From: Pelomonas caseinilytica | GTDB taxonomy: Bacteria; Pseudomonadota; Gammaproteobacteria; Burkholderiales; Burkholderiaceae_C | Assembly (NCBI RefSeq): GCF_021353235.1 | Contig: NZ_JAJTWT010000010.1 | Coordinates: 1 to 64,000, forward strand | Direction of reading: 5' to 3' | Length of the DNA stretch: 64,000 nt | Shown: positions 1-64,000 of the stretch, one piece after another | Layout of the letters: every line of letters begins with the position of its first letter | Numbering within the stretch: the first letter of the stretch is position 1 | Notes under the pieces: model-generated | Told to the model about the DNA's origin: nothing | What the model saw: only the letters and a program-made list of their open reading frames with translations | Database searches by the model: none | Made by a program: the position numbers and the translations under genes

Positions 1-647
1 GCCAGCCCTCCAGAACTCCCAGAAATCAATTGCCATTGAATTTGATTCTGGGAGTTCTGACCATCGGCATTCACCCCGCATCACCAGTGTTCATGCGGGT
101 TGCGGGCGTTTTGCAGGGCCGACGAACTAGAAGAGCAAGTTTTACGCACACACAAATAGCGCAACTCGTAATCAACATCCAAAGCATGCGCATCAAACCA
201 CTTCGCAGACATACGAGGATGCAAACAAGATGTTGAACATCAATGCATAGATAACAGCAGCGCTAATATTAAAGAACTCGTTAAATCGAGCTGAATCAAT
301 GACTTAGCGAAAACAAGCGCCAACGATGCCAGCCGAGCCCGATACTCCCTTGACGCGGACCCGGCGACCGCCATACCATACTCGAACTTCACCGGTATTG
401 CGAATTGCATCGCTTGGTGACGGCCCCTCGGCGATCCGGGGGGTGGCAGGGCGCCGCACCCCGAGAAAGGAGCGTTCGGACGGGCCCTAAACGAACAAAG
501 CCGCCAGCTTTTCAGTGGCGGCTTGGTTCAGGTGGGTGGGGCATGCGCCTCCAACGACACCTCTCTTGGCGGAGAACCACAGTCTATGGGCTGTGGGGGT
601 GTTGGACAAGGCGTGCCCCGTGTTTCAACGTGAACCTGGGAGATGCC
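1..647. other. Intergenic/accessory edge without a recognisable gene
   Basis: No convincing coding region is visible in these 647 bases. The first ~330 bases are clearly more AT-rich than the rest of the window. Structure seen: a 14-bp perfect inverted repeat (11-24 with 46-59, arm cagaactcccagaa), a 7-bp hairpin (75-81 with 93-99) and a 9-bp hairpin (498-506 with 516-524, arm aagccgcca). The short reading frames here overlap one another and have no ribosome binding sites or family resemblance. Confidence 0.6.
11..59. repeat. 14-bp perfect inverted repeat
   Basis: Arms cagaactcccagaa (11-24) and ttctgggagttctg (46-59) are exact reverse complements separated by 21 bases. Allowing one skipped base extends the pairing inward by several pairs (atcaa against ttgat). 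It could be a terminator stem of a gene left of the window or the edge of a small mobile element. There is no T tract on either side. Confidence 0.6.
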
Positions 648-785
648 ATGCGCCACTGCATGTATCCGCAGGCTGTCCACGTGCGCGAGTACGTTCGCTT
701 CCGCCTCGGGCGGATCGAGAACGTCTGCGAGCACTGCCGCAGCCACCCCGGTCAGATGGACCTGTTCCATCCGGCCAATCGCTAA
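648..785 (+). CDS. Small CxxC-containing hypothetical protein (45 aa)
   Basis: A 45-residue protein starting MRHCMYPQ and ending at TAA 783-785. The start is supported by gggag about eight bases upstream, and a textbook rho-independent terminator follows within ten bases, so this is a free-standing expressed unit. The only motif is CEHC (one CxxC) in the C-terminal half, which with the Cys and His near the start could bind a metal. It is rich in Arg and His. I do not recognise the family. Confidence 0.5.
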   Translation: MRHCMYPQAVHVREYVRFRLGRIENVCEHCRSHPGQMDLFHPANR

Positions 786-792
786 CCAACCC

Positions 793-821
793 GCCCCGGC
801 CTCGCGCCGGGGCTTCTTTTT
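793..821 (+). terminator. Rho-independent terminator after the small CxxC gene
   Basis: Stem gccccggc (793-800) pairs perfectly with gccggggc (806-813) across a 5-base loop and is followed by ttcttttt (814-821). It lies just after the stop codon of the 45-aa gene. Confidence 0.85.
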
Positions 822-907
822 GCCCAGCCAGGGCGACAGCTGGTGCCGCAGGCGGGTCGATGGGCCGCTGGTCGCCGCACTCCCAGCCATCAGCCAGGGC
901 CTGCGTC

Positions 908-933
908 TGGGAAATATGGCGTTTTCCCATAAT
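908..933 (+). promoter_or_regulatory. Putative operator overlapping the promoter of the XRE gene
   Basis: Inverted repeat tgggaaa (908-914) / tttccca (923-929) overlaps a CATAAT -10-like hexamer (928-933) about 50 bases upstream of the XRE gene at 981. A dyad over the -10 box is what an autoregulated XRE repressor would use; binding by that repressor is inference. Confidence 0.4.
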
Positions 934-980
934 TTGCCATCGCTCTGATCCTGCGCGGTTGCACATGCGATCGCCGCAGG

Positions 981-1274
981 ATGAAGAGTTCGATTCACAC
1001 CGAGAAGTACGCGCTGTTTCTGGAGGAGCTGAAGGATCTGCGGGCCCAGGCCGGTCTGAGCCAGACCGAGCTGGCAACACGGCTCGACGTCGGCCAGGAC
1101 CTGATCAGCCGCAGCGAGGCCGGCAGTCGGCGGGTGGACGTGTTCGAACTCGCGCTGTGGGCCCATGCGTGCGGCACCACGCTGGAGGCCTTCGTCCAAC
1201 GGCTGGACGAGCGCATCCGCAGCAACCAGTTGCCCGGCCTGCTGGGCGAGGCAGGGCAGGGCGCGGGGCACTGA
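981..1274 (+). CDS. XRE-family helix-turn-helix regulator (97 aa)
   Basis: A single HTH_XRE (Cro/C1-type) domain covers about residues 10-65; the turn region LSQTELATRLDVGQDLIS followed by ...EAGSRRVDV is typical of the family. Such proteins are DNA-binding repressors, often of phage, toxin-antitoxin or transposon genes. The length is normal for a one-domain member. The ATG at 981 follows gcagg. An inverted repeat over a -10-like box lies upstream, suggesting autoregulation. It points at a second XRE gene on the other strand, only 16 bases apart end to end. Confidence 0.75.
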   Translation: MKSSIHTEKYALFLEELKDLRAQAGLSQTELATRLDVGQDLISRSEAGSRRVDVFELALWAHACGTTLEAFVQRLDERIRSNQLPGLLGEAGQGAGH

Positions 1275-1290
1275 AGGCGCCCACCGGCGG

Positions 1291-1695
1291 TCACGCGTCG
1301 GCGACCGCAGGATTCGATTTCGCTGGCTTCGGTTTCGCCTGCTCCATCAGTTCGCCGACAGCGGCAATGACCCGCAGCGCATCCTGCCGACTGGATCGGT
1401 GAGGGCGGCGTTTGGGCTTGGCCTTCGCGATGTCCAGCGGCGTGGCGGCCTGCTCGCGCAGCTCTTCATCGAGCTGGCGGACGAACCGCAAGAAGTCCAC
1501 CCCCAACGCCTGCAGCCACCGGTGCAGTTCCATGACGTCCAGACGGCGCTCTCCCCGCTCCACGTTGCTGACCATCGCCTGGCTGTGGCCCAGCCGATCG
1601 GCCAGGTCTTGCTGGCGCAGGCCCCGTGCCTCGCGCAGCTCCCGCAGGCGGGAGGGCAACAGGTCGCTGTGGGGGCTGTGCAGGGTCTTGGGCAT
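1291..1695 (-). CDS. XRE-family helix-turn-helix regulator (134 aa)
   Basis: The N-terminal HTH_XRE domain (about residues 14-70) has the helix signature RQQDLADRLGHSQAMVS and the following ERGERRLDV. The remaining ~60 residues are Lys/Arg/Ala-rich with no recognised domain. It shares the ERGERRLDV-type motif and the FVRQLDEELR-type helix with the neighbouring XRE protein at 981 (FVQRLDERIR), so the two look like diverged paralogues. They converge tail to tail. A perfect ccgaattcgg palindrome lies 52 bases upstream of the start. Confidence 0.75.
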   Translation of the reverse strand: MPKTLHSPHSDLLPSRLRELREARGLRQQDLADRLGHSQAMVSNVERGERRLDVMELHRWLQALGVDFLRFVRQLDEELREQAATPLDIAKAKPKRRPHRSSRQDALRVIAAVGELMEQAKPKPAKSNPAVADA

Positions 1696-1746
1696 GAAGG
1701 CGCTTTCAACCTCTCACCGTACCTCAGCCGGCTGGATATACAAAAA

Positions 1747-1756
1747 CCGAATTCGG
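1747..1756 (-). promoter_or_regulatory. Palindrome upstream of the minus-strand XRE gene
   Basis: ccgaattcgg is a perfect 10-bp palindrome next to an AT-rich ggatatacaaaaa stretch, in the 86-base gap between two minus-strand genes. It is a plausible operator for the XRE protein encoded just downstream; that assignment is inference. Confidence 0.3.
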
Positions 1757-1781
1757 CCGGTGCTGGCAGGCCCGCGGCCCT

Positions 1782-2531
1782 TCAAGGCCAGGCCGTCTTC
1801 AGCTCCAGCAATGTGCCGTTGAGGTTGCGCAGCACGAGCACGCGCGCAAACCGTGTCTTGAAGACGGCCGCGCGGACCTGGTCGGGGTCGTCGAACCAGG
1901 TGGACATCCGGTGGCCGTCGATCGCGATGACCAGCCAGGCCTCGTCGCAGCTGCGGCGGTAGGCGTCGAAGTTGCCTTCCTTTGCGTCCAGCGCGCGCTG
2001 GACGTCGCTGAGGGCCAGTGGCTGCAGCCAGGTGTGGCCGGCGCCGCCAAAGAAGCTCTCGGTCAGGCCGTCGTAGCGGGCGACGCGCACGTAGTCGACC
2101 TCGGCGGGGAAGCCCGCGACCGTGCGCCAGGTCGGCTCGACGAAGCGGACCAGCTCGCCGTCCGTCGGGATATTGGCCGCCACGATCTCCGCGATGGCGG
2201 CCGCCAGCGGCTGGACACGGTCGCGATGCATCGTCACGTCCTTGAGGTGCACCTGGCAGTCGACCGGCGGGTGGCCCGCGCGGTCATGCAGCGCCTTGGC
2301 CGCGTCGATGACGTCGTCGCGCCGCGCCTCGCGGGCCTGCAGCGGCAGGAGCTGGCCGTCTGGATCGCGGTGCAACTCGGTGATCTCGATGCCGAGCACC
2401 CGGCCGCCCAGGTCGACCAGGAAGTCGGGCTCTTCATGGGGCAGGAGGGTGCCGCCGGGGAAGCCCGGCAGCATGGCTTTGACCCGGTCCAGGTAGTGGC
2501 GTTCGAGGTCCTTCTTGGCGGTGCGGGTCAT
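1782..2531 (-). CDS. Hypothetical protein with a PD...ExT nuclease-like motif (249 aa)
   Basis: I do not recognise a named family. Near the N-terminus (residues 34-53) the pattern EPDFLVDLGGRVLGIEITEL resembles the core of PD-(D/E)XK nucleases: P35-D36, a beta hairpin, then E49-I-T51, with Thr in place of the usual Lys. The rest is alpha/beta without transmembrane segments. The ATG at 2531 has gccccat-side spacing but only a weak Shine-Dalgarno. It sits among XRE regulators and small unknowns upstream of a transposition operon, so a cargo or defence role is possible. The missing Lys makes nuclease activity doubtful. Confidence 0.5.
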   Translation of the reverse strand: MTRTAKKDLERHYLDRVKAMLPGFPGGTLLPHEEPDFLVDLGGRVLGIEITELHRDPDGQLLPLQAREARRDDVIDAAKALHDRAGHPPVDCQVHLKDVTMHRDRVQPLAAAIAEIVAANIPTDGELVRFVEPTWRTVAGFPAEVDYVRVARYDGLTESFFGGAGHTWLQPLALSDVQRALDAKEGNFDAYRRSCDEAWLVIAIDGHRMSTWFDDPDQVRAAVFKTRFARVLVLRNLNGTLLELKTAWP

Positions 2532-2638
2532 GGGGCGGGGGAGGGCGGCGATTTCGTGGCGATTTTGAGGGTCGGGACGACGTAAACAGCTAAATACAAG
2601 GTCTGGCCAAAACGGACAGACGAAAGGAGGAGATGAAC

Positions 2639-2743
2639 ATGATCATTGTTTTGCGTCATTACGGCTTGCCGTTTCTGAACAGCACTGACGCCGTGCTTGT
2701 GGCAACGGGTTCGTTGCATCACATCGTGCTGCTCAAGGTGTAA
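2639..2743 (+). CDS. 34-aa ORF behind a strong ribosome binding site
   Basis: A short frame encoding a hydrophobic 34-residue peptide (begins MIIVLRHYG, ends HHIVLLKV). Its ATG follows aaaggagg (2623-2630) at ideal distance, one of the best Shine-Dalgarno matches in the window. Two strong hairpins come directly after the stop. It could be a leader peptide, a small membrane toxin or a regulatory peptide. No homologue is recognised, and the call rests on the ribosome binding site. Confidence 0.4.
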   Translation: MIIVLRHYGLPFLNSTDAVLVATGSLHHIVLLKV

Positions 2744-2750
2744 ACGGCAG

Positions 2751-2799
2751 GGCAGTGCCATTGGCACTGCCAGCGCCGGCGGCCCAGCCGCCCGGCGCT
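2751..2799 (+). repeat. Tandem hairpins downstream of the 34-aa ORF
   Basis: The first hairpin is ggcagtgcca (2751-2760) with tggcactgcc (2762-2771). The second is agcgccgg (2772-2779) with ccggcgct (2792-2799), with more pairing inside. Both are perfect in the arms and adjoin directly. They may terminate or stabilise the upstream short transcript; no U tract follows. Confidence 0.6.
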
Positions 2800-2890
2800 C
2801 CATCGCCGGCTCGGCGTGCAGGCGGCGCGCGTTGGTCTGGCGCAATTGAGCCGCAGTGCTTGATGGCCGTCGTGACGGTAGCCTGACGGC

Positions 2891-3979
2891 ATGAGATTCT
2901 TTCGCTACGCCGAAACCGCACCGGACGGGAACCCGACCGGCCGAGAAGTCGTCGTCCAGGGACGCGAGCTGGCGCCCATGGGGTTCGCCGCGCTGGCTGA
3001 GCGGACGTTGGGCCGGGCTTCGCCGCTGACGCTGACACTGCTGGGCGCCGAGGTTGTCGAAAGCTCGATGGGCGATGTGCCCAAGGGCGGCACTGGCACG
3101 TGGGATACGACGGTCAACACGGACCTCACGGTGCGGCACATTGGCTTGGTCAGGGGAGGCTGGCTGCCCGCCGGGCTGGCATTGGAGGCAGGCAGCGTCA
3201 TCATGATCGACCGTTGCACGCTGACGGACTTGAAGGGCCGGTTCAAGCAGGGCGGCTGCGGCCAGACTGGCCGGGATTTCGTGGACTGGCTCAATGATCC
3301 AGATGCGCGGCTGAACCCGGTCTTGCTGGCGCTGGAAGGCAACCAGCGCGAGTTCCCGTCGAGGGCCGACATCCACGCGCAGATGGAGGAACACATCGCC
3401 CACCTGCGCCAGCTCTTGCCCAAGGCCACGGTTATCGGCGACGCCCCCGACGTGATGGAAGCCATCACCACGTTCGCGCAGGAGCAGCAGGCGCCCTCGG
3501 AGCGCACCATCCAGTTCCTGCTCGCCTCGGCGCCGCTGTTGCGTCATCAGGTCGGCCGGGACCGCTTGCCGTGGGTGCTCAGGGAGATCGCCTGCACGGC
3601 GCTGCGCTGCGGGCTGTCTCTCACCGACATGGTGGTGGTCTGCGCGATCAGCGCCGCGGCGGTGAACAAGGGGCGCAATTCAGCCAAGCATGCCTTGAAG
3701 TTCACCCAGCCCAACTACACCCGCCAGGATGCATTCAATGCCATGGCCGACCTGCGCGGGCTGAAGTCCTTTGCGAGCTTGTTGGGGCTTGTGCCCAACG
3801 AGCGCCCCATGCTTTGCACGAGCGACAAGGACCTAGCCCTGGTGTGGGTCGGGCTGAACCTGTCGCAGTTCGAGTTCGGCAGCGGTCCACCCGCTGTCAA
3901 GGCGCAGCCTGTCGAAGCGTTCCTTCCGCGCGCAGCGGGTCTCGTCTTTCAACAGCTCGTGGCCGAAATGGCACGCTAG
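2891..3979 (+). CDS. Hypothetical protein (362 aa), possible PIN-like fold
   Basis: Unrecognised soluble protein. Residues around 105-150 hold a hydrophobic strand ending in acidic residues (VIMIDRCTLTDLKGRF), then DFVDWL and an NPVLLALEGNQREFP segment; isolated Asp residues at strand ends recall PIN-like nucleases, but the full set of acidic residues is not evident. The C-terminal half is helical. The ATG at 2891 is the first in frame. The gene converges with the 84-aa gene on the other strand, the stop codons overlapping by four bases. It is surrounded by other accessory orphans. Confidence 0.5.
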   Translation: MRFFRYAETAPDGNPTGREVVVQGRELAPMGFAALAERTLGRASPLTLTLLGAEVVESSMGDVPKGGTGTWDTTVNTDLTVRHIGLVRGGWLPAGLALEAGSVIMIDRCTLTDLKGRFKQGGCGQTGRDFVDWLNDPDARLNPVLLALEGNQREFPSRADIHAQMEEHIAHLRQLLPKATVIGDAPDVMEAITTFAQEQQAPSERTIQFLLASAPLLRHQVGRDRLPWVLREIACTALRCGLSLTDMVVVCAISAAAVNKGRNSAKHALKFTQPNYTRQDAFNAMADLRGLKSFASLLGLVPNERPMLCTSDKDLALVWVGLNLSQFEFGSGPPAVKAQPVEAFLPRAAGLVFQQLVAEMAR

Positions 3980-4230
3980 AGGCGCTGCGGGCACGGGCCG
4001 AACTTGGCGGTCAAGGCCTGGATGGCGGCCTTGTCGGTCGAGCGCCAGATCTCGTCAAGGCCGCGCTCGGGCTTGGCGTACGTGCTTGAGAGGTGCTCGC
4101 GCCACCGGCAGGTGCAGACCGCGTCCGCCGGGCGCTCACGCAACTTGTCCCCGAAATCGGTGCTCTCGGTGCCCTTCACCCAACCCGCTGGGGTCAGGTG
4201 CCAATCGGTCCATTCATTGCTCGCAGACAT
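3976..4230 (-). CDS. Hypothetical protein (84 aa)
   Basis: An 84-residue acidic protein starting MSASNEWTDWHLTP. The start is fixed by ggaggcacc immediately before ATG 4230, a near-perfect Shine-Dalgarno; a longer in-frame extension lacks one. It contains a CTCRW motif and a final cysteine (GPCPQRL). The N-terminal pattern EW..WHLTPAGWV..G looks like a compact strand-rich domain. No family is recognised. Its stop overlaps the stop of the convergent 362-aa gene. Confidence 0.6.
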   Translation of the reverse strand: MSASNEWTDWHLTPAGWVKGTESTDFGDKLRERPADAVCTCRWREHLSSTYAKPERGLDEIWRSTDKAAIQALTAKFGPCPQRL

Positions 4231-4418
4231 GGTGCCTCCTCGGTTGAGCGGGAAGGGTAGCCAACGTCGGGTCCACCTACCTAATTGCGCCGCGGTGCAA
4301 TCGCGCGGGCGCTTCCGGTGGTAGCGCCCGCGCCCCCCGGGTGGCCACTGCAGTGCGTCAGTCGAGGGGGTGCCGCGGCCCTGGCTACAGTGGCCATTCC
4401 CACACTCAACCCCTGCGC

Positions 4419-5132
4419 ATGACCCAAGCACTGCGACCCGTTTTGCCCGTCGACATCCCGCTGGAGGAGGGCAGGCCGGCGCCCGACGGCACGGTCTTCA
4501 TCACGCTCCCAACGTTGGACGCGCTGGAGCAGTTCTGGCAGCAGCACCGGGATCGGCTCCCTTTCGCGTGCGAGGGCACGCCGAACAGGGAGCCGACGTT
4601 CCTGAGGCCCTACCAGTGGATCTTCGGCCCGTCCAAGGCGGCGGTCGCCGCCGCGGCCATGCGCTGGGGCAGCTCGGGCATCGGCTGCGAGTTCTACGAG
4701 TGGGCTGCGCTCGAACCCGACGACCATGAGGCCTGGTTCGCGGGGCTTGAAGACCACCGCACCACGGCGACGGCCGCGGGCGCCTGGACCGAGGACGACG
4801 AGGCGGACTTCCAGCGCCGCACGCGACAGACCTACCGGGGCTGGTGGCGGTTTTGCAATCTGCCGAACGGGCAGGACCCGGGCGAGTGGTTTTCCCCGGG
4901 GTCAGACCATGTCGAGCTGATCGATCCGCACCTGCCGCGCGCGGCCGTCGAGGCACAGCTGCTGTGGGAGACCTTCGACAGCTGGGTCGACGCCTACCCG
5001 TCCGACATCCAAGCCCACGACGCCGCCGGCGTGGACCAGACCATCGCGTACTGGCGCGCTGAACAGGCGGCCGGGCGGGGCTACTACGGCGACGAGAACG
5101 AGCAGGCGCCGGCGCTGGACGCGAGGCACTGA
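4419..5132 (+). CDS. Hypothetical protein (237 aa)
   Basis: The start ATG at 4419 was chosen because the upstream in-frame extension has no ribosome binding site and reads across a hairpin-bearing spacer. The product is acidic and Trp-rich, soluble, with no signal peptide, and is probably alpha-helical. No motif I can assign. It is followed after five bases by the metallopeptidase-like gene, so the two are probably co-transcribed and may act together. Confidence 0.5.
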   Translation: MTQALRPVLPVDIPLEEGRPAPDGTVFITLPTLDALEQFWQQHRDRLPFACEGTPNREPTFLRPYQWIFGPSKAAVAAAAMRWGSSGIGCEFYEWAALEPDDHEAWFAGLEDHRTTATAAGAWTEDDEADFQRRTRQTYRGWWRFCNLPNGQDPGEWFSPGSDHVELIDPHLPRAAVEAQLLWETFDSWVDAYPSDIQAHDAAGVDQTIAYWRAEQAAGRGYYGDENEQAPALDARH

Positions 5133-5137
5133 GCGAC

Positions 5138-6154
5138 ATGGGCAAGGTGATCTATGCGGACTTTTCGGCGGTCCCGACGCTTGAAGGCCTGACGGTGTTG
5201 CGCGACCAGACGATCCGACGCCTCCAAAGCCTCGTCAAAGGCCTGGCGTTCACCGATCCGGCGGGCCGGCGGGTCGCGATCGAGGTCAAGGTCGACATCG
5301 CCAATCCCCAGCGTCCCGACGTGTTCTACAACGCCAGCGCCAAGCGACAGCCTTGGGGCGGCTACGAGGTCAACCTGGGCGGTGGGATGCTGCATCGCCT
5401 GGACATGATGGCGCAGACGCTGGCCGCGGACCCCACCGTGTTGCGCGGGAACCGCCGGTCCAGGCTACTGGACAGCCAGGCCAGGGCGGGGGGCCGCAGG
5501 CAGGTGATGGCCAGCTTTGCCTATTCCTTCCTGGTGGACTTCGTGTTCTGGCACGAGGTCGCGCACATCACCCGCGGCCACACGGACTGGATCTCCCGGC
5601 GCGGGCGCGGCGAAGGCCTGGCGGAGTTGCACATGACCCCGAGGGACGAGGCCGAGGCCGCGGACCTGCGCGCGCTTGAAGGCGATGCGGACCGCCAGGC
5701 CGTGGGATGGGCGGCGGCGAGCTTCGACGTGTCGATCCAGCACAACCCATACCTTCGCTACCAGTCGGCGGTCGATGCTTTCCACGACTTCGGGTATCTG
5801 ACCGTGGCCTTGTTCATGCTCTTCGACGCGTTCCAGAACCATGCGTCAGAGGCGCTGCGCACCCACCCGGACAATCACCACCGCCTGGCGTTGATGGTCT
5901 CGCACGTCGACCAATACCTCAGCAAGCACCGAGGGGATGCCAGTCGCGCGCTGCACGAAGCCGCGGCAGAGGGCGGACGGCGTGCGCTGAATCAACTGCT
6001 GCATGGCAACCGACGCGAGATTGACGCGTGGGCGCTGCTGCGTTTCCTGGGCGAACTTGAGCCCACCATCCAGCGGCTGGGAGTCAGGGAGCTGCGGCTC
6101 AGCCCCGACGTCGTTCCCGGCGTCACCTCGTTCGAGCTGCCCTGGGTGGCCTGA
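5138..6154 (+). CDS. Putative zinc metallopeptidase with HEVAH motif (338 aa)
   Basis: The zincin signature H139-E-V-A-H143 sits in a hydrophobic helix (FLVDFVFWHEVAHITRGH); a likely third-ligand region follows about 40 residues later (LEGDADRQAV, E181 and D185), giving HExxH...ExxxD as in M48-like and Lit-like (peptidase U49) proteins. There is no signal peptide, so it should be cytoplasmic. Lit proteases in E. coli cut elongation factor Tu during phage infection; membership in that group is only a guess from motif layout, size and context. It is probably co-transcribed with the 237-aa gene five bases upstream. Confidence 0.6.
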   Translation: MGKVIYADFSAVPTLEGLTVLRDQTIRRLQSLVKGLAFTDPAGRRVAIEVKVDIANPQRPDVFYNASAKRQPWGGYEVNLGGGMLHRLDMMAQTLAADPTVLRGNRRSRLLDSQARAGGRRQVMASFAYSFLVDFVFWHEVAHITRGHTDWISRRGRGEGLAELHMTPRDEAEAADLRALEGDADRQAVGWAAASFDVSIQHNPYLRYQSAVDAFHDFGYLTVALFMLFDAFQNHASEALRTHPDNHHRLALMVSHVDQYLSKHRGDASRALHEAAAEGGRRALNQLLHGNRREIDAWALLRFLGELEPTIQRLGVRELRLSPDVVPGVTSFELPWVA

Positions 6155-6203
6155 AGCCAAGCACCTGCGCCAGGCACCTGCCGCGAGTGCCTGCTGCGGA
6201 TTC

Positions 6204-6374
6204 CTACTTCGCGAATGCGCGGTTCAGGATGTAGGCGATGCGGGCCCCGGCCTTTGCCAGCTGCACCGGCACGGTCTCAATCGCCTTGTTCACGTAGACC
6301 GAGTTCAGGGTGAACTTCTCGGTGCCGAAGTCGTCGTTGTTGCACTGCCAGTTGGGTAGGCCGCCATCCGCAAT
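6204..6374 (-). pseudogene. 3' remnant of an S1/P1-type nuclease gene
   Basis: The minus strand encodes ~56 residues ending ...VQLAKAGARIAYILNRAFAK and a TAG stop. This matches the C-terminal helix typical of S1/P1 nucleases (QLAKAG.R.A..LN). Reading upstream, the frame meets TGA at 6375-6377 and no N-terminal part exists nearby, so only the last fifth of the gene survives. It probably marks an old insertion or deletion junction beside the accessory block. Confidence 0.65.
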
Positions 6375-6453
6375 TCAGGCGTATTCGAATTTTGTATACG
6401 GCGGCACGGGCGCTACCGTCAGGGCGTCGTTGAACCGAGGGGCAGCCTCAGCC

Positions 6454-6627
6454 ATGACGGACTCGCAGGTGTTGGCCGCCGTGCCCTGGGTTTCGGCCCT
6501 GGGCAGTTGGCTGCTGGTGGGCTCGCTTTATACCTCTGGCCCTGTCGCGCAGGCGCTCACAGCATTGAGCCTGGTCTTGCTGCTGGCCTGCCTCGGCGCG
6601 CTGCTGACGCGCTTTCCGAGGCGATGA
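6454..6627 (+). CDS. Small membrane protein (57 aa)
   Basis: A 57-residue hydrophobic protein with two predicted membrane helices (about residues 8-25 and 31-52) and a basic C-terminus (RFPRR), consistent with an inner-membrane hairpin with a cytoplasmic tail. The ribosome binding site is weak (gagggg about 14 bases upstream). No family is recognised. Confidence 0.35.
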   Translation: MTDSQVLAAVPWVSALGSWLLVGSLYTSGPVAQALTALSLVLLLACLGALLTRFPRR

Positions 6628-7108
6628 GTTCGAAAGAATCGGGCGCACTGCAAGCAGGTGGGGCCATCTTATTTCGCCAACCGTTCAGCGCAGTTCGTCG
6701 CCAGCAAAGGGTTTACGCCGCGGCCGAAAGGCGCAAAGTCGCTAACTAAACGGTTGACGGTAAACCGTTGCGGCCGTGCGCCTGCAGCGGGAGCGTTCGG
6801 TGGACACGAAGGAGAGTTGCTGACTGCTTGGAAAAAGCGGCCGTGCTCATCTAAATCGAAGGGTCCATCAACTCGTGAGAGGAGCGCTATGAAAAAGGCG
6901 AAGCCGAGGTCCGTCACCACACGTTCCTCGGCTTCTATTCGTACTGACTCGTCGACCGATCCGTAGCGGGATTTTTCGACTGCCTGAACAGTAGGCCGTG
7001 CGCGGTGCACTGTCAAGGCAGCGGGGCGGCTCACGCCCAAAATTTCGGTCCGACGAGTTCCTCCTGCCGATGGCAGGCATGCCTCTGACAACTCCCAAGG
7101 AGATGTCC
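6628..7108. other. Spacer upstream of the transposition operon
   Basis: 480 bases holding one short candidate ORF (6889-6966) and an inverted repeat aacggtt (6749-6755) / aaccgtt (6763-6769) with a 7-base spacer, which could be an operator. If the element is minimal, its left end should lie here, but I found no TGT terminus or copies of the ~19-bp repeats seen at the right end. Confidence 0.5.
6889..6966 (+). CDS. 25-aa basic ORF upstream of tnsA
   Basis: ATG at 6889 preceded by gagaggag, a good Shine-Dalgarno. The peptide begins MKKAKPRSV and is Ser/Thr/Arg-rich, ending at TAG 6964-6966. It could be a leader peptide for the transposition operon or chance. No homologue is known to me. Confidence 0.25.
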   Translation: MKKAKPRSVTTRSSASIRTDSSTDP

Positions 7109-7912
7109 ATGAAGAACCGTCAAGCCACCGCGGCCGCAACTCCGGCCGCCCCCCAAGTCCCCACCCGGTCCGCAACGCGGACTCCACCTGCCAAGCCGAA
7201 AAAGCGGCATCCCCGCCCCGGCGTCCTCATGCGCGGCGCGCTGACCGAGGCTTATGACCTCAGAGGCAATTCGCGCGGCAAGCTCTGGCTCCAGTACAGC
7301 GCCCATGCCCGAAAGGACATGGCCTTCACCACGGAGCTGGCCTACACGCACTTCCTCTACACCGAGTCCTCATTCGACGTCACGCAGGTGAACTACGCGC
7401 CGGCCGATGAGGTCACACGCGCCGTCGGCGCTGCCTTCGTCGACTACGTCGACGTCAAGCTCGTGCTCGCCAACGGAGAGACAGTCTGGCGCCACATTGG
7501 CGCCGACGAACCCTCTCAGTCAGACCAGGACAGGCTTCGCGAACTCATGCTGGTGTTGCACACGGTCAAGATGCCCGACGGGGCGCTCACGCCGCGGCTT
7601 CAAACGATCACCCCGCGGCAGATCGTCGAGTCGGAGCATCGCATCCGCAACTGGCACCGCATCGCCAGTTGGCTGGCCGCGGCGCGCTACTGGAACCTGC
7701 ATGACCACGAACTCGCGGTCGCGGCATTGCTGCGCAGGCGAGGGCGGGTCGAGTTCCAGGACGTTCTTGCTCTTGGCGAAGGCGGCGAGCACAGCGGCCT
7801 GTATGGCGCGGCGCTGTTCAAGCAGCTGCAGCGCGGGGCCTACCGCAGCAACCTGTTCGACGCGACGTTCACGCTGCGCTCGACGTTCTCCGAACTGCAG
7901 GAGGCGTCATGA
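7109..7912 (+). CDS. tnsA: TnsA-like transposition protein, catalytic Lys not evident (267 aa)
   Basis: First gene of the operon, in the place of TnsA (PD-(D/E)XK endonuclease cutting the non-transferred strand). The start ATG 7109 follows aaggag with 6-base spacing. Residues 1-35 are a basic, Ala/Pro-rich tail. E76 (FTTELAYTHF) and D112/D115 (FVDYVDVKLVL) could be the acidic catalytic residues, but where family members carry (E/Q)xK the sequence is VWRHIGA, so no Lys is present. The C-terminal part (about 165-265) looks like the winged-helix domain that contacts TnsC. The stop overlaps tnsB as ATGA. Assignment rests mainly on position and fold pattern. Confidence 0.6.
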   Translation: MKNRQATAAATPAAPQVPTRSATRTPPAKPKKRHPRPGVLMRGALTEAYDLRGNSRGKLWLQYSAHARKDMAFTTELAYTHFLYTESSFDVTQVNYAPADEVTRAVGAAFVDYVDVKLVLANGETVWRHIGADEPSQSDQDRLRELMLVLHTVKMPDGALTPRLQTITPRQIVESEHRIRNWHRIASWLAAARYWNLHDHELAVAALLRRRGRVEFQDVLALGEGGEHSGLYGAALFKQLQRGAYRSNLFDATFTLRSTFSELQEAS

Positions 7913-9867
7913 GCCGCAAACGCCTCACCTTCAAAGTCATCCCAGCCGAGCATCGCGACACGTCCCGTTGGCCGAAGATCGACACCTCCGCGCTCTCGCA
8001 AGAGGACCAGCAGCGCGTGGAGCGGCTGATGCCCGCGGTGCAGAGCTATCTCGACACGGGCAGGCTGACGGCGGCGGCGGCTTCGGCCGGCATCTGCAAC
8101 AGCGCCTTGCTGGAACAGGTCGGCCGCTGCCTGACGCCCTTGGCGGATGGCAGCGTGCTGGGCTGGGCCGGCCTGGTGGCCCAACTGCGCGTCAGTCCCT
8201 ACCTGCGCTCCGCTGACCTGCCCGCCGGCGCCAAGGCGAGCCAGGAGGGCGCCGCAGGGGCATTCAAGCGGTTCCTGGCCGAGCATCCCAAGATCAAGGA
8301 CGCGTTGGACAACGCCATCCGCAAAGGCCTGGGCAAGGGCAACGCGCGTGCGGCGCACACCCCGGCCAAGGCCGTCTGGCGCCTGTTCAAGCGCAAGGTC
8401 GAGGAGGTGATCACCGACGAGACCGAGTACCCGCGCAACCAGATCAACTGTGGTCGCCGTTCGGTCGAGCGCTACGTCAAGGACATGATCGCCAGCGACG
8501 CGCGGGCACGCCGCACGGCGGTCGGCGCGGCGACCGCCCAGGCTTTGGGCAGCGTCGGGTCGGGCGAGCATTCCTTCGACCTGGTCGGCATGGATCAGGA
8601 CCTGATGGGCATCGACGCCCACCACATGGACTTCTTCGGCAGCATCGAGATCGAAGGGCCGGCAGGTCCCCAATCGATCGCCGTTGAACGCATCTGGGTC
8701 TATGTGGTGATCTGCATGAAGACCCGGGCCGTTCATGGCTACTCCGTCTCCATCCGCACCGAGCCGGTGGCCGAGCAGATCGAGCTGGCGCTGGACATGG
8801 CCAGCCGGCCGTGGGCGCCGCGCGAGATCAAGATGCGCGGGGTCAGCTACTGCGAGGGCGCAGGGTTCCCGATGGGCTGCGTCGACGGCTTGACGGTGTT
8901 CGCACCGGCGGCGCTACGCATGGACTCCGCCATGCAGAGCTTCGCCAACAACGTGCTGCAGCGTTCACGCCGGCGTCTGGGCTGCGCGGTGAGTTACAGC
9001 GCGATCGGCGCCTGGTATCACAACGACACGGTGGAGCGGCTGTTTGGCACGCTGGAGCGCCGCTGGTTCCACCAGCTGCCGACCTCGGTGGGCACCGGGC
9101 CCAAGGACCCCAAGAAAACGGACGGCGCCGCCGAAGCCGTGCGGCTGCGGGTGAGCTGGGACGAGCTGCTGGACGTCGTCGAGATCGCGATCGCCAACTA
9201 CAACGCTACATCCCAGCCCGGCCTGGGCTACCGATCGCCCCTGGAGGTGCTGCGTGCCAACTACGAGGTCGAGCGACAGCGCTTTGTGCCCCGCCCCGTG
9301 ATGCCGGCGACCATGCTGACGCCCCGTCTGGGCGTCGCCATCGAGCGGGCGGTGGTGCGCGGCTCCTGTCGGCCGGGACGCATGCGCCGGCCCTACATCC
9401 AGGTCGACAAGGCGACCTATGCCAATCCGCAACTCGCCGCCGCGTTCGACAAGATCGGCGAGGGCGTCATCGTGCATGTCCACATCGAGGACATGCGCAC
9501 GGTGGAGGTCTACCTGGAGAACGGCACCTACCTCGGCTGGATGACCGTGCAGCACAAGGGCTGGCGCCAGACCAAACACTCGCGTGACGTGCGCAAGCAG
9601 ATCAACCGCCTGCGCGATGCCCGGGAGATGGCCGACACGTCGGACGACTTCGTCGCCGATTTCCTCAACTACCTGGCGGACAAGGCGGCCGTCGAGGCGC
9701 GCGAACGACCCCAGCGGGTGTCGGAAACCGCCACGCGCCTGGCCGACACCCTGCGCAGCTCCGGCGCGCAGCTGTCAGACCTGCGCCAGCGCAAGCCGAC
9801 CGAGGTTCATGTGCCGCTGCGCCCGGTGCCGGCGCTGTCGCACCTGCCCGCTCCCAACTGGGACTGA
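7909..9867 (+). CDS. tnsB: TnsB/TniA-like DDE transposase (652 aa)
   Basis: Retroviral-integrase-type transposase that binds the repeats at the ends and joins 3' ends to target DNA. The catalytic triad is clear: D236 (MGIDAHHMDFFG), D339 (LRMDSAMQSFANN) and E376 (HNDTVERLFGTLE), with D-37-E spacing as expected. Upstream are helix-turn-helix DNA-binding segments (about 30-210); downstream are the beta-barrel and the C-terminal tail (about 440-652) that contacts TnsC. The NYNATSQPGLGYRSPLEVL stretch after the core is typical of the family. It overlaps tnsA by four bases and is separated from tnsC by a 78-base gap. Confidence 0.9.
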   Translation: MSRKRLTFKVIPAEHRDTSRWPKIDTSALSQEDQQRVERLMPAVQSYLDTGRLTAAAASAGICNSALLEQVGRCLTPLADGSVLGWAGLVAQLRVSPYLRSADLPAGAKASQEGAAGAFKRFLAEHPKIKDALDNAIRKGLGKGNARAAHTPAKAVWRLFKRKVEEVITDETEYPRNQINCGRRSVERYVKDMIASDARARRTAVGAATAQALGSVGSGEHSFDLVGMDQDLMGIDAHHMDFFGSIEIEGPAGPQSIAVERIWVYVVICMKTRAVHGYSVSIRTEPVAEQIELALDMASRPWAPREIKMRGVSYCEGAGFPMGCVDGLTVFAPAALRMDSAMQSFANNVLQRSRRRLGCAVSYSAIGAWYHNDTVERLFGTLERRWFHQLPTSVGTGPKDPKKTDGAAEAVRLRVSWDELLDVVEIAIANYNATSQPGLGYRSPLEVLRANYEVERQRFVPRPVMPATMLTPRLGVAIERAVVRGSCRPGRMRRPYIQVDKATYANPQLAAAFDKIGEGVIVHVHIEDMRTVEVYLENGTYLGWMTVQHKGWRQTKHSRDVRKQINRLRDAREMADTSDDFVADFLNYLADKAAVEARERPQRVSETATRLADTLRSSGAQLSDLRQRKPTEVHVPLRPVPALSHLPAPNWD

Positions 9868-9945
9868 ACAACGCCATTGACTGCTTTTTCATTCACCGAC
9901 GGGCGACCGGCGCAGGGCGCCGGCGCCCGTCTCAAGGAGATTTTC

Positions 9946-10980
9946 ATGACCACGACTGCCCCCACTTTCATGCCCACACCCGATGACGAATCGGGCCGCC
10001 GCCACAACCTGCGTTGCGCCGCGTTGAGCGACCCGGCCGTCCGCCAGGAGCTGTATCACCGCCACCCCGTCGTCTGCAACTCGCTGATGGTGATCACCGA
10101 TCCCGTGCGCCAGGTCTATGAGGCCATCGCGCAATCGGTCGTGCATCGCACGCCCGGGTCGCCTTTCATCGGGGACTTCCGCATGGGCAAGACGCGAACC
10201 ATTGGCGCCGTGCGCCGCCAGTTGCAGAAGACCTTCCCCAACGTGCCCGTGGCGCTGCTGATCGCCAAGCAGCACGACAACCCGTCTGAGCGCGCCTTCT
10301 TCGGCGACGTGCTCAACGACTTCCGCCACAGCGCGGCGTTGTCGGGGTCGGCCGCGGAGCGGCGGCTGCGCCTGCTGACCATCATCACCAGCGCGGCGAT
10401 GTCGATGGGCAGCGATCGCTACGTCATCTTCATCGACGAGGGCCAGAACTGGGACCTGCAGGAGTACGTCTGGCTGCGCGACCTGACCAACGACCTGGTC
10501 GAGCGGGGCGTGGTCTGCATCGTCATCGTGTTTGGGCATTCCGAGCTGAACGCGCTGCGTGACCGAGTGATCAGCTCGGGCCGCACCGACCTGCTGGGCC
10601 GCTTTTTCCTGACGCCCCGGCCCTTCCGGGGCTTGTCCAACGTGGCTGAGCTGCGCAAGACCCTGGAAGCGTTCGACCGCCGCGAGCGTCACGAGTTCCC
10701 CGAGGGCAGTGGCGTGTGCATGGCGGAGTTCTTCATGCCGGTGGCTTTTGAGGACGGCTGGCGCATGGCGGCGGAGGCCGACGACCTGTGGGCGGCGTTC
10801 CAGCGCGTGGCCTCCCGCCGCGGCCGCACGGCCGGCAACATCGGCATGCAGTGGGTGATGTCCACCATCCGCTCGATGCTGTTCAGCGGCATGGATGCGG
10901 ACGCGCCGGGCTTCAAGTTCGGCGTCGAAACGCTCGTGCAGTGCGTGGAGTCCAGCGAATACGAAAGCTCGCTGCAGTGA
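9946..10980 (+). CDS. tnsC: TnsC/TniB-like AAA+ ATPase (344 aa)
   Basis: AAA+ ATPase that polymerises on DNA and connects target recognition to the transposase. Walker A is GDFRMGKT (76-83), Walker B is YVIFIDE (D164, E165), followed by a sensor-like strand CIVIVFGHSEL. The start at ATG 9946 is supported by aaggag six to seven bases upstream; a longer frame opening at 9877 has no such site. The length is close to TniB/TnsC of Tn5053/Tn6022 elements and shorter than Tn7 TnsC. Its stop overlaps the start of tniQ (TGATG). Confidence 0.9.
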   Translation: MTTTAPTFMPTPDDESGRRHNLRCAALSDPAVRQELYHRHPVVCNSLMVITDPVRQVYEAIAQSVVHRTPGSPFIGDFRMGKTRTIGAVRRQLQKTFPNVPVALLIAKQHDNPSERAFFGDVLNDFRHSAALSGSAAERRLRLLTIITSAAMSMGSDRYVIFIDEGQNWDLQEYVWLRDLTNDLVERGVVCIVIVFGHSELNALRDRVISSGRTDLLGRFFLTPRPFRGLSNVAELRKTLEAFDRRERHEFPEGSGVCMAEFFMPVAFEDGWRMAAEADDLWAAFQRVASRRGRTAGNIGMQWVMSTIRSMLFSGMDADAPGFKFGVETLVQCVESSEYESSLQ

Positions 10981-12395
10981 TGGCGGCCGCCCCCAGCGGC
11001 CTGGGGGCCCTTCGGCTGGTCGATGGATGGGCTGTCGCTGACAGTTGGTTCGCACCTCAGGAGGGCCCCTTCACCATGGTCGCCAAGTTGCTGCTGGCCA
11101 ACCAGACTGCGCCGCGGGCGATGCTGCGGCAGTTCGGATTGGCAGGCCAGCAGCATCCCACGGTCGGCTCGCGCAGCCTGCTGGATCCTGCGTGGCTGCA
11201 GCGCTGCACCATGGCGCCGGATCTTGCCGCGCTGATTGGGGCGCGGTCGTTTTCGGCGCTCAGCCCGCAATGGTGCCGGTCGCTGGCCGACGACCAGACG
11301 TTCCGGTACTGCCCGACTTGTCTGGGCCAGGGCTACCAGTCGGTGCTGTGCCAGATGAGCGGCCTGCAGCGTTGCCCCATCCACGACGAGCCGCTCATCG
11401 CGCACTGCCAGGCCTGCGGCGCGGCCACGCCGCCCTATGCCGTCACGGTGGAAGCCTTCGAGCAGCCGATGGTCTGCTGCGAGTGCAACGAGCACTTTGC
11501 GCCCATCTGGCGCGTCGAGCCCGGCGCCGGCTTCACCTGGAGCGCGGTGCAGGAGGAGGGCGCCTATGCCCGCCTCGCCGGGTGGGTCCAGGGCGTCGAC
11601 GGCCTGCAGGTGAAATGGCCCGACCATCTCAACTGGCTCGGAGATCCGCGCGGCGGCAGGGCGCTGGTGCAGGAGCACCGTCGCAGCGCGACCGCGGCCG
11701 CCTTTGCGCATGCGGTTCGCGCGCCTCGACGGCTGGGCGACGTCGCCGTCAGGGTCTTGGACTTCATCAACCCACCGACCATTGCACCGATGAACCCGCC
11801 GACCGGCCAGCAGGAGAGGGCAGTCGAGCCTGCGCAAGGAGGGCGCCTCGCCAGGACGTCGATCTACAAGTCGATCCGGCGGCATGTCCGCCGGATCGCA
11901 CGCATGCCCGGGGAGCTTCAGATTCCACGAGACCATGGCGAGCTGGTGTGGAGCAGCGACTTTGCGCTGCTGATGCCGCGCAACGCGCGCGTGAACCCGG
12001 TGCTGCACGGGTTGCAGACCTGGCGGCTTCGCTTCGAGGAACACCTGAACCTGGAGGCGCCGCTGCGCTCATTGGCGCTGCGCCCGGCGCTGCTGGACTG
12101 GCCCGTTGAATGGCAGGCCAGCGATACCGCCTGGGGGCACTTCGTGTACGAGTGCCTGCGGCTGGACATCGGCATGGCGCGAGCGCTGCACCGGGCGATC
12201 GGACCGCTGGACTATGGCCGGCCCGGCGACCGCGCCGCGTGGCTGGAGCTGATGGGCCTTTGGTATCACCGCTTCAATCCGGCCGCCCGGCTGACGCCCG
12301 ACGGCTTGACCGCGTTCAGGCGCCCTGCCGGCTCTGGCGCGGACATCACCCATCTGGTCGCGGCCGAGTCGGCCGTGTGCGCTCATGACACTTGA
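10980..12395 (+). CDS. tniQ: TniQ/TnsD-like zinc-finger targeting protein (471 aa)
   Basis: TniQ-family protein that links the DNA-bound target selector to TnsC. Two zinc-finger halves are visible: C111-x2-C114...C132-x2-H135 (CPTC...CPIH) and C143-x2-C146...C166/C167-x-C169 (CQAC...CCEC). The region around TFRYCPTCL...RCPIHDEPL is the family hallmark. The C-terminal 250 residues carry helix-turn-helix-like DNA-binding segments, longer than in minimal TniQ and closer to TnsD in size. The ATG at 10980 overlaps the tnsC stop; the 3' end overlaps the next gene by 11 bases. Confidence 0.85.
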   Translation: MAAAPSGLGALRLVDGWAVADSWFAPQEGPFTMVAKLLLANQTAPRAMLRQFGLAGQQHPTVGSRSLLDPAWLQRCTMAPDLAALIGARSFSALSPQWCRSLADDQTFRYCPTCLGQGYQSVLCQMSGLQRCPIHDEPLIAHCQACGAATPPYAVTVEAFEQPMVCCECNEHFAPIWRVEPGAGFTWSAVQEEGAYARLAGWVQGVDGLQVKWPDHLNWLGDPRGGRALVQEHRRSATAAAFAHAVRAPRRLGDVAVRVLDFINPPTIAPMNPPTGQQERAVEPAQGGRLARTSIYKSIRRHVRRIARMPGELQIPRDHGELVWSSDFALLMPRNARVNPVLHGLQTWRLRFEEHLNLEAPLRSLALRPALLDWPVEWQASDTAWGHFVYECLRLDIGMARALHRAIGPLDYGRPGDRAAWLELMGLWYHRFNPAARLTPDGLTAFRRPAGSGADITHLVAAESAVCAHDT

Positions 12396-13647
12396 TGTGC
12401 TCGAGCCCGTGGTTTGCCAAGCCGAGCACTTCGTGGCGCCGGCGGGGCTGGACGGCGCGCGGGGGGCGCGCCGCATGGATCCACAGCAAAAGCGCACCGG
12501 TGCCAACACGGATGCCGAGGCGATCCTCGAATGGCTGTGGATCAATCCGAACAAGCGCCATTCAACGATGCAGCAGCAGCGACGGGCCGCCGAGCGGTTG
12601 TTGAACTGGGCCTGCCTCGTGCGGCGCAAGGCGCTGTCGTCGCTCGACGAAGACGATCTTGCGGCCTGCCGGCTCTTCGCGGCAAATCCGACGCCGCCGG
12701 CCGACTGGATCTGCCGCCCGGGGACCCGACGGCTGTCCCCAAAATGGCGGCCGTTCAACAGTCCGCTGGCCAGGGTCACGATAGACGGCGAACTGCTGGT
12801 GCTGCGGTCGCTGTTCGCCTGGATGGAGGCCGTGGGCTACGCGCGCATGCCGACGGTCAGCGTCGCCTACAAGTCCAGCCCCGGGCAGCTGAGTGCCGTG
12901 GCGACGTTCGTGACAGAAATGCCGGTCATGCCGTTGAGCAAGCCCGGGTGGGACTGGGTGGCCCAGGGCCTGGCGACCTTGAGCCTGCAGAGCCGGATGG
13001 CCGTGGAGTTGATGTACTTCACCAACCTCGGGAGAAGCGATGTCATGCGCCTGGGCATCGGCGATTGCATGGAGCCAGTGGAGGCTGGTCCGTGGCGGCT
13101 CGTCGTCACGGGCTGCACGGGTCAAAGACGCACCGTTGAAGTTCCAGCGCCGTTGGGTTGCACGCTGCGGGCCTTCTGTGACCAGCTCGGCGTAGCCCCT
13201 GGCCAGCTCGCCAACCACGCGCGGGAGTTCCCGGGCATCGTCCTGGCGCCGCCGTGGGTCATGCGCCTAGTCTCAGTGAGTGCCTTCCGCCTGGCTGCCG
13301 GCCTGGCCCGGCGAGCCAAGGACTTCGATGTCGCCATGGAGCTGGCCTCGGCGGGCTGCAGGAATCTGAAGGATGCATTTGCGCTGCACAGCAAAGGCAC
13401 CGTGCTCCGCGACAAGTTCAAGCCCAAGCGCAAGCGCAAGCGCAAGCGTCGAACCCCAGAACAAATGCAGGAAGCTCGGCTGGCAAAACCTCAAGTGCAT
13501 GCCGCGCCTAAATTGCCGGCTGCCAAAGTCGTTGAAAAGCGTGTGAGTTTGAGCGATTTGAGGCAGCAGTATTCGCCCGCGCTGGACGGTCAGCTGAGCC
13601 TGCCGTTCACGTCCAACCAGGGCCGGCGAAGCCGCCGGCTTGCATAG
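12385..13647 (+). CDS. tnsF: TnsF-like inactivated tyrosine recombinase, likely target selector (420 aa)
   Basis: Residues ~43-160 are a SAM-like core-binding domain of tyrosine recombinases; the segment RRLSPKWRPFNSPL...LRSLFAWMEAVGY is characteristic. The following ~185-345 follow the catalytic-domain pattern (MAVELMYFTNLGRSDVMRL at the first Arg site, R217), but no HxxR box and no nucleophilic Tyr can be found, so strand cleavage is not expected. A Lys/Arg run (about 346-356) and a flexible tail follow. In Tn6022-like elements the fifth gene, TnsF, has exactly this build and selects comM as target. The ATG overlaps tniQ, so the two are translationally coupled. Confidence 0.75.
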   Translation: MTLDVLEPVVCQAEHFVAPAGLDGARGARRMDPQQKRTGANTDAEAILEWLWINPNKRHSTMQQQRRAAERLLNWACLVRRKALSSLDEDDLAACRLFAANPTPPADWICRPGTRRLSPKWRPFNSPLARVTIDGELLVLRSLFAWMEAVGYARMPTVSVAYKSSPGQLSAVATFVTEMPVMPLSKPGWDWVAQGLATLSLQSRMAVELMYFTNLGRSDVMRLGIGDCMEPVEAGPWRLVVTGCTGQRRTVEVPAPLGCTLRAFCDQLGVAPGQLANHAREFPGIVLAPPWVMRLVSVSAFRLAAGLARRAKDFDVAMELASAGCRNLKDAFALHSKGTVLRDKFKPKRKRKRKRRTPEQMQEARLAKPQVHAAPKLPAAKVVEKRVSLSDLRQQYSPALDGQLSLPFTSNQGRRSRRLA

Positions 13648-13709
13648 CTGGCGAGACCTTCTATGCTTGGTCGTCAACTCTCGCCAGCAGCCGATTGCAG
13701 CGGCGATTT

Positions 13710-13907
13710 GCGACACAAAACACCGACTCGGCGGTGCCACATTCCAGTCGGTATTTGTTGTCGCAGAACCCCGCCAAATCACATCGCAGTAGGTACTTGT
13801 CGTCGCAAACGACTGCGACACAAAACACCGACTGGGATGCGAATCAAGGCCAGTCGGTGTTTGTTGTCGCTAGAAGGGCTGTTCGTTAGGGCACTTGTTG
13901 TCGGACA
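13710..13907. repeat. Right-end repeat cluster, probable TnsB-binding sites
   Basis: Copies of a ~19-bp unit: gcgacacaaaacaccgact at 13710-13728 and 13815-13833 on this strand; inverted copies at 13746-13764 (agtcggtatttgttgtcgc), 13788-13806 (degenerate) and 13852-13870 (agtcggtgtttgttgtcgc). A weaker half copy (cacttgttgtcgg, 13892-13904) abuts a possible terminus ending ACA at 13907, read from outside as TGTCCGACAACAAGTGCCC. Mixed orientation and number fit Tn7-superfamily ends. The exact terminus is inferred. Confidence 0.65.
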
Positions 13908-14227
13908 GCTTTTTTGAGTGCCGTCGGCAGCGTGTTGCCGCATCTGTGTGATTTAACATAATGCACATTGTCGTCAAATTGACTGCCGTCCGAGCAGCCG
14001 CCTTTCCCGCGCCCCTCGCGGCCCTCATGGCTGCTGCAAGCGTCGATGGCCCAGACCACAGTCGGGCTGAGATGCGCACGCCTCTCAACGACCACCATCG
14101 ATCGCTTCGCCGCATCGCGATAGCACGGCTCTGGCGCTCTAAGGCTAAGGCGGCAAACAGCCGTGACTTTGCGCTTGCGGAGTGAGGGCATCGCAGGCAA
14201 TCACACGCCTCCGGTTGTCGCGTCGGC
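13908..14227. other. Flank between transposon end and the secreted-protein operon
   Basis: 320 bases with no supported gene. The first ~75 bases are AT-rich (gatttaacataatgcac). If the terminus at 13907 is right, the target duplication would start gcttt. The segment contains a 27-bp repeat (14001-14027) also found at 60751-60777. No recognisable comM sequence flanks the element. Confidence 0.5.
14001..14027. repeat. 27-bp dispersed intergenic repeat, copy 1
   Basis: Identical over 27 bases to 60751-60777. It contains the small dyad ccgcg-cccct-cgcgg. Both copies lie just beyond the 3' end of a minus-strand gene or operon, so this could be a REP-like or terminator element. Confidence 0.6.
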
Positions 14228-14905
14228 TCAATTCGCCGCGAAGCAGTACAACAAGCCCGCCCCGCCCGTGCTGACCAGCTTGGGCTGGCTGCAGCCGCGG
14301 CTGCCGTGGGCGGCGTTCCAGCTGGCATTGCCGCCGCCCGTGCGGTCGAAGTGGCCGAGTTGCACCGAACCGTCCTCGGCGCCGCTGGTGTAGTTGCGGC
14401 AGGTCTTGTCCGCGCCGTCCGGGAAGGCACGGCCGTCGGGCGTGGAGCCGGTGATGATGTCGTGCTCGTTGGGCGTGTCGCCGGCCGCCTTCGGGCGCTC
14501 GCCCTTCTCGGTCAGCGCGGTGTTGCGCGTGAGGTTGCTGCCGAGCTGGGCCTGCTCCAGTGTGTCGCCGTGCAGATGAGCCACGTCGCGGGCGATGACC
14601 TGGCCGCGCACGTTCGTCCACGGGCCCTTGCCGATTCGGTCGCGGGCATTGACGGCGTTGGGGCCTTGCGTGCTCAGGTAGGCGCGCCAGGACTTGTAGG
14701 GCGTACCGATGCTGTCGGCCAGCTTCTGGCAATGGGCGTCGGCGCCCGCGAGTCCGCCGTAGTTGGCGCCCTGCCCTGCGCCAACGCTGGTCACGAAGAA
14801 AGTGGCCGGCGGTGGCGGCGGCGCGCTGGCCGCAGCAGCCGGCGGAGTCTGGGCCTGAGCGGCCCCGGCCGCCAGCAGGGCCGCCGCGATGCATGCGTTC
14901 TTCAT
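14228..14905 (-). CDS. Exported C-type-lectin-like domain protein (225 aa)
   Basis: A signal peptide (MKNACIAAALLAAGAAQA) and a Pro/Ala linker precede a compact domain with the pattern FFVTSVGAGQGANYGGLAGA then ...RAYLSTQ...ARDRIGKGPW, as in secreted proteins of the lectin/endostatin-like (DUF1554-type) group. Four Cys (CQK, CRN, CSQ, CFA) probably form two disulfides. It is the last gene of the minus-strand operon that starts with the DUF1549/DUF1553 protein. A periplasmic or surface role in ligand binding is likely; the substrate is unknown. Confidence 0.55.
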   Translation of the reverse strand: MKNACIAAALLAAGAAQAQTPPAAAASAPPPPPATFFVTSVGAGQGANYGGLAGADAHCQKLADSIGTPYKSWRAYLSTQGPNAVNARDRIGKGPWTNVRGQVIARDVAHLHGDTLEQAQLGSNLTRNTALTEKGERPKAAGDTPNEHDIITGSTPDGRAFPDGADKTCRNYTSGAEDGSVQLGHFDRTGGGNASWNAAHGSRGCSQPKLVSTGGAGLLYCFAAN

Positions 14906-14913
14906 GGGCAGGC

Positions 14914-15369
14914 TCAGTTGTTCCGGTAGTCGTCGTGGCAGGCCTTGCAGGTCTTCTGCAGGGCGGCGAGTTGCGCTTTCACGGCGGCCACGTCGCCGCC
15001 CTGGGTCACGCGGGCCAGCTCGTTGGCTTCCTTGCTGAAGGCGGCCGCAGCGGCGCCCACGCCGGCGCCGTCGGTGAACAGACTGGCCTTGACCGTGGTG
15101 TCGCGCCAGCCCTTGCCGGTCTCGGTGCCGGCCGGGAAGAGCACGCCCAGGTTGCTGTTGGCCAGCGCAGCAATGACACCCGCGGCGCGGGCGGCGTCGT
15201 CCTTGTTGTAGCTGCCATCCACATTGGCCTTCACGCGGGCCGTGCTCCACGCGATGGTCTGGTAGGCGGACTGGCGCCACTTGATGAGCTGCTCGGGCTT
15301 GGGCGCCTGCTGGGCTTGGGCGGTGGCGGCCAGCGTGAGCGCGGCCAGGGCGATGAGCTTGGTTTTCAT
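14914..15369 (-). CDS. Cytochrome c' family protein (151 aa)
   Basis: Class II c-type cytochrome: N-terminal signal peptide (cleavage after AQA), four-helix-bundle length and a single CKACH haem motif close to the C-terminus (followed by DDYRNN), exactly the c' layout. The conserved N-terminal W..SAYQTIAWS helix contributes the distal pocket. It would be a periplasmic electron carrier or gas/oxidant-binding protein. It follows the peroxiredoxin-SMP30 gene by 25 bases and precedes the lectin-like gene by 8 bases. Haem attachment requires the Ccm system, encoded at 54-60 kb. Confidence 0.9.
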   Translation of the reverse strand: MKTKLIALAALTLAATAQAQQAPKPEQLIKWRQSAYQTIAWSTARVKANVDGSYNKDDAARAAGVIAALANSNLGVLFPAGTETGKGWRDTTVKASLFTDGAGVGAAAAAFSKEANELARVTQGGDVAAVKAQLAALQKTCKACHDDYRNN

Positions 15370-15394
15370 GGTCTTGGGTGGTTGACGAAAGGGA

Positions 15395-16840
15395 CTACTT
15401 GGCACGCCCGGTGAAGCCCTGGGCCAGGGTATCGATGCGCCAGGCCGCGCCGCGGCCGACGACAAAGAGCTGATGCTTGTCCGGCCCGGCGAAGGCCAGG
15501 TTCTGTGGCTGCTTCGGCAGCGAAATGACGCCCAGGGCCTGCCCCTTGGCATCGAAGACCTCGATGCCCGCGCTGCTCGCGACGTAGAGGCGGCCTTGCG
15601 CGTCGACGGCCAATCCGTCAGCGCCGCTGCTCGGGCCGTTGGGTGCGTCGATGCGCCAGCCGGCCAGCCGGGCGAAATCGCGGCGGGGGCCCAGGCTGCC
15701 GTCGGCGCGGATCTCATAGGCCAGCACGTGCTCGCCCGCGGTGTTCGCCACGTAGAGCGTCTTCTCGTCGGGGCTCAGCTGGATGCCGTTGGGGCGGGTG
15801 ATGTCGGCCGCCAGGCGCTCCAGCAGCCCCGGCTTGACCCGGTACACCGCCGGTGGTGCCACCTCGCCCACTGGCGCGGGCTGGTTGGCGTTGCGGCCCG
15901 AGTCGGTGAAGTACACGCTGCCGTCGCGCGCGACGACCAGGTCGTTCGGCCGCCCGAAGGCCTTGCCGCCCCAGCCGCTGGCCAGCGTCGCCGCCTTCGC
16001 GCCCAGTGTGCCGACGCGGGTGTCGTTGACCTGCACCGCGACGATCTCGCCCGCCGCGTTCAGCCCCAGGCCGTTGGCACCGTTGGTGTCGCGCAGGTGG
16101 GTGCTGAGCTGGCCATCGGGCGCGATGCGGGTGATGCGGGCGTCCTGCGTCTCCGTGAAGACGAGGCTGCCGTCAGGCAGCGCCAGCGGGCCCTCGGTGC
16201 CCTTGAAGCCGTCGCCCAGCACGACGATGGGCGTGCCGGCCGCCACCACGCCCGGGATGGCGCTCGTGCGCGTCGGTGCCGGCGCCAGGGCCTGAACGGC
16301 CTTCAGCGCCGCGTCCACATTGGCTTCGGGCGCCAGGCCGCCGACGGTCGCCACGACGCGGCCGTCGCGGCCGACGACGAAGCTGGTGCGCTCGGCGCGC
16401 GCATGGGTGATGTCCTGGCCCTTGGTGGTCTTGCGGCCGGCGGGTGTCTCGCTGAGCTGGATGTCGAAGCCCTTGGCGATGCGCCCGTCGGCATCGGACG
16501 CCACGGTCAGGCGGCCGGCGCAGGTCTCGGGGTCGGCCGAGAACTCGCGCAGCCGCTCGATGCCGTCACCCGACACGCCGATGATGGTGGCGCCCGCAGC
16601 CGTGAAGCGCGGCAGGTTCTCGGCGAAGGCATGGGCCTGCAGGTTGCAGCCGCCGGTGAAGGCCGCCGGGTAGAAGTAGACGACGACGGGCCCCTTGGCG
16701 AGCGCCGTCTGGAGCTGCACGTCTACCGTCTTGCCGGCCAGCGCCGCGGTGGCGCGGAAGTCGGGGGCGCTGTCGCCGGGCTTGAGCGCGGCTTGCGCGG
16801 CGCCGGCCAGCAGCAGCAGGGCGAAGGCGAAGGTCTTCAT
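15395..16840 (-). CDS. Exported peroxiredoxin fused to SMP-30/gluconolactonase domain (481 aa)
   Basis: A signal peptide (1-17) is followed by an AhpC/TSA peroxiredoxin domain (about 18-190) with the peroxidatic motif PAAFTGGC (C65), then a six-bladed SMP-30/gluconolactonase-like propeller (about 200-480; GLGLNAAGEIVAVQ, RPNDLVVARDGSVYFTDSG, RPNGIQLSPDEKTLYVANT). SMP-30 enzymes hydrolyse lactones or phosphotriesters using a divalent metal; the N, D and E ligand-type motifs are present. The two domains are normally separate proteins, and their fusion in a secreted form is unusual. It is in the operon between two small cytochromes; a peroxide-dependent or lactone-related step in the periplasm is an inference. 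Confidence 0.8.
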   Translation of the reverse strand: MKTFAFALLLLAGAAQAALKPGDSAPDFRATAALAGKTVDVQLQTALAKGPVVVYFYPAAFTGGCNLQAHAFAENLPRFTAAGATIIGVSGDGIERLREFSADPETCAGRLTVASDADGRIAKGFDIQLSETPAGRKTTKGQDITHARAERTSFVVGRDGRVVATVGGLAPEANVDAALKAVQALAPAPTRTSAIPGVVAAGTPIVVLGDGFKGTEGPLALPDGSLVFTETQDARITRIAPDGQLSTHLRDTNGANGLGLNAAGEIVAVQVNDTRVGTLGAKAATLASGWGGKAFGRPNDLVVARDGSVYFTDSGRNANQPAPVGEVAPPAVYRVKPGLLERLAADITRPNGIQLSPDEKTLYVANTAGEHVLAYEIRADGSLGPRRDFARLAGWRIDAPNGPSSGADGLAVDAQGRLYVASSAGIEVFDAKGQALGVISLPKQPQNLAFAGPDKHQLFVVGRGAAWRIDTLAQGFTGRAK

Positions 16841-16848
16841 GGAAGGGC

Positions 16849-17229
16849 TCACGGGAAGGGTTTGTAGGGGTCGTGACACTCGTTGCAGGCCAGCGCAATG
16901 GCCCGCGCCGCCTGCGCGGCCGCTGCGGCATTGCCCTGGGCGAGGTGGGTGGGAATGGCCGCGGCCTGGCGCTCGCCGTCGCGCGAGAGGGCGACCGCAT
17001 CGGCCGCCGGATAGTCGCGCTCGAAGTAGCTGGCCATGTCGGCGTAGAGCGTCTGCAGCGCCTTGGCATCGGCCACGGCCTCGGTGTGGCGGCCAGCGGC
17101 GAGGTGCTTCTGCACGCTGACGCTCTTGTTGTCGATGGCGCGCATCCACACGCTGAAGTCCAGCCGGGTGGCGGCCTGCGTGAGTGGCGCCGACAGCAGG
17201 GCCGCGGTGACGAGGAGTCGGACCTTCAT
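16849..17229 (-). CDS. Small exported c-type cytochrome (126 aa)
   Basis: Signal peptide (1-19) followed by a helical domain with one haem motif CNECH at the extreme C-terminus (CNECHDPYKPFP), the class II (c'-like, four-helix) arrangement. It shares general layout with the next upstream gene and probably arose by duplication. The start ATG at 17229 overlaps the upstream stop (ATGA). It is likely a periplasmic electron carrier serving the DUF1501/DUF1553 system. Confidence 0.8.
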   Translation of the reverse strand: MKVRLLVTAALLSAPLTQAATRLDFSVWMRAIDNKSVSVQKHLAAGRHTEAVADAKALQTLYADMASYFERDYPAADAVALSRDGERQAAAIPTHLAQGNAAAAAQAARAIALACNECHDPYKPFP

Positions 17230-17603
17230 TTCTTCTTGTAGACCTCGTGGCAGGTCTTGCAGCTGCGCGTGAGATCTCCCAGGCGGTCCTGCGCCGTGTC
17301 GTAGTCGCCCGTCTCGATGGCCGCGACGATGGCCGCCGCGTGCTCGCGCGACTTGCGCGAGAACTCCACGCCGCGGGCAGCGTCGGCCTTGGCGCTGAAG
17401 TGGCCTTCCACCTGCTGGAAGTAGCTGGCCAGCTCCTTGGCGTCATCCAGGGCCTTGCGGTCCTGCAGGCTGATGCGGGAGTCCAGGTTGTGCAGGGTGT
17501 CCTCGGCCTCGCGCATGTCGTCGGCGCTGAGGTCGACCGCGGCGAAGACCGTGCCGGCCACCAGCAAGGGCAGCAAGGCCGTAGCAGTCGCACGCCATAT
17601 CAA
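17226..17603 (-). CDS. Small exported c-type cytochrome (125 aa), TTG start
   Basis: The sequence begins IWRATATALLPLLVAGTVFA (signal peptide) and ends with a single CKTCHEVYKKK haem motif, class II cytochrome c type. The start is inferred as TTG at 17603, which overlaps the stop of the DUF1501 gene (TTGA); no in-frame ATG fits, and a longer frame reads back through the upstream gene. It overlaps the next cytochrome gene by four bases, so the three are translationally coupled. Confidence 0.75.
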   Translation of the reverse strand: MIWRATATALLPLLVAGTVFAAVDLSADDMREAEDTLHNLDSRISLQDRKALDDAKELASYFQQVEGHFSAKADAARGVEFSRKSREHAAAIVAAIETGDYDTAQDRLGDLTRSCKTCHEVYKKK

Positions 17604-19036
17604 GCGAGGATCTCCTTGACGACGTCGCCAAACACGGTCGTCGCCTTCTCCGCACGCCCCTGATGCGCGAACACCAGCTTCTTGTGGTTGAGGCCAAGCT
17701 GCCACAGCAGCGTGGCCTGCAGGTCATACGTGTCGACGATGCCGCTTTCGGCACGCAACCCGATCTCATCGGTCGAGCCATACGTCCCCGGCTTGATGCC
17801 ACCCCCGGCGATCCACTGCGTGTAGCCCCACGGGTTGTGGTCGCGCCCGTCGCCGCTCTGGCCGTAGGGCGTGCGGCCGAACTCGGAGGCCCACACCACC
17901 AGCGTCGTGTCCAGCAGGCCGCGGGCCTTCAGGTCGGCCAGCAGCGCACCCACCGGCTGGTCCACCTGCTTGCACATCACCGCATGGTTCTTCTCCAGGC
18001 CGTTGTGGGCATCCCAGCTGTCCACGCTGTTGTCCGGCGCGCCGGAGATCACGTGCACGAAGCGCACGCCGCGCTCCACCAGCCGGCGGGCGCGCAGCAG
18101 CGCGGTGCCGTACTCGTCGGTCTCCTTGGTACCGATGCCGTAGGCCGTGCGAGTTGCGGCGGTCTCCTTGCTCAGGTCCACGGCCTCGGGCGCGGACACC
18201 TGCATGCGGTAGGCCAGGTCGTAGCTCTTGGCGCGCGCCAGCAGCTCGGTGTCGCCGGGGTAGCGGGCGGCGTGGTCGCCGTTGAGTTGGCGCAGCAGGT
18301 CGAGCTGGGCCTGCTGTTCCTTCTCGGTGATGCCTTCGGGCCGCGCGAGGTGCAGGATGGGCGAGTCGCCCTTGCGGAAGGGTGTGCCCTGCAGGGCCGC
18401 CGGCAGGAAGCCGCTGCTCCAGATCACCGCGCCTCGGCCGCCGCCGGCCGCGCCCACGCCGGTGGGCAGCACGACGAAGGCCGGCAGGTCGGGGTTGGCC
18501 GAGCCCAGGCCGTACTGCACCCAGGCGCCCAGCGCCGGGCGGCCCGGCACCAGGCCGGCGGTGTGCAGCTTCAGCGACGCGATGACGTGGGTGCTGCCCT
18601 CGGTCTTGCTGCCCTTCAGGAAGGCGATGTCGTCGACCTGCTTGGCGATGTTGGGCAGCAGGTCGGACACCCAGGCGCCGCTCTCGCCGTGCTGCTTCCA
18701 GGTGCGCTTGCTGGCGTAGAGGTTGCCGACGCCGCCGTCGGTGGCGGTCTTCAGGTCCTTGCCGAAGCTGTCGGGCAGCGGCGTGCCGGCCAGCTTGATC
18801 AGCTCGGGCTTGTAGTCGAACAGGTCCAGCGTGCTGGGCGCGCCGGCCATGTGCAGCCAGATGACGGCCTTGGCCTTGGGCGTGTGGTGCGGCTGGCGCG
18901 GGGTGGTGGGGTCAAACAGCTCGCTGGCGAAGGCGGCATTCAGGCCACCGAAGCTGCCGAAGCCGAAGGCCCCTGCGGCGGCGGCACCGGCGGCGGTGCC
19001 CAGGAAGTGACGGCGGGAATGATGGTGATGGCTCAT
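17600..19036 (-). CDS. Tat-exported DUF1501 protein (478 aa)
   Basis: DUF1501 family, sulfatase/alkaline-phosphatase-like fold, typical of Planctomycetes. The Tat signal is SRRHFLGTAAGAAAAGAFGF at the N-terminus. Family blocks include KAVIWLHMAGAPSTLDLFDYKP, RGVRFVHVISGAPDNSVDSWDAH (metal-site-like) and VWASEFGRTPYGQSGDGRDH. The enzymatic role is not established for this family. It is encoded 11 bases after the DUF1549/DUF1553 partner, the pairing seen throughout Planctomycetes, and upstream of three cytochromes, implying a redox-linked periplasmic process. Confidence 0.9.
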   Translation of the reverse strand: MSHHHHSRRHFLGTAAGAAAAGAFGFGSFGGLNAAFASELFDPTTPRQPHHTPKAKAVIWLHMAGAPSTLDLFDYKPELIKLAGTPLPDSFGKDLKTATDGGVGNLYASKRTWKQHGESGAWVSDLLPNIAKQVDDIAFLKGSKTEGSTHVIASLKLHTAGLVPGRPALGAWVQYGLGSANPDLPAFVVLPTGVGAAGGGRGAVIWSSGFLPAALQGTPFRKGDSPILHLARPEGITEKEQQAQLDLLRQLNGDHAARYPGDTELLARAKSYDLAYRMQVSAPEAVDLSKETAATRTAYGIGTKETDEYGTALLRARRLVERGVRFVHVISGAPDNSVDSWDAHNGLEKNHAVMCKQVDQPVGALLADLKARGLLDTTLVVWASEFGRTPYGQSGDGRDHNPWGYTQWIAGGGIKPGTYGSTDEIGLRAESGIVDTYDLQATLLWQLGLNHKKLVFAHQGRAEKATTVFGDVVKEILA

Positions 19037-19047
19037 GGCGTCAGGCT

Positions 19048-21519
19048 TCAGAAGCGATAGGTGAATTCATTGGTGTTGACCAGTGTGTGCACGAGGTCGA
19101 CGAAGGCGGCGGCGCGGGCCTTGCTCGGTCCCTTGGTGGGAGATGCACTGGCAACCGTAGCTGGCGTGCCACCACCGTCATCGGGCGACTCGCCCGGCGC
19201 TGCGCTCTTGCGCTTGGCGGCCTGCGCATCCAGGTGGGCCAGCAGGGCCTGGCGCTCGTAGCGGTCAGGCTCGCGCTGGTAGGCCGCCTTGTAGAAACCG
19301 TCGATCTGCTTGGCGAGCTTGGGGTCCACACCCCAGCCGTCGGGCAGGTGCGCCTTCTTGACCGAGGCCAGTTGCTCCGCCTGCAGCTTCTCCTGCGCAT
19401 TCAGGAAAGCCACCAGCTTCTCCTTCTCGCCGGCCGTGGGCTTGCGCGAGAACAGGATCTCGTAGGCCCGGTCGATCTGCGCGCTCTCGCTCGGGCCAGC
19501 TTCCTGGATGACGCGGCCCGCCAGCGCCTGGCTCCAGCCCAGCACGAGGTCGCTGTTGACCAGGGCGAGGGCCTGGGGCGCGGTCGTCGTCACGTCACGC
19601 TTGAAGTGCGGCGACTGCGGGTTGGCCCAGTCGAAGGTCTCCAGCAGCGGATAGGGCGAGTTGCGCAGCACGAAGACGTAGAGGCTGCGACGGTGGTGGT
19701 CGCGCGGGTCCTCGGACGTCTGCCAGCGGTTGCGCTGGCCGCCGATGTCGAAATTGGGCGGAATGGGCGGGTAGACCGCCGGGCCGCCGCGCTTTTCCTC
19801 CAGCAGGCCGGAGGCGGCCAGCAGCGAGTCGCGCAGCTGCTCGGCCTCCAGGCGCTGGCGCGGGAAGGCCCAGAGCAGCTTGTTGTCCGGGTCCTCCTTC
19901 ACCTCGCGGGCCTGGCTGGCCTGGCGGTAGGTGCTGGACAGCAGGATCTGCCTGTGCAGGGTCTTCACGCTCCAGCCGTTCCTGACGAAGTCGGCCGCCA
20001 GCTTGTCGAGCAGTTCGGGGTTGACCGGCTTGGCGCCCGTCTTGCCGAAATCGGCCACCGTGTCGACGATGCCGCGGCCGAAGAACTGGCCCCATTGGCG
20101 GTTGACGAAGACTCGTGCAGTCAGGCCGTTGTCCGGGCTCACCAGCCAGTTGGCCAGCGCCGTGCGGCGGCCCGAGGACGTGGCGGTCGGCTGGATGGGC
20201 AGCGTCGTGTTGTCGGTCAGCAGCGCGGGCAGGCCCGGTTGCACCTCCTGCAGCGGCCGGTCGTAGATGCCCTTGAACAGCACCTTGGTGGGCGGCGCAT
20301 CCGGCCCCAGCTCCACGATCGTCGAGATGGCACCCGGGTCCTTGGGCTTGAGGTGGTCGAACTTCTTCAGCTGCTCGCCCAGGGCCTGGTACTTGGCGTA
20401 GGCCTCCTTGTCCTTGGTCTTGAGCTGGTTCTCCGCATTGCGCGTGCGGCCCTGCATGGTCCACAGGTTGCGGTGGTAGATCCAGCGGTCGTAGGCATTG
20501 CGCTCGGAGGCCGGCTTGTTGATGGACTCGCGCGTGGCGGGCACGAAGCCGGACAGCCGGTCGCTCTCCAGCTTGTCGATGGTGGGCTTGAGGATGGCGT
20601 CGCGTTGCGCGCGGATGTCCTGGGTCGCCGCCTCCCACTTGGCGAGCTGGGCGTCGTACTCGGCCTTGTCCTTGCCGGTCAGCGGCGAGACGTCGTCCTT
20701 CCAGCTGGTGTTCGAAAAGAAGGCCTGGAACTGGTAGTACTCCTGCTGCGTGATCTTCTCGGTCTTGTGGTCGTGGCACTGGGCGCAGCCCAGCGTCGTG
20801 CCCAGGAACACGGAGGCGACCGTGTCGGTCAGGTCGTTGGCGACCTCCTGCTTCTTGAGGTTCAGGTCGCGGGCATTGATCTCGTCGGGCAGGTTGCGCA
20901 GGAAGCCGGTGGCGATCAGCGCCTCGGGCTGGCCGGGCCAGAGCTCGTCGCCGGCGATCTGCTCCTTCACGAAGCGGTCAAAGGGCTTGTCGCTGTTGAA
21001 CGCGTTGACCACGTAGTCGCGGTAGCGCCAGATGTTGGGCCGCGTACCGTCGGTGTTGTAGCCGTCGCTGTCGGCGTAGCGGCTCACGTCCAGCCAGCGA
21101 CGGGCTTGGCGCTCGCCGTAGCGGGGCGAGGCCAGCAGGCGGTCCACCAGCTTCTCGTGCGCCTTGGGCGACTTGTCGTTGACGAAGGCGTTCACCTCCT
21201 CGGGCGTGGGCAGGATGCCCCAGGCGTCGAGCGTGGCGCGGCGGATGTAGGCGCGGCGGTCGGCCTCGGGCGACGGGGCGATGCCCTTGGCCTCCAGCTT
21301 GGCGAGCACGAAGGCATCGAGCGGCTGACGCACCCAGGCCTTGGCCTTGACGGCGGGCGTGGGCAGGTCGGCCTTGAGCGGCGTGTACGACCACGGGCGC
21401 TCGCTGCCCTTGACGAAGCCGCCGGGGGGCGCGTAGTCCTCGGCGGGGCTGAGGGTGGCGAAGCCGGCCAGCAGCGCGGCCAGCGCGAGGGGGGCAAACC
21501 GGAAATTGAGTTGAGGCAC
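19048..21519 (-). CDS. DUF1549/DUF1553 (PSD1-type) exported protein (823 aa)
   Basis: First gene of the operon, with a GTG start at 21519 and ggag just upstream. A signal peptide (1-26) is followed by DUF1549 (about 60-265), with a haem-like CAQCHDHK motif (C245, C248, H249), and DUF1553 (about 440-715, e.g. ARVFVNRQWGQFFGRGIVDT and FRNSPYPLLETFDW). In planctomycetes these proteins often pair with DUF1501 proteins, as here. The function is unknown; the CxxCH suggests a covalently bound haem. The promoter is of sigma-54 type. A planctomycete-type gene pair in a betaproteobacterium suggests old transfer. Confidence 0.9.
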   Translation of the reverse strand: MPQLNFRFAPLALAALLAGFATLSPAEDYAPPGGFVKGSERPWSYTPLKADLPTPAVKAKAWVRQPLDAFVLAKLEAKGIAPSPEADRRAYIRRATLDAWGILPTPEEVNAFVNDKSPKAHEKLVDRLLASPRYGERQARRWLDVSRYADSDGYNTDGTRPNIWRYRDYVVNAFNSDKPFDRFVKEQIAGDELWPGQPEALIATGFLRNLPDEINARDLNLKKQEVANDLTDTVASVFLGTTLGCAQCHDHKTEKITQQEYYQFQAFFSNTSWKDDVSPLTGKDKAEYDAQLAKWEAATQDIRAQRDAILKPTIDKLESDRLSGFVPATRESINKPASERNAYDRWIYHRNLWTMQGRTRNAENQLKTKDKEAYAKYQALGEQLKKFDHLKPKDPGAISTIVELGPDAPPTKVLFKGIYDRPLQEVQPGLPALLTDNTTLPIQPTATSSGRRTALANWLVSPDNGLTARVFVNRQWGQFFGRGIVDTVADFGKTGAKPVNPELLDKLAADFVRNGWSVKTLHRQILLSSTYRQASQAREVKEDPDNKLLWAFPRQRLEAEQLRDSLLAASGLLEEKRGGPAVYPPIPPNFDIGGQRNRWQTSEDPRDHHRRSLYVFVLRNSPYPLLETFDWANPQSPHFKRDVTTTAPQALALVNSDLVLGWSQALAGRVIQEAGPSESAQIDRAYEILFSRKPTAGEKEKLVAFLNAQEKLQAEQLASVKKAHLPDGWGVDPKLAKQIDGFYKAAYQREPDRYERQALLAHLDAQAAKRKSAAPGESPDDGGGTPATVASASPTKGPSKARAAAFVDLVHTLVNTNEFTYRF

Positions 21520-21552
21520 GGGGGTCTCCGGGGAGATGAACTGATGGGGTCA

Positions 21553-21570
21553 GCGCAAAAAGCGCGCCAG
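21553..21570 (-). promoter_or_regulatory. Sigma-54 promoter of the DUF1553/DUF1501/cytochrome operon
   Basis: The minus strand reads TGGCGCGCTTTTTGCG: the GG and GC dinucleotides are exactly ten bases apart, and the -12 box TTGC and -24 box TGGC match the sigma-54 consensus TGGCACG-N4-TTGCA closely. The predicted transcription start lies near 21543, leaving a ~24-base leader before GTG 21519. A perfect enhancer-type palindrome is centred ~105 bp upstream. Confidence 0.7.
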
Positions 21571-21615
21571 CGAAAAGGGGCGGTTCCAGGGCAAAGGCAG
21601 CCCAGGCCTGGCCGC

Positions 21616-21655
21616 GGGGCAACAGCGCTGCTGCGGCGCTGTTGCCCCGGCAACA
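21616..21655. promoter_or_regulatory. Activator-site palindrome and hairpin
   Basis: TGTTGC-cccg-GCAACA (21640-21655) is an exact 16-bp palindrome identical in its arms to the one at 24426-24441. It lies ~105 bp upstream of the predicted start of the DUF1553 operon, the normal distance for an enhancer of a sigma-54 promoter. It overlaps a 13-bp hairpin (21616-21628 with 21636-21648, arm ggggcaacagcgc) directly beyond the stop of the TonB receptor gene, which may also work as that gene's terminator. Confidence 0.65.
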
Positions 21656-21661
21656 GTGGCC

Positions 21662-24253
21662 TTACAACTTCGCGCTGAACTGGATGCCCACGCTGCGCGG
21701 GATGGCCGGCGTGTAGCTGGTGCTGCTGATCGAGCGCACCGTGTTGTCGTCGAAGAGGTTCTTCACGAGCAGCGTCACGTTGAAGCTCTTGTTGCGCGTG
21801 CCGATGCCGATGCCCGCATCCACCGTCGTGCTCTTGGGCACGACCGAGTAGCGCGACAGGTTCACGTCGGAGTAGTAGGACGACGAGAACGCCACATTGC
21901 CGGTGTAGTTGATCTCCAGGTCACCCCAGGCCGGCTGCCGGTAGTCCAGGCCGACATTGCCCGTGTACTTGGCCGCACCCGCCAGCGGCTGGCCGCTGAT
22001 GTCCACGTAGGGCGCCGAGCCGGCGAAGCCGTCTTCGACCCGCTGCGCGGCATTGGGGAAGGACTTGTACTTGGCGTCGTTGTAGGCCGCGGAGAAGCGC
22101 ACGGTGAGGTTGCGGATGCCGCCGTAGACGCCGTCGATCTCCAGGCCCTTGACCTCCACCTTGGGCGCGTTGCCCGTGGCGCTGGTGTAGTAGCGGGTGC
22201 CGTCGTTGGTCTGCGTGGTCGTGTAGACGTCCACCAGGCGCACGCTCTGTTGGTAGTCCTTGATGCGGGTCAGGAAGACGTCGGCGTTCAGGATCAGCGT
22301 CTTGCTGAAGAGGGCCGACTTGACGCCCAGCTCGAACGAGTCAGTCTTCTCGGGCTTCACCGGCGACGACACACCGTTGACGAACTGCGCGATGCCGGCC
22401 TTCTCCCCGTGCTGGTAGGAGGCGTAGCCCGTGACGTCGCGGTCGAACTTGTAGCTCGGGCTCAACACGAGCGCGGGCTGGGTCTTCTTGAAGGGCTCAG
22501 CCTCGGTCGTGGGGAAGAGCACGCCGAGGTTGGCCTGGCGGATGGCCTTCGCATCGGCCACCTGGCGGCGCTGCGCGGTGGTGAGCGCGGCGTAGGTGGC
22601 GACGTTGAAGTACTTCTGGGCCGTGGCGTTGGCCAGGGCAATCTGCGCGGCACTGTTGGTCGCCAGCAGGTCGCCGGTCGCACTGGTCGCGAAGCCGCCC
22701 AGCGGCACGCCGTTAACGCTGACCGGGTTCAGCTCAGGCGCGCTGCCGTTGCTGGTGATGCGGCTGGTGCCGGTGTTGCGGCGGTCCTCGTGCGTGAAGC
22801 GTGCGCCGGTCGTCAGCGTGAGTTCGGGGCTGAAGTGCCAGTTGGCCTGGGCGAAGATGGCCGCGCTCTTGTTGCGGATGTCCTGCACGCCGGTCGGGCT
22901 GTTGTAGGAGGCCTTCACATTGGCCAGGCTGTTGCGCAGCAGGTCGCGACCGGCGCCGTCGGCGTCCAGGCGGCCGTACTGCGCGTTGCTCGCGAACCAG
23001 GCGCCGGCGTCGTTGCCCCACCAGCGGCGGTAGTCCACCTGGTTGTCCACGGCGATGAAGTAGAGCCCGGCCTGGTAGTCCACGAAGCCGCCCGGCGCCG
23101 AGGTCAGGCGCAGCTCCTGCGAGGCCTGACGGTAGTCGTTCCAGAAGCCGCCGGCATTGCGGTAGACGTCGAACGGCGTCGCGTCGTCGTTCACCGCATT
23201 GAAGTGGTAGTTCTTGAAGGCCGTGATGGAGGTGACCGTGTGGCCCGCGACCTGCCAGCTCAGGTCGGCCGTCGCGCCCGCGCTGCCGGTGACGAGGCCG
23301 CGCACGGAATCGGTCGTCAACGTGCTCTTGTAGTCGTCCAGCGTGTAGCCGGTGTTGTCCTTGAACCAGCGGCGCTGCAGGCGCTGCTCGTTGGTCAGGC
23401 TCGTGATCGGTGTGCCGTTCGAGTAGGTGGTCAGCGGGTTGGCCAGGGGCAGCGAGCGGCCGTTGGTCGTCTCTGCGGCGCGCGGCTGCAGGTCGAAGGC
23501 GAAGCGCGCCTTGAAGTCGGGCGACGGCGTCAGCAGGAACTGCACGCGGCCGGAGATGCGGTCGGTGTTGGTGTAGCTGATGTCGCGGTTGTAGGGGTTC
23601 TTGATGTCGCCCTCGCCGCGGTTGGCGCTGAAGGTGCCGCGCCAGGCCAGCAGCCCGTCGACGATCGGGCCACCGATGGCCGCCGTGGCGTACACGCCGC
23701 CGCGCTGACGGAAGGCCAGCGTGAAGTCGGCGGTGGGCGTGAAGCTCGGGCGCTTGGTCGTGAAGATGAGGTTGCCCACGCTCGCGTTCTTGCCCAGCAG
23801 CGTGCCCTGCGGGCCGCGGGTGACCTCGATGGTGTCGATGTCGACGAAGTCGAAGCTGGAGGTCAGCGCGTTGTAGGCATATGAGACGCCGTCCACGATG
23901 ATGCCTACGCTCGGGTCCTGGGCCTCGGTCTGGCCGATCTTGCCGATGCCGCGGATGGAGATGGAGCTGGTGCGCTGGTTGCCCAGGTTCCAGCTGACGT
24001 TGGCGGCGCGCTTGGTGATGTCGTCGATGCCGACGGCGCCCAGGCGGTCGATCTCGGCGCCCTGGATGACCGAGATCGACAGCGGCACGTCCTGCAGCTT
24101 CTCGATGCGGTTGCGGCTGCGCACGGTCACGGCGCCGAGTTCCTGGGTCTCGGCGGGAGGCGGGGTCACCTCTTGCGCGAAGGTGCTGCCGGCAGCGAGC
24201 GTGGCGATGAGGGCGGTCAGCGGTTTGAGGCGATGGCGAGGAGTAGTCGTCAT
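21662..24253 (-). CDS. TonB-dependent outer-membrane receptor (863 aa)
   Basis: Signal peptide (1-26, ending FAQ), then a TonB-box-like and plug region (TQELGAVTVRSRNRIEKLQDVPLSISV..., SISIRGIG, EVTRGPQGTLLGKNA) and a 22-strand barrel ending in an aromatic-poor terminal strand (SVGIQFSAKL). The RNRIEKLQDVPLSISV and VTRGPQGTL blocks are typical of receptors for organic substrates rather than siderophores alone. It would import a bulky ligand into the periplasm with energy from TonB-ExbBD; such a set lies at 44.9-47.4 kb. It has its own sigma-54 promoter and shares an activator site with the divergent rhodanese gene. Confidence 0.92.
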   Translation of the reverse strand: MTTTPRHRLKPLTALIATLAAGSTFAQEVTPPPAETQELGAVTVRSRNRIEKLQDVPLSISVIQGAEIDRLGAVGIDDITKRAANVSWNLGNQRTSSISIRGIGKIGQTEAQDPSVGIIVDGVSYAYNALTSSFDFVDIDTIEVTRGPQGTLLGKNASVGNLIFTTKRPSFTPTADFTLAFRQRGGVYATAAIGGPIVDGLLAWRGTFSANRGEGDIKNPYNRDISYTNTDRISGRVQFLLTPSPDFKARFAFDLQPRAAETTNGRSLPLANPLTTYSNGTPITSLTNEQRLQRRWFKDNTGYTLDDYKSTLTTDSVRGLVTGSAGATADLSWQVAGHTVTSITAFKNYHFNAVNDDATPFDVYRNAGGFWNDYRQASQELRLTSAPGGFVDYQAGLYFIAVDNQVDYRRWWGNDAGAWFASNAQYGRLDADGAGRDLLRNSLANVKASYNSPTGVQDIRNKSAAIFAQANWHFSPELTLTTGARFTHEDRRNTGTSRITSNGSAPELNPVSVNGVPLGGFATSATGDLLATNSAAQIALANATAQKYFNVATYAALTTAQRRQVADAKAIRQANLGVLFPTTEAEPFKKTQPALVLSPSYKFDRDVTGYASYQHGEKAGIAQFVNGVSSPVKPEKTDSFELGVKSALFSKTLILNADVFLTRIKDYQQSVRLVDVYTTTQTNDGTRYYTSATGNAPKVEVKGLEIDGVYGGIRNLTVRFSAAYNDAKYKSFPNAAQRVEDGFAGSAPYVDISGQPLAGAAKYTGNVGLDYRQPAWGDLEINYTGNVAFSSSYYSDVNLSRYSVVPKSTTVDAGIGIGTRNKSFNVTLLVKNLFDDNTVRSISSTSYTPAIPRSVGIQFSAKL

Positions 24254-24294
24254 GAAATGAAGTGATCGGGGATGGGAGGGTTCGGTCACTTCTT

Positions 24295-24310
24295 TGCAGG
24301 GAGCGTGCCC
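24295..24310 (-). promoter_or_regulatory. Sigma-54 promoter of the TonB-dependent receptor
   Basis: The minus strand reads GGGCACGCTCCCTGCA, with GG and GC ten bases apart (-24 GGGCACG, -12 CTGCA). The predicted start is near 24284, ~30 bases before the ATG at 24253. The palindrome at 24426-24441 lies ~150 bp upstream. Confidence 0.65.
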
Positions 24311-24425
24311 AATGCGCAGGGCTTCTAAGCTGATTCGGTTCTCGTTGGCAGGCCTGTTTTTTGCGGGGTTTCCGAGGCTGGAACGCCCATCACGACCCCG
24401 CCGCCCCGACGGGCCGGTGGAGCGC

Positions 24426-24441
24426 TGTTGCCGCAGCAACA
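24426..24441. promoter_or_regulatory. Sigma-54 activator-site palindrome between divergent promoters
   Basis: TGTTGC-cgca-GCAACA is an exact 16-bp palindrome (18 bp with flanking C/G) between the receptor and rhodanese promoters, ~105 bp upstream of the predicted rhodanese start. Further half sites GCAACA (24450-24455) and TGTTGC (24459-24464) lie next to it. Its arms equal those at 21640-21655. Confidence 0.65.
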
Positions 24442-24513
24442 GGCAGTCAGCAACACGCTGTTGCCGGGCGCACAGCGAAGCCTCGGCAAGCGCGGTTTTC
24501 GTCGCACTTTCGC

Positions 24514-24529
24514 TGGCACGGAAGCTGCG
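24514..24529 (+). promoter_or_regulatory. Sigma-54 promoter of the exported rhodanese-like gene
   Basis: TGGCACGGAAGCTGCG: the -24 box TGGCACG is a perfect consensus match and GC follows GG by exactly ten bases. The predicted start is near 24540, 26 bases before the ATG at 24566. Confidence 0.72.
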
Positions 24530-24565
24530 CACGGGTGGGTGTCCGTCACTTCACCGCACGCCCTC

Positions 24566-25051
24566 ATGAAGCACCTCCCCGCCCTCGCCTTCGCCACCCT
24601 GCTCGGCCTGAACACCCTGGCCCTTGCCCAGACCTCGGCCGCGCCGGCCGCAGCCGCCGAGTGGAAGTACAAGACCCAGCGCCTGAAGGCGGCCGAGGTC
24701 GACGCCCTGCTGGCCCAGCCCGAGAAGCTGCTGGTGCTGGACCTGCGCCGCCCCGACGAGCTCATCAAGTACGGCAGCTTCCCGGTCTACCTGAACATCC
24801 AGAACAACCAACTGGACAAGCAGCTCGCCTACCTGCCGAAGGACCGTGTCATCCTGACTGTGTCCAACCACGCACAGCGTGCCGGCCGCGCCGGAGACCT
24901 GCTGACCGAGAAGGGCTTCAAGGTCGTCGGCGCCACCGGCAGCGAAGACTACGAGCAGGAAGGCGGCAAGGCCGTCGCCCACATCCAGCCGCCGGCACCG
25001 CGCGCGCAATCCGCCTCCGAGGGGACGAATGTCGCAGCCCGCCAGCCCTGA
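24566..25051 (+). CDS. Exported rhodanese-fold protein lacking the active Cys (161 aa)
   Basis: Signal peptide (1-22), then one rhodanese domain (about 38-140) with LLVLDLRRPDEL as the CH2A-like motif. The active-site loop reads TVSNHAQRAGRAG; the usual Cys of CxxGxRS is Ser100, so sulfur transfer through a persulfide is not expected and a binding or structural role is more likely. It is transcribed from a consensus sigma-54 promoter, divergent from the TonB receptor. It overlaps the cytochrome b561 gene by 23 bases. Confidence 0.85.
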   Translation: MKHLPALAFATLLGLNTLALAQTSAAPAAAAEWKYKTQRLKAAEVDALLAQPEKLLVLDLRRPDELIKYGSFPVYLNIQNNQLDKQLAYLPKDRVILTVSNHAQRAGRAGDLLTEKGFKVVGATGSEDYEQEGGKAVAHIQPPAPRAQSASEGTNVAARQP

Positions 25052-25703
25052 CGCTACCGAGATCCCCGTGTGGGACGGCCTGCTGCGAGCCTTCCACTGG
25101 GCCCTCGTCGCGCTCGTCGGCGCGGCCATCGCCACGGCCTTGGCCGGTGGCGACTGGATGGCCTGGCATGCCCGCGCGGGCCAGGCCATCGGCGCGCTGC
25201 TGGTGCTGCGGCTGAGCTGGGGCCTGTGGGGCAGCCGCTATGCGCGCTTCACGCAGTTCTGGCCCACGCCGGCGCGCCTGATCGGCTACCTGCGCGGGCG
25301 CTCGCAGGGGCTGGGGCACAACCCGCTCGGCGCGCTGTCGGTGCTGGCGGTGCTCGGCCTGCTGCTGTTCCAGGTGGGCAGCGGCCTGGTCGGCAACGAC
25401 GAGATCGCCTTCACCGGGCCCTGGGCCGGCGCCATCGACGAGGACCTGAGCCTCAAGCTCACGAGCTGGCATCGCCTGGGCGCCAAGGTGCTCTACGGCT
25501 GGATCGCGCTGCACCTGGCGGCGATTGCGCTGCACGGCGTCGTCAGGCGCCACCCGCTGCTGCGCGCGATGTGGACGGGCCGCCGGCCCGGCGACCCCGC
25601 CGCCGCCGCGTCCCGCGTTCCGTTCTGGCGCGTCGGTCTGTCTGTGCTGTTGGCCGCTGCCGCCGGCGTCGTGGCGGCCTCGCCGGGGCTGCTCGGGTTC
25701 TGA
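25029..25703 (+). CDS. Cytochrome b561-type membrane protein (224 aa)
   Basis: Prokaryotic cytochrome b561 / Ni-hydrogenase b-type family with four to five membrane helices. Haem-ligand histidines are seen in LLRAFHWALVAL, MAWHARAGQAIG, LTSWHRLGAKVLYG and ALHLAAIALHG. These proteins pass electrons between the quinone pool and periplasmic c-type cytochromes or oxidoreductases. It is co-expressed with the exported rhodanese (23-base overlap) and lies near an operon with three soluble c-type cytochromes, a plausible electron route for the DUF1501/DUF1553 system. Confidence 0.85.
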   Translation: MSQPASPDATEIPVWDGLLRAFHWALVALVGAAIATALAGGDWMAWHARAGQAIGALLVLRLSWGLWGSRYARFTQFWPTPARLIGYLRGRSQGLGHNPLGALSVLAVLGLLLFQVGSGLVGNDEIAFTGPWAGAIDEDLSLKLTSWHRLGAKVLYGWIALHLAAIALHGVVRRHPLLRAMWTGRRPGDPAAAASRVPFWRVGLSVLLAAAAGVVAASPGLLGF

Positions 25704-25723
25704 AGCACAAACCGCATAAACGT

Positions 25724-25767
25724 CCGCGTTTTGCTTCGTTTGCTGAGAAAGGACGGGGCCCTAGCCT
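25724..25767 (+). promoter_or_regulatory. Promoter of the encapsulin operon with shared upstream block
   Basis: -35 TTTGCT (25739-25744), 17-base spacer, -10 TAGCCT (25762-25767). The block ccgcgttttgcttcgtt (25724-25740) overlaps the -35 box and is repeated exactly in the ccmA promoter (60111-60127, other strand), in the same position relative to its -10 box. It may be an activator site. Confidence 0.55.
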
Positions 25768-25793
25768 TGCTCGGTTTTCGCATGAGAGCCGAC

Positions 25794-26267
25794 ATGAGCA
25801 GCCCTGTTCTCGATGAACCCACTCCCCTCACCCAGGCCCGCGAGGCCGCCCACGCCGCCGGCCTGCCCTATGCCGGCTCCCTGAGCCCGCGCGACGCCTG
25901 GAACCTCGTGCAGGCCGGCCGCGCCGTGCTCGTGGACGTGCGCAGCAACGAGGAGCGCCACTTCGTGGGCCATGTGCCCGGCAGCCTGCACGTGGCCTGG
26001 GCCACCGGCACGTCCCTGAACCGCAACCCGCGCTTCGTCAAGGAGCTGGAGGCCAAGGTCGGCCCCAAGTCCGGCAACGAGCTGCCGGTGCTGCTGCTTT
26101 GCCGCAGCGGCAAGCGCTCGGCCCTGGCTGCCGAAGCCGCCGCCAAGGCGGGCCTCGCCAACGTCTTCAACATCCAGGAAGGCTTCGAGGGCGACAGCGA
26201 CGACCACCGGCAGCGCGGCCACTTCAACGGCTGGCGCTTCCACGGCCTGCCCTGGGTCCAGGACTGA
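25794..26267 (+). CDS. Rhodanese-like sulfurtransferase (157 aa)
   Basis: Single-domain cytoplasmic rhodanese with an intact active site, LLCRSGKRSA (C103), plus AVLVDVRSNEERHFVGHVPGS. It would move sulfane sulfur to or from a persulfide. The ATG at 25794 was chosen (gagag seven bases upstream); a start at 25782 is possible. It heads the operon rhodanese - serine acetyltransferase - encapsulin - cysteine desulfurase, a set described for family 2A encapsulins, so it likely acts on sulfur entering or leaving the compartment. The stop overlaps the next start (TGATG). Confidence 0.88.
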   Translation: MSSPVLDEPTPLTQAREAAHAAGLPYAGSLSPRDAWNLVQAGRAVLVDVRSNEERHFVGHVPGSLHVAWATGTSLNRNPRFVKELEAKVGPKSGNELPVLLLCRSGKRSALAAEAAAKAGLANVFNIQEGFEGDSDDHRQRGHFNGWRFHGLPWVQD

Positions 26268-27202
26268 TGGCCACGGCCGACGACTTGAGCGACATCGTCG
26301 ACGGGCTGCGCGCCGCGCGCCGCCGCTGGCGCGACGCCCACCGCCGCTGGGACACCAGCGGCCGTGAGCTGCCGTCGCGCGAGCTGCTCGCAGGCGTGAT
26401 GGAGCAACTGGCCGGCGCCCTCTTCCCGATGCGCCTGGGCCCGCCCGACCTGCAGCCCGAGGGCGAGGACCACTACGTCGGCCACACCCTCGGCGTGGCC
26501 CTCGCGCGGCTGCGCCAGCAGGTGCAGCTGGAGCTCGGCCACGAGGCCCGCCTGCGCGGCGCCGAGCCGCCGGCCGAAGGCACCGCCGCCGAGCTGGTGG
26601 GCCACTTCGCGCGCCGCCTGCCCGCCGTGCGCGAGCTGCTCGACAGCGACGTGACGGCCGCCTTCCAGGGCGACCCCGCCGCGCGCAGCGTGGACGAGGT
26701 GCTGCTCTGCTACCCCGGCCTGCATGCCCTCATCAGCCACCGCCTCGCGCATGAGCTCTACCGCCTGGGCGTGCCGCTGATCGCGCGCGTCATCGCGGAG
26801 CTGGCCCATGCCGACACCGGCATCGACATCCACCCCGGCGCGCAGATCGGCCCGGGCTGCTTCATCGACCACGGCACCGGCGTCGTCATCGGGGAGACGG
26901 CCGTCCTCGGGCGCGGCGTGCGGCTGTACCAGAACGTCACGTTGGGAGCCAAGAGCTTCCCGACCGACGGCGACGGTCATCTCATCAAGGGCCAGCCGCG
27001 CCACCCGGTCGTCGAGGACGAGGTCGTCATCTACGCCGGCGCCACCGTGCTCGGCCGCATCACGCTGGGCCGCGGCTCGGTCATCGGCGGCAACGTCTGG
27101 CTCACGCGCAGCGTGCCGCCGGGCAGCCGCATCTCGCAGGCCGATTCGCAAGCCCATTCCCCCGGCGACCCGCCTTCGGCCTTCCAGCCGCTGGCCGCCT
27201 GA
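26267..27202 (+). CDS. cysE: Serine O-acetyltransferase (311 aa)
   Basis: Converts L-serine and acetyl-CoA to O-acetylserine for cysteine synthesis. An N-terminal helical domain (about 1-170) precedes left-handed beta-helix hexapeptide repeats (about 180-280): DIHPGAQIGPGCFIDHGTGV, VIGETAVLGRGVRLYQNVTL, then HPVVEDEVVIYAGATVLGRI. The catalytic His region (FIDHGTG) and the substrate loop are intact. The length fits the long EpsC/SrpH type often found with family 2A encapsulins. It overlaps the rhodanese gene by one base and precedes the encapsulin gene by 41 bases. Confidence 0.92.
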   Translation: MATADDLSDIVDGLRAARRRWRDAHRRWDTSGRELPSRELLAGVMEQLAGALFPMRLGPPDLQPEGEDHYVGHTLGVALARLRQQVQLELGHEARLRGAEPPAEGTAAELVGHFARRLPAVRELLDSDVTAAFQGDPAARSVDEVLLCYPGLHALISHRLAHELYRLGVPLIARVIAELAHADTGIDIHPGAQIGPGCFIDHGTGVVIGETAVLGRGVRLYQNVTLGAKSFPTDGDGHLIKGQPRHPVVEDEVVIYAGATVLGRITLGRGSVIGGNVWLTRSVPPGSRISQADSQAHSPGDPPSAFQPLAA

Positions 27203-27243
27203 TTCACCTGACCCCTTCCCCACCACCCCGGAGCCCCTTCCCC

Positions 27244-28167
27244 ATGGCTGACACCCAACAGCTTGCGCTCGGCGACGCCGCCGCGCGGCAGCTTGCCAAC
27301 GCGACCAAGACCGTCCCGCAGCTCTCCACCATCACGCCGCGCTGGCTGACCCACCTGCTGCAATGGATCCCGGTCGAGGCCGGCATCTACCGCCTCAACA
27401 AGGTCGCCGACCCCGAGGCCGTCAAGGTCGCCTGCGCCAAGCGCGACGAGGCCGAGCTGCCCGTCACCTTCGCCGACTACGACGCCGCCCCGCGCGAGTA
27501 CTTCCTGAACGCCGTGGCCACGGTGCTGGACGTGCACACCCGCGTGTCCGACCTCTACAGCAGCCCGCACGACCAGATCAAGGAACAGCTGCGCCTGGTC
27601 ATCGAGACCATCAAGGAGCGCCAGGAGTCTGAGCTCATCAACAATCCCGACTACGGCCTGCTGGCCAACGTCGCGGACGAGCAGCGCATCTCCACCCTCA
27701 CCGGCGCGCCCACGCCCGATGACCTGGACGACCTGCTGAGCAAGGTCTGGAAGGAGCCGGCCTTCTTCCTGACCCACCCGCTGGGCATCGCCGCCTTCGG
27801 CCGCGAGTGCACCCGCCGCGGCGTGCCGCCACCCACCATCAGCCTGTTCGGCAGCCAGTTCCTGACCTGGCGTGGCATTCCACTCATCCCGAGCGACAAG
27901 GTGCCCGTCAACGACGGCAAGACCAGCATCCTGCTGCTGCGCGTGGGCGACAAGCGCCAGGGCGTCGTCGGCCTCTATCAACCCGGCCTGCCGGGCGAAC
28001 AGGGGCCGGGCCTGTCGGTGCGCTTCATGGGCATCAACCGCAACGCCATCGCGAGTTATCTCATCAGTCTGTACTGCTCGCTGGCGGTGCACAGCGACGA
28101 TGCGCTGGCCGTGCTCGAAGACGTGGAAGTGGGCAAATACCATGAGTACCCTGACACCTACCGTTGA
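27244..28167 (+). CDS. srpI: Family 2A encapsulin shell protein, SrpI-like (307 aa)
   Basis: HK97-fold shell protein of family 2A encapsulins, matching SrpI of cyanobacteria and Acinetobacter in length and sequence style: LQWIPVEAGIYRLNKV, SSPHDQIKEQLRLVIETIKERQESELINNP, and a C-terminal half with SLFGSQFLTWRGIPLIPSDK, GLYQPGLPGEQGPGLSVRFM and a final EYPDTYR. Sixty copies are expected to form a ~25-nm cage. The next gene, overlapping by 26 bases, encodes the cargo cysteine desulfurase, and upstream are serine acetyltransferase and rhodanese. Such compartments store sulfur removed from cysteine and are induced by sulfur stress. cggagcccc precedes the start. Confidence 0.92.
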   Translation: MADTQQLALGDAAARQLANATKTVPQLSTITPRWLTHLLQWIPVEAGIYRLNKVADPEAVKVACAKRDEAELPVTFADYDAAPREYFLNAVATVLDVHTRVSDLYSSPHDQIKEQLRLVIETIKERQESELINNPDYGLLANVADEQRISTLTGAPTPDDLDDLLSKVWKEPAFFLTHPLGIAAFGRECTRRGVPPPTISLFGSQFLTWRGIPLIPSDKVPVNDGKTSILLLRVGDKRQGVVGLYQPGLPGEQGPGLSVRFMGINRNAIASYLISLYCSLAVHSDDALAVLEDVEVGKYHEYPDTYR

Positions 28168-29944
28168 CGTGGTGGAGAGCCCGTTCGACGTCGCGTCGCT
28201 CGCGCGCCTGGCCAACGAGATCTTCGGCAGCCTGAACACGGGCAGCGCCCCATCGCTGCAACCGGCGCAGTCCGCCGGCGGCCTCAACGTGCCCGCCAAC
28301 CCGCTGCCCGCCGGCGTTCCCGGCGGCCCGCTGCCCCAGCCGACGACGACGCAGTTCGCCGGCCTGGGCGCCGCGGCGCCGGGCCTCAACCTCGCCCCCA
28401 CCGGCCCCGACCAGGCCGCGGCCCTCGCCCGCCCGTCACCCGCCCGCGCCCCGCATGCGCAGGCCGGCAACGGCGTGCCCGACGTGCTGCTGACCAGCGT
28501 CCCCGGCCTCGACGGGCGTGCGGGCAGCCAGCTGCTCGGCGTGCCGCAGGCGATCACGCCCCCGGCGCGTGAAGCCGCGGCACCGGCGGGTTACTACTTC
28601 CTCGAGCCCGCCCCGGGTAGCGCGCCGGCGCAGACCTCGCTCTACGTGCTGGAACTGAACCGCCACCCCGGCGTGAACGGCCACCACGCCGGCGAGCTGC
28701 CGAACAAGCACCAGTTGCAGGGGCAGCGCCAGCCCTTCGACGTGAACGCCATCCGGCGCGACTTCCCCATCCTGGCGGAGCGCGTCAACGGCAAGCCCCT
28801 GGTCTGGTTCGACAACGCCGCCACCACGCAGAAGCCGCGGGCCGTCATCGACCGCCTCACGCACTTCTACGAGCACGAGAACAGCAACATCCACCGCGCC
28901 GCCCACACCCTGGCCGCGCGTGCGACGGACGCCTACGAGAACGCCCGCAAGACGGTCGCCGGCTTCGTCAACGCCCGCTCGGCCGACGAGGTGATCTTCG
29001 TGCGCGGCGCCACAGAGGCCATCAACCTCGTGGCCAACACCTGGGGCGAGCAGAACGTCGGCGCCGGGGACGAGATCGTCGTGTCGCACCTGGAGCACCA
29101 CGCCAACATCGTGCCCTGGCAGCAGCTCGCGGCCCGCAAGGGCGCGCACCTGCGCGTGATCCCGGTGGACGACACCGGCCAGGTCATCCTGAGCGAGGCC
29201 CAGCGGCTCATCGGCCCGAAGACCAAGCTGCTCGCCGTCACCCAGGTCAGCAATGCGCTGGGCACCGTGGTGCCGGTGCAGGAGCTGGTGGGCATCGCCC
29301 AACGCCAGGGCGTGACGACGCTGGTGGACGGTGCCCAGTCGGTGTCGCACCTGGCGGTGGACGTGCAAGCCATCGGCTGCGACTTCTTCATCTTCAGCGG
29401 CCACAAGATCTTCGGCCCCACCGGCATCGGCGCCGTCGTCGGCCGCAAGGAGGTGCTGGACGCCATCCCGCCCTGGCAGGGCGGCGGCAACATGATTGCT
29501 GACGTGACCTTCGAGCGCACGGTGTTCCAGCCTGCGCCGGCCAAGTTCGAGGCCGGCACCGGCAACATCGCCGACGCGGCGGGCCTCGCCGCGGCGCTGG
29601 ACTACGTGAGCCGCATCGGCCTGGCACCCATCGCCCGCTACGAGCACGACCTGCTGGCCTATGCCACCGAGGCGCTGCGCCCCATCCCCGGCGTGCGCCT
29701 CGTGGGCACGGCGGCCGACAAGGCCAGCGTGCTGAGCTTCGTGCTCGCGGGACACGAGACGGCCGCCGTGGGCCGGGCGCTCGCCGAAGAAGGCATCGCC
29801 GTGCGCGCCGGCCACCACTGCGCCCAGCCCATCCTGCGCCGCTTCGGCCTGGAGGCGACCGTGCGGCCGTCCTTCGCGTTCTACAACACCTGCGACGAGG
29901 TCGACCACTTCATCTCGGTCGTGCGCCGCCTCGCCCGGGCGTGA
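28142..29944 (+). CDS. sufS: Encapsulated cysteine desulfurase with disordered cargo-loading N-terminus (600 aa)
   Basis: Class V aminotransferase-fold, SufS-type desulfurase making alanine and persulfide sulfur from cysteine. Residues 1-~198 form a Pro/Ala/Gly-rich disordered extension with short conserved-looking patches (PFDVASLARLANEIFGSL at 13-30; GYYFLEP near 150), as in the cargo enzyme of family 2A encapsulins, where this part directs loading. The catalytic domain runs from ~199, with PLP Lys K422 (SGHKIFGPTG) and active Cys C560 (RAGHHCAQP). A free SufS has about 400 residues, so the extra 200 are the cargo tail. The start overlaps the encapsulin gene by 26 bases, which couples expression. 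Confidence 0.93.
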   Translation: MSTLTPTVDVVESPFDVASLARLANEIFGSLNTGSAPSLQPAQSAGGLNVPANPLPAGVPGGPLPQPTTTQFAGLGAAAPGLNLAPTGPDQAAALARPSPARAPHAQAGNGVPDVLLTSVPGLDGRAGSQLLGVPQAITPPAREAAAPAGYYFLEPAPGSAPAQTSLYVLELNRHPGVNGHHAGELPNKHQLQGQRQPFDVNAIRRDFPILAERVNGKPLVWFDNAATTQKPRAVIDRLTHFYEHENSNIHRAAHTLAARATDAYENARKTVAGFVNARSADEVIFVRGATEAINLVANTWGEQNVGAGDEIVVSHLEHHANIVPWQQLAARKGAHLRVIPVDDTGQVILSEAQRLIGPKTKLLAVTQVSNALGTVVPVQELVGIAQRQGVTTLVDGAQSVSHLAVDVQAIGCDFFIFSGHKIFGPTGIGAVVGRKEVLDAIPPWQGGGNMIADVTFERTVFQPAPAKFEAGTGNIADAAGLAAALDYVSRIGLAPIARYEHDLLAYATEALRPIPGVRLVGTAADKASVLSFVLAGHETAAVGRALAEEGIAVRAGHHCAQPILRRFGLEATVRPSFAFYNTCDEVDHFISVVRRLARA

Positions 29945-29969
29945 GCGCCCATCCCTGCCCTTGCCGGCC

Positions 29970-30941
29970 ATGCCCTGCTCCTCCCCCCACCAGCCCGTCA
30001 CCACCGAAAGAGTCGATGCGCTGACCGACCGCCTGCTGTCCCTGCTGCAATGGCGCAGCCGCATCTTCCACGCAGGCCAGTACTGCGGGCACTGGCAGGC
30101 CTCCACGGCGGGCCACCAGATGGCCAGCTTCCACTGGGTGCTCGAGGGCCGGTGCTGGCTGCACCGCCCCGGCCAGCCTGCGCTGCAGCTGCAAGCGGGC
30201 GACGGAGTGTGCCTGCTGCGCGACGAGCCTCACCACCTCAGCCCCTGGCCCGACGCCACGTCGACGGACAGCGGCCCGCTGCAGCCCATGCTGGCGGCCC
30301 ACTGCGAGGTGGGCGAAGGCGAAGCCCGCTGCGTGCTGGTCTGCGGCTTCGTGCACTTCGACGGCCCGCAGACCGCCGTGCTGACGGCTTCCCTGCCCCC
30401 TTTGCTGCAACTGCGCGGCGGCAACGACGGCCAGTCCGCCCTGCTGCCGCTGCTGCTCGCCGAGACCCGGCGCATGCCCGACCCCGACAGTCCCGGCCCC
30501 TTGCTGCAGCGCCTGTCGGACCTGCTGCTCATGCTGGCCTTGCGCGAGCCGCTGCGCCAGGCCCTGCAACCCCGCACCAACGGCGGCGGCGCAAGGGGCC
30601 TGCTGGCCCTGGCCGGCGAGCCCTTGCTGGCGCCACTGCTGCAGGCCATCCTCGCCGATCCCGCTGCCGACTGGAGCGCGGAACGCATGGCGGGCGAGCT
30701 TCACCTCTCGCGTGCCAGCTTCTTCCGGCTCTTCACCCAGGCCATCGGCCAGCCGCCCGCGCAATTCCTGCTGGCGCTGCGCATGCAACTGGCCGCGCAG
30801 CGCCTGCGCGAAGGCCTCAGCATCGCGCGCACGGCCGAGCAGGTGGGCTACCAGAGCGAGTCGGCCTTCGCCCGCGCTTTCCAGCGGGTCAATGGTGCCC
30901 AGCCCGGTCAGTTCCGCCGCCTGCACATATCGACCCACTGA
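29970..30941 (+). CDS. AraC-family transcriptional regulator (323 aa)
   Basis: The N-terminal cupin-type ligand domain (about 20-190; AraC_binding/cupin_6 style with FHWVLEGRCWLH and LQAGDGVCLLRDEPHHLSP) is followed by a C-terminal double HTH (about 215-315; ERMAGELHLSRASFFRLFTQ and ARTAEQVGYQSESAFARAFQ). It is directly after the encapsulin cargo gene and before an AhpD-like gene, so it may control either unit; cupin_6-type AraC regulators often sit next to AhpD-like or reductase genes they activate. The ATG at 29970 was chosen; a TTG nine bases earlier is an alternative. Confidence 0.88.
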   Translation: MPCSSPHQPVTTERVDALTDRLLSLLQWRSRIFHAGQYCGHWQASTAGHQMASFHWVLEGRCWLHRPGQPALQLQAGDGVCLLRDEPHHLSPWPDATSTDSGPLQPMLAAHCEVGEGEARCVLVCGFVHFDGPQTAVLTASLPPLLQLRGGNDGQSALLPLLLAETRRMPDPDSPGPLLQRLSDLLLMLALREPLRQALQPRTNGGGARGLLALAGEPLLAPLLQAILADPAADWSAERMAGELHLSRASFFRLFTQAIGQPPAQFLLALRMQLAAQRLREGLSIARTAEQVGYQSESAFARAFQRVNGAQPGQFRRLHISTH

Positions 30942-31004
30942 GACGCGCGGGCAGAAAGCTGAGACGCCCGGCGCTGGCGGCCGGCTGGCGACACCGACAA
31001 CATC

Positions 31005-31580
31005 ATGGCCATGACGACCCCACACCCTCGCCTGCCCCGGCTCGATGCCGCCACCGCCCCCGCCGCCGCCCAGCCCCTGGTGGCCAAGGTGATCGCCAAC
31101 AACGGCTTCCTGCCCCACCTCATCGGCACGCTGGCCAACGCCCCCGCCGCGCTGGAGACCTATCTCACCGTCTCCGAGATCAACAGCCGCGCGTCGCTCG
31201 ACGTGGCCGCGCGCGAGGTGGTGCAGATCACGGCGGCCCATCTCAATGGCTGCGACTTCTGCGTGGCCGGGCACTCGGCGCTGGCGCTCAAGAAGGCGCA
31301 ACTGCCCGTCGAGACCGTGCAGCGCCTGCAAGCCGTGGCGCCGACCGGTGATGCCCGGCTGGATGCGCTCCAGGCCTTCACGCGGGCTGTCATCGAGCAT
31401 CGCGGCGCCGTGCCCGACGCTGCCTTGCAGGCCTTTCTCGGCGCCGGCTTCGGGCCGCAGCAGGTGCTGGAGGTCGTGCTGGGCGTGAGCCTGGCCACGT
31501 TGTGCAACTACGCCAACGTGCTGGCCGGTAACGAGATCAACCCTGAGCTGAAGCCCTACGCGGCCGGCGCCCTGCAATGA
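31005..31580 (+). CDS. AhpD-like carboxymuconolactone decarboxylase family protein (191 aa)
   Basis: CMD/AhpD-fold helical protein with the redox motif C83-D-F-C86-VAGH. Proteins of this kind have thiol-dependent peroxidase or reductase activity. It starts at ATG 31005 (a second ATG lies two codons later) and its stop overlaps the flavoprotein gene by four bases, so it heads the operon AhpD - oxidoreductase - ABC transporter. It may protect against peroxide leaking from the flavin oxidoreductase; that link is inference. Confidence 0.85.
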   Translation: MAMTTPHPRLPRLDAATAPAAAQPLVAKVIANNGFLPHLIGTLANAPAALETYLTVSEINSRASLDVAAREVVQITAAHLNGCDFCVAGHSALALKKAQLPVETVQRLQAVAPTGDARLDALQAFTRAVIEHRGAVPDAALQAFLGAGFGPQQVLEVVLGVSLATLCNYANVLAGNEINPELKPYAAGALQ

Positions 31581-32626
31581 CGGAACTCCGGACCTGGCTG
31601 GACCGCCACGCACTGGCCCTGGATGAAGGCGATGCCGCCGCCAGCCAGGCGCTGCTCGGCCAACTGGGCCGCAGCGGGGTGCTGCGCGTCGGCGTGCCTG
31701 CCGCGCAAGGCGGTGCCGGCGGCAGCCTGGGCGATGCCGTGGACGCCATCACCGAAGTGGCACGCCGCTCGCTGACCGCCGCCTTCGTGTTCTGGGGCCA
31801 GCGCGCCTTCATCGAGTACCTGTTGCTGAGCCCGAACGCAGGGTTGCGCGAGCGTGCACTGCCCGGCCTGCTGGCGGGCCGGGAGGCCGGCGCGACCGGC
31901 CTGTCCAATGCCATGAAGTTCCTCAGCGGTCTGGAGCAGCTGAACGTGCGCGCCGACGGCAGCGGCCCGTGGACGCTGCAGGGCCGCGTGCCGTGGGCGA
32001 CCAACCTGGGCGCCGGCTTTCGGGTCGCGCTGGCCGTGGCCCGCGACGACGGCGGGCCGCCGCTCATCGCTGCCGTGCCGCAGGACCGCGCCGGCGTCAC
32101 CCGCAGCGGCGACCTGGACCTGATCGCGCTGCGCGGCAGCCAGACCGCGGCACTGACCCTGGCCCATGTCGGCATCGACGAGAGCGACCTCATCCACCCG
32201 CTGGCGCGCGAGTTCCTGCCGCGCGCGCGGCCGGCCTTCCTGGGCCTGCAGTGCGGCCTGTCCCTCGGTCTCGCGCAGGCGGCGCTGGACGCCGCGCGGG
32301 AGCACCTGGGGCCGGCTCGCGCGGTGCTGGGCGCGCCGCTCGCCGAAGCCGAGTCCGCACTCTCCTCGCACCGCGCCGCCGTGCTGGACGGTTTGGCCGA
32401 CGGCCGCTTCTTCGGCGACGCGCCCGCCCTCTTTCGCCTGCGCATCGCGCTGGCGCAGGATGTCCAGGCGGCCCTGCAGCTGGAGCTGCTCGCCAGCGGC
32501 GGCCGGGCCTACCACCGCGACCAGCCCCTCGGCTTCGCGCGGCGCTGGCGCGAGTCCGCCTTCATTCCCATCGTCACGCCCAGCCTCAGCCAGTTGCAAA
32601 GCGAGCTAGCCCGGGCCGGGGCATGA
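31577..32626 (+). CDS. Acyl-CoA-dehydrogenase-fold flavoprotein, SfnB/DszC-like (349 aa)
   Basis: Acyl-CoA dehydrogenase superfamily, with N-terminal helical, middle beta (TGLSNAMKFLSGLEQLNVRA...GRVPWATNLGAG) and C-terminal helical domains. It lacks a typical CoA-dehydrogenase glutamate base context and, by operon position beside a sulfonate-type ABC transporter, resembles the SfnB/DszC group that oxidises organosulfur compounds with reduced flavin. At 349 residues it is somewhat short. It is overlapped at both ends (ATGA) by its neighbours. Substrate unknown; a flavin reductase partner is not in the window. Confidence 0.75.
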   Translation: MTELRTWLDRHALALDEGDAAASQALLGQLGRSGVLRVGVPAAQGGAGGSLGDAVDAITEVARRSLTAAFVFWGQRAFIEYLLLSPNAGLRERALPGLLAGREAGATGLSNAMKFLSGLEQLNVRADGSGPWTLQGRVPWATNLGAGFRVALAVARDDGGPPLIAAVPQDRAGVTRSGDLDLIALRGSQTAALTLAHVGIDESDLIHPLAREFLPRARPAFLGLQCGLSLGLAQAALDAAREHLGPARAVLGAPLAEAESALSSHRAAVLDGLADGRFFGDAPALFRLRIALAQDVQAALQLELLASGGRAYHRDQPLGFARRWRESAFIPIVTPSLSQLQSELARAGA

Positions 32627-33396
32627 CAGCACCGGTGCTGGCGGTCCAGGGGCTGCGCGTGGGCCACGCGGGCAGCGCGCAGCCGCTCATCGACGGGTTG
32701 GACCTGCGGCTGCAGCCTGGCGAGATCGTCGCCCTGCTCGGCGCCAGCGGCTGCGGCAAGTCCAGCCTGCTGCGCGTGCTGGCCGGGCTGGAGCGCCCCT
32801 GGGCCGGCGAGATCCGCTACCAGGGCGAGCCGCTGGTGCGGCCCCACCCGCGAGCCGGCCTGCTGTTCCAGCGGCCCGGCCTGCTGCCCTGGCTGCACTG
32901 TGCAGCCAACGTCGGCTTCGGCCTCGGCTTCAAGCGCCAACCCGCCCTGACGCGCGCCGAACGCCAGGTGCGCGTGGCCCGCGCCCTGGCCCATGTGGGC
33001 CTGACCGACGCCGCCCATCGTTTCCCCGCCCAGCTGTCCGGCGGCATGGCGCAGCGGGTGGCGCTGGCGCGGGCACTGGCCCGCGAGCCGCTGCTGCTGT
33101 TGGCCGACGAACCCTTTTCCGCCCTCGACGCCATCACGCGCGAAGAGATGCAGGCCCTGCTGCGCCGCCTCGTGCATGCCTCCAACACCGCCACGCTGAT
33201 CGTCACCCACGACGTGGACGAAGCCCTGGCCCTGGCCGACCGCATCCTGCTGCTGGGCCGCCCCAGCCTGACCGCGCCGGCCCGGCTGCTGCAGGCCTGG
33301 GGCCCCAAGGCCCCGGCACTGCGCGAACCCATCCTCCAGGCGCTACGGGCCGCCACCCCATCCACCGCTGGCCTTCCAGCCACAGCTCTCACATGA
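32623..33396 (+). CDS. ssuB: ABC transporter ATP-binding protein, SsuB/TauB type (257 aa)
   Basis: ATPase of an aliphatic-sulfonate/nitrate/taurine-type importer. Walker A GASGCGKSS (40-48), signature LSGGMAQRVALARAL, Walker B LLLLADEPFSALD and H-loop IVTHDVDEAL are all present. The ATG at 32623 overlaps the flavoprotein gene by four bases, and the stop overlaps the binding-protein gene by four. It works with the lipoprotein/periplasmic binding protein and the permease that follow. Confidence 0.88.
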   Translation: MTAPVLAVQGLRVGHAGSAQPLIDGLDLRLQPGEIVALLGASGCGKSSLLRVLAGLERPWAGEIRYQGEPLVRPHPRAGLLFQRPGLLPWLHCAANVGFGLGFKRQPALTRAERQVRVARALAHVGLTDAAHRFPAQLSGGMAQRVALARALAREPLLLLADEPFSALDAITREEMQALLRRLVHASNTATLIVTHDVDEALALADRILLLGRPSLTAPARLLQAWGPKAPALREPILQALRAATPSTAGLPATALT

Positions 33397-34637
33397 CCAT
33401 CGACGCCTCACGCCCTCCGTCCTACCGGCACCTCTGCAGCAGCCCCGGCTGCGACTGCGGCTTCACCCGCCGCGACTGGCTGCGCCTCACCGCGCTGAGC
33501 GCTGCGGCCGCGGCTCCGCTGCTGCGCACCGGCGACATCGCCGCCCAGGCGTTCAAGGGCGATGACCAGCCGGTGCGCATCGGCTACCTGCCCATCACGG
33601 ACGCCACGCCGCTGCTGGTGGCGCACGGGCGAGGGCTGTTCGAGGTCGAAGGGCTCAGGGTGGAGCCGCCACGGCTCTTTCGCAGCTGGGCCCAGATCGT
33701 CGAAGCCTTCGTGGCCGGGCAGATCAACGTCATCCATCTGCTCTCTCCCGCGGCCCTGTGGGTACGCTACGGCTCCCGGTTCCCGGCCAAGATCGTCGCC
33801 TGGAACCACGTCAACGGCTCGGCGCTGACGGTCGCACCGCAGGTCAGGAATCTCGCCGATCTGGGCGGCAAGACCGTCGCCGTGCCCTTCTGGTATTCCA
33901 TCCACAACATCCTGCTGCAAGGCCTGCTGCGCAAGGAAGGCCTGGTGCCCGTGACCCGCCCGCGTGAAGCGGCCTTGAAAGCCAACGAGGTCAATCTCGT
34001 CGTGCTGCCGCCGGCCGAGATGGTGTCGGCCCTGGCGTCGCGCAGCATCGCGGGCTTCATCGTGGCCGAGCCTTTCAATGCGGCGGCCGAGATCGCCGGT
34101 GTGGGCCGGGTACTCCGCTTCTCGGGCGATGTCTGGAAAGACCACGCCTGCTGCGTCACCTTCCTGGCCGAGCGCGACCTGGCACAGCGGCCCGAATGGA
34201 CGCAGCGCGTGACGAACGCACTGGTCAAGGCCCAGCTCTGGACGCGCGACAACCTGCTGGAAGGCTCCAAGCTGCTGTCCAGCGGCGGCGAGCGCCGCTA
34301 CACGCCGCACAGCGTGCAGGCACTGTCCAAGGTGCTGGCCACCACCGACTACGCAAGCTACGAGGCCAGTGGCGTCGTGCAGCACCGGGGCTGGACACAG
34401 CGCCGCATCGACTTCCAGCCCTACCCCTTCCCGAGCTACACCGAGCAGCTCGTCAAGCTGCTGCAGCAGACACAGGTGGAAGGGGACAAGCGCTTCCTGG
34501 AAGCCCTGGACCCGGCCTTCGTCGCCCGTGACCTGGTGGACGCACGCTTCGTGCGCAAGGCCATCGACGCCGTGGGCGGGCCGACACGCTTCGGCCTGTC
34601 GGCCACCTACCAGCGCCAGGAAGTGCTGGCGCTGTGA
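33393..34637 (+). CDS. Tat-exported sulfonate-type ABC substrate-binding protein (414 aa)
   Basis: NMT1/SsuA-TauA-like periplasmic binding protein. The N-terminus has a twin-arginine signal, TRRDWLRLTALSAAAAAP, preceded by a Cys-rich stretch (LCSSPGCDCGF). The two-lobe fold follows: VRIGYLPITDATPLLVAHGRGLFEVEGL at lobe one, then NLVVLPPAEMVSALASRSIAGFIVAEP. It captures the organosulfur substrate for the ssuB-like ATPase and the following permease. It overlaps both neighbours by four bases. Confidence 0.87.
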   Translation: MTIDASRPPSYRHLCSSPGCDCGFTRRDWLRLTALSAAAAAPLLRTGDIAAQAFKGDDQPVRIGYLPITDATPLLVAHGRGLFEVEGLRVEPPRLFRSWAQIVEAFVAGQINVIHLLSPAALWVRYGSRFPAKIVAWNHVNGSALTVAPQVRNLADLGGKTVAVPFWYSIHNILLQGLLRKEGLVPVTRPREAALKANEVNLVVLPPAEMVSALASRSIAGFIVAEPFNAAAEIAGVGRVLRFSGDVWKDHACCVTFLAERDLAQRPEWTQRVTNALVKAQLWTRDNLLEGSKLLSSGGERRYTPHSVQALSKVLATTDYASYEASGVVQHRGWTQRRIDFQPYPFPSYTEQLVKLLQQTQVEGDKRFLEALDPAFVARDLVDARFVRKAIDAVGGPTRFGLSATYQRQEVLAL

Positions 34638-35389
34638 GCCGCCTCGCCCGCGCGGCCTGGCCGGCGGCCGGGGCTGCCCTGGCCCTGCTGGCCTGGCAGG
34701 GCGCCGTGATGCGCATGGCGGCCGACAACCCGATCGCAGCCGGCTTCGGGCCGCTGCCCGCGCTGCAGGCGCTGTGGGCGCTGCTGCCGGGTGCCGACCT
34801 CTGGATGCACCTGGCCACCAGCTTGCGCCGCATCGCGATCGGCCTGGGCGCAGCGATTGCGCTCGGCCTGCCGCTGGGCCTGCTGGCCGGCCTGTCGCCC
34901 CGCTTCGCCCAGGCCACCACGCCGCTGTTCCAGTTCCTGCGCATGATCTCGCCCCTGTCCTGGATGCCGCTGGCCGTGATGGCGCTCGGCGTGGGCGACG
35001 CACCGGTCTACTTCCTGCTCGCCTTTGCCGCCGTGTGGCCGATCGTGCTGAACACCGCGGCCGGCGTGCAGGCCCTCGACCCGCAATGGCTGCAACTGGC
35101 CCGCAGCCTGAGTGCCACGCGCACGGAGCTGCTGCTGCAGGTGGTGCTGCCCGGCAGCACCACCCACGTGCTGGCCGGCGTGCGCCTGGCCGTGGGCGTG
35201 CTGTGGATCGTGCTGGTGCCTGCCGAGATGCTGGGCGTGTCGGCCGGGCTGGGCTACCTCATCCTGGACGCTCGCGACCGCCTCGCCTACCCCGACCTCA
35301 TGGCACTGATCCTGGTCATCGGCGCGCTGGGCTGGGCACTGGATGGCGCGGCGCGCGCGCTGCTGCACGCCTGGGGCCGGCAGGCTTAG
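34634..35389 (+). CDS. ssuC: ABC transporter permease, SsuC/TauC type (251 aa), GTG start
   Basis: BPD_transp_1 family inner-membrane permease with five to six helices and the EAA-type loop (VQALDPQWLQLARSLSATRTELLLQVVLPGS region) that docks the ATPase. The GTG at 34634 overlaps the stop of the binding-protein gene (GTGA). It is the last gene of the AhpD - oxidoreductase - ABC operon. Confidence 0.88.
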   Translation: MSRLARAAWPAAGAALALLAWQGAVMRMAADNPIAAGFGPLPALQALWALLPGADLWMHLATSLRRIAIGLGAAIALGLPLGLLAGLSPRFAQATTPLFQFLRMISPLSWMPLAVMALGVGDAPVYFLLAFAAVWPIVLNTAAGVQALDPQWLQLARSLSATRTELLLQVVLPGSTTHVLAGVRLAVGVLWIVLVPAEMLGVSAGLGYLILDARDRLAYPDLMALILVIGALGWALDGAARALLHAWGRQA

Positions 35390-35477
35390 GTCCCGGCGGC
35401 CTGCCCGAGTACGGGAGCCGCCTTCTGCTTCCGGCACGCTGGGGCGTGCAGCGCTGAAGCATCTGCGAAAAGCGCAG

Positions 35478-35506
35478 TTCACGGCGCCGTACCGACCGCC
35501 TAGCCT
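35478..35506 (+). promoter_or_regulatory. Promoter of metY
   Basis: -35 TTCACG (35478-35483), 17-base spacer, -10 TAGCCT (35501-35506), 27 bases before the ATG of metY. The upstream block ctgcgaaaagcgcag resembles ctgcgcaaagaggcg ahead of the same TTCACG box in the sigma-54 activator promoter (43674). Confidence 0.5.
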
Positions 35507-35532
35507 CGGGCTCCCTTTGACCGGAGACCCCC

Positions 35533-36849
35533 ATGACCGAGCCCAACGTCCGCGACAGCTGGCGCTTCGAAACCCTGTCCGTGCACGGCGGCTACACGCC
35601 CGACCCGACCACCAAGTCGGTGGCGGTGCCGATCTACCAGACCGTCGCCTACGCCTTCGACAGCGCCCAACATGGCGCCGACCTCTTCGACCTGAAGGTG
35701 GCCGGCAACATCTACAGCCGCATCATGAACCCGACCAACGATGTGCTGGAGAAGCGCCTGGCCGCGCTGGAAGGCGGCATCGGCGCCCTGGCCGTGGCCT
35801 CGGGCCAGGCGGCCGTCACCTACGCCATCCTGACCCTGGCCGAGGCGGGCGACAACATCGTCGCCTCCAGCGCGCTTTACGGCGGCACCTACAACCTCTT
35901 CGCCCACACCCTGCCGCAGTACGGCATCTCGGCCAGGTTCGCCGACTACCGCCAGCCCGACAGCTTCGCCGCCCTCATCGACGGCAAGACCAAGGCCGTC
36001 TTCGTCGAGTCCCTCGGCAACCCGCAGGGCAATGTGACCGACATCGAGAAGATCGCGGCCATCGCCCATGCGCACGGCGTACCCCTCATCGTCGACAACA
36101 CGGTGCCCTCGCCCTACCTCAGCCGCCCGATCCAGCATGGCGCCGACATCGTCGTGCACTCGCTGACGAAGTATCTGGGCGGACACGGCACCAGCATCGG
36201 CGGCGCCATCGTCGACTCCGGCAACTTCCCCTGGGCCCGGCACAAGGACCGCTTCAAGCGCCTGAACGAACCCGACCCCAGCTACCACGGCGTGGTCTAC
36301 ACCGAGGCGCTGGGCCCGGCGGCCTACATCGGCCGCGCACGCGTCGTGCCGCTGCGCAACACGGGCGCGGCGCTGTCGCCCTTCAATGCCTTCCAGATCC
36401 TGCAGGGCATCGAGACCCTGGCCCTGCGCCTGGACCGCATCAGCGACAACGCCAAGGCGATTGCCCAGCATCTCAAGACCCACCCCAAGGTCGGCTGGGT
36501 GAACTACGCCGGCCTGGAGGATCACCCCGACCATGGCCTGGTGCGCAAATACCTGTCGGGCAAGGCCTCGGGCATCGTCACCTTCGGCGTCAAGGGCGAG
36601 CCGGGCCAGGGCCGCGAGCGCGGCGCGCGGTTCCTGGACGCGCTGCAGCTGTTCACGCGCCTGGTCAACATCGGCGACGTGCGCTCCCTCGCCACCCACC
36701 CTGCCTCCACCACGCACCGCCAGCTCTCGCCGGCCGAACTGGACAAGGCCGGCGTGGGCGAAGACACGGTGCGCCTGTCCATCGGCATCGAGCACATCGA
36801 CGACCTCAAGGCCGACCTGGACCAGGCATTGAGCCAGGTGGACGCATGA
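35533..36849 (+). CDS. metY: O-acetylhomoserine sulfhydrylase (438 aa)
   Basis: Cys/Met-metabolism PLP enzyme that makes homocysteine from O-acetylhomoserine and sulfide, a direct sulfur-assimilation route to methionine. PLP Lys is K213 (HSLTKYLGG). The N-terminal WRFETLSVHGGYTPDPTTKS and the long C-terminal domain ending TVRLSIGIEHIDDLKADL identify the MetY/Met17 group rather than cystathionine gamma-synthase. ggag lies ahead of the ATG. The stop overlaps the FadL-like gene (ATGA), an unusual partner. A broken second copy is at 41651. Confidence 0.92.
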   Translation: MTEPNVRDSWRFETLSVHGGYTPDPTTKSVAVPIYQTVAYAFDSAQHGADLFDLKVAGNIYSRIMNPTNDVLEKRLAALEGGIGALAVASGQAAVTYAILTLAEAGDNIVASSALYGGTYNLFAHTLPQYGISARFADYRQPDSFAALIDGKTKAVFVESLGNPQGNVTDIEKIAAIAHAHGVPLIVDNTVPSPYLSRPIQHGADIVVHSLTKYLGGHGTSIGGAIVDSGNFPWARHKDRFKRLNEPDPSYHGVVYTEALGPAAYIGRARVVPLRNTGAALSPFNAFQILQGIETLALRLDRISDNAKAIAQHLKTHPKVGWVNYAGLEDHPDHGLVRKYLSGKASGIVTFGVKGEPGQGRERGARFLDALQLFTRLVNIGDVRSLATHPASTTHRQLSPAELDKAGVGEDTVRLSIGIEHIDDLKADLDQALSQVDA

Positions 36850-38117
36850 CCGTGCGATTGAGCCCCCGCCTCATCGGCCTCACCCTGCCCGCGCTGCTGC
36901 TGCCCGGCGCGGCGACGGCGACCAACGGGTACTTCTCGCACGGCTATGGCGTGCAGTCGCTCGGCCAGGGCGGCACGGGCATCGCGCTGTCGACCGACGC
37001 CCTCGCGCCCGCCACCAACCCGGCCAACACCGGCGCGGGCGGCGACCGCGCGGACCTCGGCCTGACGCTGTTCCTGCCCCGCCGCAGCGCCGACGTCGCC
37101 GGCAACGCCTTCGGCGCCGACAGCCATCACGACGGCGATGGCCGCAAGGTCTTCGCCATCCCCGAGGCCGGCTTCTCGCAACGGCTGTCTCCGGTGCTGA
37201 GCTGGGGACTGGCTCTCTACGGCAACGGCGGGATGAACACCGAATACGCGTCCAACCCCTACGGCCGCTTCGGCGCCCAGGGGAAGGCCGGCGTCAATCT
37301 CGAGCAGCTGTTCATCACCCCTGCCCTGGCCTACCGCCCGAGCCCCGGGCAGTCGCTGGGCCTGGGGGTGAACCTCGCGCTGCAGCGCTTCTCTGCCCGG
37401 GGCATCGGGCTGTTCGACGGCTTCTCGGCTGCGCCCGGCCACGTCAGCGACCAGGGCACGGACACCAGCGTCGGCGCCGGCCTGCGCCTGGGCTGGACCG
37501 GCACGCTCGCGCCCGGCTTCACGCTCGGCGCGACGTGGTCGCAGAAGATCCGTGGCCGTTTCGACAAATACCGCGGCCTGTTCGCCGACGCCGGGCGCTT
37601 CGACGTGCCCGAGAACGCGGGCCTCGGACTGGCCTGGGCCGCCACGCCGGACGTGACGCTGCTGGCCGACGCCCAGCGCATCCGCTACAGCCGCGTCGCG
37701 GCGGTGGGCAACCCCGCCGCCAGGCTCTTCAGCGGCACGCCGCTGGGCGCGGCGGGTGGGCCGGGCTTCGGCTGGCGCGACGTCACGGTGCTGAAGCTGG
37801 GCCTGCAGTGGCGCGTGCAGGGCGACCTGACACTCCGGGCGGGCTACAGCCACACCGGCCAGCCGGTGCCGGCGTCGGAGACCTTCTTCAACATCCTCGC
37901 GCCCGGCGTCGTGCAAAGCCACCTGACCGCCGGCGCCACCTGGGCGCTGAGCCCGCACAGCGAGGTCAGCAGCTACGTGGCTCATGCGCCGGGCAAGACC
38001 GTGCAGGGCCGGCAAAGCATCCCGCCGGGATCGCCGCCGGCCGGGCTCGGCGGCGGCGAGGCCAGCGTGCGCCTGAAGGAAACGCTGCTCGGCGCGAGCT
38101 ACGCATGGACCTGGTGA
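36846..38117 (+). CDS. FadL/OmpP1-like outer-membrane channel (423 aa)
   Basis: Signal peptide (1-24, ending TAT), then the FadL-family N-terminal hatch (NGYFSHGYGVQSLGQGGTGIAL...ATNPAN) and a 14-strand barrel with an aromatic C-terminal residue (SYAWTW), the outer-membrane insertion signal. The family passes hydrophobic substrates. It overlaps metY by four bases and the YeeE gene by 13, so it belongs to a sulfur-acquisition operon and may admit hydrophobic organosulfur compounds. Confidence 0.87.
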   Translation: MTVRLSPRLIGLTLPALLLPGAATATNGYFSHGYGVQSLGQGGTGIALSTDALAPATNPANTGAGGDRADLGLTLFLPRRSADVAGNAFGADSHHDGDGRKVFAIPEAGFSQRLSPVLSWGLALYGNGGMNTEYASNPYGRFGAQGKAGVNLEQLFITPALAYRPSPGQSLGLGVNLALQRFSARGIGLFDGFSAAPGHVSDQGTDTSVGAGLRLGWTGTLAPGFTLGATWSQKIRGRFDKYRGLFADAGRFDVPENAGLGLAWAATPDVTLLADAQRIRYSRVAAVGNPAARLFSGTPLGAAGGPGFGWRDVTVLKLGLQWRVQGDLTLRAGYSHTGQPVPASETFFNILAPGVVQSHLTAGATWALSPHSEVSSYVAHAPGKTVQGRQSIPPGSPPAGLGGGEASVRLKETLLGASYAWTW

Positions 38118-38542
38118 CGCCGTTCACGCCGCTGCCCGCGGCGCTGGGCGGGGCGCTGATCGGCACCGCCGCCGTGCTGTTGCTGGGCCTGAACGGCCGG
38201 GTCGCCGGCGTCAGCGGCATCTACGGCGGCCTGCTGCCGGGCCGCGCCGGCGACATCGCCTGGCGGCTGGCCTTCCTGGCCGGCCTTCCCGCGGGCGCCG
38301 CGCTGGCGAACGGGTGGCTGGGCGGGGCACCGACGCCCCTGCCCACGAGCCCCGCGCTGCTCGTCGCCAGCGGCGCGCTGGTGGGCTATGGCACCACGCT
38401 GGCCCGCGGCTGCACCAGCGGCCACGGCGTGTGCGGCCTGGCCCGCCTGTCGGGCCGCTCCCTGGCGGCCGTGGCGACCTTCCTGGCCACCGGCGTGCTG
38501 ACCGTCACGCTGATGAGGCATGCGCTGGGAGCGGCGCCATGA
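38105..38542 (+). CDS. YeeE/YedE family membrane protein, first half (145 aa)
   Basis: Four-helix half of a YeeE/YedE (TsuA-like) transporter. The conserved motif [20 protein letters not shown] carries two Cys thought to relay thiosulfate or other sulfur species through the membrane. Full-length YeeE proteins hold two such halves; here they are separate genes overlapping by four bases, as in PmpA/PmpB pairs. Confidence 0.88.
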
Positions 38543-38967
38543 CGCGCGCCGCCCTGCAGCGCGTGGCGGCCGCGGCGCTGGCCGGCACGGTCTTCGGTGC
38601 CGGGCTGGCCATCGCCCAGATGACCGATCCCCGCAAGGTGCTGAACTTCCTGGACCCGCTCGGTCATTGGGACGCCAGCCTAGCCTTCGTGCTGGGCGCC
38701 GCCCTGGCCGTGGCCGCCCTGGGTACGGCCAGGCTGCGAAGAGCCCCCCGCCCGCTGCTGGACAAGGCCTTCCACCTGCCACCGCAAGCCGCGGTGGACC
38801 GCGAGCTGCTGTTCGGTTCGGCCCTCTTCGGCATCGGCTGGGGCCTCGCCGGCTACTGCCCGGGGCCGGCCTTCGCCGCCCTGAGCCTCGGCCAGCCGGG
38901 CGCGTGGTGGCTCATCGCCGGCCTCACGGCCGGCACGGCGCTGGCGCGCTGGCAGCGGCGCCGGTAG
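38539..38967 (+). CDS. YeeE/YedE family membrane protein, second half (142 aa)
   Basis: Partner half of the YeeE-type sulfur transporter (DUF6691/PmpB-like) with MTDPRKVLNFLDPLGHWDASLAFV and the second conserved-Cys motif WGLAGYCPGPA. Four membrane helices. It ends the plus-strand metY - fadL-like - yeeE operon and converges with the minus-strand permease genes three bases later. Confidence 0.88.
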   Translation: MTRAALQRVAAAALAGTVFGAGLAIAQMTDPRKVLNFLDPLGHWDASLAFVLGAALAVAALGTARLRRAPRPLLDKAFHLPPQAAVDRELLFGSALFGIGWGLAGYCPGPAFAALSLGQPGAWWLIAGLTAGTALARWQRRR

Positions 38968-38970
38968 CCG

Positions 38971-39642
38971 TCAGGCCAGCCGGCGCTCGGCGGCCCGCCC
39001 CAGCAGCGTGAGGCCGTAGCACATCGCGAAGTAGCTGCCGGCGAGCGTCAGGTAGACCTCGACCGGCTTCACCAGCACCTGGGCGTTGATTTGGTTGGCG
39101 ATGTAGCTCAGCTCCGACAGGCCGATGATGGTGCCCAGCGACGTCTCCTTGATGGTGGCGACGAACTGGTTCACGAGCGACGGCAGCATGTGGCGCGTGG
39201 CCTGCGGCAGCAGCACCAGGCGCAAGGCCTGCGGGCGGGTCATGCCGAGCGACAGCGCCGCGCTGAGCTGCCCGCGCGGCAGCGCCTGCAGGCCCGCGTG
39301 GACGATCTCGGCCAGGTAGGCCGCATCGAACACCACCAGCGCGATCAGCATGGTGTTGAACTGGTCGGTCTTGTGGCCCGTCACCACGGGCAGGAAGAAA
39401 TAGGCCCAGAACACCACCATCAACAGCGGCGTGCCGCGGATGACCCAGACCCAGGCGGTCACCGGCCGGCGCAGCCAAGGCCGCGGGCTGAAGCGCGCCA
39501 CGCCGAGCGCCACGCCCAGCGGCAACGCCAGCACCAGGCCGAGCGAGGCCAGCAGCACCGTGAGCGCCAGGCCGCCCAAGGGGCCGTGCGGGTACTGGCC
39601 GACGAGGAAGTAGACCCAGTAGGTGTCGACCAATTCCCTCAT
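38971..39642 (-). CDS. Polar amino-acid ABC permease (223 aa)
   Basis: HisM/GltK-type permease of a polar amino-acid (PAAT) importer: five helices, EAA-like loop QALPRGQLSAALSLGMTRPQALRLVLLPQA. The ATG at 39642 was chosen; an upstream extension reads through the hairpin-rich spacer. It pairs with the second permease at 39788 and the binding protein at 40573. No ATPase gene is adjacent. Confidence 0.88.
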   Translation of the reverse strand: MRELVDTYWVYFLVGQYPHGPLGGLALTVLLASLGLVLALPLGVALGVARFSPRPWLRRPVTAWVWVIRGTPLLMVVFWAYFFLPVVTGHKTDQFNTMLIALVVFDAAYLAEIVHAGLQALPRGQLSAALSLGMTRPQALRLVLLPQATRHMLPSLVNQFVATIKETSLGTIIGLSELSYIANQINAQVLVKPVEVYLTLAGSYFAMCYGLTLLGRAAERRLA

Positions 39643-39705
39643 TGAGGCACCCTTCGGCCTGCGGCCTTGCCTGGCCGACAGCGCGGCCAGGCGTTCGCCA
39701 GGCAC

Positions 39706-39756
39706 GGGATGCCCTCAGGGCATCCCATGTACGGGCTCACTCCCGCCGAGCGGGAG
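39706..39756. repeat. Hairpin-rich spacer between the two permease genes
   Basis: Perfect dyads: gggatgccct (39706-39715) with agggcatccc (39717-39726), and ctcccgc (39740-39746) with gcgggag (39750-39756). A weaker pair, tggcc/ggcca, lies near 39672-39689. The layout resembles a REP-like element that may protect or attenuate the transcript between the permease genes. Confidence 0.6.
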
Positions 39757-39787
39757 CGAGCTTGCTTGGGGCGGCCCGGCGCGGCGC

Positions 39788-40489
39788 TCATCGCCGCGCC
39801 CCGCTCGGCGACAGCCGCGCCTGCGCCCAGTGCGCCAGCGCCGTCAGCAGCAACGACACCGACAGGTAGGCCACCGTGACGAGCGCGAACGTCTCGAACC
39901 CACGGAAGGTGGCGGACTCGACGCGCTGCGCCTGGTACATCAGCTCGGCCGTGCCGATGACGGTGGCGATGCTGGTGTTCTTCCAGAGATTGAGCGCCTG
40001 CGACAGCAGCGGCGGCAGCGTGATGCGCAGCGCCTGCGGCAGCACCACGAGCCGCATGGCCGCGAGGTAGCTGAAGCCCAGCGCCATCGCCGCGCTCAAC
40101 TGCGCGCCCGGCACGGCGCGCACGCCGGAGCGGATGTCCTCCGACATGTAGGCCGCCGTGTAGAGGGTGAGCGCGGCCCAGGCGCTGACGACCTCGATCT
40201 GCCCGGCATAGATCGTTTCCTTGATGCCATCGGGCAGCAGCTCCGGCACGCCGAAATACCAGAACAGCATGTGCACCAGCAGCGGCACGCAGCGCACGGC
40301 CTCCACGTAGGCCTCGCCCACGAGCCGCAGCGGACGCAGCGGCGACAGGCGCAGCAGCGCGATGGCGATGGCCAGCGGCAGCGCCGTCAGCAGCGTGAGG
40401 CCGGTCAGCAGCAGCGACAGGCGCAGCCCGGCGAGCAGCCAGGCGAAGTAGTCGCCCTGCAGCAGCGGCGCGAAGGAAAGTTCAGGCAT
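39788..40489 (-). CDS. Polar amino-acid ABC permease (233 aa)
   Basis: Second permease of the same importer (HisQ/GltJ type): FAWLLAGLRLSLLLTGLTLL helix, EAA-like loop VRAVPGAQLSAAMALGFSYLAAM and NLWKNTSIATVIGTAEL typical of the family. The ATG at 40489 begins MPELSFAPL. It follows the binding-protein gene by 83 bases. By context it may import cystine, a glutathione fragment or another sulfur-containing amino acid; this is inference. Confidence 0.88.
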   Translation of the reverse strand: MPELSFAPLLQGDYFAWLLAGLRLSLLLTGLTLLTALPLAIAIALLRLSPLRPLRLVGEAYVEAVRCVPLLVHMLFWYFGVPELLPDGIKETIYAGQIEVVSAWAALTLYTAAYMSEDIRSGVRAVPGAQLSAAMALGFSYLAAMRLVVLPQALRITLPPLLSQALNLWKNTSIATVIGTAELMYQAQRVESATFRGFETFALVTVAYLSVSLLLTALAHWAQARLSPSGARR

Positions 40490-40572
40490 GGGGTCGGCGC
40501 TCCACAAGCAAGACAGCCGCCGTCCCTTGTGAGGCCGGCGGCTGCGATCGGATCAGGACGGTCGGCGGCGGA

Positions 40573-41415
40573 TCAGCCTTCGACCTTGTCGCTGTTGATC
40601 TTGAACGTGCGCTTGGGGAACTTCAGGCGCGTCTCGGGGCCGTACCACTTCAGGAAGAGCTTGTCGGCCTCGCCGCTCTTCTCCAGGCCGGCCAGCGCCC
40701 CGTCCACCTCGGTCTTCAGGCGCTTCTCGCCCTTGCGGATGCCGATGGCCAGGGGCTCGACGCTGATGTTCTGCTCAAGGATGCGGTACTTGTCCTTGGC
40801 CGCGCCGAGCTTGGCGTGCTGGTCCAGCAGCGAGACCTCGTCGTTGACGAACGCCACGCCCTTGCCCTGCTGCAGCGCCTGGAAGGCCTGCGGCCCGGTC
40901 TCGAAGGTCACCACGTCGACCTGGGGAACCGCCTTGCGGATGTTGGGCTCCTGCGTGCCGCCCTTGATGGTGACGACCTTCTTGCCGGAGAGCTGCTGCA
41001 GGGTGTTGATGCCGCTGTCGGCCTTGACCAGCACCTTCTGGCCGGTGACGAAGGTGGTCAGCGAGAAGTCGATGACGGCCTCGCGCTCCTTGTTGTGCGT
41101 GAGCGAGGCCGCCAGCAGGTCCACGTGGCCCTGCTGCAGCTCGGGGATGCGCGCGGCCACGGCGAGCTGCTTGATCTGCAGCTTCACGCCCAGCCGGGTG
41201 GCGATGGCGTGCGCCAGGTCGACCTCGTAGCCGATGATCTCGCGCGTCTTGGCGTCGATGAAGCTGTTGGGCTCGTCCGTGCCCAGCACGCCGACGACGA
41301 TCTCGCCCTTCTTCTTGATGTCGTCGAGCTGGTCGGCGTGGGCGGCCTGCAGGGCCAGGAGGCTCAGGCCGAGGGCGGCCAGGGAGTGGGTCAGACGGCG
41401 GCGGTTGCGCTGCAT
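40573..41415 (-). CDS. Periplasmic amino-acid-binding protein (280 aa)
   Basis: SBP_bac_3 family: signal peptide (1-27), then DDIKKKGEIVVGVLGTDEPNSF, GYEVDLAHAIATRLGVKLQIK and KVVTIKGGTQEPNIRK, the usual two-lobe signature of polar amino-acid binding proteins. First gene of the transporter operon; its promoter is one arm of a divergent inverted repeat upstream. The other arm faces a broken metY copy. Confidence 0.9.
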   Translation of the reverse strand: MQRNRRRLTHSLAALGLSLLALQAAHADQLDDIKKKGEIVVGVLGTDEPNSFIDAKTREIIGYEVDLAHAIATRLGVKLQIKQLAVAARIPELQQGHVDLLAASLTHNKEREAVIDFSLTTFVTGQKVLVKADSGINTLQQLSGKKVVTIKGGTQEPNIRKAVPQVDVVTFETGPQAFQALQQGKGVAFVNDEVSLLDQHAKLGAAKDKYRILEQNISVEPLAIGIRKGEKRLKTEVDGALAGLEKSGEADKLFLKWYGPETRLKFPKRTFKINSDKVEG

Positions 41416-41469
41416 GTGAGGCGGGTCCTTGTGAGAGAGGGAGACATCGGCGATGTGCCGAGGACTCGA

Positions 41470-41498
41470 ACTCTAGGAACTGCATAAGCGGTCGCCAA
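41470..41498 (-). promoter_or_regulatory. Promoter of the amino-acid-binding-protein operon
   Basis: On the minus strand -35 TTGGCG (41498-41493), 17-base spacer, -10 TAGAGT (41475-41470), about 55 bases before the ATG at 41415. The -35 lies in the left arm of the inverted repeat 41495-41572. Confidence 0.55.
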
Positions 41499-41572
41499 CG
41501 ACGGATTCCGCATGAGCTTGCGCGCTGGCCTCGCGCGAAATCCGCACAAGCTCATGCGCAATGCGTCGTTGG
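41495..41572. repeat. 30-bp inverted repeat spanning divergent promoters
   Basis: Arms 41495-41524 and 41543-41572 match as inverted copies at 27 of 30 positions, each carrying caagctcatgcg followed by ...gtcgttgg, which forms the -35 box of a promoter pointing outward. A third copy of caagctcatgcg lies at 43593-43604 upstream of the sulfate-binding-protein promoter. Confidence 0.7.
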
Positions 41573-41597
41573 GGCGCGAGGCCTCGCTTCGTAGCCT
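41569..41597 (+). promoter_or_regulatory. Promoter facing the metY remnant
   Basis: -35 TTGGGG (41569-41574), 17-base spacer, -10 TAGCCT (41592-41597). It is the mirror of the binding-protein promoter and presumably served the metY copy now deleted. Confidence 0.4.
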
Positions 41598-41650
41598 GCG
41601 AGACCTCAAGACTCGGGCCCGCTCGCTGCGGGCCGCTTACTTTCCGCGCG

Positions 41651-41749
41651 CGACTGGGCATCACCGATGCGCTGGTGCGCCTGTCGGTCGGCATCGAGGA
41701 CGTGGCCGACCTGCGCCGGGACCTCGCCGCCGCTCTGGCCGCCGTATGA
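41651..41749 (+). pseudogene. C-terminal remnant of a metY-like gene
   Basis: The last ~33 residues (LGITDALVRLSVGIEDVADL ... then stop at 41747-41749) match the C-terminus of O-acetylhomoserine/cystathionine-type PLP enzymes; compare TVRLSIGIEHIDDLKADL in the intact metY at 35533. All upstream coding sequence is missing, and the fragment lies ~50 bases after an outward promoter, so an internal deletion removed the gene but left promoter and tail. Confidence 0.75.
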
Positions 41750-41756
41750 CGGACAA

Positions 41757-41775
41757 CGGGGCCTTTCCGGCCCCG
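41757..41775. terminator. Hairpin between the metY remnant and the peroxiredoxin gene
   Basis: cggggcc (41757-41763) pairs with ggccccg (41769-41775) across tttcc. It lies between convergent transcription units and is a likely terminator, though without a long T run. Confidence 0.5.
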
Positions 41776-41812
41776 CTCTGTCCATCAAGCCTTCCTGGCC
41801 TTGGGTGACCCC

Positions 41813-42457
41813 TCAGCCGCCCTGCTGCAGCCGCGTGTAGCGCAGATAGGGCTTCACCACCTCGAAGCCTTGCGGGAACTTCTGCGCCAGCACCGCCGGG
41901 TCCTGGATGGACGGCAGGATGACGACGTCGTCGCCGGGCTTCCAGTTGGCGGGCGTGGCCACGCTGTGCGAATCGGTCAGCTGCAGGGAGTCGATCACGC
42001 GCAGGATCTCGTCGAAGTTGCGTCCCGTGCTGGCCGGGTAGGTGATGGTGAGGCGGATCTTCTTGGCCGGGTCGATCACGAACAGCGAGCGCACGGTGGC
42101 CGTGGTGCTGGCGTTGGGGTGGATCAGGTCGTAGAGCTCGCTGACGCGCCGGTCGGCATCCGCAAGGATGGGGAAGTCGACCTCGGTGCCCTGGGTCTCG
42201 TTGATGTCGCCGATCCAGGCGGTGTGCTTGTCCACCGGGTCGACGCTGAGCGCGATGCCCTTGACGCCGCGCCGCGCGAACTCCTCGGAGAGCTTGGCGG
42301 TGCGGCCCAGCTCGGTGGTGCAGACCGGCGTGAAGTCGGCGGGGTGGGAGAACAGCACGCCCCAGCTGTCGCCGAGCCACTCGTGAAAGCGAATGCGGCC
42401 GAGCGAGGAGTCTTGTTCGAAGTCGGGGGCGGTGTCGCCGAGGCGAAGGCTGGGCAT
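41813..42457 (-). CDS. 1-Cys peroxiredoxin (214 aa)
   Basis: Prx6-type peroxidase: peroxidatic C46 in HPADFTPVCTTE, long C-terminal extension with WKPGDDVVILPSI, and no conserved second Cys of the 2-Cys type. It reduces peroxides in the cytoplasm. Such genes are often sulfur-starvation-induced in betaproteobacteria and pseudomonads; here it lies 70 bases downstream of the sulfate-binding protein gene in the same direction, so it probably belongs to that unit. Confidence 0.93.
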   Translation of the reverse strand: MPSLRLGDTAPDFEQDSSLGRIRFHEWLGDSWGVLFSHPADFTPVCTTELGRTAKLSEEFARRGVKGIALSVDPVDKHTAWIGDINETQGTEVDFPILADADRRVSELYDLIHPNASTTATVRSLFVIDPAKKIRLTITYPASTGRNFDEILRVIDSLQLTDSHSVATPANWKPGDDVVILPSIQDPAVLAQKFPQGFEVVKPYLRYTRLQQGG

Positions 42458-42527
42458 GGTTCACTCCTGAGAGGGACGAAAACGCGGCGGCCGCGAGCCG
42501 GCCGCCGCCGTGGATGGGTCGTCGGGC

Positions 42528-43520
42528 TTACTTCGCGCCGGGCGTGTAGATCTTGTCGAACACGCCGCCGTCGTCGAAGTGGGCCTTCTGGGCCTGGCGC
42601 CAGCCGCCGAAGAGCTCGTCGATGGTGAAGAGCTTCACCGGCGCGAAGGTCTTGGCGTACTTGGCCGCCACCTTGGCATCACGCGGGCGGTAGTAGTTCT
42701 GTGCGGCGATCTCCTGGCCCTCGGGGCTGTAGAGGTAGTCGAGGTAGGCCTGGGCCTGCTTGCGGGTGCCGCGCCGGTCCACCACCTTGTCGACGATGGC
42801 CACCGGCGGCTCGGCCAGGATGGACAGGCTGGGCGTGACGATCTCGAACTTGTCCGGACCGAGTTCCTTCACGGCCAGGTAGGCCTCGTTCTCCCAGGCG
42901 ATCAGCACGTCGCCGATGCCGCGCTCCACGAAGGTCGTCGTGGAGCCGCGAGCGCCCGAGTCCAGCACCTTGGTGTTGGCGTAGATCTTCCTGACGAAGT
43001 CCTGCGCGGTGGCCGGCGTGCCGCCGGTCTTCAGGTTGTAGCCCCAGGCCGCCAGGTAGTTCCAGCGTGCACCGCCGCTGGTCTTGGGGTTGGGCGTGAT
43101 GACCTCGACGCCGGGCTTGATCAGGTCCGGCCAGTCCTTGATGCCCTTGGGGTTGCCCTTGCGCACCAGGAACACGATGGTCGAGGTGTAGGGGCTGGCG
43201 TTGTTGGGCAGCTTCTTCTGCCAGTCCAGCGGCAGCAGCTTGTGGTCGGCCAGCGCGTCGATGTCGTAGGCCAGCGCCAGCGTCACCACGTCGGCCTCCA
43301 GGCCGTCGATGACGGAGCGGGCCTGCTTGCCCGAGCCGCCGTGCGAGGCCTTGATGCTCAAGGTCTCGCCGGTCTTGGCCTTCCACTGCGCGGCGAAGGC
43401 CTTGTTGAAGTCCTGGTAGAGCTCGCGCGTCGGGTCGTAGGAGACGTTGAGGAGCGAGGTTTGGGCCAGCGCGCCGGTGGCGGCGATGGCGAGCGAAAGA
43501 GCGGTAAGCAGGCGGCGCAT
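42528..43520 (-). CDS. sbp: Sulfate/thiosulfate-binding periplasmic protein (330 aa)
   Basis: Signal peptide (1-19), then the sulfate-binding-protein family blocks: [56 protein letters not shown], and VEVIT. It captures sulfate or thiosulfate for the CysTWA importer, whose membrane and ATPase genes are not in this window. The promoter (43578-43550) has a caagctcatgcg copy upstream. It is divergent from the sigma-54 activator gene. Confidence 0.93.
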
Positions 43521-43549
43521 GGGCGTGTCGTCAGTGGATGGAGCGGTTC

Positions 43550-43578
43550 ACTCTAGGGAGCCCGACCCGCCCCGACAA
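43550..43578 (-). promoter_or_regulatory. Promoter of sbp
   Basis: On the minus strand -35 TTGTCG (43578-43573), 17-base spacer, -10 TAGAGT (43555-43550), 30 bases before the sbp ATG. Upstream are gagaacttgttct and the block cgcatgagcttg (43604-43593). Confidence 0.55.
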
Positions 43579-43673
43579 AGAACAAGTTCTCACAAGCTCA
43601 TGCGCCGCGCTGTTGATCCGATGTTGATTTCCGTTCAGCGGGTGCCGCGCATATCCATCTGCGCAAAGAGGCG

Positions 43674-43702
43674 TTCACGCGGGGCGTGGCGCTGCCTAGA
43701 GT
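43674..43702 (+). promoter_or_regulatory. Promoter of the sigma-54 activator gene
   Basis: -35 TTCACG (43674-43679), 17-base spacer, -10 TAGAGT (43697-43702), nine bases before the ATG at 43711. The leader would be very short. The preceding ctgcgcaaagaggcg resembles the block ahead of the metY promoter. Confidence 0.5.
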
Positions 43703-43710
43703 GCCGCCGC

Positions 43711-44841
43711 ATGACGCGCTTGCTCACCTTCCCCGATTCGCAGCACCAGGTCCTGTCCATCCGGGCCAAGGCCCTGGTGTTCGACGACCCGGCCTCGCGC
43801 GCCCTGCTGGCCCAGGCCGAGCGTGTGGCGGCGAGCGATGCCACCGTCCTCATCATCGGCGAGACCGGCACCGGCAAGGAGCTGATCGCCCGCCACATCC
43901 ACCATTGCAGCGGCCGGCGCGGTCCCTTCCTGGCCGTCAACTGCGGCGCCTTCACCGAGCAGCTCGTCGAAGCCGAGCTCTTCGGCCACGAGGCCGGTGC
44001 CTACACCGGCGCCAGCAGCGCCCGCGCAGGCTGGTTCGAGGCCGCGGCCGACGGCACGCTCTTCCTCGACGAAGTCGGCGACCTGCCGCCCGCCGTGCAG
44101 GTGAAGCTGCTGCGCGTGCTGCAGGAGCGCCAGGTCGTGCGCATCGGCTCGCGCAAGCCCATCGACGTGCGCGTGCGGCTCGTGGCCGCCACCAACGTGC
44201 GGCTGGAGCAGGCCGTGGCGGCGGGGCACTTCCGCGCCGACCTCTACTACCGCCTCAGCGTCGCCACGCTGCAGCTCGCACCGCTGGCCCAGCGGCCCGG
44301 CGACATCCTGGCCCTGGCCGAGCATTTCATCGGCGTCTACGGCCGCCGGCTCAACCTGCAGGGCATCCAGCTCTCGCCCGAGGCGCGCTCCGCGCTGCTG
44401 GCCTATGCCTGGCCCGGCAACATCCGCGAGCTGGAAAACGTCATCCACTACGCCCTCATCATCTGCCGCGACGGGCGCATCGCCCGCGAGGACCTGCAGC
44501 TGCATGCGGTGGCACGCCCAGGCCTCGCATCCACCGCCGTGGCGGCGGATCCGCTGGCCGCCAGCAGCACCGACGACGCGCTGCAGTGCGTCTTCGAGCG
44601 CCTGTTCGAGGAGCCGCCCCAGGCCCTGCAGGCGCGCGTGGAGGAGGTGCTCATCCGCAGCGCCTTCGCGCACTGCCACCACAACCAGGTGCACACCGCC
44701 GCCCTGCTCGGCATCACGCGCAACGTGCTGCGCACCCAGCTCAAGCGGCTGGGCCTGTTGACCCCGCCGCGTGCCGCCCAGCCGCAGCCCAGCACGGCAT
44801 CCGCCGCCAGCAGCCACGCGGCGCTGCGGGCCGCGGCCTGA
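43711..44841 (+). CDS. sfnR: Sigma-54-dependent activator without sensor domain, SfnR-like (376 aa)
   Basis: The AAA+ enhancer-binding domain begins almost at the N-terminus (about 18-250), with no receiver, GAF or PAS domain. Walker A GETGTGKE (50-57), the sigma-54 contact loop GAYTGA (96-101, Tyr replacing the usual Phe), Walker [13 protein letters not shown]-finger region [12 protein letters not shown]. The C-terminal Fis-type HTH (about 325-352) binds DNA. Sensorless members such as SfnR activate organosulfur genes under sulfate limitation and are controlled by their own expression level. It is divergent from sbp. The sigma-54 promoters at 21.5, 24.3 and 24.5 kb are the likely local targets. 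Confidence 0.88.
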
Positions 44842-44894
44842 ATACACCCGACCGCCTCCGTCCCCGGCGCCCCGCGCTGCGCCGCCCCATTCAC

Positions 44895-45710
44895 ATGATC
44901 CCGCCCACTGCCATGACGACCTCCCGCCTCCTCCGCCGCCACCTCGCCCCGCTGGGCCTGCTGTTGATCGCCTCCGCCGCCCAGGCCCAGGGCTCAGGCG
45001 ACAACCCCTACGGCATCGCCTCCGTCTGGAGCAACAGCGACGCCGTGACCAAGGCCGTGCTTTTCACCCTCATCGCGATGAGCGCCGGCAGCTGGTACGT
45101 CATCATCACCAAGCTGCTGCAGCAGGCACGGCTGTCAGCCCAGGCCCGCTCAGCGCAGAAGGACTTCTGGAGCGCCGGCACCGTCAAGGCCGGCGCCGAG
45201 AAGCTCTCGCCCAAGAGCCCCTACCGCTACATCGCCGAGGCCAGCCTCGAGGCGACCGAGCGCCACGTGGGCCTGCGCGCCAAGGTGGACTTCGCCGACT
45301 GGGTGGACCTGTCGCTGCACCGCGCCACCGAGCGCGTGCAGCGCCAGCTCACCACGGGCCTGAGCCTGCTGGCGACGGTGGGCTCCACCTCGCCCTTCGT
45401 CGGGCTGCTGGGCACGGTCTGGGGCATCTACCACGCCCTCACCAACATCGGCATCGCCGGCCAGGCCTCCATCGACAAGGTCGCCGGCCCGGTCGGCGAG
45501 GCGCTGATCATGACGGCCATCGGCCTCTTCGTCGCCGTGCCGGCGGTGCTGGGCTACAACGCCCTGCTGCGCCGCAATGCCCTGGTGCTGGACGACGTGC
45601 GCGACTTCTCCGGCGAACTGCATTCCGTGCTGCTGGGCTCGGGCCACGACGCGCCCGCCGAGGCCGACGCGAAGCAGCAAGCCGCAGGCCTCACGCCCGC
45701 CCTCGCCTGA
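44895..45710 (+). CDS. exbB: ExbB/MotA-TolQ-ExbB proton channel protein (271 aa)
   Basis: Pentameric inner-membrane part of the TonB motor. N-terminal signal-like segment (LLLIASAAQAQ), first helix AVLFTLIAMSAGSWYVIIT, then the conserved channel helices (LSLLATVGSTSPFVGLLGTVWGIYHAL and GPVGEALIMTAIGLFVAVPAVLGYN). The start may be 44895 or 44913. It heads an exbB - exbD - exbD - tonB - sulfatase operon that presumably energises the TonB-dependent receptor at 21.7-24.3 kb. Confidence 0.92.
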   Translation: MIPPTAMTTSRLLRRHLAPLGLLLIASAAQAQGSGDNPYGIASVWSNSDAVTKAVLFTLIAMSAGSWYVIITKLLQQARLSAQARSAQKDFWSAGTVKAGAEKLSPKSPYRYIAEASLEATERHVGLRAKVDFADWVDLSLHRATERVQRQLTTGLSLLATVGSTSPFVGLLGTVWGIYHALTNIGIAGQASIDKVAGPVGEALIMTAIGLFVAVPAVLGYNALLRRNALVLDDVRDFSGELHSVLLGSGHDAPAEADAKQQAAGLTPALA

Positions 45711-45720
45711 GGCCCACGCC

Positions 45721-46143
45721 ATGGCCATCCAGCTTGCGCAAGGCGCCGACGAGGCCGTCTCGTCCATCAACACGACGCCGCTCGTCGACGTCATGCTGGT
45801 GCTGCTCATCATCTTCCTCATCACCATCCCGGTGGTGAACTTTTCGGTGCCCGTGGAGCTGCCCAAGCAGCGCAACGAGGTGCGCGAGAGCGAACCCAGG
45901 GACGTCGTCATCACCGTCGCGCGCGACGGCAGGCTCTACTGGTTCGACGCCCCGGTGGCCGGCAAGGACGCCCTCTTCGAGCGGCTCAAGGGCATCGCCC
46001 GGCAGCAGCCCCAGCCCGAGGTGCACGTGCGCGGCGACGCCGGCAGCGACTACGCCCCCGTGGGCCGCGTGCTGCTGGCCGCCCAGCGCGCCGGCATCGC
46101 CAAGGTGGGCTTCATCACCGAACCGCCGGCGAGGCCGCTGTGA
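45721..46143 (+). CDS. exbD: ExbD-family protein 1 (140 aa)
   Basis: Short cytoplasmic tail, one helix carrying the essential Asp (SSINTTPLVDVMLVLLIIFLI, D in PLVDV), then a periplasmic domain ending KVGFITEP. Dimers in the ExbB pore couple proton flow to TonB. The gene starts 10 bases after exbB and overlaps the second exbD as GTGA. Confidence 0.92.
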   Translation: MAIQLAQGADEAVSSINTTPLVDVMLVLLIIFLITIPVVNFSVPVELPKQRNEVRESEPRDVVITVARDGRLYWFDAPVAGKDALFERLKGIARQQPQPEVHVRGDAGSDYAPVGRVLLAAQRAGIAKVGFITEPPARPL

Positions 46144-46598
46144 GCGCGGGACCTTTGCGGAAGGCGGCCCGCGCCCGCCGCCAGCTCGACGCCGCGCTGC
46201 CCGTGCCCGACATCAACACCACGCCGCTGATCGACGTGATGCTGGTGCTGCTGGTGATGCTCATCATCACCATCCCCGTGCAGCTGCACAGCGTCAAGCT
46301 CAACCTGCCGATCGCGCCGCCGAGCGCGCCACCGCCCACGCCGCCTGAAGTCGTGCGCCTGGACATCCCGCCTGGCGGCACCGTGCTGTGGAACGGCGAG
46401 GCCCTGGCCGACGAGGCCACGCTGCGCGAGCGGCTGGCCGCCGCCGGCCGGCAGGCCGTGCAGCCCGAGGTCCACGTGCGGCCCCAGCCCGGCGCCAAGT
46501 ACGACACCTTCGCCACCGTCATGACGGCCGTGCACCAGGCGGGCCTCGCCAAGCTCGGCGTGACCGGCAGCGAACAGTTCCTCGACGACCAGCCTTGA
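46140..46598 (+). CDS. exbD: ExbD-family protein 2 (152 aa), GTG start
   Basis: A second ExbD with the same DINTTPLIDVMLVLLVMLII helix and a longer periplasmic domain beginning with a Pro-rich linker (APPSAPPPTPPEV). Two different ExbD proteins next to one ExbB point to a hetero-dimer in the channel or an accessory subunit. GTG at 46140 overlaps the stop of the first copy. Confidence 0.9.
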   Translation: MSAGPLRKAARARRQLDAALPVPDINTTPLIDVMLVLLVMLIITIPVQLHSVKLNLPIAPPSAPPPTPPEVVRLDIPPGGTVLWNGEALADEATLRERLAAAGRQAVQPEVHVRPQPGAKYDTFATVMTAVHQAGLAKLGVTGSEQFLDDQP

Positions 46599-46611
46599 CC
46601 CTGGAGCCCCC

Positions 46612-47367
46612 ATGAGCGCAGTCCTGACCCCGGGCGCCCTGCCCTTAGCCGACAGCCGCCCCGCGCCCCGCCGCCTCGCCGCGCCCACGCCGCCCGCGCT
46701 GGCCGCGGCAGCCCCGCTGCGCTCGCAGCTGCAGCCGCCGGCCCCCACCAACCGCGGCACCGGCATCGCGGTCGTCGTGGGCCTGCACATCGTGCTTGGC
46801 TGGGGCCTGACCACGGGCCTGGCCACCAGGGCGGTCGAGGCCATCAAGAAGCCCATCGAGCTGGCCCTGCTGCCCGAAGTGCAGCCACCCCCGCCGCCGC
46901 CGCCCAAGGTCGTGAAGATCGAGCCGGTGCAGAAGGTGGTGCCGCCGCCGGCCTACGTGCCGCCGCCCGAGGTGGCGCCCGTGGTCACGCCGCCGCCCGC
47001 GCCCATCCAGGTCGTGCAGGCCACGCCGCCCAAGGAGCCGGTCGTCGTCGCGGCGGCCCCCGCGCCCGTCGTCGCGCCGCCTGCGCCCCCCGCGGCGCCC
47101 CCCGTCGTGAAACGCGAGATCAGCCTCGCCTGCCCCGGCTACGAGGCCGTGCTGGCCTCGGTGCTGGAGGAAGCCATCGACCGCGTCGGCATCAAGGGCA
47201 CGGTGCAGACGCAGTTCAAGATCCGCGGCAACCAGGTCGTGGACGTGACCCTGCTGTCCGGCCCCAAGGAGTACCACAAGTACGTCCAGTCCGCCCTCAA
47301 GCGAATGCGCTGCACGGCGGGCGGCGCCGACGAGGTCCAGGTCTCTCTTCCCGTCATCTTTTCCTGA
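46612..47367 (+). CDS. tonB: TonB energy transducer (251 aa)
   Basis: Cytoplasmic N-terminus, one helix (GIAVVVGLHIVLGWGLTTGL, about 50-70), a long Pro-rich periplasmic spacer (about 90-165) and a C-terminal domain with Cys and the pattern VGIKGTVQTQFKIRGNQVVDVTLLSGPKEYH... that contacts the receptor TonB box. It is dedicated to the ExbBDD complex just upstream. The stop shares one base with the sulfatase start (TGATG). Confidence 0.88.
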   Translation: MSAVLTPGALPLADSRPAPRRLAAPTPPALAAAAPLRSQLQPPAPTNRGTGIAVVVGLHIVLGWGLTTGLATRAVEAIKKPIELALLPEVQPPPPPPPKVVKIEPVQKVVPPPAYVPPPEVAPVVTPPPAPIQVVQATPPKEPVVVAAAPAPVVAPPAPPAAPPVVKREISLACPGYEAVLASVLEEAIDRVGIKGTVQTQFKIRGNQVVDVTLLSGPKEYHKYVQSALKRMRCTAGGADEVQVSLPVIFS

Positions 47368-48749
47368 TGTCTGCTTCGTCCCGACGCGGCCTGCTGCAAG
47401 GCCTGGGCGCCCTCGCCCTGCTCCCGTCCGCGGCCCGCGCCGCCGAGGCGCCGCCCAACATCGTCTTCATCCTGGCCGACGACATGGGCTATGCCGACCT
47501 CGGCGTCTACGGCCAGCGCGACTTCGCCACGCCCAACCTCGACAGGCTGGCGGCCCAGGGCGTCCGCTTCACGCAGGGTTATGCGAACTCGGCCGTGTGC
47601 TCGGCCACGCGCTTCGGCCTCATCACCGGCCGCTACCAGTACCGGCTGCGCGGCGGGCTGGAGGAGCCCATCGCCGGCGCCAACGACCAGATCGGCCTGC
47701 CGCCCGAGCACCCCACCCTGCCCTCGCTGCTGAAGGCGCGCGGCTACCGCACGGCCCTGTTCGGCAAATGGCACCTCGGCGCGCTCCCCAAGTTCGGCCC
47801 GCTGAAGAGCGGCTACGACGAGTTCTTCGGCAACACCGGCGGCGCCGTGGACTACTTCACCCACAAGGCCGGCGTGGGTGAGCAGCTGCCCTCGGACCTG
47901 TTCGAGGGCGAGGTGCGCGTGGACAAGGCCGGCTATTACACCGACCTCATCGCCGAGTACGGCCAGGCCTTCCTGCGCCGGCAGACGGCTGCCCAGCCCT
48001 TCCTGCTGAGCCTGCACTTCACCGCCCCGCACTGGCCCTGGGAGGGGCCCGGCGACGAGGGCGTGTCGCGCCAGCTCAAGACCCTGGGCCACACCGACGG
48101 CGGCAACCTCAGGACCTACGGCGAGATCGTCGGCGCGCTGGACGCCGCCGTCGGCCGCCTGCTGGCCACGCTGGAGGCGCAGGGCCTGGCGCAGAACACC
48201 ATCGTCGTCTTCACCAGCGACAACGGCGGCGAGCGCTTTTCCAACACCTGGCCCTTCAGCGGGCAGAAGACCGAGCTGCTGGAGGGTGGCATCCGCGTGC
48301 CCACGCTGCTGCGCTGGCCCGCGCGCGTCAAGCCCGGCCAGGTGAGCGAGCAGGTGCTCATCAGCATGGACTGGCTGCCCACGCTGCTGGCCGCTGCCGG
48401 CGGCGCGCCCCACCCCGACTACCCGAGCGACGGCCGCAACCTGCTGCCGCAGATCCTCGGCCAGGCCGCGCCCGTGGAGCGCCAGCTCTTCTGGCGCTAC
48501 AAGGCCAACGCCCAGCGCGCCGTGCGCCAGGGCGACTGGAAATACCTGCAGATCAACGGCAACGAATTCCTCTTCAACCTGGCGCTGGACGCCCGCGAAC
48601 GCGCCAACCTCGCGGAGCTCCAGCCGGCGCGGCTGCAGCAGCTGCGCAACGACTGGTTGGCCTGGAATGCGCAGATGCTGCCGATCACGGACGAGGTGCG
48701 AACGCACAAGATCAGCGGCAAGGTGCAGGCGGACAGGCCGGGGAACTGA
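47367..48749 (+). CDS. Exported type I sulfatase (460 aa)
   Basis: Alkaline-phosphatase-fold sulfatase that hydrolyses sulfate esters. Metal ligands D38/D39 (NIVFILADDMGYADLG), formylglycine motif C78-S-A-T-R82, then ITGRYQYR. C-x-A-x-R fits formylglycine formation, but no maturase gene (FGE or anSME) is in the window. The N-terminus SSRRGLLQGLGALALLPSAARA is a Tat-type signal. The gene is translationally coupled to tonB, linking outer-membrane uptake and sulfate release from organic esters. Confidence 0.92.
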   Translation: MSASSRRGLLQGLGALALLPSAARAAEAPPNIVFILADDMGYADLGVYGQRDFATPNLDRLAAQGVRFTQGYANSAVCSATRFGLITGRYQYRLRGGLEEPIAGANDQIGLPPEHPTLPSLLKARGYRTALFGKWHLGALPKFGPLKSGYDEFFGNTGGAVDYFTHKAGVGEQLPSDLFEGEVRVDKAGYYTDLIAEYGQAFLRRQTAAQPFLLSLHFTAPHWPWEGPGDEGVSRQLKTLGHTDGGNLRTYGEIVGALDAAVGRLLATLEAQGLAQNTIVVFTSDNGGERFSNTWPFSGQKTELLEGGIRVPTLLRWPARVKPGQVSEQVLISMDWLPTLLAAAGGAPHPDYPSDGRNLLPQILGQAAPVERQLFWRYKANAQRAVRQGDWKYLQINGNEFLFNLALDARERANLAELQPARLQQLRNDWLAWNAQMLPITDEVRTHKISGKVQADRPGN

Positions 48750-49008
48750 GGCGAGGCAGGCCGACCTGCGATTTGGCGCTTAGGTCGATCCGCCCCCTGA
48801 ACCGTCGCACCTCGTCCGCAGCCGGCAGCGACGTTCGGAACCCTCGCCCACCGGCCCGCGCCCCACCACGGGGCAGCCAGTCGTGGCGCAGGACCGTGCA
48901 CGATGTCGCGCCCAACCCACTGGCCGAAACGCCTGCGCCGTCCTAAAGTCGGCAAGGCCTGCATCAAGAACGTTATGTCGCGTCGACAGGCACTTCAGGG
49001 AGGAAAGC

Positions 49009-50559
49009 ATGCGTCTGTCGGATCTGCGTGTGGGAGCCCGCCTGGGCGGAGCGTTCGGGCTGCTGTTGCTGCTGATGCTGGGCATGGGGCTGTATGCCCT
49101 GCACAAGGTCGAGCAGGTGCAGGCCAGCGTGGTGGACCTGTCGGACAACTGGCTGCCCAGCACCCAGCAGCTGGCCGCCGTGAACGAGGCGCTCAACCAG
49201 ATGCGCCGTGGCGAGCTGCAGATGATGCTGGGCGGCGACGCCGCCGCCATCAAGGACGAGGGCGACCGCATCGCCAAGCAGTGGACGGTGCTGCCGCCGC
49301 TGCTCAAGGCCTATGAAGCGACGCTGGCCGCCGGCGAGGAAGCGCAGGCCTTCCAGCGGCTCACCACCGCCATCGAGCAGTACAAGGGCACCCAGCCCCG
49401 CCTCCTGGCCCTGCTGTCCGACGGACAGGCCGAGGAGGCGCGCAAATGGCTGCGGGGCGACTCGCGCAAGGCCTTCCGCGCCACGACCGAGGCGCTGGCC
49501 AAGCTGACCGAGATCAACACCCAGGGCGCCGCCGCCGCCCAGCAGCGCAGCAGCGCGAGCTATGCCGCCGTGCGCCTGGGCCAATGGCTGATGATGGGCC
49601 TGGCCCTCGTGCTGGGCGGGCTGACGGCCTGGCTGATGACACAGTCCATCACCGTGCCGCTGCGCGCCGCCGCCCGTACCGCCGACCTGGTGGCCGACGG
49701 CGATCTGAGCGAGCGGCTCGAGGTGCGCCGGCAAGACGAGTTCGGCGACCTGCAGCGCGCCCTGCAGCGCATGCAGGCCGGCCTGAACACGGCGGTGCGC
49801 GCGGTGCGCGAAGGCGCCGACGCCGTGGCCACGGCGGCGAGCGAAGTCTCCAGCGGCGGGCACGACCTCTCGGCCCGCACCGAGGAAGCGGCGGCCAGCA
49901 TCGAGCAGACCTCGGCCGCCATGCAGCAGGTGGCGGAGGTGGTGCGCCAGAGCGCGGCGTCGGCCGAGCAGGCCCGCCGGCTGTCCGAAGCGGCGGCCGA
50001 AGTGGCCGGCCAGGGCGGCGAGGTGGTGGCGCGGGTGGTGAGCACGATGGAGGGTATCCAGGGCAGCTCGCGCAAGATCGGCGACATCATCGGCGTCATC
50101 GACGGCATCGCCTTCCAGACCAACATCCTGGCGCTCAACGCCGCCGTGGAAGCCGCCCGCGCCGGCGAACAGGGCCGCGGCTTCGCGGTGGTGGCCGGCG
50201 AAGTGCGCACCCTGGCCCAACGCTCGGCCCAGGCGGCGCGCGAGATCAAGACGCTGATCGCCAACTCCGTGGAACAGGTGGAAGCCGGCGGGCGCCTGGT
50301 GAGCGAGGCCGGCGCCACGATGGAACGCGTCGTGCAGTCCGTCCACGAGGTGCGCGACCTCATCGGCCACATCGACGGCGCCATCCACTCCCAGAGCGAC
50401 AGCGTCGGCGAGGTCAACACCGCCATCGTGCAACTCGACGGCATGACCCAGCAGAACGCCGCACTGGTGGAGGAAAGCGCAGCGGCGGCGGAGTCACTCA
50501 AGCAGCAGGCGGGGTGGCTGCAGGGGGCGGTGGCGCATTTCAGGTTGGGGGCTGGGTGA
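49009..50559 (+). CDS. Methyl-accepting chemotaxis protein (516 aa)
   Basis: Two membrane helices (about 11-30 and 188-210) flank a periplasmic four-helix-bundle sensor (31-187) of the 4HB_MCP type; a HAMP domain follows (about 212-265), then a long signalling coiled coil with the hairpin tip [39 protein letters not shown]. No CheR-binding pentapeptide ends the protein. gggagg precedes ATG 49009. It stands alone between the sulfatase operon and an orphan gene; ligand unknown. Confidence 0.93.
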
Positions 50560-50738
50560 GGCGAAGCTAGGCTCGTAAGTTGATATTGCGTGCAGCACAC
50601 CTTCAAGCTTGCCGAGCCAAAATATGGGCAAATCTGATCTCGGATAAGAACTTATCACGCCATGGATTATGGTTGTTAAATAGCGATCCAGCGTATTATT
50701 TTACACACCACTGCCGGCAGACAAGTAAACATCAAACA

Positions 50739-52169
50739 ATGTCAAAATCAATTCTCACCGTTGGCCTTAGCCTAGCCTCGCCGGATACAAAGTACGAAAA
50801 CTTCCGTTCTCGGGTCTCGCTACTTGACTGGGATATTGTTCTCTTCAGGCCGCTGATTAATGAGTTCTGGGGGGCGTATGTTGATCATTACCAGGGCAAG
50901 CCCAGCCTAGACGATTCCTCGTCCTTCCAGCTGAAGGAAGCTTGCGAACACTGGCGGAGGGAGATCAAGCAGGCAATTGAAACCGGCAAGACAGTCGTTG
51001 TTTACCTTTCTGCAGTTCAAGAGGTATACATCGACACGGGTGAGCGACAGTACTCCGGCACAGGGCGCAATCAGAAAACGACTAGAATCGTTGCACCGTA
51101 CACGAACTATGCCGCCATCCCAGCAGATCTAAAACCCGTCAATGCCACCGGCACTGCGATGAAGCTCGCCCCGCTCGGCGCGGAGGTGCTGGCACCGTAT
51201 TGGGCAGAGTTCTCACCTTCCTCGGAGTATAAGGTCCTACTCGCTGCGACCACTATTCGCCCGTTTATCTTCACCAAGAACGGCGACAAGCCAGTGGCAA
51301 CCATCTTACGGAGCAAGGGCTCTACTGGCGCACTGGTACTTCTTCCCGATATTGATTTCTATCCCGACTCCTTCTTCAAACAGCAGGCCAAGGAGCAAGT
51401 CTGGACCACTGCTGCAAAGCAGTTTGCCGCGAAGCTAGTTAGCTGCATCGTTGCGCTGGACAAAGCGCTCCATGCGGCTGCAGACGTAACCCCTGAACCG
51501 GACTGGGCGACAGACTCGATTTTCATACTGGAACCCGAGCGGAGGCTAAGATCCGAGCTGCTTGAAGCCGAAGGGCGACTCGAAGCGGCGCAGCGTGAAA
51601 TGGAATCCAAGCAAACCGCACTACGCTCAGCCGGGCAACTCCGCGCCTTGCTCTATGAGAAGGGTAAGCCACTGGAATGCGCAATCGTCGAGGCGCTGAT
51701 CAAACTTGGATTCTCGGCAGCACCCTATAAAGATTCGCAGTCGGAGTTTGACGTGGTGTTTCAGTCATCCGAGGGGCGGCTGTTGGGCGAGGCGGAAGGG
51801 AAAGACAGTAAGGCAATCAACGTTGACAAATTACGCCAACTCGCAATGAACATTCATGAGGATCTTCAGCGCGACGAAGTAGCGAAGCCGGCCAAGGGCG
51901 TTCTATTTGGAAATGGATTTCGACTAACCAGACCTTCGGAGCGAGAGCCTCAGTTCACCGAAAAGTGCATCAGTGCCGCCGTCTCATCCTCGACGGCGTT
52001 GGTATCCACCAGCGACTTGTTCAAGGTCGCGCAGTTTCTCGCCGAACAACCTGACGAGGCATTTGCATCGTCCTGTAGGCAAGCCATGCTCAACGGAGTT
52101 GGGCTCATCGTCTTACCAATGGTTCCGGCGCGGGAGATGCCCGCCCCGGAGGCAGTAGCGAAAGGATGA
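50739..52169 (+). CDS. Orphan PD-(D/E)XK nuclease-like protein (476 aa), atypical composition
   Basis: The gene and its 180-base upstream spacer are visibly more AT-rich than the surroundings, with different codon use, so it is probably acquired. Residues 1-~260 form an unrecognised domain with Rossmann-like strands (SKSILTVGLSL..., VVVYLSAV); a coiled coil follows (about 266-300); residues ~305-400 match the PD-(D/E)XK core: E318, D338 (EFDVVF), E353-G-K355 (LLGEAEGKDSKAI), then QL. This resembles Mrr-like or defence-associated nucleases. ATG 50739 has no strong ribosome binding site. A solitary anti-phage or DNA-repair role is inferred. Confidence 0.65.
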   Translation: MSKSILTVGLSLASPDTKYENFRSRVSLLDWDIVLFRPLINEFWGAYVDHYQGKPSLDDSSSFQLKEACEHWRREIKQAIETGKTVVVYLSAVQEVYIDTGERQYSGTGRNQKTTRIVAPYTNYAAIPADLKPVNATGTAMKLAPLGAEVLAPYWAEFSPSSEYKVLLAATTIRPFIFTKNGDKPVATILRSKGSTGALVLLPDIDFYPDSFFKQQAKEQVWTTAAKQFAAKLVSCIVALDKALHAAADVTPEPDWATDSIFILEPERRLRSELLEAEGRLEAAQREMESKQTALRSAGQLRALLYEKGKPLECAIVEALIKLGFSAAPYKDSQSEFDVVFQSSEGRLLGEAEGKDSKAINVDKLRQLAMNIHEDLQRDEVAKPAKGVLFGNGFRLTRPSEREPQFTEKCISAAVSSSTALVSTSDLFKVAQFLAEQPDEAFASSCRQAMLNGVGLIVLPMVPAREMPAPEAVAKG

Positions 52170-52445
52170 TCTATTCACCGGTGCAATACAGCCAATTGCC
52201 AAATACTCATCGATTTATCTGAGAGCCTGCCGCACTATGCGGTCCACTCGAACGCGGAGCGGCATCTCCGGTGCGACGAGGGCGATGAAGCGAAAGATCG
52301 CTGTCACTGCAACGCCCCATCTCACCAAGCGGGCTCTAAGTCACACAAAAACTATCCCGGCTCGAGGGGCAACATTTGCAGCCCTGAAACCTGCATGCGG
52401 ATAGCAAGCAACGACACACCTGTAAATCAATCGGGCAGCGTGCCT
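52170..52445. other. Spacer downstream of the orphan nuclease-like gene
   Basis: 276 bases between convergent genes, lower in GC than average. No supported ORF, tRNA or long repeat seen. Confidence 0.5.
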
Positions 52446-53804
52446 TTACACCCCCCGCTGCGCCAACAGCCGCCTCCGCACCGCCTCGATGTTGTTGCGC
52501 AAGGCATAAAGCTCCTCCGCATACGACAACGGCACCGCGATCCGGTGCGTCACGCGGTCCAGTTCGTCCAGCTCGTCCAGCAAGGCGTCGCGCTCGCGGG
52601 TGCCGGCTTCCAGCCTGGCTTCCACCTCGCGCAGCCGTGCGTACCAGCGGAACACGCGCGAGCGCACGCGGAAGGTGTAGAGCGGCGGCACCACGCGTGA
52701 CAGCGGCAGCATCAGCACCAGCAGGCCGCCCACCACCAGCCACATGCGTTCCAGCAGGTTGCCGGCCCAGAAGGGCAGGTAGCGCGCCCAGGCCGGCGGG
52801 GTGCCGTTGATGGCGCGGTCGCCCTCGGCGCTGACGGGCAGCTCGCTGGTGCGGGTGTTGGGGAAGTCGCGCGCGCCGTTGAACCAGCCGGCCTCGCCGT
52901 GCAGGCCCAGGGCCGCCTGGGCGAACAGCTGGCGCAGCGCCGGGTGCGTCTGCTCGCGCGCCAAGAGCGCGGTCGTGGTGGCCAGCAGTGGCACGTCCTG
53001 AGGCGGCACATCGGCCGCCAGGTCCACCACGCCGCGCGGCAGCCTCACGGTCGAAAGGAACGGCAGGTGGCGCGAATAGGCCTCGTTCTGCTCGAAGGCC
53101 ATGAGTGCGATGGCGGGGTCGCGTAGCAGGGCGCGGATCAGGCTGGCCTGCGGGGCGGAGATCAGCACGGCGGCATCCAGCTGGCCCTGGCGCAGGGCCG
53201 TGCCGGCGGCGTCGGGCGCCAGGTTGGACAGCCGCAGGTCGGTCGGCTTCAGCTGGTTCAGGGCCAGCAGCTTCTCCATGATCTGCGGCACACCGCTGCC
53301 GTCCTGATCGACATTGACACGCAGGCCGCGCAGCTGCGCCAGGCGCTGCAGTTCGCCGCCGGGCTGGCGGCGTGCGATGGCGAGGTCGCGGCGGTAGAAG
53401 ATCCAGATCGGCTCGTAGAACAGGCTGCCCAGTGAGACGATGCCGGCCTCGGTATCGGCCGCGGGGTCGGCCATGCCACCGCGCACGAAGCCCACGTCGG
53501 CCTCGCCCGCGCGCAGCAGGGCCAGGTCGTCCTGCGCACCCTCGGTGGCCCTGAGCTGCACCTGGATGCGTTCGCGCGCCAGCGCCTTGGCATAGCCCTC
53601 GCCGAAGGCGGCGTAGGCGCTTCCCGCCGGGCCGGTGGCCAGCCTCACCTGGCGCGGGGGCTGCGGGTCCAGCCATGCATACGCTGCGACCAGCAGGCCG
53701 CCGCCGAGCAGCAGCAGCGGACCCATCGAGACCATCATGTCGCGCAGCGTCTGCAGCAGCAGGCGCAGGCGGCGGGTGGCATGCCCTGGCTGGATCGGGG
53801 TCAT
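52446..53804 (-). CDS. TAXI-family TRAP-type solute-binding protein with membrane anchors (452 aa)
   Basis: N-terminal helix (about 22-44, MMVSMGPLLLLGGGLLVAAYAWL), a TAXI/TRAP substrate-binding domain (about 50-330; RLATGPAGSAYAAFGEGYAKAL, DDLALLRAGEADVGFVRGG), a second helix (about 355-375) and a cytoplasmic C-terminal coiled coil. The membrane-anchored two-helix form differs from free periplasmic TAXI proteins and has no TRAP permease gene alongside, so it may sense rather than transport. ATG 53804 begins MTPIQPGHATRR; an earlier in-frame start is unlikely. Confidence 0.8.
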   Translation of the reverse strand: MTPIQPGHATRRLRLLLQTLRDMMVSMGPLLLLGGGLLVAAYAWLDPQPPRQVRLATGPAGSAYAAFGEGYAKALARERIQVQLRATEGAQDDLALLRAGEADVGFVRGGMADPAADTEAGIVSLGSLFYEPIWIFYRRDLAIARRQPGGELQRLAQLRGLRVNVDQDGSGVPQIMEKLLALNQLKPTDLRLSNLAPDAAGTALRQGQLDAAVLISAPQASLIRALLRDPAIALMAFEQNEAYSRHLPFLSTVRLPRGVVDLAADVPPQDVPLLATTTALLAREQTHPALRQLFAQAALGLHGEAGWFNGARDFPNTRTSELPVSAEGDRAINGTPPAWARYLPFWAGNLLERMWLVVGGLLVLMLPLSRVVPPLYTFRVRSRVFRWYARLREVEARLEAGTRERDALLDELDELDRVTHRIAVPLSYAEELYALRNNIEAVRRRLLAQRGV

Positions 53805-54035
53805 GGCTTGCCGTGGTGCGCGGGCAAGTTGTGGGTGTGTGGCGTGCAGAGCCGCGCGCACGCGGGCGTGCCGGTCGCAAGGGGGCGTAGGGTCGTGATG
53901 CCGAGGCGTCGCACGGGCGGGGCCTTTACCGATGGAGGACCGGTCCATCGTATGCGAGGCATGCGGTCCCCACCGTTACGGCTTCCTTCGCCCTGCCGGG
54001 CGAGCGCACCCCAGGCCCTCCGGCCCCAGCCGCGA

Positions 54036-54677
54036 CTACGGCGCGTCGCGCAACGACCGCAAGCTCTCCCTCGCCTGCCCCGCCACCTCACTCCCCTCAG
54101 GCGCCTCCGCCAGCACCCGCGCCCAGAGCTTGCGCGCCGCCGCCGCATCCCCGCGCTCCTGCGCCGCGGCCGCCAGCAGGGCCAGCGCCGGCACGTGCCT
54201 GGGGTCCAGGGCCAGCGCGCGCTTGAGCAGCGCCTCGGGCTCGCCGGCCAGCCCCTCGCCCTTCACCAACGCCAGCGTCACTGCATGCTGGCTCCACACC
54301 TGGGCGTCATCGGGCCGCAGGCGCTCCAGTTGGGCGTAGGCGGGCAGCGCGTCCCGAGGGCGGCCGAGTTGCTCGTAGGCGCGGGCGAGCAAGGCCCAGC
54401 CGTCGGCATCGTCAGGGGTGCGCTGCAGGCGGTCAGCCAGGCGTTGCACCATCTGCTGCACGGGGTTGGGCGCCGTAGCCTCCGGCAGCGGTGGGGCGAG
54501 GGCTTCGGGGCGGCCAAGGTGGGCGTAGAGCCCGGCTGCGGCCAGGGGCAGGCCAATGGCCAGCGTGAGGGCGGTGCGCCAGGCGCGTGGCGCCGGGCCG
54601 GCAGCGAGCAGCGTGCGGGACAGGGGCAGCAGCGCGGCCAGAGCGAGCGCGGCGGCGGCCAGCAGGAAGGCGGTCAT
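54036..54677 (-). CDS. ccmI: Cytochrome c maturation TPR protein CcmI (213 aa)
   Basis: Membrane protein with two N-terminal helices (about 2-22 and 33-53) and TPR repeats (about 85-200; ADGWALLARAYEQLGRPRDALPAYAQL) that present apocytochrome c to the haem lyase. It ends the ccm operon and overlaps ccmH by four bases. Short members like this often follow ccmH in betaproteobacteria. Confidence 0.85.
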   Translation of the reverse strand: MTAFLLAAAALALAALLPLSRTLLAAGPAPRAWRTALTLAIGLPLAAAGLYAHLGRPEALAPPLPEATAPNPVQQMVQRLADRLQRTPDDADGWALLARAYEQLGRPRDALPAYAQLERLRPDDAQVWSQHAVTLALVKGEGLAGEPEALLKRALALDPRHVPALALLAAAAQERGDAAAARKLWARVLAEAPEGSEVAGQARESLRSLRDAP

Positions 54678-55051
54678 GCGGGGTCCTCCTGCCCCTGCGC
54701 CTCGCGGCGGGCCTGGCGCCAGTAGACGAGCCCGCCCAGGCCGAGCAGCACCGGTGGCCCGAACCACAGCGCCGCCGTGCCGGCATGCAGCCCGGGGCGG
54801 AAGAGCACCTGCTCTCCATAACGCTTCACCAGCTCGGCGCGCAGTTCGTTTTCGCTGCGGCCGGCGGCCAGGCCCTCGCGCAGCTCGGCCTTCATGTCCA
54901 CCGCCAGCGGCGCGTTGGACTCGGCCACGCTCTGGCCTTGGCAGACGACGCAGCGCAGCTCGCGCGCGAGGCGCTCGACGCGGTCGTCCAGGTCGGCGGC
55001 GTGGGCCGCCATGCTGGCGCCCATCAGCGTGGCGACGAGCAGGCTACGCAC
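54674..55051 (-). CDS. ccmH: Cytochrome c maturation thiol reductase CcmH (125 aa)
   Basis: Signal peptide, then the redox motif R33-C-V-V-C37-QGQSVAES and a single C-terminal helix (about 93-112). Keeps the apocytochrome CxxCH cysteines reduced for haem ligation with CcmF. It overlaps ccmG by eight bases and ccmI by four. Confidence 0.93.
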   Translation of the reverse strand: MRSLLVATLMGASMAAHAADLDDRVERLARELRCVVCQGQSVAESNAPLAVDMKAELREGLAAGRSENELRAELVKRYGEQVLFRPGLHAGTAALWFGPPVLLGLGGLVYWRQARREAQGQEDPA

Positions 55052-55565
55052 GCTTGAGCCTTTCGATCAGCGGCAGCAGCCGCTGCTGCAGGTCCTCGGC
55101 TGTCACCGGCCCCGTGTGCCGCAGCCGCACCACGCCGCGCCTGTCGATGACGAAGGTCTCGGGCACGCCGGTCACGCCCCAGGCGAGGCTGCCGCGGCCC
55201 TGGGGGTCGAGCAGCGTCAGGGCATAAGGGTTGCCGTGGCGCTGCAGGAAGGCGGCGCCGAGGTCGGGCGTGTCTCGGTAGTCCAGCCCCACGACGCGCA
55301 CGCCGCCCTGGCGGGCCAGCTCGCCCAGAAGGGGCAGCTCGGCACGGCAGGGTGCGCACCAGGAGGCGAACACGTTGAGCACCCATACCTCGCCTTGCGG
55401 CGGCGCGCCGTCACCGGCCAGGCGCTGCAGCTCGAGCGCGGGGGCGGGCTTGCCGATGAGCGGCGAGGTGGGTTCGGCCCGGGCGTCACGCTGCAGCAGG
55501 CCGCGGCCCAGCAGGCCGACCAGGGACACGGCAACGACGAGAGGCAGCGCTGCAGACAGCTTCAT
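55044..55565 (-). CDS. ccmG: Thiol:disulfide interchange protein CcmG/DsbE (173 aa)
   Basis: Thioredoxin-fold protein anchored by an N-terminal helix, active site W-C70-A-P-C73 and cis-Pro region GVTGVPETFVIDRRG. Reduces CcmH or apocytochrome in the periplasm. It overlaps ccmF by four bases. Confidence 0.94.
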   Translation of the reverse strand: MKLSAALPLVVAVSLVGLLGRGLLQRDARAEPTSPLIGKPAPALELQRLAGDGAPPQGEVWVLNVFASWCAPCRAELPLLGELARQGGVRVVGLDYRDTPDLGAAFLQRHGNPYALTLLDPQGRGSLAWGVTGVPETFVIDRRGVVRLRHTGPVTAEDLQQRLLPLIERLKRA

Positions 55566-57499
55566 GGTGTGGACAAGGTGGGAACGACGGAAGCCGAAGG
55601 CTCGGTGGCCTGAGCCGCGGGCGCCCGACGGCGGCGCGCCGCCACGCCCCAGAGGCCGCCGGCGGCCATGGCCAGCACGCCGGCCCAGACCCAGCTCATG
55701 AAGGGCTTGACCTGCACGCGCAGCGCCCAGCGCCCGTCGTCACCGGCGTCGCCCAGGCTCACGTAGGCGTCGTGCCAGATGCCGCGCGAGATGGCCGCTT
55801 CGGTCATGGCCATCTGGCGGCGGCCGTAGACGCGCTTTTCGGGCGCGAGCACCAGCGGCTCGCCACCGCGGTGCCACGCGAGCGTGGCGCGGGCAGCGCG
55901 GTAGTTGGGGCCGTCCACCGCCTCCAGGCGCTGGAACTGCAGCACATGCCCGCCCACCCTCGCCTGCTCGCCGGGTGCGAGCCGCAGGTCGTGCGACTGC
56001 TCCAGGCTGCGCACCAGCGTCACGCCGAGCACGAAGACGGCCACGCCCGCGTGCGCCAACCACAGCGGCAGGCCCGAGCGCCAGGCCGCGCGCTGTTCCC
56101 AGGCCAGCGCCAGCGTGCCGCCCAGCGCCCACAGCCCGGCGGCCAGGCCCGCGGCCATCCACAGCGAGCCTTGCAGGCCCAGCGTCAGGGCGGCGCCGGC
56201 GGCAAGCGACGCCAGGGTCAGCGGCAGCAGCGGGCGCAGGGGTTGCAGCGCGGCCAGCTTCCAGCGCACGAGAGGGCCGGCGACCATCAGCACCACCAGC
56301 GGCAGCATCAGCGGCGGGAAGACGGTGTCGAAGTACGGCGCCCCCACCGACAGCTTCATGCCGCCGAGCACCTCGGCGGCCAGGGGGTAGAGCGTGCCCA
56401 GCAGCACGGTGGCCGTGGCCGTGGCCAGCAGCAGGTTGTTCAGCAGCAGCAGCGACTCGCGCGAACCGAGGGCGAAGCGCTCGACCGGCGGCGCGCGGTG
56501 CGCCCGCCAGGCATAGAGGGCCAGCGACCCGCCCACCGACGCCGCCAGCAGCGCCAGGATGAAGAGGCCGCGCGCCGGATCGCTCGCGAACGCGTGGACC
56601 GAGCTGACCACGCCCGAGCGCACGAGGAAGGTACCCAGCAGCGACAGCGAGAAGGCCAGCAGCGCCAGCAGCAGGCTCCAGCGCAGGAAGCCCGGCCGCT
56701 TCTCGGCCACGGCCAGCGAGTGGATGAGGGCCGTGCCCAGCAGCCAGGGCATGAAGGCGGCGTTCTCCACCGCGTCCCAGAACCAGAAGCCGCCCCAGCC
56801 CAGCTCGTAGTAGGCCCAGAAGCTGCCCAGGCCGATGCCCGCCGTCAGCGCGCTCCACGCCGCCAGCACCCAGGGCCGGGCCCAGCGCTTCCAACGCGGC
56901 GAGATCTCGTCCTCCAGCAGCGCCGCCACCGCGAAGGCAAAGCCCACCGCGAAGCCGACGTAGCCCATGTAGAGCAGCGGCGGATGGGCGGCCATGCCGG
57001 GGTCCTGCAGCAGGGGGTTGAGGTCGCGCCCCTCGAGCGGCGCGGGCAGCAGGCGGCCGAAGGGGTTGGACGTGAAGGCGATGAAGGCGAGGAAGCCCGC
57101 GGCCACCAGGCCCAGCACGCCCTGCACGCGGGCCGCGAAGGCCGCCGGCAGCGCCGCGCTGCGGGCCGCCACCAGCGCACCCCAGGCGGTGAGCATCCAC
57201 ACCCACAGCAGCAGCGAGCCCTCATGCCCGCCCCAACTGGCGGTGATGCGGTAGCCCAGCGGCAGCTCCTGGCTGGCGTTGGCGGCGACGTAGGCGATGG
57301 AGGTGTCGACCTGCACGAAGCCGGCGATGAGAGCCGCCAGCGCCACGCTGACGAGCCCGAAGCCCGCGCCCGCCAGCGGCCGGGCCAGCGCCATCCAGCG
57401 CGCATCGCCGCGGCGGGCGCCCGCGAGCGGGAGCGCGGCCTGCGCCACGGCCACGGCCAGCGCCAGCAGCAGCGCGAACTGACCCAACTCGCCGGTCAT
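55562..57499 (-). CDS. ccmF: Cytochrome c haem lyase CcmF (645 aa)
   Basis: Large polytopic protein (about 15 helices) with the WWD haem-handling motif region ([19 protein letters not shown]), a first-half block [19 protein letters not shown] and a periplasmic domain near the C-terminus. Transfers haem from CcmE to apocytochrome with CcmH/CcmI. Full length for the family. Confidence 0.95.
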
Positions 57500-57936
57500 C
57501 GCGACGATGCCTGCTTCAGCGCCGCGGCGGCCTCGGGCGGCATGTAGTTCTCGTCGTGCTTGGCCAGCACCTCGTCGGCCACGAACTCCAGCCCCGCGAG
57601 CCGCCCCTGCGCGACGACGCCCTTGCCCTCGCGGAAGAGGTCGGGCAGCGGACCGTGATAGCTCACCCTCACCTGCTGGGCGCCGTCGGTCACGTCGAAG
57701 CGCAGGCCGGTGCCGGCGCGCTGCACCGAGCCCGGCGCCACCAGGCCGCCGAGCCGGAAGCGCCCGCCCGCGGGTGCCCTGCCCTGCACGATCTCGCTGG
57801 GCGTGACGAAGAAGACGAGGTTCTGCCGGAAGGCCTTGAGCACCAGGCCGCCGGCCAGCGCCAGCAGGCCGAGCATGGCCAGCAGGCCGAGCAGCCGCAG
57901 GTGGCGCGGCTTGATCACCCGGGCGTGCGGGCTCAT
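57496..57936 (-). CDS. ccmE: Haem chaperone CcmE (146 aa)
   Basis: Membrane-anchored OB-fold haem chaperone. The covalent haem ligand H127 lies in [13 protein letters not shown], with the following Tyr131. The N-terminal anchor is at about 14-34. It overlaps ccmF and ccmD by four bases. Confidence 0.95.
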
Positions 57937-58031
57937 TTCCTCAGGCTCCAGAGTTCGAGCAGGATGCCGACCGCGACTGCGGCAAGCGAGGCCCAGACGA
58001 AGGGCGCGTGGGCGCCGAACAGTTCAGTCAT
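57933..58031 (-). CDS. ccmD: Small haem-exporter subunit CcmD (32 aa)
   Basis: A 32-residue protein with one helix ([21 protein letters not shown]) and a basic end (SLRK), the size and shape of CcmD. Needed for release of holo-CcmE from the CcmABC complex. It overlaps ccmC and ccmE by four bases each, which confirms the start at 58031. Confidence 0.85.
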
Positions 58032-58789
58032 GCGGCACTCCCTGCACGCCCCAAGGCCTGCGGCCAGCGCGCCTCGGACTCCACCCGCCGCTGCAGCTGC
58101 TGGCCCGCACGCGTCAGCACCGCTGCGGCGGCATAGGCCCAGAAGCCGCCCGTGGACAGCAGCAGGCCCCACAACATCTCCGGCGCGATGGCGCTGCCGC
58201 GCGGGCCGATGGAGGCGCCCTGGTGCAGCGTGTTCCACCAGCTCACCGAGAAGTACAGCACCGGCAGGTTGAGGGCGCCGACGAGGGCGAGCAGCGCGCC
58301 GGCATGGTCGCCCCGGCGCGGGTCATCGGGCGTGTCCACCGCCGCGGTCAGCGCGATGAAGCCGACGTAGAGCAAGGCCAGCAGCAGCGCCGACGTGAGG
58401 CGGGCATCCCACACCCACCAGGTACCCCAGGTGGGCCGGCCCCAGAGCGAGCCGGTCACCAGCGTGAGCACCGCGAACAGCGCGCCGGTGGGCGCGAGCG
58501 CGCGCATCAGCACGAAGGCCAGCCGGGTGCGCCAGGCCAGGCCCCACAGCGCCCAGAAGGCCATGGCGCCGTAGCAGACCATGGCGATCCACGCGGCCGG
58601 CACGTGCAGGTAGAGGACGCGGTAGGCCTCGCCCTGCTGGGCGTCGGCCGGCGCGATGAAGAGGCCGAGCGCGAGGCCCGCGCCGATGCCCAGAGCGGCC
58701 AGCACCCACAGCACGGGCAGCAGCCGGCCGGTCAGCGGCAGGAAGTGGACGGGGCTGGCGTAGCGCCAGAAGGGATGGGGCGAGGTCAT
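58028..58789 (-). CDS. ccmC: Haem exporter protein CcmC (253 aa)
   Basis: Six-helix WWD-domain protein: SLWGRPTWGTWWVWDARLTS with flanking His (LYLHVPAAW and WWNTLHQGAS) that hold haem for CcmE. ATG 58789 starts MTSPHPFWRYASP; a longer frame reads into ccmB and is rejected. Confidence 0.94.
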   Translation of the reverse strand: MTSPHPFWRYASPVHFLPLTGRLLPVLWVLAALGIGAGLALGLFIAPADAQQGEAYRVLYLHVPAAWIAMVCYGAMAFWALWGLAWRTRLAFVLMRALAPTGALFAVLTLVTGSLWGRPTWGTWWVWDARLTSALLLALLYVGFIALTAAVDTPDDPRRGDHAGALLALVGALNLPVLYFSVSWWNTLHQGASIGPRGSAIAPEMLWGLLLSTGGFWAYAAAAVLTRAGQQLQRRVESEARWPQALGRAGSAA

Positions 58790-59451
58790 CAGTCGAGCAT
58801 GAGTGAGAGCGAGGCGGCCGTGCCCCAGGGCGCCAGGGCCAGCAGCAGGGTCAGCCACGCGCCGAGCAGCAGCAGGGCCGTGTCCGCCTGGCTGCCGCCC
58901 TGCGCGGCGGCCGTGCCGAAAACGAGCACCGGCACCTGCAGCGGCAGCAGCAGCAAGGCCAGCAGGCCGGCACCGGCGCGGGCGTGCAGCACCAGCGCAG
59001 CGCCGAGGCCGCCGAGCAGCGTCAAGGCGGGCGTGCCGAGCAACAGGCTGAGGGCCAGCGGGCCGGCGTCATCCACGCCGAAGGCCAGAGCCAGCAAGGG
59101 TGCCAGCAGCACCAGGGGCAGGCCCGTCCAGCCCCAGTGCACCGCGAGCTTGAGCCCCACCGCCAGCGGCCGGGGCAAGGGCGAGAGCCACCACTGCTCC
59201 AGGCTGCCGTCGGCCAGGTCCGCCGCGAAGAGGCGCGGCAGCGGCAGCAGGCTGGCCAGCAGCGCGACGATCCACAGCAGGCCCGGCGCCAGCTCGCGCA
59301 ACCGTGCGGGCTCAGGCCCGAGGCCAATGGGGAAAAGCGCCACCACGCTGACGACAAAGGCCAGCGGCGTCAGCCACTCGGCCGGCTGACGGAGCTGGCT
59401 CACCCACTCCCGCCGGGCCAACGCTGCGGCGGCTTGCAGGGGGGCGGACAT
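58789..59451 (-). CDS. ccmB: Haem exporter subunit CcmB (220 aa)
   Basis: Six-helix ABC permease-like subunit (WLTPLAFVVSVVALFPIGLG, DLADGSLEQWWLSPLP, LLLPLQVPVLVFGTAA are family blocks). Starts at ATG 59451, sharing one base with the ccmA stop and one base with ccmC at the other end. Confidence 0.94.
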   Translation of the reverse strand: MSAPLQAAAALARREWVSQLRQPAEWLTPLAFVVSVVALFPIGLGPEPARLRELAPGLLWIVALLASLLPLPRLFAADLADGSLEQWWLSPLPRPLAVGLKLAVHWGWTGLPLVLLAPLLALAFGVDDAGPLALSLLLGTPALTLLGGLGAALVLHARAGAGLLALLLLPLQVPVLVFGTAAAQGGSQADTALLLLGAWLTLLLALAPWGTAASLSLMLD

Positions 59452-60077
59452 CAGTGCTCCCCGAGCCGCAAAGAGCGCGTCGCACGGCGCAGCGGCAGCG
59501 GCTGGTGGCTGGTGAAGACCGCGCAGCCGCCTTCGTCGGCATGGCGGTCCAGGCGTTGCGCCAGGCGCTCCACCATCCGGGTGTCCAGTGCAGCCAGCGG
59601 CTCGTCCAGCACCCACAGCGGCGGCACCTGGGGCAACCACAGCTGCGCCAGCGCGGCACGGCGCCGCTGTCCTTCGGAGAGGCGCGCCTGGCGCTGCTCG
59701 GCCGCGTCGACGAGACCGACGGGCGCCAGCGCTGCGAGCGCCTCGGCCTCGCTGCAGGCCCGGCCCGCCACCGCGGCGCTGCTGCGCAGCTGCTCCAGCA
59801 CCGTGAGGTGATCCTTCAAGCCGGGCTTGTGGGCGATGTAGAGCAGGCCCTGCTCCACATGCACGCGGCCTGCGGTCGGCGCGCTGAGGCCACAGATCAG
59901 CCGCAGCAGGCTGGTCTTGCCCGCGCCGTTGCGCCCCTGCACCCAGAGCAGGTCACCCGCATGCAGGGCCAGGTCCAGCCCGTCAAACAACAGCCGGCCA
60001 CCGCGCGACTGAACCAACTGCTGCAACAGCAGCGCCGGTGGACGGGCGAGGTGGGGAACGACGGCAGCGAGCGACAT
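59451..60077 (-). CDS. ccmA: Haem exporter ATP-binding protein CcmA (208 aa)
   Basis: ABC ATPase: Walker A GRNGAGKTS (48-56), signature RLSEGQRRRAALAQLWL, Walker B VLDEPLAALD. Releases CcmE from CcmC. First gene of the nine-gene operon, with a short leader from a TTGGCT-N17-TAGAGT promoter. The operon supplies haem attachment for the four CxxCH proteins at 14.9-21.5 kb. Confidence 0.94.
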   Translation of the reverse strand: MSLAAVVPHLARPPALLLQQLVQSRGGRLLFDGLDLALHAGDLLWVQGRNGAGKTSLLRLICGLSAPTAGRVHVEQGLLYIAHKPGLKDHLTVLEQLRSSAAVAGRACSEAEALAALAPVGLVDAAEQRQARLSEGQRRRAALAQLWLPQVPPLWVLDEPLAALDTRMVERLAQRLDRHADEGGCAVFTSHQPLPLRRATRSLRLGEH

Positions 60078-60083
60078 GCCAGC

Positions 60084-60127
60084 ACTCTAGAGACGCGACC
60101 GGCGCGAGCCAACGAAGCAAAACGCGG
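60084..60127 (-). promoter_or_regulatory. Promoter of the ccm operon with shared upstream block
   Basis: On the minus strand -35 TTGGCT (60112-60107), 17-base spacer, -10 TAGAGT (60089-60084), seven bases before the ccmA ATG. The block ccgcgttttgcttcgtt (60127-60111) is identical to that of the encapsulin operon promoter at 25724-25740 and similarly placed. Confidence 0.6.
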
Positions 60128-60401
60128 GAGCTTCCTTGATCTGCGTGGCGGCATCACATCGGCGGACACACCGCGAAACGGCAACGCACGTCGCTCACCC
60201 AGGCGCTTCAGGCCCAAGGGCGCAACCTGGCCCTCTCCCGGACTCCATTGCGCGCACCCACGAAATGGACCCGCCTGCCGGAAAGGGGCCCTTGGTGAAC
60301 GACGGCTCACAGCCTTGAACCGTCGCCGCGTGCCGCAACGGCTATGTGGTGCCCAAGTCGCCGAAACGGCTGTAGACCGCGCTTGGCATGCCCAGAGAGT
60401 C

Positions 60402-60497
60402 CTATTTCGAGTTCTGCAGGACGTAAATGGCGCCAGCCACCAGGAGGACGCCGATCGCCGTATTGATGACCTGGTTGCTGATTGACTTGTCGTGCAT
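60402..60497 (-). CDS. Possible small membrane protein (31 aa)
   Basis: Thirty-one residues with one helix (VINTAIGVLLVAGAIYVLQ) after a polar N-terminus. No clear ribosome binding site before ATG 60497; the frame stays open further upstream. Hydrophobic periodicity is the only support. Confidence 0.3.
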   Translation of the reverse strand: MHDKSISNQVINTAIGVLLVAGAIYVLQNSK

Positions 60498-60750
60498 GGC
60501 CCGGTTGACGAAGCACTCACAGTTGTTGTCCCCGAAGAGCGCTCCCCGAAAAAAACGCCCTTTGGCTACCGAGTGAACGCTCCTGCCTCTCTTTGATAAG
60601 TAGTGGCCATTCGGTCTTCCGGTGGCTAACCAGCCGCCAGGCGCGCTTCGTAGGTCCTGTGAAGCGGGAAGGTTCACCGCTTTTGGGAAACTTAGGCGCG
60701 ACAGCGACTTACGAGTAGCCTTTAGTGGTCATTCCTGCCTACGGCAACCA

Positions 60751-60777
60751 CCTTTCCCGCGCCCCTCGCGGCCCTCA
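60751..60777. repeat. 27-bp dispersed intergenic repeat, copy 2
   Basis: Exact match to 14001-14027, immediately 3' of the minus-strand response-regulator/kinase gene. Confidence 0.6.
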
Positions 60778-60804
60778 GGCCCCACCCGTCGCGGGCTCCC
60801 CCCC

Positions 60805-62586
60805 TTACAGGCCCAGCTGCTCCGCGATGTGGGTCTGCAGCAGTTCCAGCGACACCGGCTTGGTGAGGAAGACGTTGACGCCCGCGCCCAGGCAGGCGGC
60901 GCGGTGCTCGGCAGTGGCCGAGGCCGAGACGGCGATCACCGGGACGGATGCCAGCTCGGCGTCGCGCCGCAGCTGGCGCGTCGCTTCCACGCCGTCGACC
61001 GAGGGCATGACGCTGTCCATCACGATCAGGTCGGGCCGGAAGCTGCGTGCGGCCTCCAGCATTTCGCTGCCGTCGCTGGCCTGGGCCACCTCGAAACCGG
61101 CGTTGGTCAGGAAGTCGCACAGCAAGGCCCGGTTCGCGGCCACGTCGTCGACGACCAGCACGCGCCGTGGCGGCCCCGGGTAGCGCAGCAGGCCCGAGGC
61201 CTGGCGTGGCGCCGCAGGCTCGGCTCGCGCCAGGGGCAACGGCAACTCCACCCGGAAACGGGAGCCGCGGCCGGGTTCGCTGCTCACCTGCACCTGACCG
61301 CCCATGTCGTGGACCAGTGCTCGCGTGATGGCCAGGCCCAGGCCCGTGCCGCCGCTGCGGCGCTGGGTGTCGCCCACCTGCTCGAACGGCTTGAAGATGC
61401 GCTCCACGTCTTCGGTGCGCATGCCGACGCCGGTGTCCTCGATGTCCAGCCGCAGCAGCAGCTGTTCCGCGCCCTTGGGCTCGGCCGTGGCGCGCAGCGT
61501 GACGGCGCCGGCATCGGTGAACTTGATGGCATTGCTCAGCAGGTTCAGCAGGACCTGGCGCAGGCGCCGTTCGTCGGCCATGACGGCCTCGGGCAGGTCC
61601 TGGCTCGCATCGAAGACGAAACTGAGGTGCTTTTCGTCCGCCTTCACGCGCATCAGCTCGACCACTTCCTGCAGCAGGCCGAACAACTTCACCGGCTGCG
61701 GATTCAGGTCGGCACGGCCGGCCTCGATTCGCGCGAGGTCGAGGATGTCGTTGATCAGGGACAGCAGGTGCTGGCCGCTCTGGTGGATGGTGTCCAGGCC
61801 GCGCGCCTGCCGTGGGCTGAGGCCACCCTCCATGGTCAGCAGCTGCGCATAGCCGAGGATGGCATTCAGTGGCGTGCGCAGTTCGTGGCTCATGCCGGTG
61901 AGGAACTGGCTCTTGGCGCGGTTGGCGGCCTCGGCGGCATGGCGTGCCGCGCGCTCGGCCTCGACGATGCCGCCTGGCTGGCCCTGCGCTGCCGCCGTGG
62001 CGACGTCCAGCGCATCGAGCTTGGACAGGATGCCGCGCAACTGGCCTTGGACCACGGCCTCGCTGAGCCCGAGCGCGCGGGCGATGTCGGGTGAGGCGTT
62101 GCCTTCGGCGATGAACCGCAGCACGCTGATCTCGGCCGGCGTCAGCGAATCTTCCTCGATCTGCCCGGCCAGCTCGAACGAGGCTTCCGAGGGCAGCGCG
62201 TGGCGGCCGGCATGCACGGCACGGATGGCGTCGAGCAGCTCCTTGTGCAGGGCGTTCTTCAGCAGGTAGCCGTGGGCGCCGGCCTGCAGCGCGCGCTGCG
62301 CCTGGGAATCCGCGGCATAGGTGGTGAGCACGATGATGCGCGCGTCGGGGAACTCGCTGCGGATCGCCCCGATGGCGTCGAGCCCGCTCATGCCCGGCAT
62401 CTGCAGGTCCATCAGCGTGACGTCGGGGCGATGGGTGCGGAACTGCTGGATCGCATCGCGGCCGTTCTCCGCCTCGGCCACCAGCGCCATGTCCGGCTCG
62501 ACGGACAGAAGGGTCGCGATGCCCTGCCGCACGATCGGGTGATCATCGACACAGAGAACGCGAATGCGGTTCGGGGCTTCGGTCAT
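60805..62586 (-). CDS. NarL-type response regulator fused to a hybrid histidine kinase (593 aa)
   Basis: Domain order: receiver (1-125, D60 in VTLMDLQMPG), LuxR-type HTH (about 145-195, LTPAEISVLRFIAEGNASPDIARALGLS), HisKA (about 222-290, H234 in GMSHELRTPLNAILGY), HATPase_c (about 335-450, DTGVGM, GGTGLGLAI), second receiver (about 475-590, IVMDSVMP). A DNA-binding NarL regulator joined to a kinase and terminal receiver is unusual. It overlaps the upstream sensor kinase gene by four bases, so that kinase probably phosphorylates the first receiver. The HTH after the fusion may be degenerate in recognition. Confidence 0.85.
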   Translation of the reverse strand: MTEAPNRIRVLCVDDHPIVRQGIATLLSVEPDMALVAEAENGRDAIQQFRTHRPDVTLMDLQMPGMSGLDAIGAIRSEFPDARIIVLTTYAADSQAQRALQAGAHGYLLKNALHKELLDAIRAVHAGRHALPSEASFELAGQIEEDSLTPAEISVLRFIAEGNASPDIARALGLSEAVVQGQLRGILSKLDALDVATAAAQGQPGGIVEAERAARHAAEAANRAKSQFLTGMSHELRTPLNAILGYAQLLTMEGGLSPRQARGLDTIHQSGQHLLSLINDILDLARIEAGRADLNPQPVKLFGLLQEVVELMRVKADEKHLSFVFDASQDLPEAVMADERRLRQVLLNLLSNAIKFTDAGAVTLRATAEPKGAEQLLLRLDIEDTGVGMRTEDVERIFKPFEQVGDTQRRSGGTGLGLAITRALVHDMGGQVQVSSEPGRGSRFRVELPLPLARAEPAAPRQASGLLRYPGPPRRVLVVDDVAANRALLCDFLTNAGFEVAQASDGSEMLEAARSFRPDLIVMDSVMPSVDGVEATRQLRRDAELASVPVIAVSASATAEHRAACLGAGVNVFLTKPVSLELLQTHIAEQLGL

Positions 62587-64000
62587 TCACCGGCCTCTCT
62601 GGATGCGGCCATCTTCTGAAGGAGGCCGGGTCGCGTGGGGGTGGATCGACTGTACGCCTGCGATCCCGGGACGTTCAACCGCACTTCCGTGCCCTTCCCG
62701 GGCTCGCTGCGCACCGACAGTTCGCCGCCGACGAGGCCGGCGCGCTCGTGCATGCCGCTCAACCCGAAATGCCCTTCCTTCCCGCCGGCACGCAGCATCT
62801 CGGGGGCGATGCCCTGGCCGTCGTCCCGCACCTGCAGGACGAGCTGCCGCGCGTCGTAGCGGATCTCGACGTCGATCCGTCTGGCATCGGCATGATGGAA
62901 GGCGTTGCGCAGGGCCTCGCCGGCGATGCGGAAGGCCTCGTCGCGTACCAGCGGATGCAGGTCCCGCGGCGTGCCGCGGACCTCGACATGCGCCGTCGCC
63001 GCCGGGCCGTTTTCGCCGGCGAGGTCGGCGGCGAGCGCGCGCAGCGCCTCGGCGAGGCTGTTGGTCTCCAGCGTCGAGATGCGCAGGCCGTGCACGGTGT
63101 CGCGCCCCTCGGTGATGGCCTCGGCGGCGCGGTCGATGGCCTTGGCCAGCACCTGCCTGGACTCGCGCGGCCGGTCCGGCAGCAGGTTCATCGCGGCCTG
63201 GAACTGCAGCAGCAGCCCGTGGAAATGCTGCAGCAGCGTGTCGTGCAGGTCGCGGGCGATGCGGGTGCGTTCGTCCACACGCGCCTCCAGCGTCGCCTCG
63301 AACTGCCGGTGCAGGCGCCGGATGCGCATGTGCAGCCAGAGCTGGAAGCCGCTCCAGGCCAGACCGGCCAGCAGGGCGACCACCGTCAGACCGAACCAGG
63401 TCGTCTGATAGAAGGCCGGCGCAATGGAGAAGTCGAGTTCGGCGCCCTCCTCGTTCCATACGCCGCTGTTGTTCGCCGCCTTGACGCGGAACCGGTACTG
63501 GCCCGGCGGCAGGTTGGTGTACGTGGCCTGGCGGCGCTCGACGGCCTCCTGCCAATGGTCGTCGTGCCCCTCGAGCCGGTAGCGAAAGCGCGTGCTCTTG
63601 GCGTCGACGAGGCTCAGGGCGGCGAACTCGATCGTCATGTCGCGCACCCGCGGTGGCAGGCGCAGGCCGTTCGTCACCGCATAGGACACCTGGTCGGCCA
63701 CGAGCTTCTCGATGTGGACCGGCGGCGGCAGGGGGTTGGACGGAAGATGGTCGGGGTCCACCACCTGCACGTCTATGCCCGAGGCAAGCCACAGCTTGCC
63801 GTCCGGTCCCATGGCGACGGGCGGGTTGAAGTAGGCCGGCGTCAGGGCCTGCAGCGGCACCCCGTCGGCGCCGTCCCAGAGCTTGGCCGCCACCTTGTGC
63901 CGCGGGTCGGCGATCCAGGCCGCCAGGTCGTCGCCGAGTATGCGCACGAGGCCGCAGGCGGTGTACATCCACAGCGAGCCGTGGGCGTCGAGGGTCGACC
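62583..64000 (-). CDS. Two-component sensor kinase with propeller and Y_Y_Y domain (partial, 5' end beyond window)
   Basis: The frame is open to the right edge. Visible parts: the end of a Reg_prop seven-bladed propeller (DAHGSLWMYTACGLVRI, GPDGKLWLASGIDVQVVDP), a Y_Y_Y domain (FRYRLEGHDDHWQEA...TYTNLPPGQYRFRVKAAN), one helix (TTWFGLTVVALLAGLAWSGF), HisKA_3 (ERTRIARDLHDTLLQHFHGL, phospho-His) and HATPase_c (GEALRNAFHHADA, DDGQGIAP, HFGLSGMHERAGLVGG). Such NarX/DesK-type kinases sense extracellular signals. The partner regulator follows with a four-base overlap. Confidence 0.9.
   Translation of the reverse strand, partial: STLDAHGSLWMYTACGLVRILGDDLAAWIADPRHKVAAKLWDGADGVPLQALTPAYFNPPVAMGPDGKLWLASGIDVQVVDPDHLPSNPLPPPVHIEKLVADQVSYAVTNGLRLPPRVRDMTIEFAALSLVDAKSTRFRYRLEGHDDHWQEAVERRQATYTNLPPGQYRFRVKAANNSGVWNEEGAELDFSIAPAFYQTTWFGLTVVALLAGLAWSGFQLWLHMRIRRLHRQFEATLEARVDERTRIARDLHDTLLQHFHGLLLQFQAAMNLLPDRPRESRQVLAKAIDRAAEAITEGRDTVHGLRISTLETNSLAEALRALAADLAGENGPAATAHVEVRGTPRDLHPLVRDEAFRIAGEALRNAFHHADARRIDVEIRYDARQLVLQVRDDGQGIAPEMLRAGGKEGHFGLSGMHERAGLVGGELSVRSEPGKGTEVRLNVPGSQAYSRSTPTRPGLLQKMAASREAGE

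Follow-up and report, generated by a model that had tools for sequence, protein, structure and literature searches.

A probable SfnR-like sigma-54 regulon for sulfur scavenging joining a planctomycete-type DUF1549/1553 operon, a TonB receptor and a rhodanese/cytochrome unit in Pelomonas caseinilytica

Introduction

A role in the use of sulfones and sulfonates has been described for SfnR (PMC8234197). The SfnR regulons of Pseudomonas (SfnR1 and SfnR2), which target msuEDC and sfnFG, are similar to the locus described here in that both have a sensorless activator and a composite operator identical at its non-spacer positions. They differ in that the present activator lies across a 100/98 split of the activator tree, and in that a DUF1549/1553-DUF1501 operon, a gene for a TonB receptor and a rhodanese/cytochrome unit take the place of msu/sfn genes as predicted targets. 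NtrC-type tandem enhancers have a pair of sites, separated by some three helical turns, upstream of the -24/-12 elements. The same arrangement is found here; however, the dyad sequence is different and the activator has no receiver domain.

The DUF1549/1553 operon resembles the planctomycete-specific cytochrome/PSD pairs (PSCyt2-PSD1 with DUF1501) in its domains and in the DUF1501 neighbour. Many planctomycete-type PSD proteins, however, are longer at the N-terminus, where their profile resembles cytochrome c6; the present protein does not have that part, and its gene has a predicted sigma-54 promoter and enhancer. The function of PSCyt2/PSD1 was described as unknown in a 2017 paper (PMC5615132). 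As for type 2A encapsulin clusters, SrpI is induced by sulfur starvation in Synechococcus (PMC8049743). The cluster studied here likewise has an SrpI shell gene and a SufS-like gene side by side, and differs by possible read-through from a sigma-54 promoter. In titles and the opening parts of abstracts, searched with terms that were never combined, no link between DUF1501/DUF1553 and SfnR appeared.

Results and Discussion

The window, that is, the whole stretch of 64,000 nucleotides analysed, contains the features collected in Table 1.

Table 1. Coordinates of genes, predicted promoters and predicted enhancer sites in the window
Feature	Position	Strand	Evidence
Cytochrome c' (longest open frame)	14914..15717	-	PF01322
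AhpC/TSA and SMP-30 domain protein	15395..17593	-	6 bp after DUF1501
DUF1501 protein	17600..19036	-	PF07394; 11 bp after DUF1553; distant sulfatase/alkaline-phosphatase fold
DUF1549/DUF1553 (PSCyt2/PSD1) protein, first gene of operon	19048..21519	-	PF07583, PF07587; CxxCH heme motif
Predicted sigma-54 promoter TGGCGCG-N4-TTGCG, DUF1549/1553-DUF1501 operon	21554..21569	-	TGGCGCGCTTTTTGCG
Proximal TGTTGC half-site	21619..21624	-	31 bp, or some three helical turns, downstream of distal site; repeat spacing 31
Predicted distal enhancer dyad TGTTGC-N4-GCAACA, DUF1553 operon	21640..21655	.	Exact match; 70 bp upstream of -24 box
TonB-dependent receptor	21662..24253	-	PF00593, PF07715 (on longer frame to 24532); orthologues
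Predicted sigma-54 promoter GGGCACG-N4-CTGCA, TonB-receptor gene	24295..24310	-	GGGCACGCTCCCTGCA
Predicted enhancer dyad common to divergent TonB-receptor and rhodanese promoters	24426..24441	.	Exact match
Second TGTTGC half-site	24459..24464	+	33 bp from first
Predicted sigma-54 promoter TGGCACG-N4-CTGCG, rhodanese/cytochrome b561 unit	24514..24529	+	TGGCACGGAAGCTGCG
Rhodanese-like protein, first gene of unit	24566..25051	+	PF00581, E 0.00075, 20.3 bits (below family cut-off of 22.2)
Cytochrome b561	25029..25703	+	PF01292
Rhodanese, hexapeptide acyltransferase (serine acetyltransferase-like), SrpI and SufS-like cysteine desulfurase	25731..29944	+	PF00581, PF00132, PF19307, PF00266
Type 2A encapsulin SrpI	27244-28167	+	PF19307; adjoins SufS-like cysteine desulfurase
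Sulfate-binding protein gene, divergent from activator	42528..43520	-	NF008022 above cut-off
SfnR-like sigma-54 activator, 376 aa	43711..44841	+	PF00158, PF25601, PF02954 (on longer frame 43447-44841)

Over the whole genome (5,980,893 bases, 40 contigs) there are just two exact copies of the palindrome TGTTGC-N4-GCAACA, and the backwards-read control has none. The two copies, TGTTGCCCCGGCAACA at 21640-21655 and TGTTGCCGCAGCAACA at 24426-24441, have identical arms and different N4 spacers, and both adjoin the TonB-receptor gene. A preliminary description of this DNA had given both palindromes at these positions and had suggested a genome scan for copies near GG-N10-GC sites; both copies proved to be exact and to lie beside -24/-12 sites. 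The distance of about 105 bp from palindrome to start codon given there has to be corrected to 120 bp (DUF1553), 172 bp (TonB receptor) and 124 bp (rhodanese, ATG at 24566). The distal dyad and the proximal half-site form a 38-bp composite at 21619-21656, and CGCTGTTGCCG is present twice, at 24423 and 24456. Each of the three -24/-12 sites has a dyad 70-115 bp upstream, the shared dyad at 24426-24441 being 115 bp from the -24 box of the TonB receptor and 72 bp from that of the rhodanese unit. The loose palindrome TGYTGM-N4-KCARCA did not rise above chance in this genome, with 21 places versus 22 in the backwards control, and a genome-wide regulon defined by it was dropped as uninformative.

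In the upstream regions of orthologous genes from other genomes, the dyad (at most two mismatches) was found in 17 of 28 cases and was missing in 11, whereas 500 dinucleotide shuffles gave a mean of 0.79 and a maximum of 5 (mean 0.86 and maximum 4 in an earlier shuffle run). TGTTGC with N4 ranked first among 60 permuted half-sites. The spacer N7 nearly equals N4 (16/28 versus 17/28); it was rejected as a separate spacing since it falls mostly on the same places through a CTGCTG overlap. The longer exact palindrome CTGTTGC-N4-GCAACAG was ruled out as a marker of activator genomes, being no commoner in the 33 activator-bearing genomes (2) than in the 266 others (14). Outside the window it was found at 15 places, only two of which (L026, distance 125, and L020, distance 22) had a -24/-12 site of at least 12.5 bits within 20-250 bp. 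The L026 site is the same as that in L056, before a sulfate-binding gene. No enhancer/promoter pair was found by the window scan at the sulfate-binding gene next to the present activator.

The same architecture of dyad and -24/-12 site was found in other genomes before msuE, alkanesulfonate monooxygenase and SfnB-like genes. Behind the dyad/promoter pairs there were 22 open frames, of which 19 were scanned, and 13 of these resemble organosulfur enzymes or transport proteins. The 38-bp composite agrees with the one upstream of P. aeruginosa msuE at each of the 29 non-spacer positions and at 32 of 38 overall. The distance from dyad to -24 box is 83 bp before P. aeruginosa msuE and 70-115 bp in the window. 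Most of the msu-type evidence, namely the above-cut-off MsuD matches and most MsuE-type matches, comes from the reference side of the activator split. The sole alkanesulfonate monooxygenase-like (msuD-like) gene found in this genome is without a dyad/promoter pair. Taking neighbours and homologues together, we infer that the window genes would be under sulfur-starvation control.

The preliminary description had also proposed a sensorless sigma-54 activator at 43711. The product indeed consists of about 23 N-terminal residues, an AAA+ domain with a GAYTGA loop and a Fis-type HTH, and neither the Pfam domains nor the sequence showed a sensor domain. It shares 60.5% and 57.6% identity with the activators on either side of the msuE-ssuD-acyl-CoA dehydrogenase genes of P. 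aeruginosa HPA0170, the former value being that for the activator after the msu operon. In a tree of 39 rows (36 matches above 300 bits and longer than 250 aa, plus 3 references), which was midpoint-rooted only, the 100/98 split separates it from the msu/sfn-linked references and groups it with every one of the 16 rows that come from DUF1553 genomes. Because it lies outside the branch of those references, we use the label "SfnR-like" and not SfnR. It gave matches to 29 NCBIfam families, and the 25 of these that were listed all fall below their cut-offs.

The activator is present in 15 of the 16 genomes with DUF1553 and in 18 of the 283 others (p 2e-15); counted by genus, the figures are 12/12 and 15/129 (p 2e-10). 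All 14 genomes with the TonB receptor have it. A DUF1553 fragment (G282) was included in these counts and was not among the fetched stretches. At the class level the sample was too thin, with DUF1553 in 1 of 229 genomes (the present one only) and the activator in 3 of 229. SrpI is often found without the activator in the bacterial family (36 of 56 SrpI genomes); in one genome of the same genus (G238), SrpI is present and the activator match is absent.

We consider it quite probable that the locus is a sigma-54 regulon of the SfnR-like type that serves sulfur scavenging, in which the dyads are the sites of the 43711 product and control all three units. When sulfate is short, the activator would be made or become active, and would bind the strong distal dyad and, some 31-33 bp from it, the degenerate proximal half. 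Sigma-54 RNA polymerase held at the three -24/-12 promoters would then be opened through the GAYTGA loop and ATPase of the activator. This would switch on the DUF1549/1553-DUF1501-AhpC/SMP30-cytochrome c' operon, the TonB-receptor gene and, divergent from it, the rhodanese-cytochrome b561 unit, whose transcript may extend into the encapsulin/cysteine-desulfurase genes. Together the products may form a heme-linked periplasmic system that frees sulfur from a substrate imported by the TonB receptor. Such a regulon would extend the msu-type operator to a diverged activator branch and to new targets, that is, an outer-membrane receptor, cytochromes and perhaps an encapsulin.

There is another possible interpretation, which we regard as unlikely though not negligible: the dyads could serve another sigma-54 activator, or the SfnR-like activator could answer to a non-sulfur signal. 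Other candidates do exist in this genome (31 at first look, of which 6 were scored), yet only a single match reached E <= 1e-85. While the activator gene is 19-22 kb away from the dyads, it occurs in the same stretch as DUF1553 in 8 of the 15 fetched DUF1553 stretches (L051, L053, L054, L058-L060, L065, L066), and its co-occurrence with the target genes is nearly complete. Its position in the tree, apart from the msu/sfn-linked activators, would favour a different role; against this, dyad-promoter pairs also precede organosulfur genes.

The three promoters, all of which had been claimed in the preliminary description, were located, with boxes that are conserved in orthologues. They score 13.7-14.8 bits with a sigma-54 matrix that has no cited source, and their GG and GC dinucleotides are separated by 10 bp, in surroundings that resemble TGGCACG-N4-TTGCA. 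At the DUF1553 operon the TGGCGCG/TTGCG boxes are kept and N4 is changed in L051, L052, L055 and L057-L060. The TonB-receptor promoter has similar sites at the equivalent place in L051, L052 and L058-L060 and weaker or altered ones in L053, L055, L062 and L063; that of the rhodanese unit has similar sites in L051, L052, L058-L060, L061 and L201.

Could the -24/-12 matches be due to chance, the dyads being bound by a non-sigma-54 regulator, for instance a CysB-like factor or a repressor? HTH dimers often bind palindromes with short spacers, and the number of -24/-12 matches in the window is not above chance (7 at 12.5 bits or more; mean 4.8 and maximum 8 in 20 single-base shuffles). The sites are convincing not by number but because of their conservation and their spacing to the palindromes. 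In the DUF1553 and activator stretches, 47 of 94 sites of at least 13.5 bits have a dyad 30-130 bp upstream, versus 1 with a dyad downstream. In 21 stretches from genomes without DUF1553 the dyad lies 30-130 bp upstream of 15 of 36 promoters and downstream of none. Over 52 stretches, 72 pairs have it upstream of -24/-12 and 5 have it downstream (within 400 bp), with distance peaks at 50-54 and 81-84 bp (near 52 and 83; chance 0.21 per 10-bp bin). No sigma-70-type promoter match was found in 14800-30000, which is weak evidence as 0.4 was expected. With the boxes conserved across genera while their spacers change, a non-sigma-54 regulator is very improbable. The reading of the palindromes as predicted enhancer (upstream activating) sites, as claimed earlier, is supported by dyads at orthologous places in other genera, by the boxes kept with changed spacers and by the upstream-only preference.

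A reading of the palindromes as transcription terminators, or as RNA hairpins of another kind, is equally hard to accept and was rejected. The 17-nt arms (94% complementary) at 21615-21649, although just past the TonB-receptor stop codon 21662-21664, are followed by no T-run, and the terminator scan did not pick them up. The copy at 24426 is flanked by divergent genes, a place at which no transcript should end, and terminators would not be expected upstream only of -24 boxes.

Within the DUF1553 protein, the heme-motif residues C245, A246, C248 and H249 are invariant across 28 sequences, and its predicted structure (mean pLDDT 82.9) gave no PDB match at E <= 0.001. The structure of the DUF1501 protein gave sulfatase-superfamily matches among the 50 listed (best E 3.2e-7, TM 0.27-0.45). 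The active-site motif of formylglycine (S1) sulfatases is C/S-x-P-x-R. This motif is absent from the consensus of 37 DUF1501 sequences; only the fold of the protein is distantly similar to such sulfatases. The cytochrome c' gene probably starts near 15369 or 15405, as judged from start codons. A tentative proposal, to which we give clearly less weight than to the regulon itself, is that DUF1549/1553 and DUF1501 might carry out periplasmic heme-dependent sulfur removal from organics (e.g. sulfate esters or sulfonates brought in by the TonB receptor), and might be wired in these Burkholderiales to a second, diverged SfnR-like branch using the msu operator. A sulfur-scavenging link in a proteobacterium would offer a concrete growth condition and a mutant test for the planctomycete-type cytochrome/PSD proteins.

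The encapsulin cluster was assigned to type 2A on finding a PF19307 shell gene beside a cysteine desulfurase. From small gaps and overlaps, and from terminator-like sites that show no excess (one chance-level site at 25754-25769), 25731..29944 is possibly co-transcribed with 24566-25703. Relatives of the first rhodanese-like protein were found in 12 of 51 other stretches.

In Saccharobesus litoralis, a DUF1549/1553-DUF1501-cytochrome-TonB module lies within a pectin-degradation neighbourhood, and 20 kb of its (incomplete) annotation showed no activator near the module. A DUF1501 relative was present at 71 of the 80 loci fetched by DUF1553 alignment, these being the best 80 listed (79 from other phyla, and Paucibacter). 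The DUF1549/1553 and DUF1501 pair is known from planctomycetes, verrucomicrobia and acidobacteria.

Palindromes and promoters in the genome

The palindrome TGTTGC-N4-GCAACA (hereafter the dyad) was found, as claimed in the preliminary description, at two places in the window (see the table below). A search of the whole genome (5,980,893 bases) showed that these are its sole exact copies, separated by 2.8 kb; the control palindrome, read backwards, had no copy in the same bases, and a loose form of the dyad occurred at chance frequency. The three sigma-54 (-24/-12) sites described with the dyads were borne out to within one base. The distance of about 105 bp between palindrome and predicted start, however, has to be corrected to 120, 172 and 124 bp. 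The window contains seven -24/-12 sites of at least 12.5 bits, against a mean of 4.8 and a maximum of 8 in 20 single-base shuffles. By themselves, such sites would not be remarkable in GC-rich DNA.

Features of the window
Feature	Position	Strand	Description
Palindrome TGTTGC-N4-GCAACA	21640-21655		Exact match
Palindrome TGTTGC-N4-GCAACA	24426-24441		Exact match
SrpI cluster	25731-29944		Type 2A encapsulin, rhodanese, hexapeptide acyltransferase, cysteine desulfurase
Sigma-54 activator	43711-44841	+	376 residues; AAA+ sigma-54 domain with GAYTGA, Fis-type HTH, almost no N-terminal domain
ExbB- and ExbD-type domains	45294-46143		3' of the activator gene
Sulfatase gene	47367-48749		
Mu-transposase-C and AAA_22 proteins	7909-10980		Adjoining; about 10 kb from the regulon

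Spacing between dyad and promoter

The position of the dyad relative to the promoter was analyzed in 52 stretches (967,535 bases), namely the window, 16 stretches from the DUF1553 search, 28 further ones, mostly around activator genes, and 7 neighbouring ones. Loose dyads with no more than one mismatch were paired with -24/-12 sites of at least 13.5 bits up to 400 bp away; 72 pairs had the dyad upstream of the site, and 5 had it downstream. The distances peaked at 50-54 and 81-84 bp, where 0.21 per 10-bp bin is expected by chance. The gap of about 31 bp between the peaks corresponds to three helical turns. The TGTTGC repeats in the window have a similar pitch, 31 bp for the minus-strand pair 21619/21650 and 33 bp for 24426/24459.

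In the 21 stretches of genomes lacking DUF1553, 15 of 36 promoters, spread over 7 stretches, had a dyad 30-130 bp upstream, and none had one downstream. The spacing signal is therefore not due to the DUF1553 loci alone. When the DUF1553 set was reduced to one stretch per genus, the dyad was upstream of 13 of 28 promoters and downstream of one; in the 7 neighbouring stretches, none of 3 promoters had a dyad 30-130 bp upstream.

Conservation in other genomes

Relatives of DUF1549/1553 were found in 16 of the 299 family genomes (E <= 1e-60), a total that includes the genome of the window and a fragment in G282. Sixteen stretches were taken from 14 other genomes, 15 of which stretches carry the gene. 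Among the matches listed, the boxes TGGCGCG and TTGCG precede it in the window and in L051, L052, L055 and L057-L060, with differing N4 between them; variants were seen in L053 (TGGCCCG/TTGCG), L054 (TGGCGCA/TTGCA) and L062 (TGGCGCG/TTGCA). In L051, L052 and L058-L060, the TonB-receptor and divergent promoters are retained; in other stretches they are weaker or altered.

With up to two mismatches, the dyad was present in 17 of 28 regions upstream of DUF1553 and TonB-receptor relatives in other genomes and missing from 11. The count in 500 dinucleotide shuffles averaged 0.79 and never exceeded 5, a null that overstates independence because the regions share descent. When spacers of 0 to 15 were compared, N4 gave 17 regions, N7 gave 16, mostly at the N4 places, and the others 0-5. 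The half-site TGTTGC ranked first among 60 permutations and second, below TGCTGC, among all 4,096 half-sites. The exact palindrome showed no enrichment with the activator (2 of 33 activator-bearing genomes and 14 of 266 others).

The activator

Homologues of the activator occur in 33 of 299 genomes (E <= 1e-85). They are present in 15 of 16 DUF1553 genomes, the sole exception being G282, with its DUF1553 fragment, and in 18 of the 283 remaining genomes (Fisher p 2e-15). Kinship inflates such tests, and the genus count, 12 of 12 with DUF1553 against 15 of 129 others (p 2e-10), is the safer figure. All 14 TonB-receptor genomes have the activator.

In a tree of 39 rows, rooted at the midpoint only, a 100/98 split separates 27 rows, among them the window activator and all 16 rows of DUF1553 genomes, from 12 rows comprising two P. 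aeruginosa activators, the sfnG-linked activator of B. pyrrocinia and those of L207, L211, L213, L215-L218, L220 and L222. The window activator is therefore called SfnR-like rather than SfnR, and would form a sister branch if the root falls between the two sides. Genome G016 (L208, L210, L211) has five SfnR-like matches, as two close pairs and one single, and TonB-receptor relatives on one contig, with no DUF1553 match. The ExbB- and ExbD-type domains encoded after the window activator might energize TonB as a dedicated system; in L051, L054 and L196, too, ExbD relatives were found close to the activator.

Probable link to sulfur

In P. aeruginosa HPA0170, msuE-ssuD-acyl-CoA dehydrogenase is flanked by two activators. 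This arrangement is described for sfnR1/sfnR2 (PMC8234197), and the two activators are presumably these. The palindrome TGTTGCCCGGGCAACA lies 83 bp ahead of the msuE -24 box. The composite CTGTTGC-N4-GCAACAG-N5-CAGCAGCGCTGTTGC at msuE is identical to window 21619-21656 (minus strand) at 29/29 non-spacer positions (32/38 in all, the spacers having been set after looking). In B. pyrrocinia, a dyad lies 170 bp ahead of the msuE promoter. No dyad/promoter pair was found at the msuD-like locus of the own genome or at the sulfate-binding protein gene beside the activator.

Among the dyad/promoter pairs, 24 were not followed by a known gene. These gave 22 open frames, of which 19 were scanned; 13 resembled organosulfur enzymes or transporters. 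The 13 include MsuE (L207, L212 and L213, all above the curated cut-off), FMN reductase (L215), alkanesulfonate monooxygenase (L207 and L213 above, L209 below cut-off), luciferase-like monooxygenases (L216, L217), SfnB-like proteins (L212, L213) and a taurine/sulfonate-type permease (L214), both below cut-off, and a sulfatase (L056). Of the remaining six frames, three had no family match (L065, L199, L216), one each from L209 and L217 encodes a solute-binding protein of another kind, and one from L056 encodes a protease. L207, L213, L215, L216 and L217 fall on the opposite side of the tree from the window activator, and the evidence on its own side (L212, L214, L209, L056) is thinner. Binding of the activator at the dyads, the transcription start sites and a response to sulfate are predictions.

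The DUF1553/DUF1501 pair is widespread: a DUF1501 relative lay within the fetched stretch around DUF1553 in 71 of the best 80 loci of the scan (L067-L146; planctomycetes, verrucomicrobia, acidobacteria and one Paucibacter). CxxCH is invariant in DUF1553; many DUF1553 proteins of these loci have an extra cytochrome-like N-terminal part, unlike the window protein, whose model (mean pLDDT 82.9) matched no solved structure at E <= 0.001. The DUF1501 model (mean pLDDT 82.2) resembles folds of the alkaline-phosphatase superfamily, choline sulfatase among them, with a best E of 3.2e-7 and TM of 0.27-0.45 among the 50 matches listed. DUF1501 lacks C-x-P-x-R, the motif of S1 sulfatases. A plasmid of Saccharobesus litoralis (L249, 8863-17824) carries a DUF1549/1553-DUF1501-cytochrome c-cytochrome b-TonB receptor module amid pectin-degradation genes (GH88, pectate lyase); the annotation around it, which is incomplete, shows no activator. 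For the targets in these Burkholderiales, sulfur scavenging can thus be predicted with good reason, but it is not a proven general role of the pair.

The sulfate-binding protein gene is divergent from the activator gene, and a sulfatase gene lies nearby. The SrpI cluster is directly 3' of the rhodanese/cytochrome b561 genes, themselves under predicted sigma-54 control. Synechococcus SrpI is induced by sulfur starvation (PMC8049743). SrpI is commoner with the activator (20 of 33 activator genomes against 36 of 266 others). Its control by the activator is nevertheless uncertain, because G238, of the same genus as the window, keeps SrpI but gave no match to the activator, and SrpI has no match in G156, where both the activator and DUF1553 are present. 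Elsewhere in the window, the Mu-transposase-C and AAA_22 proteins could be a Tn7-type transposition pair.
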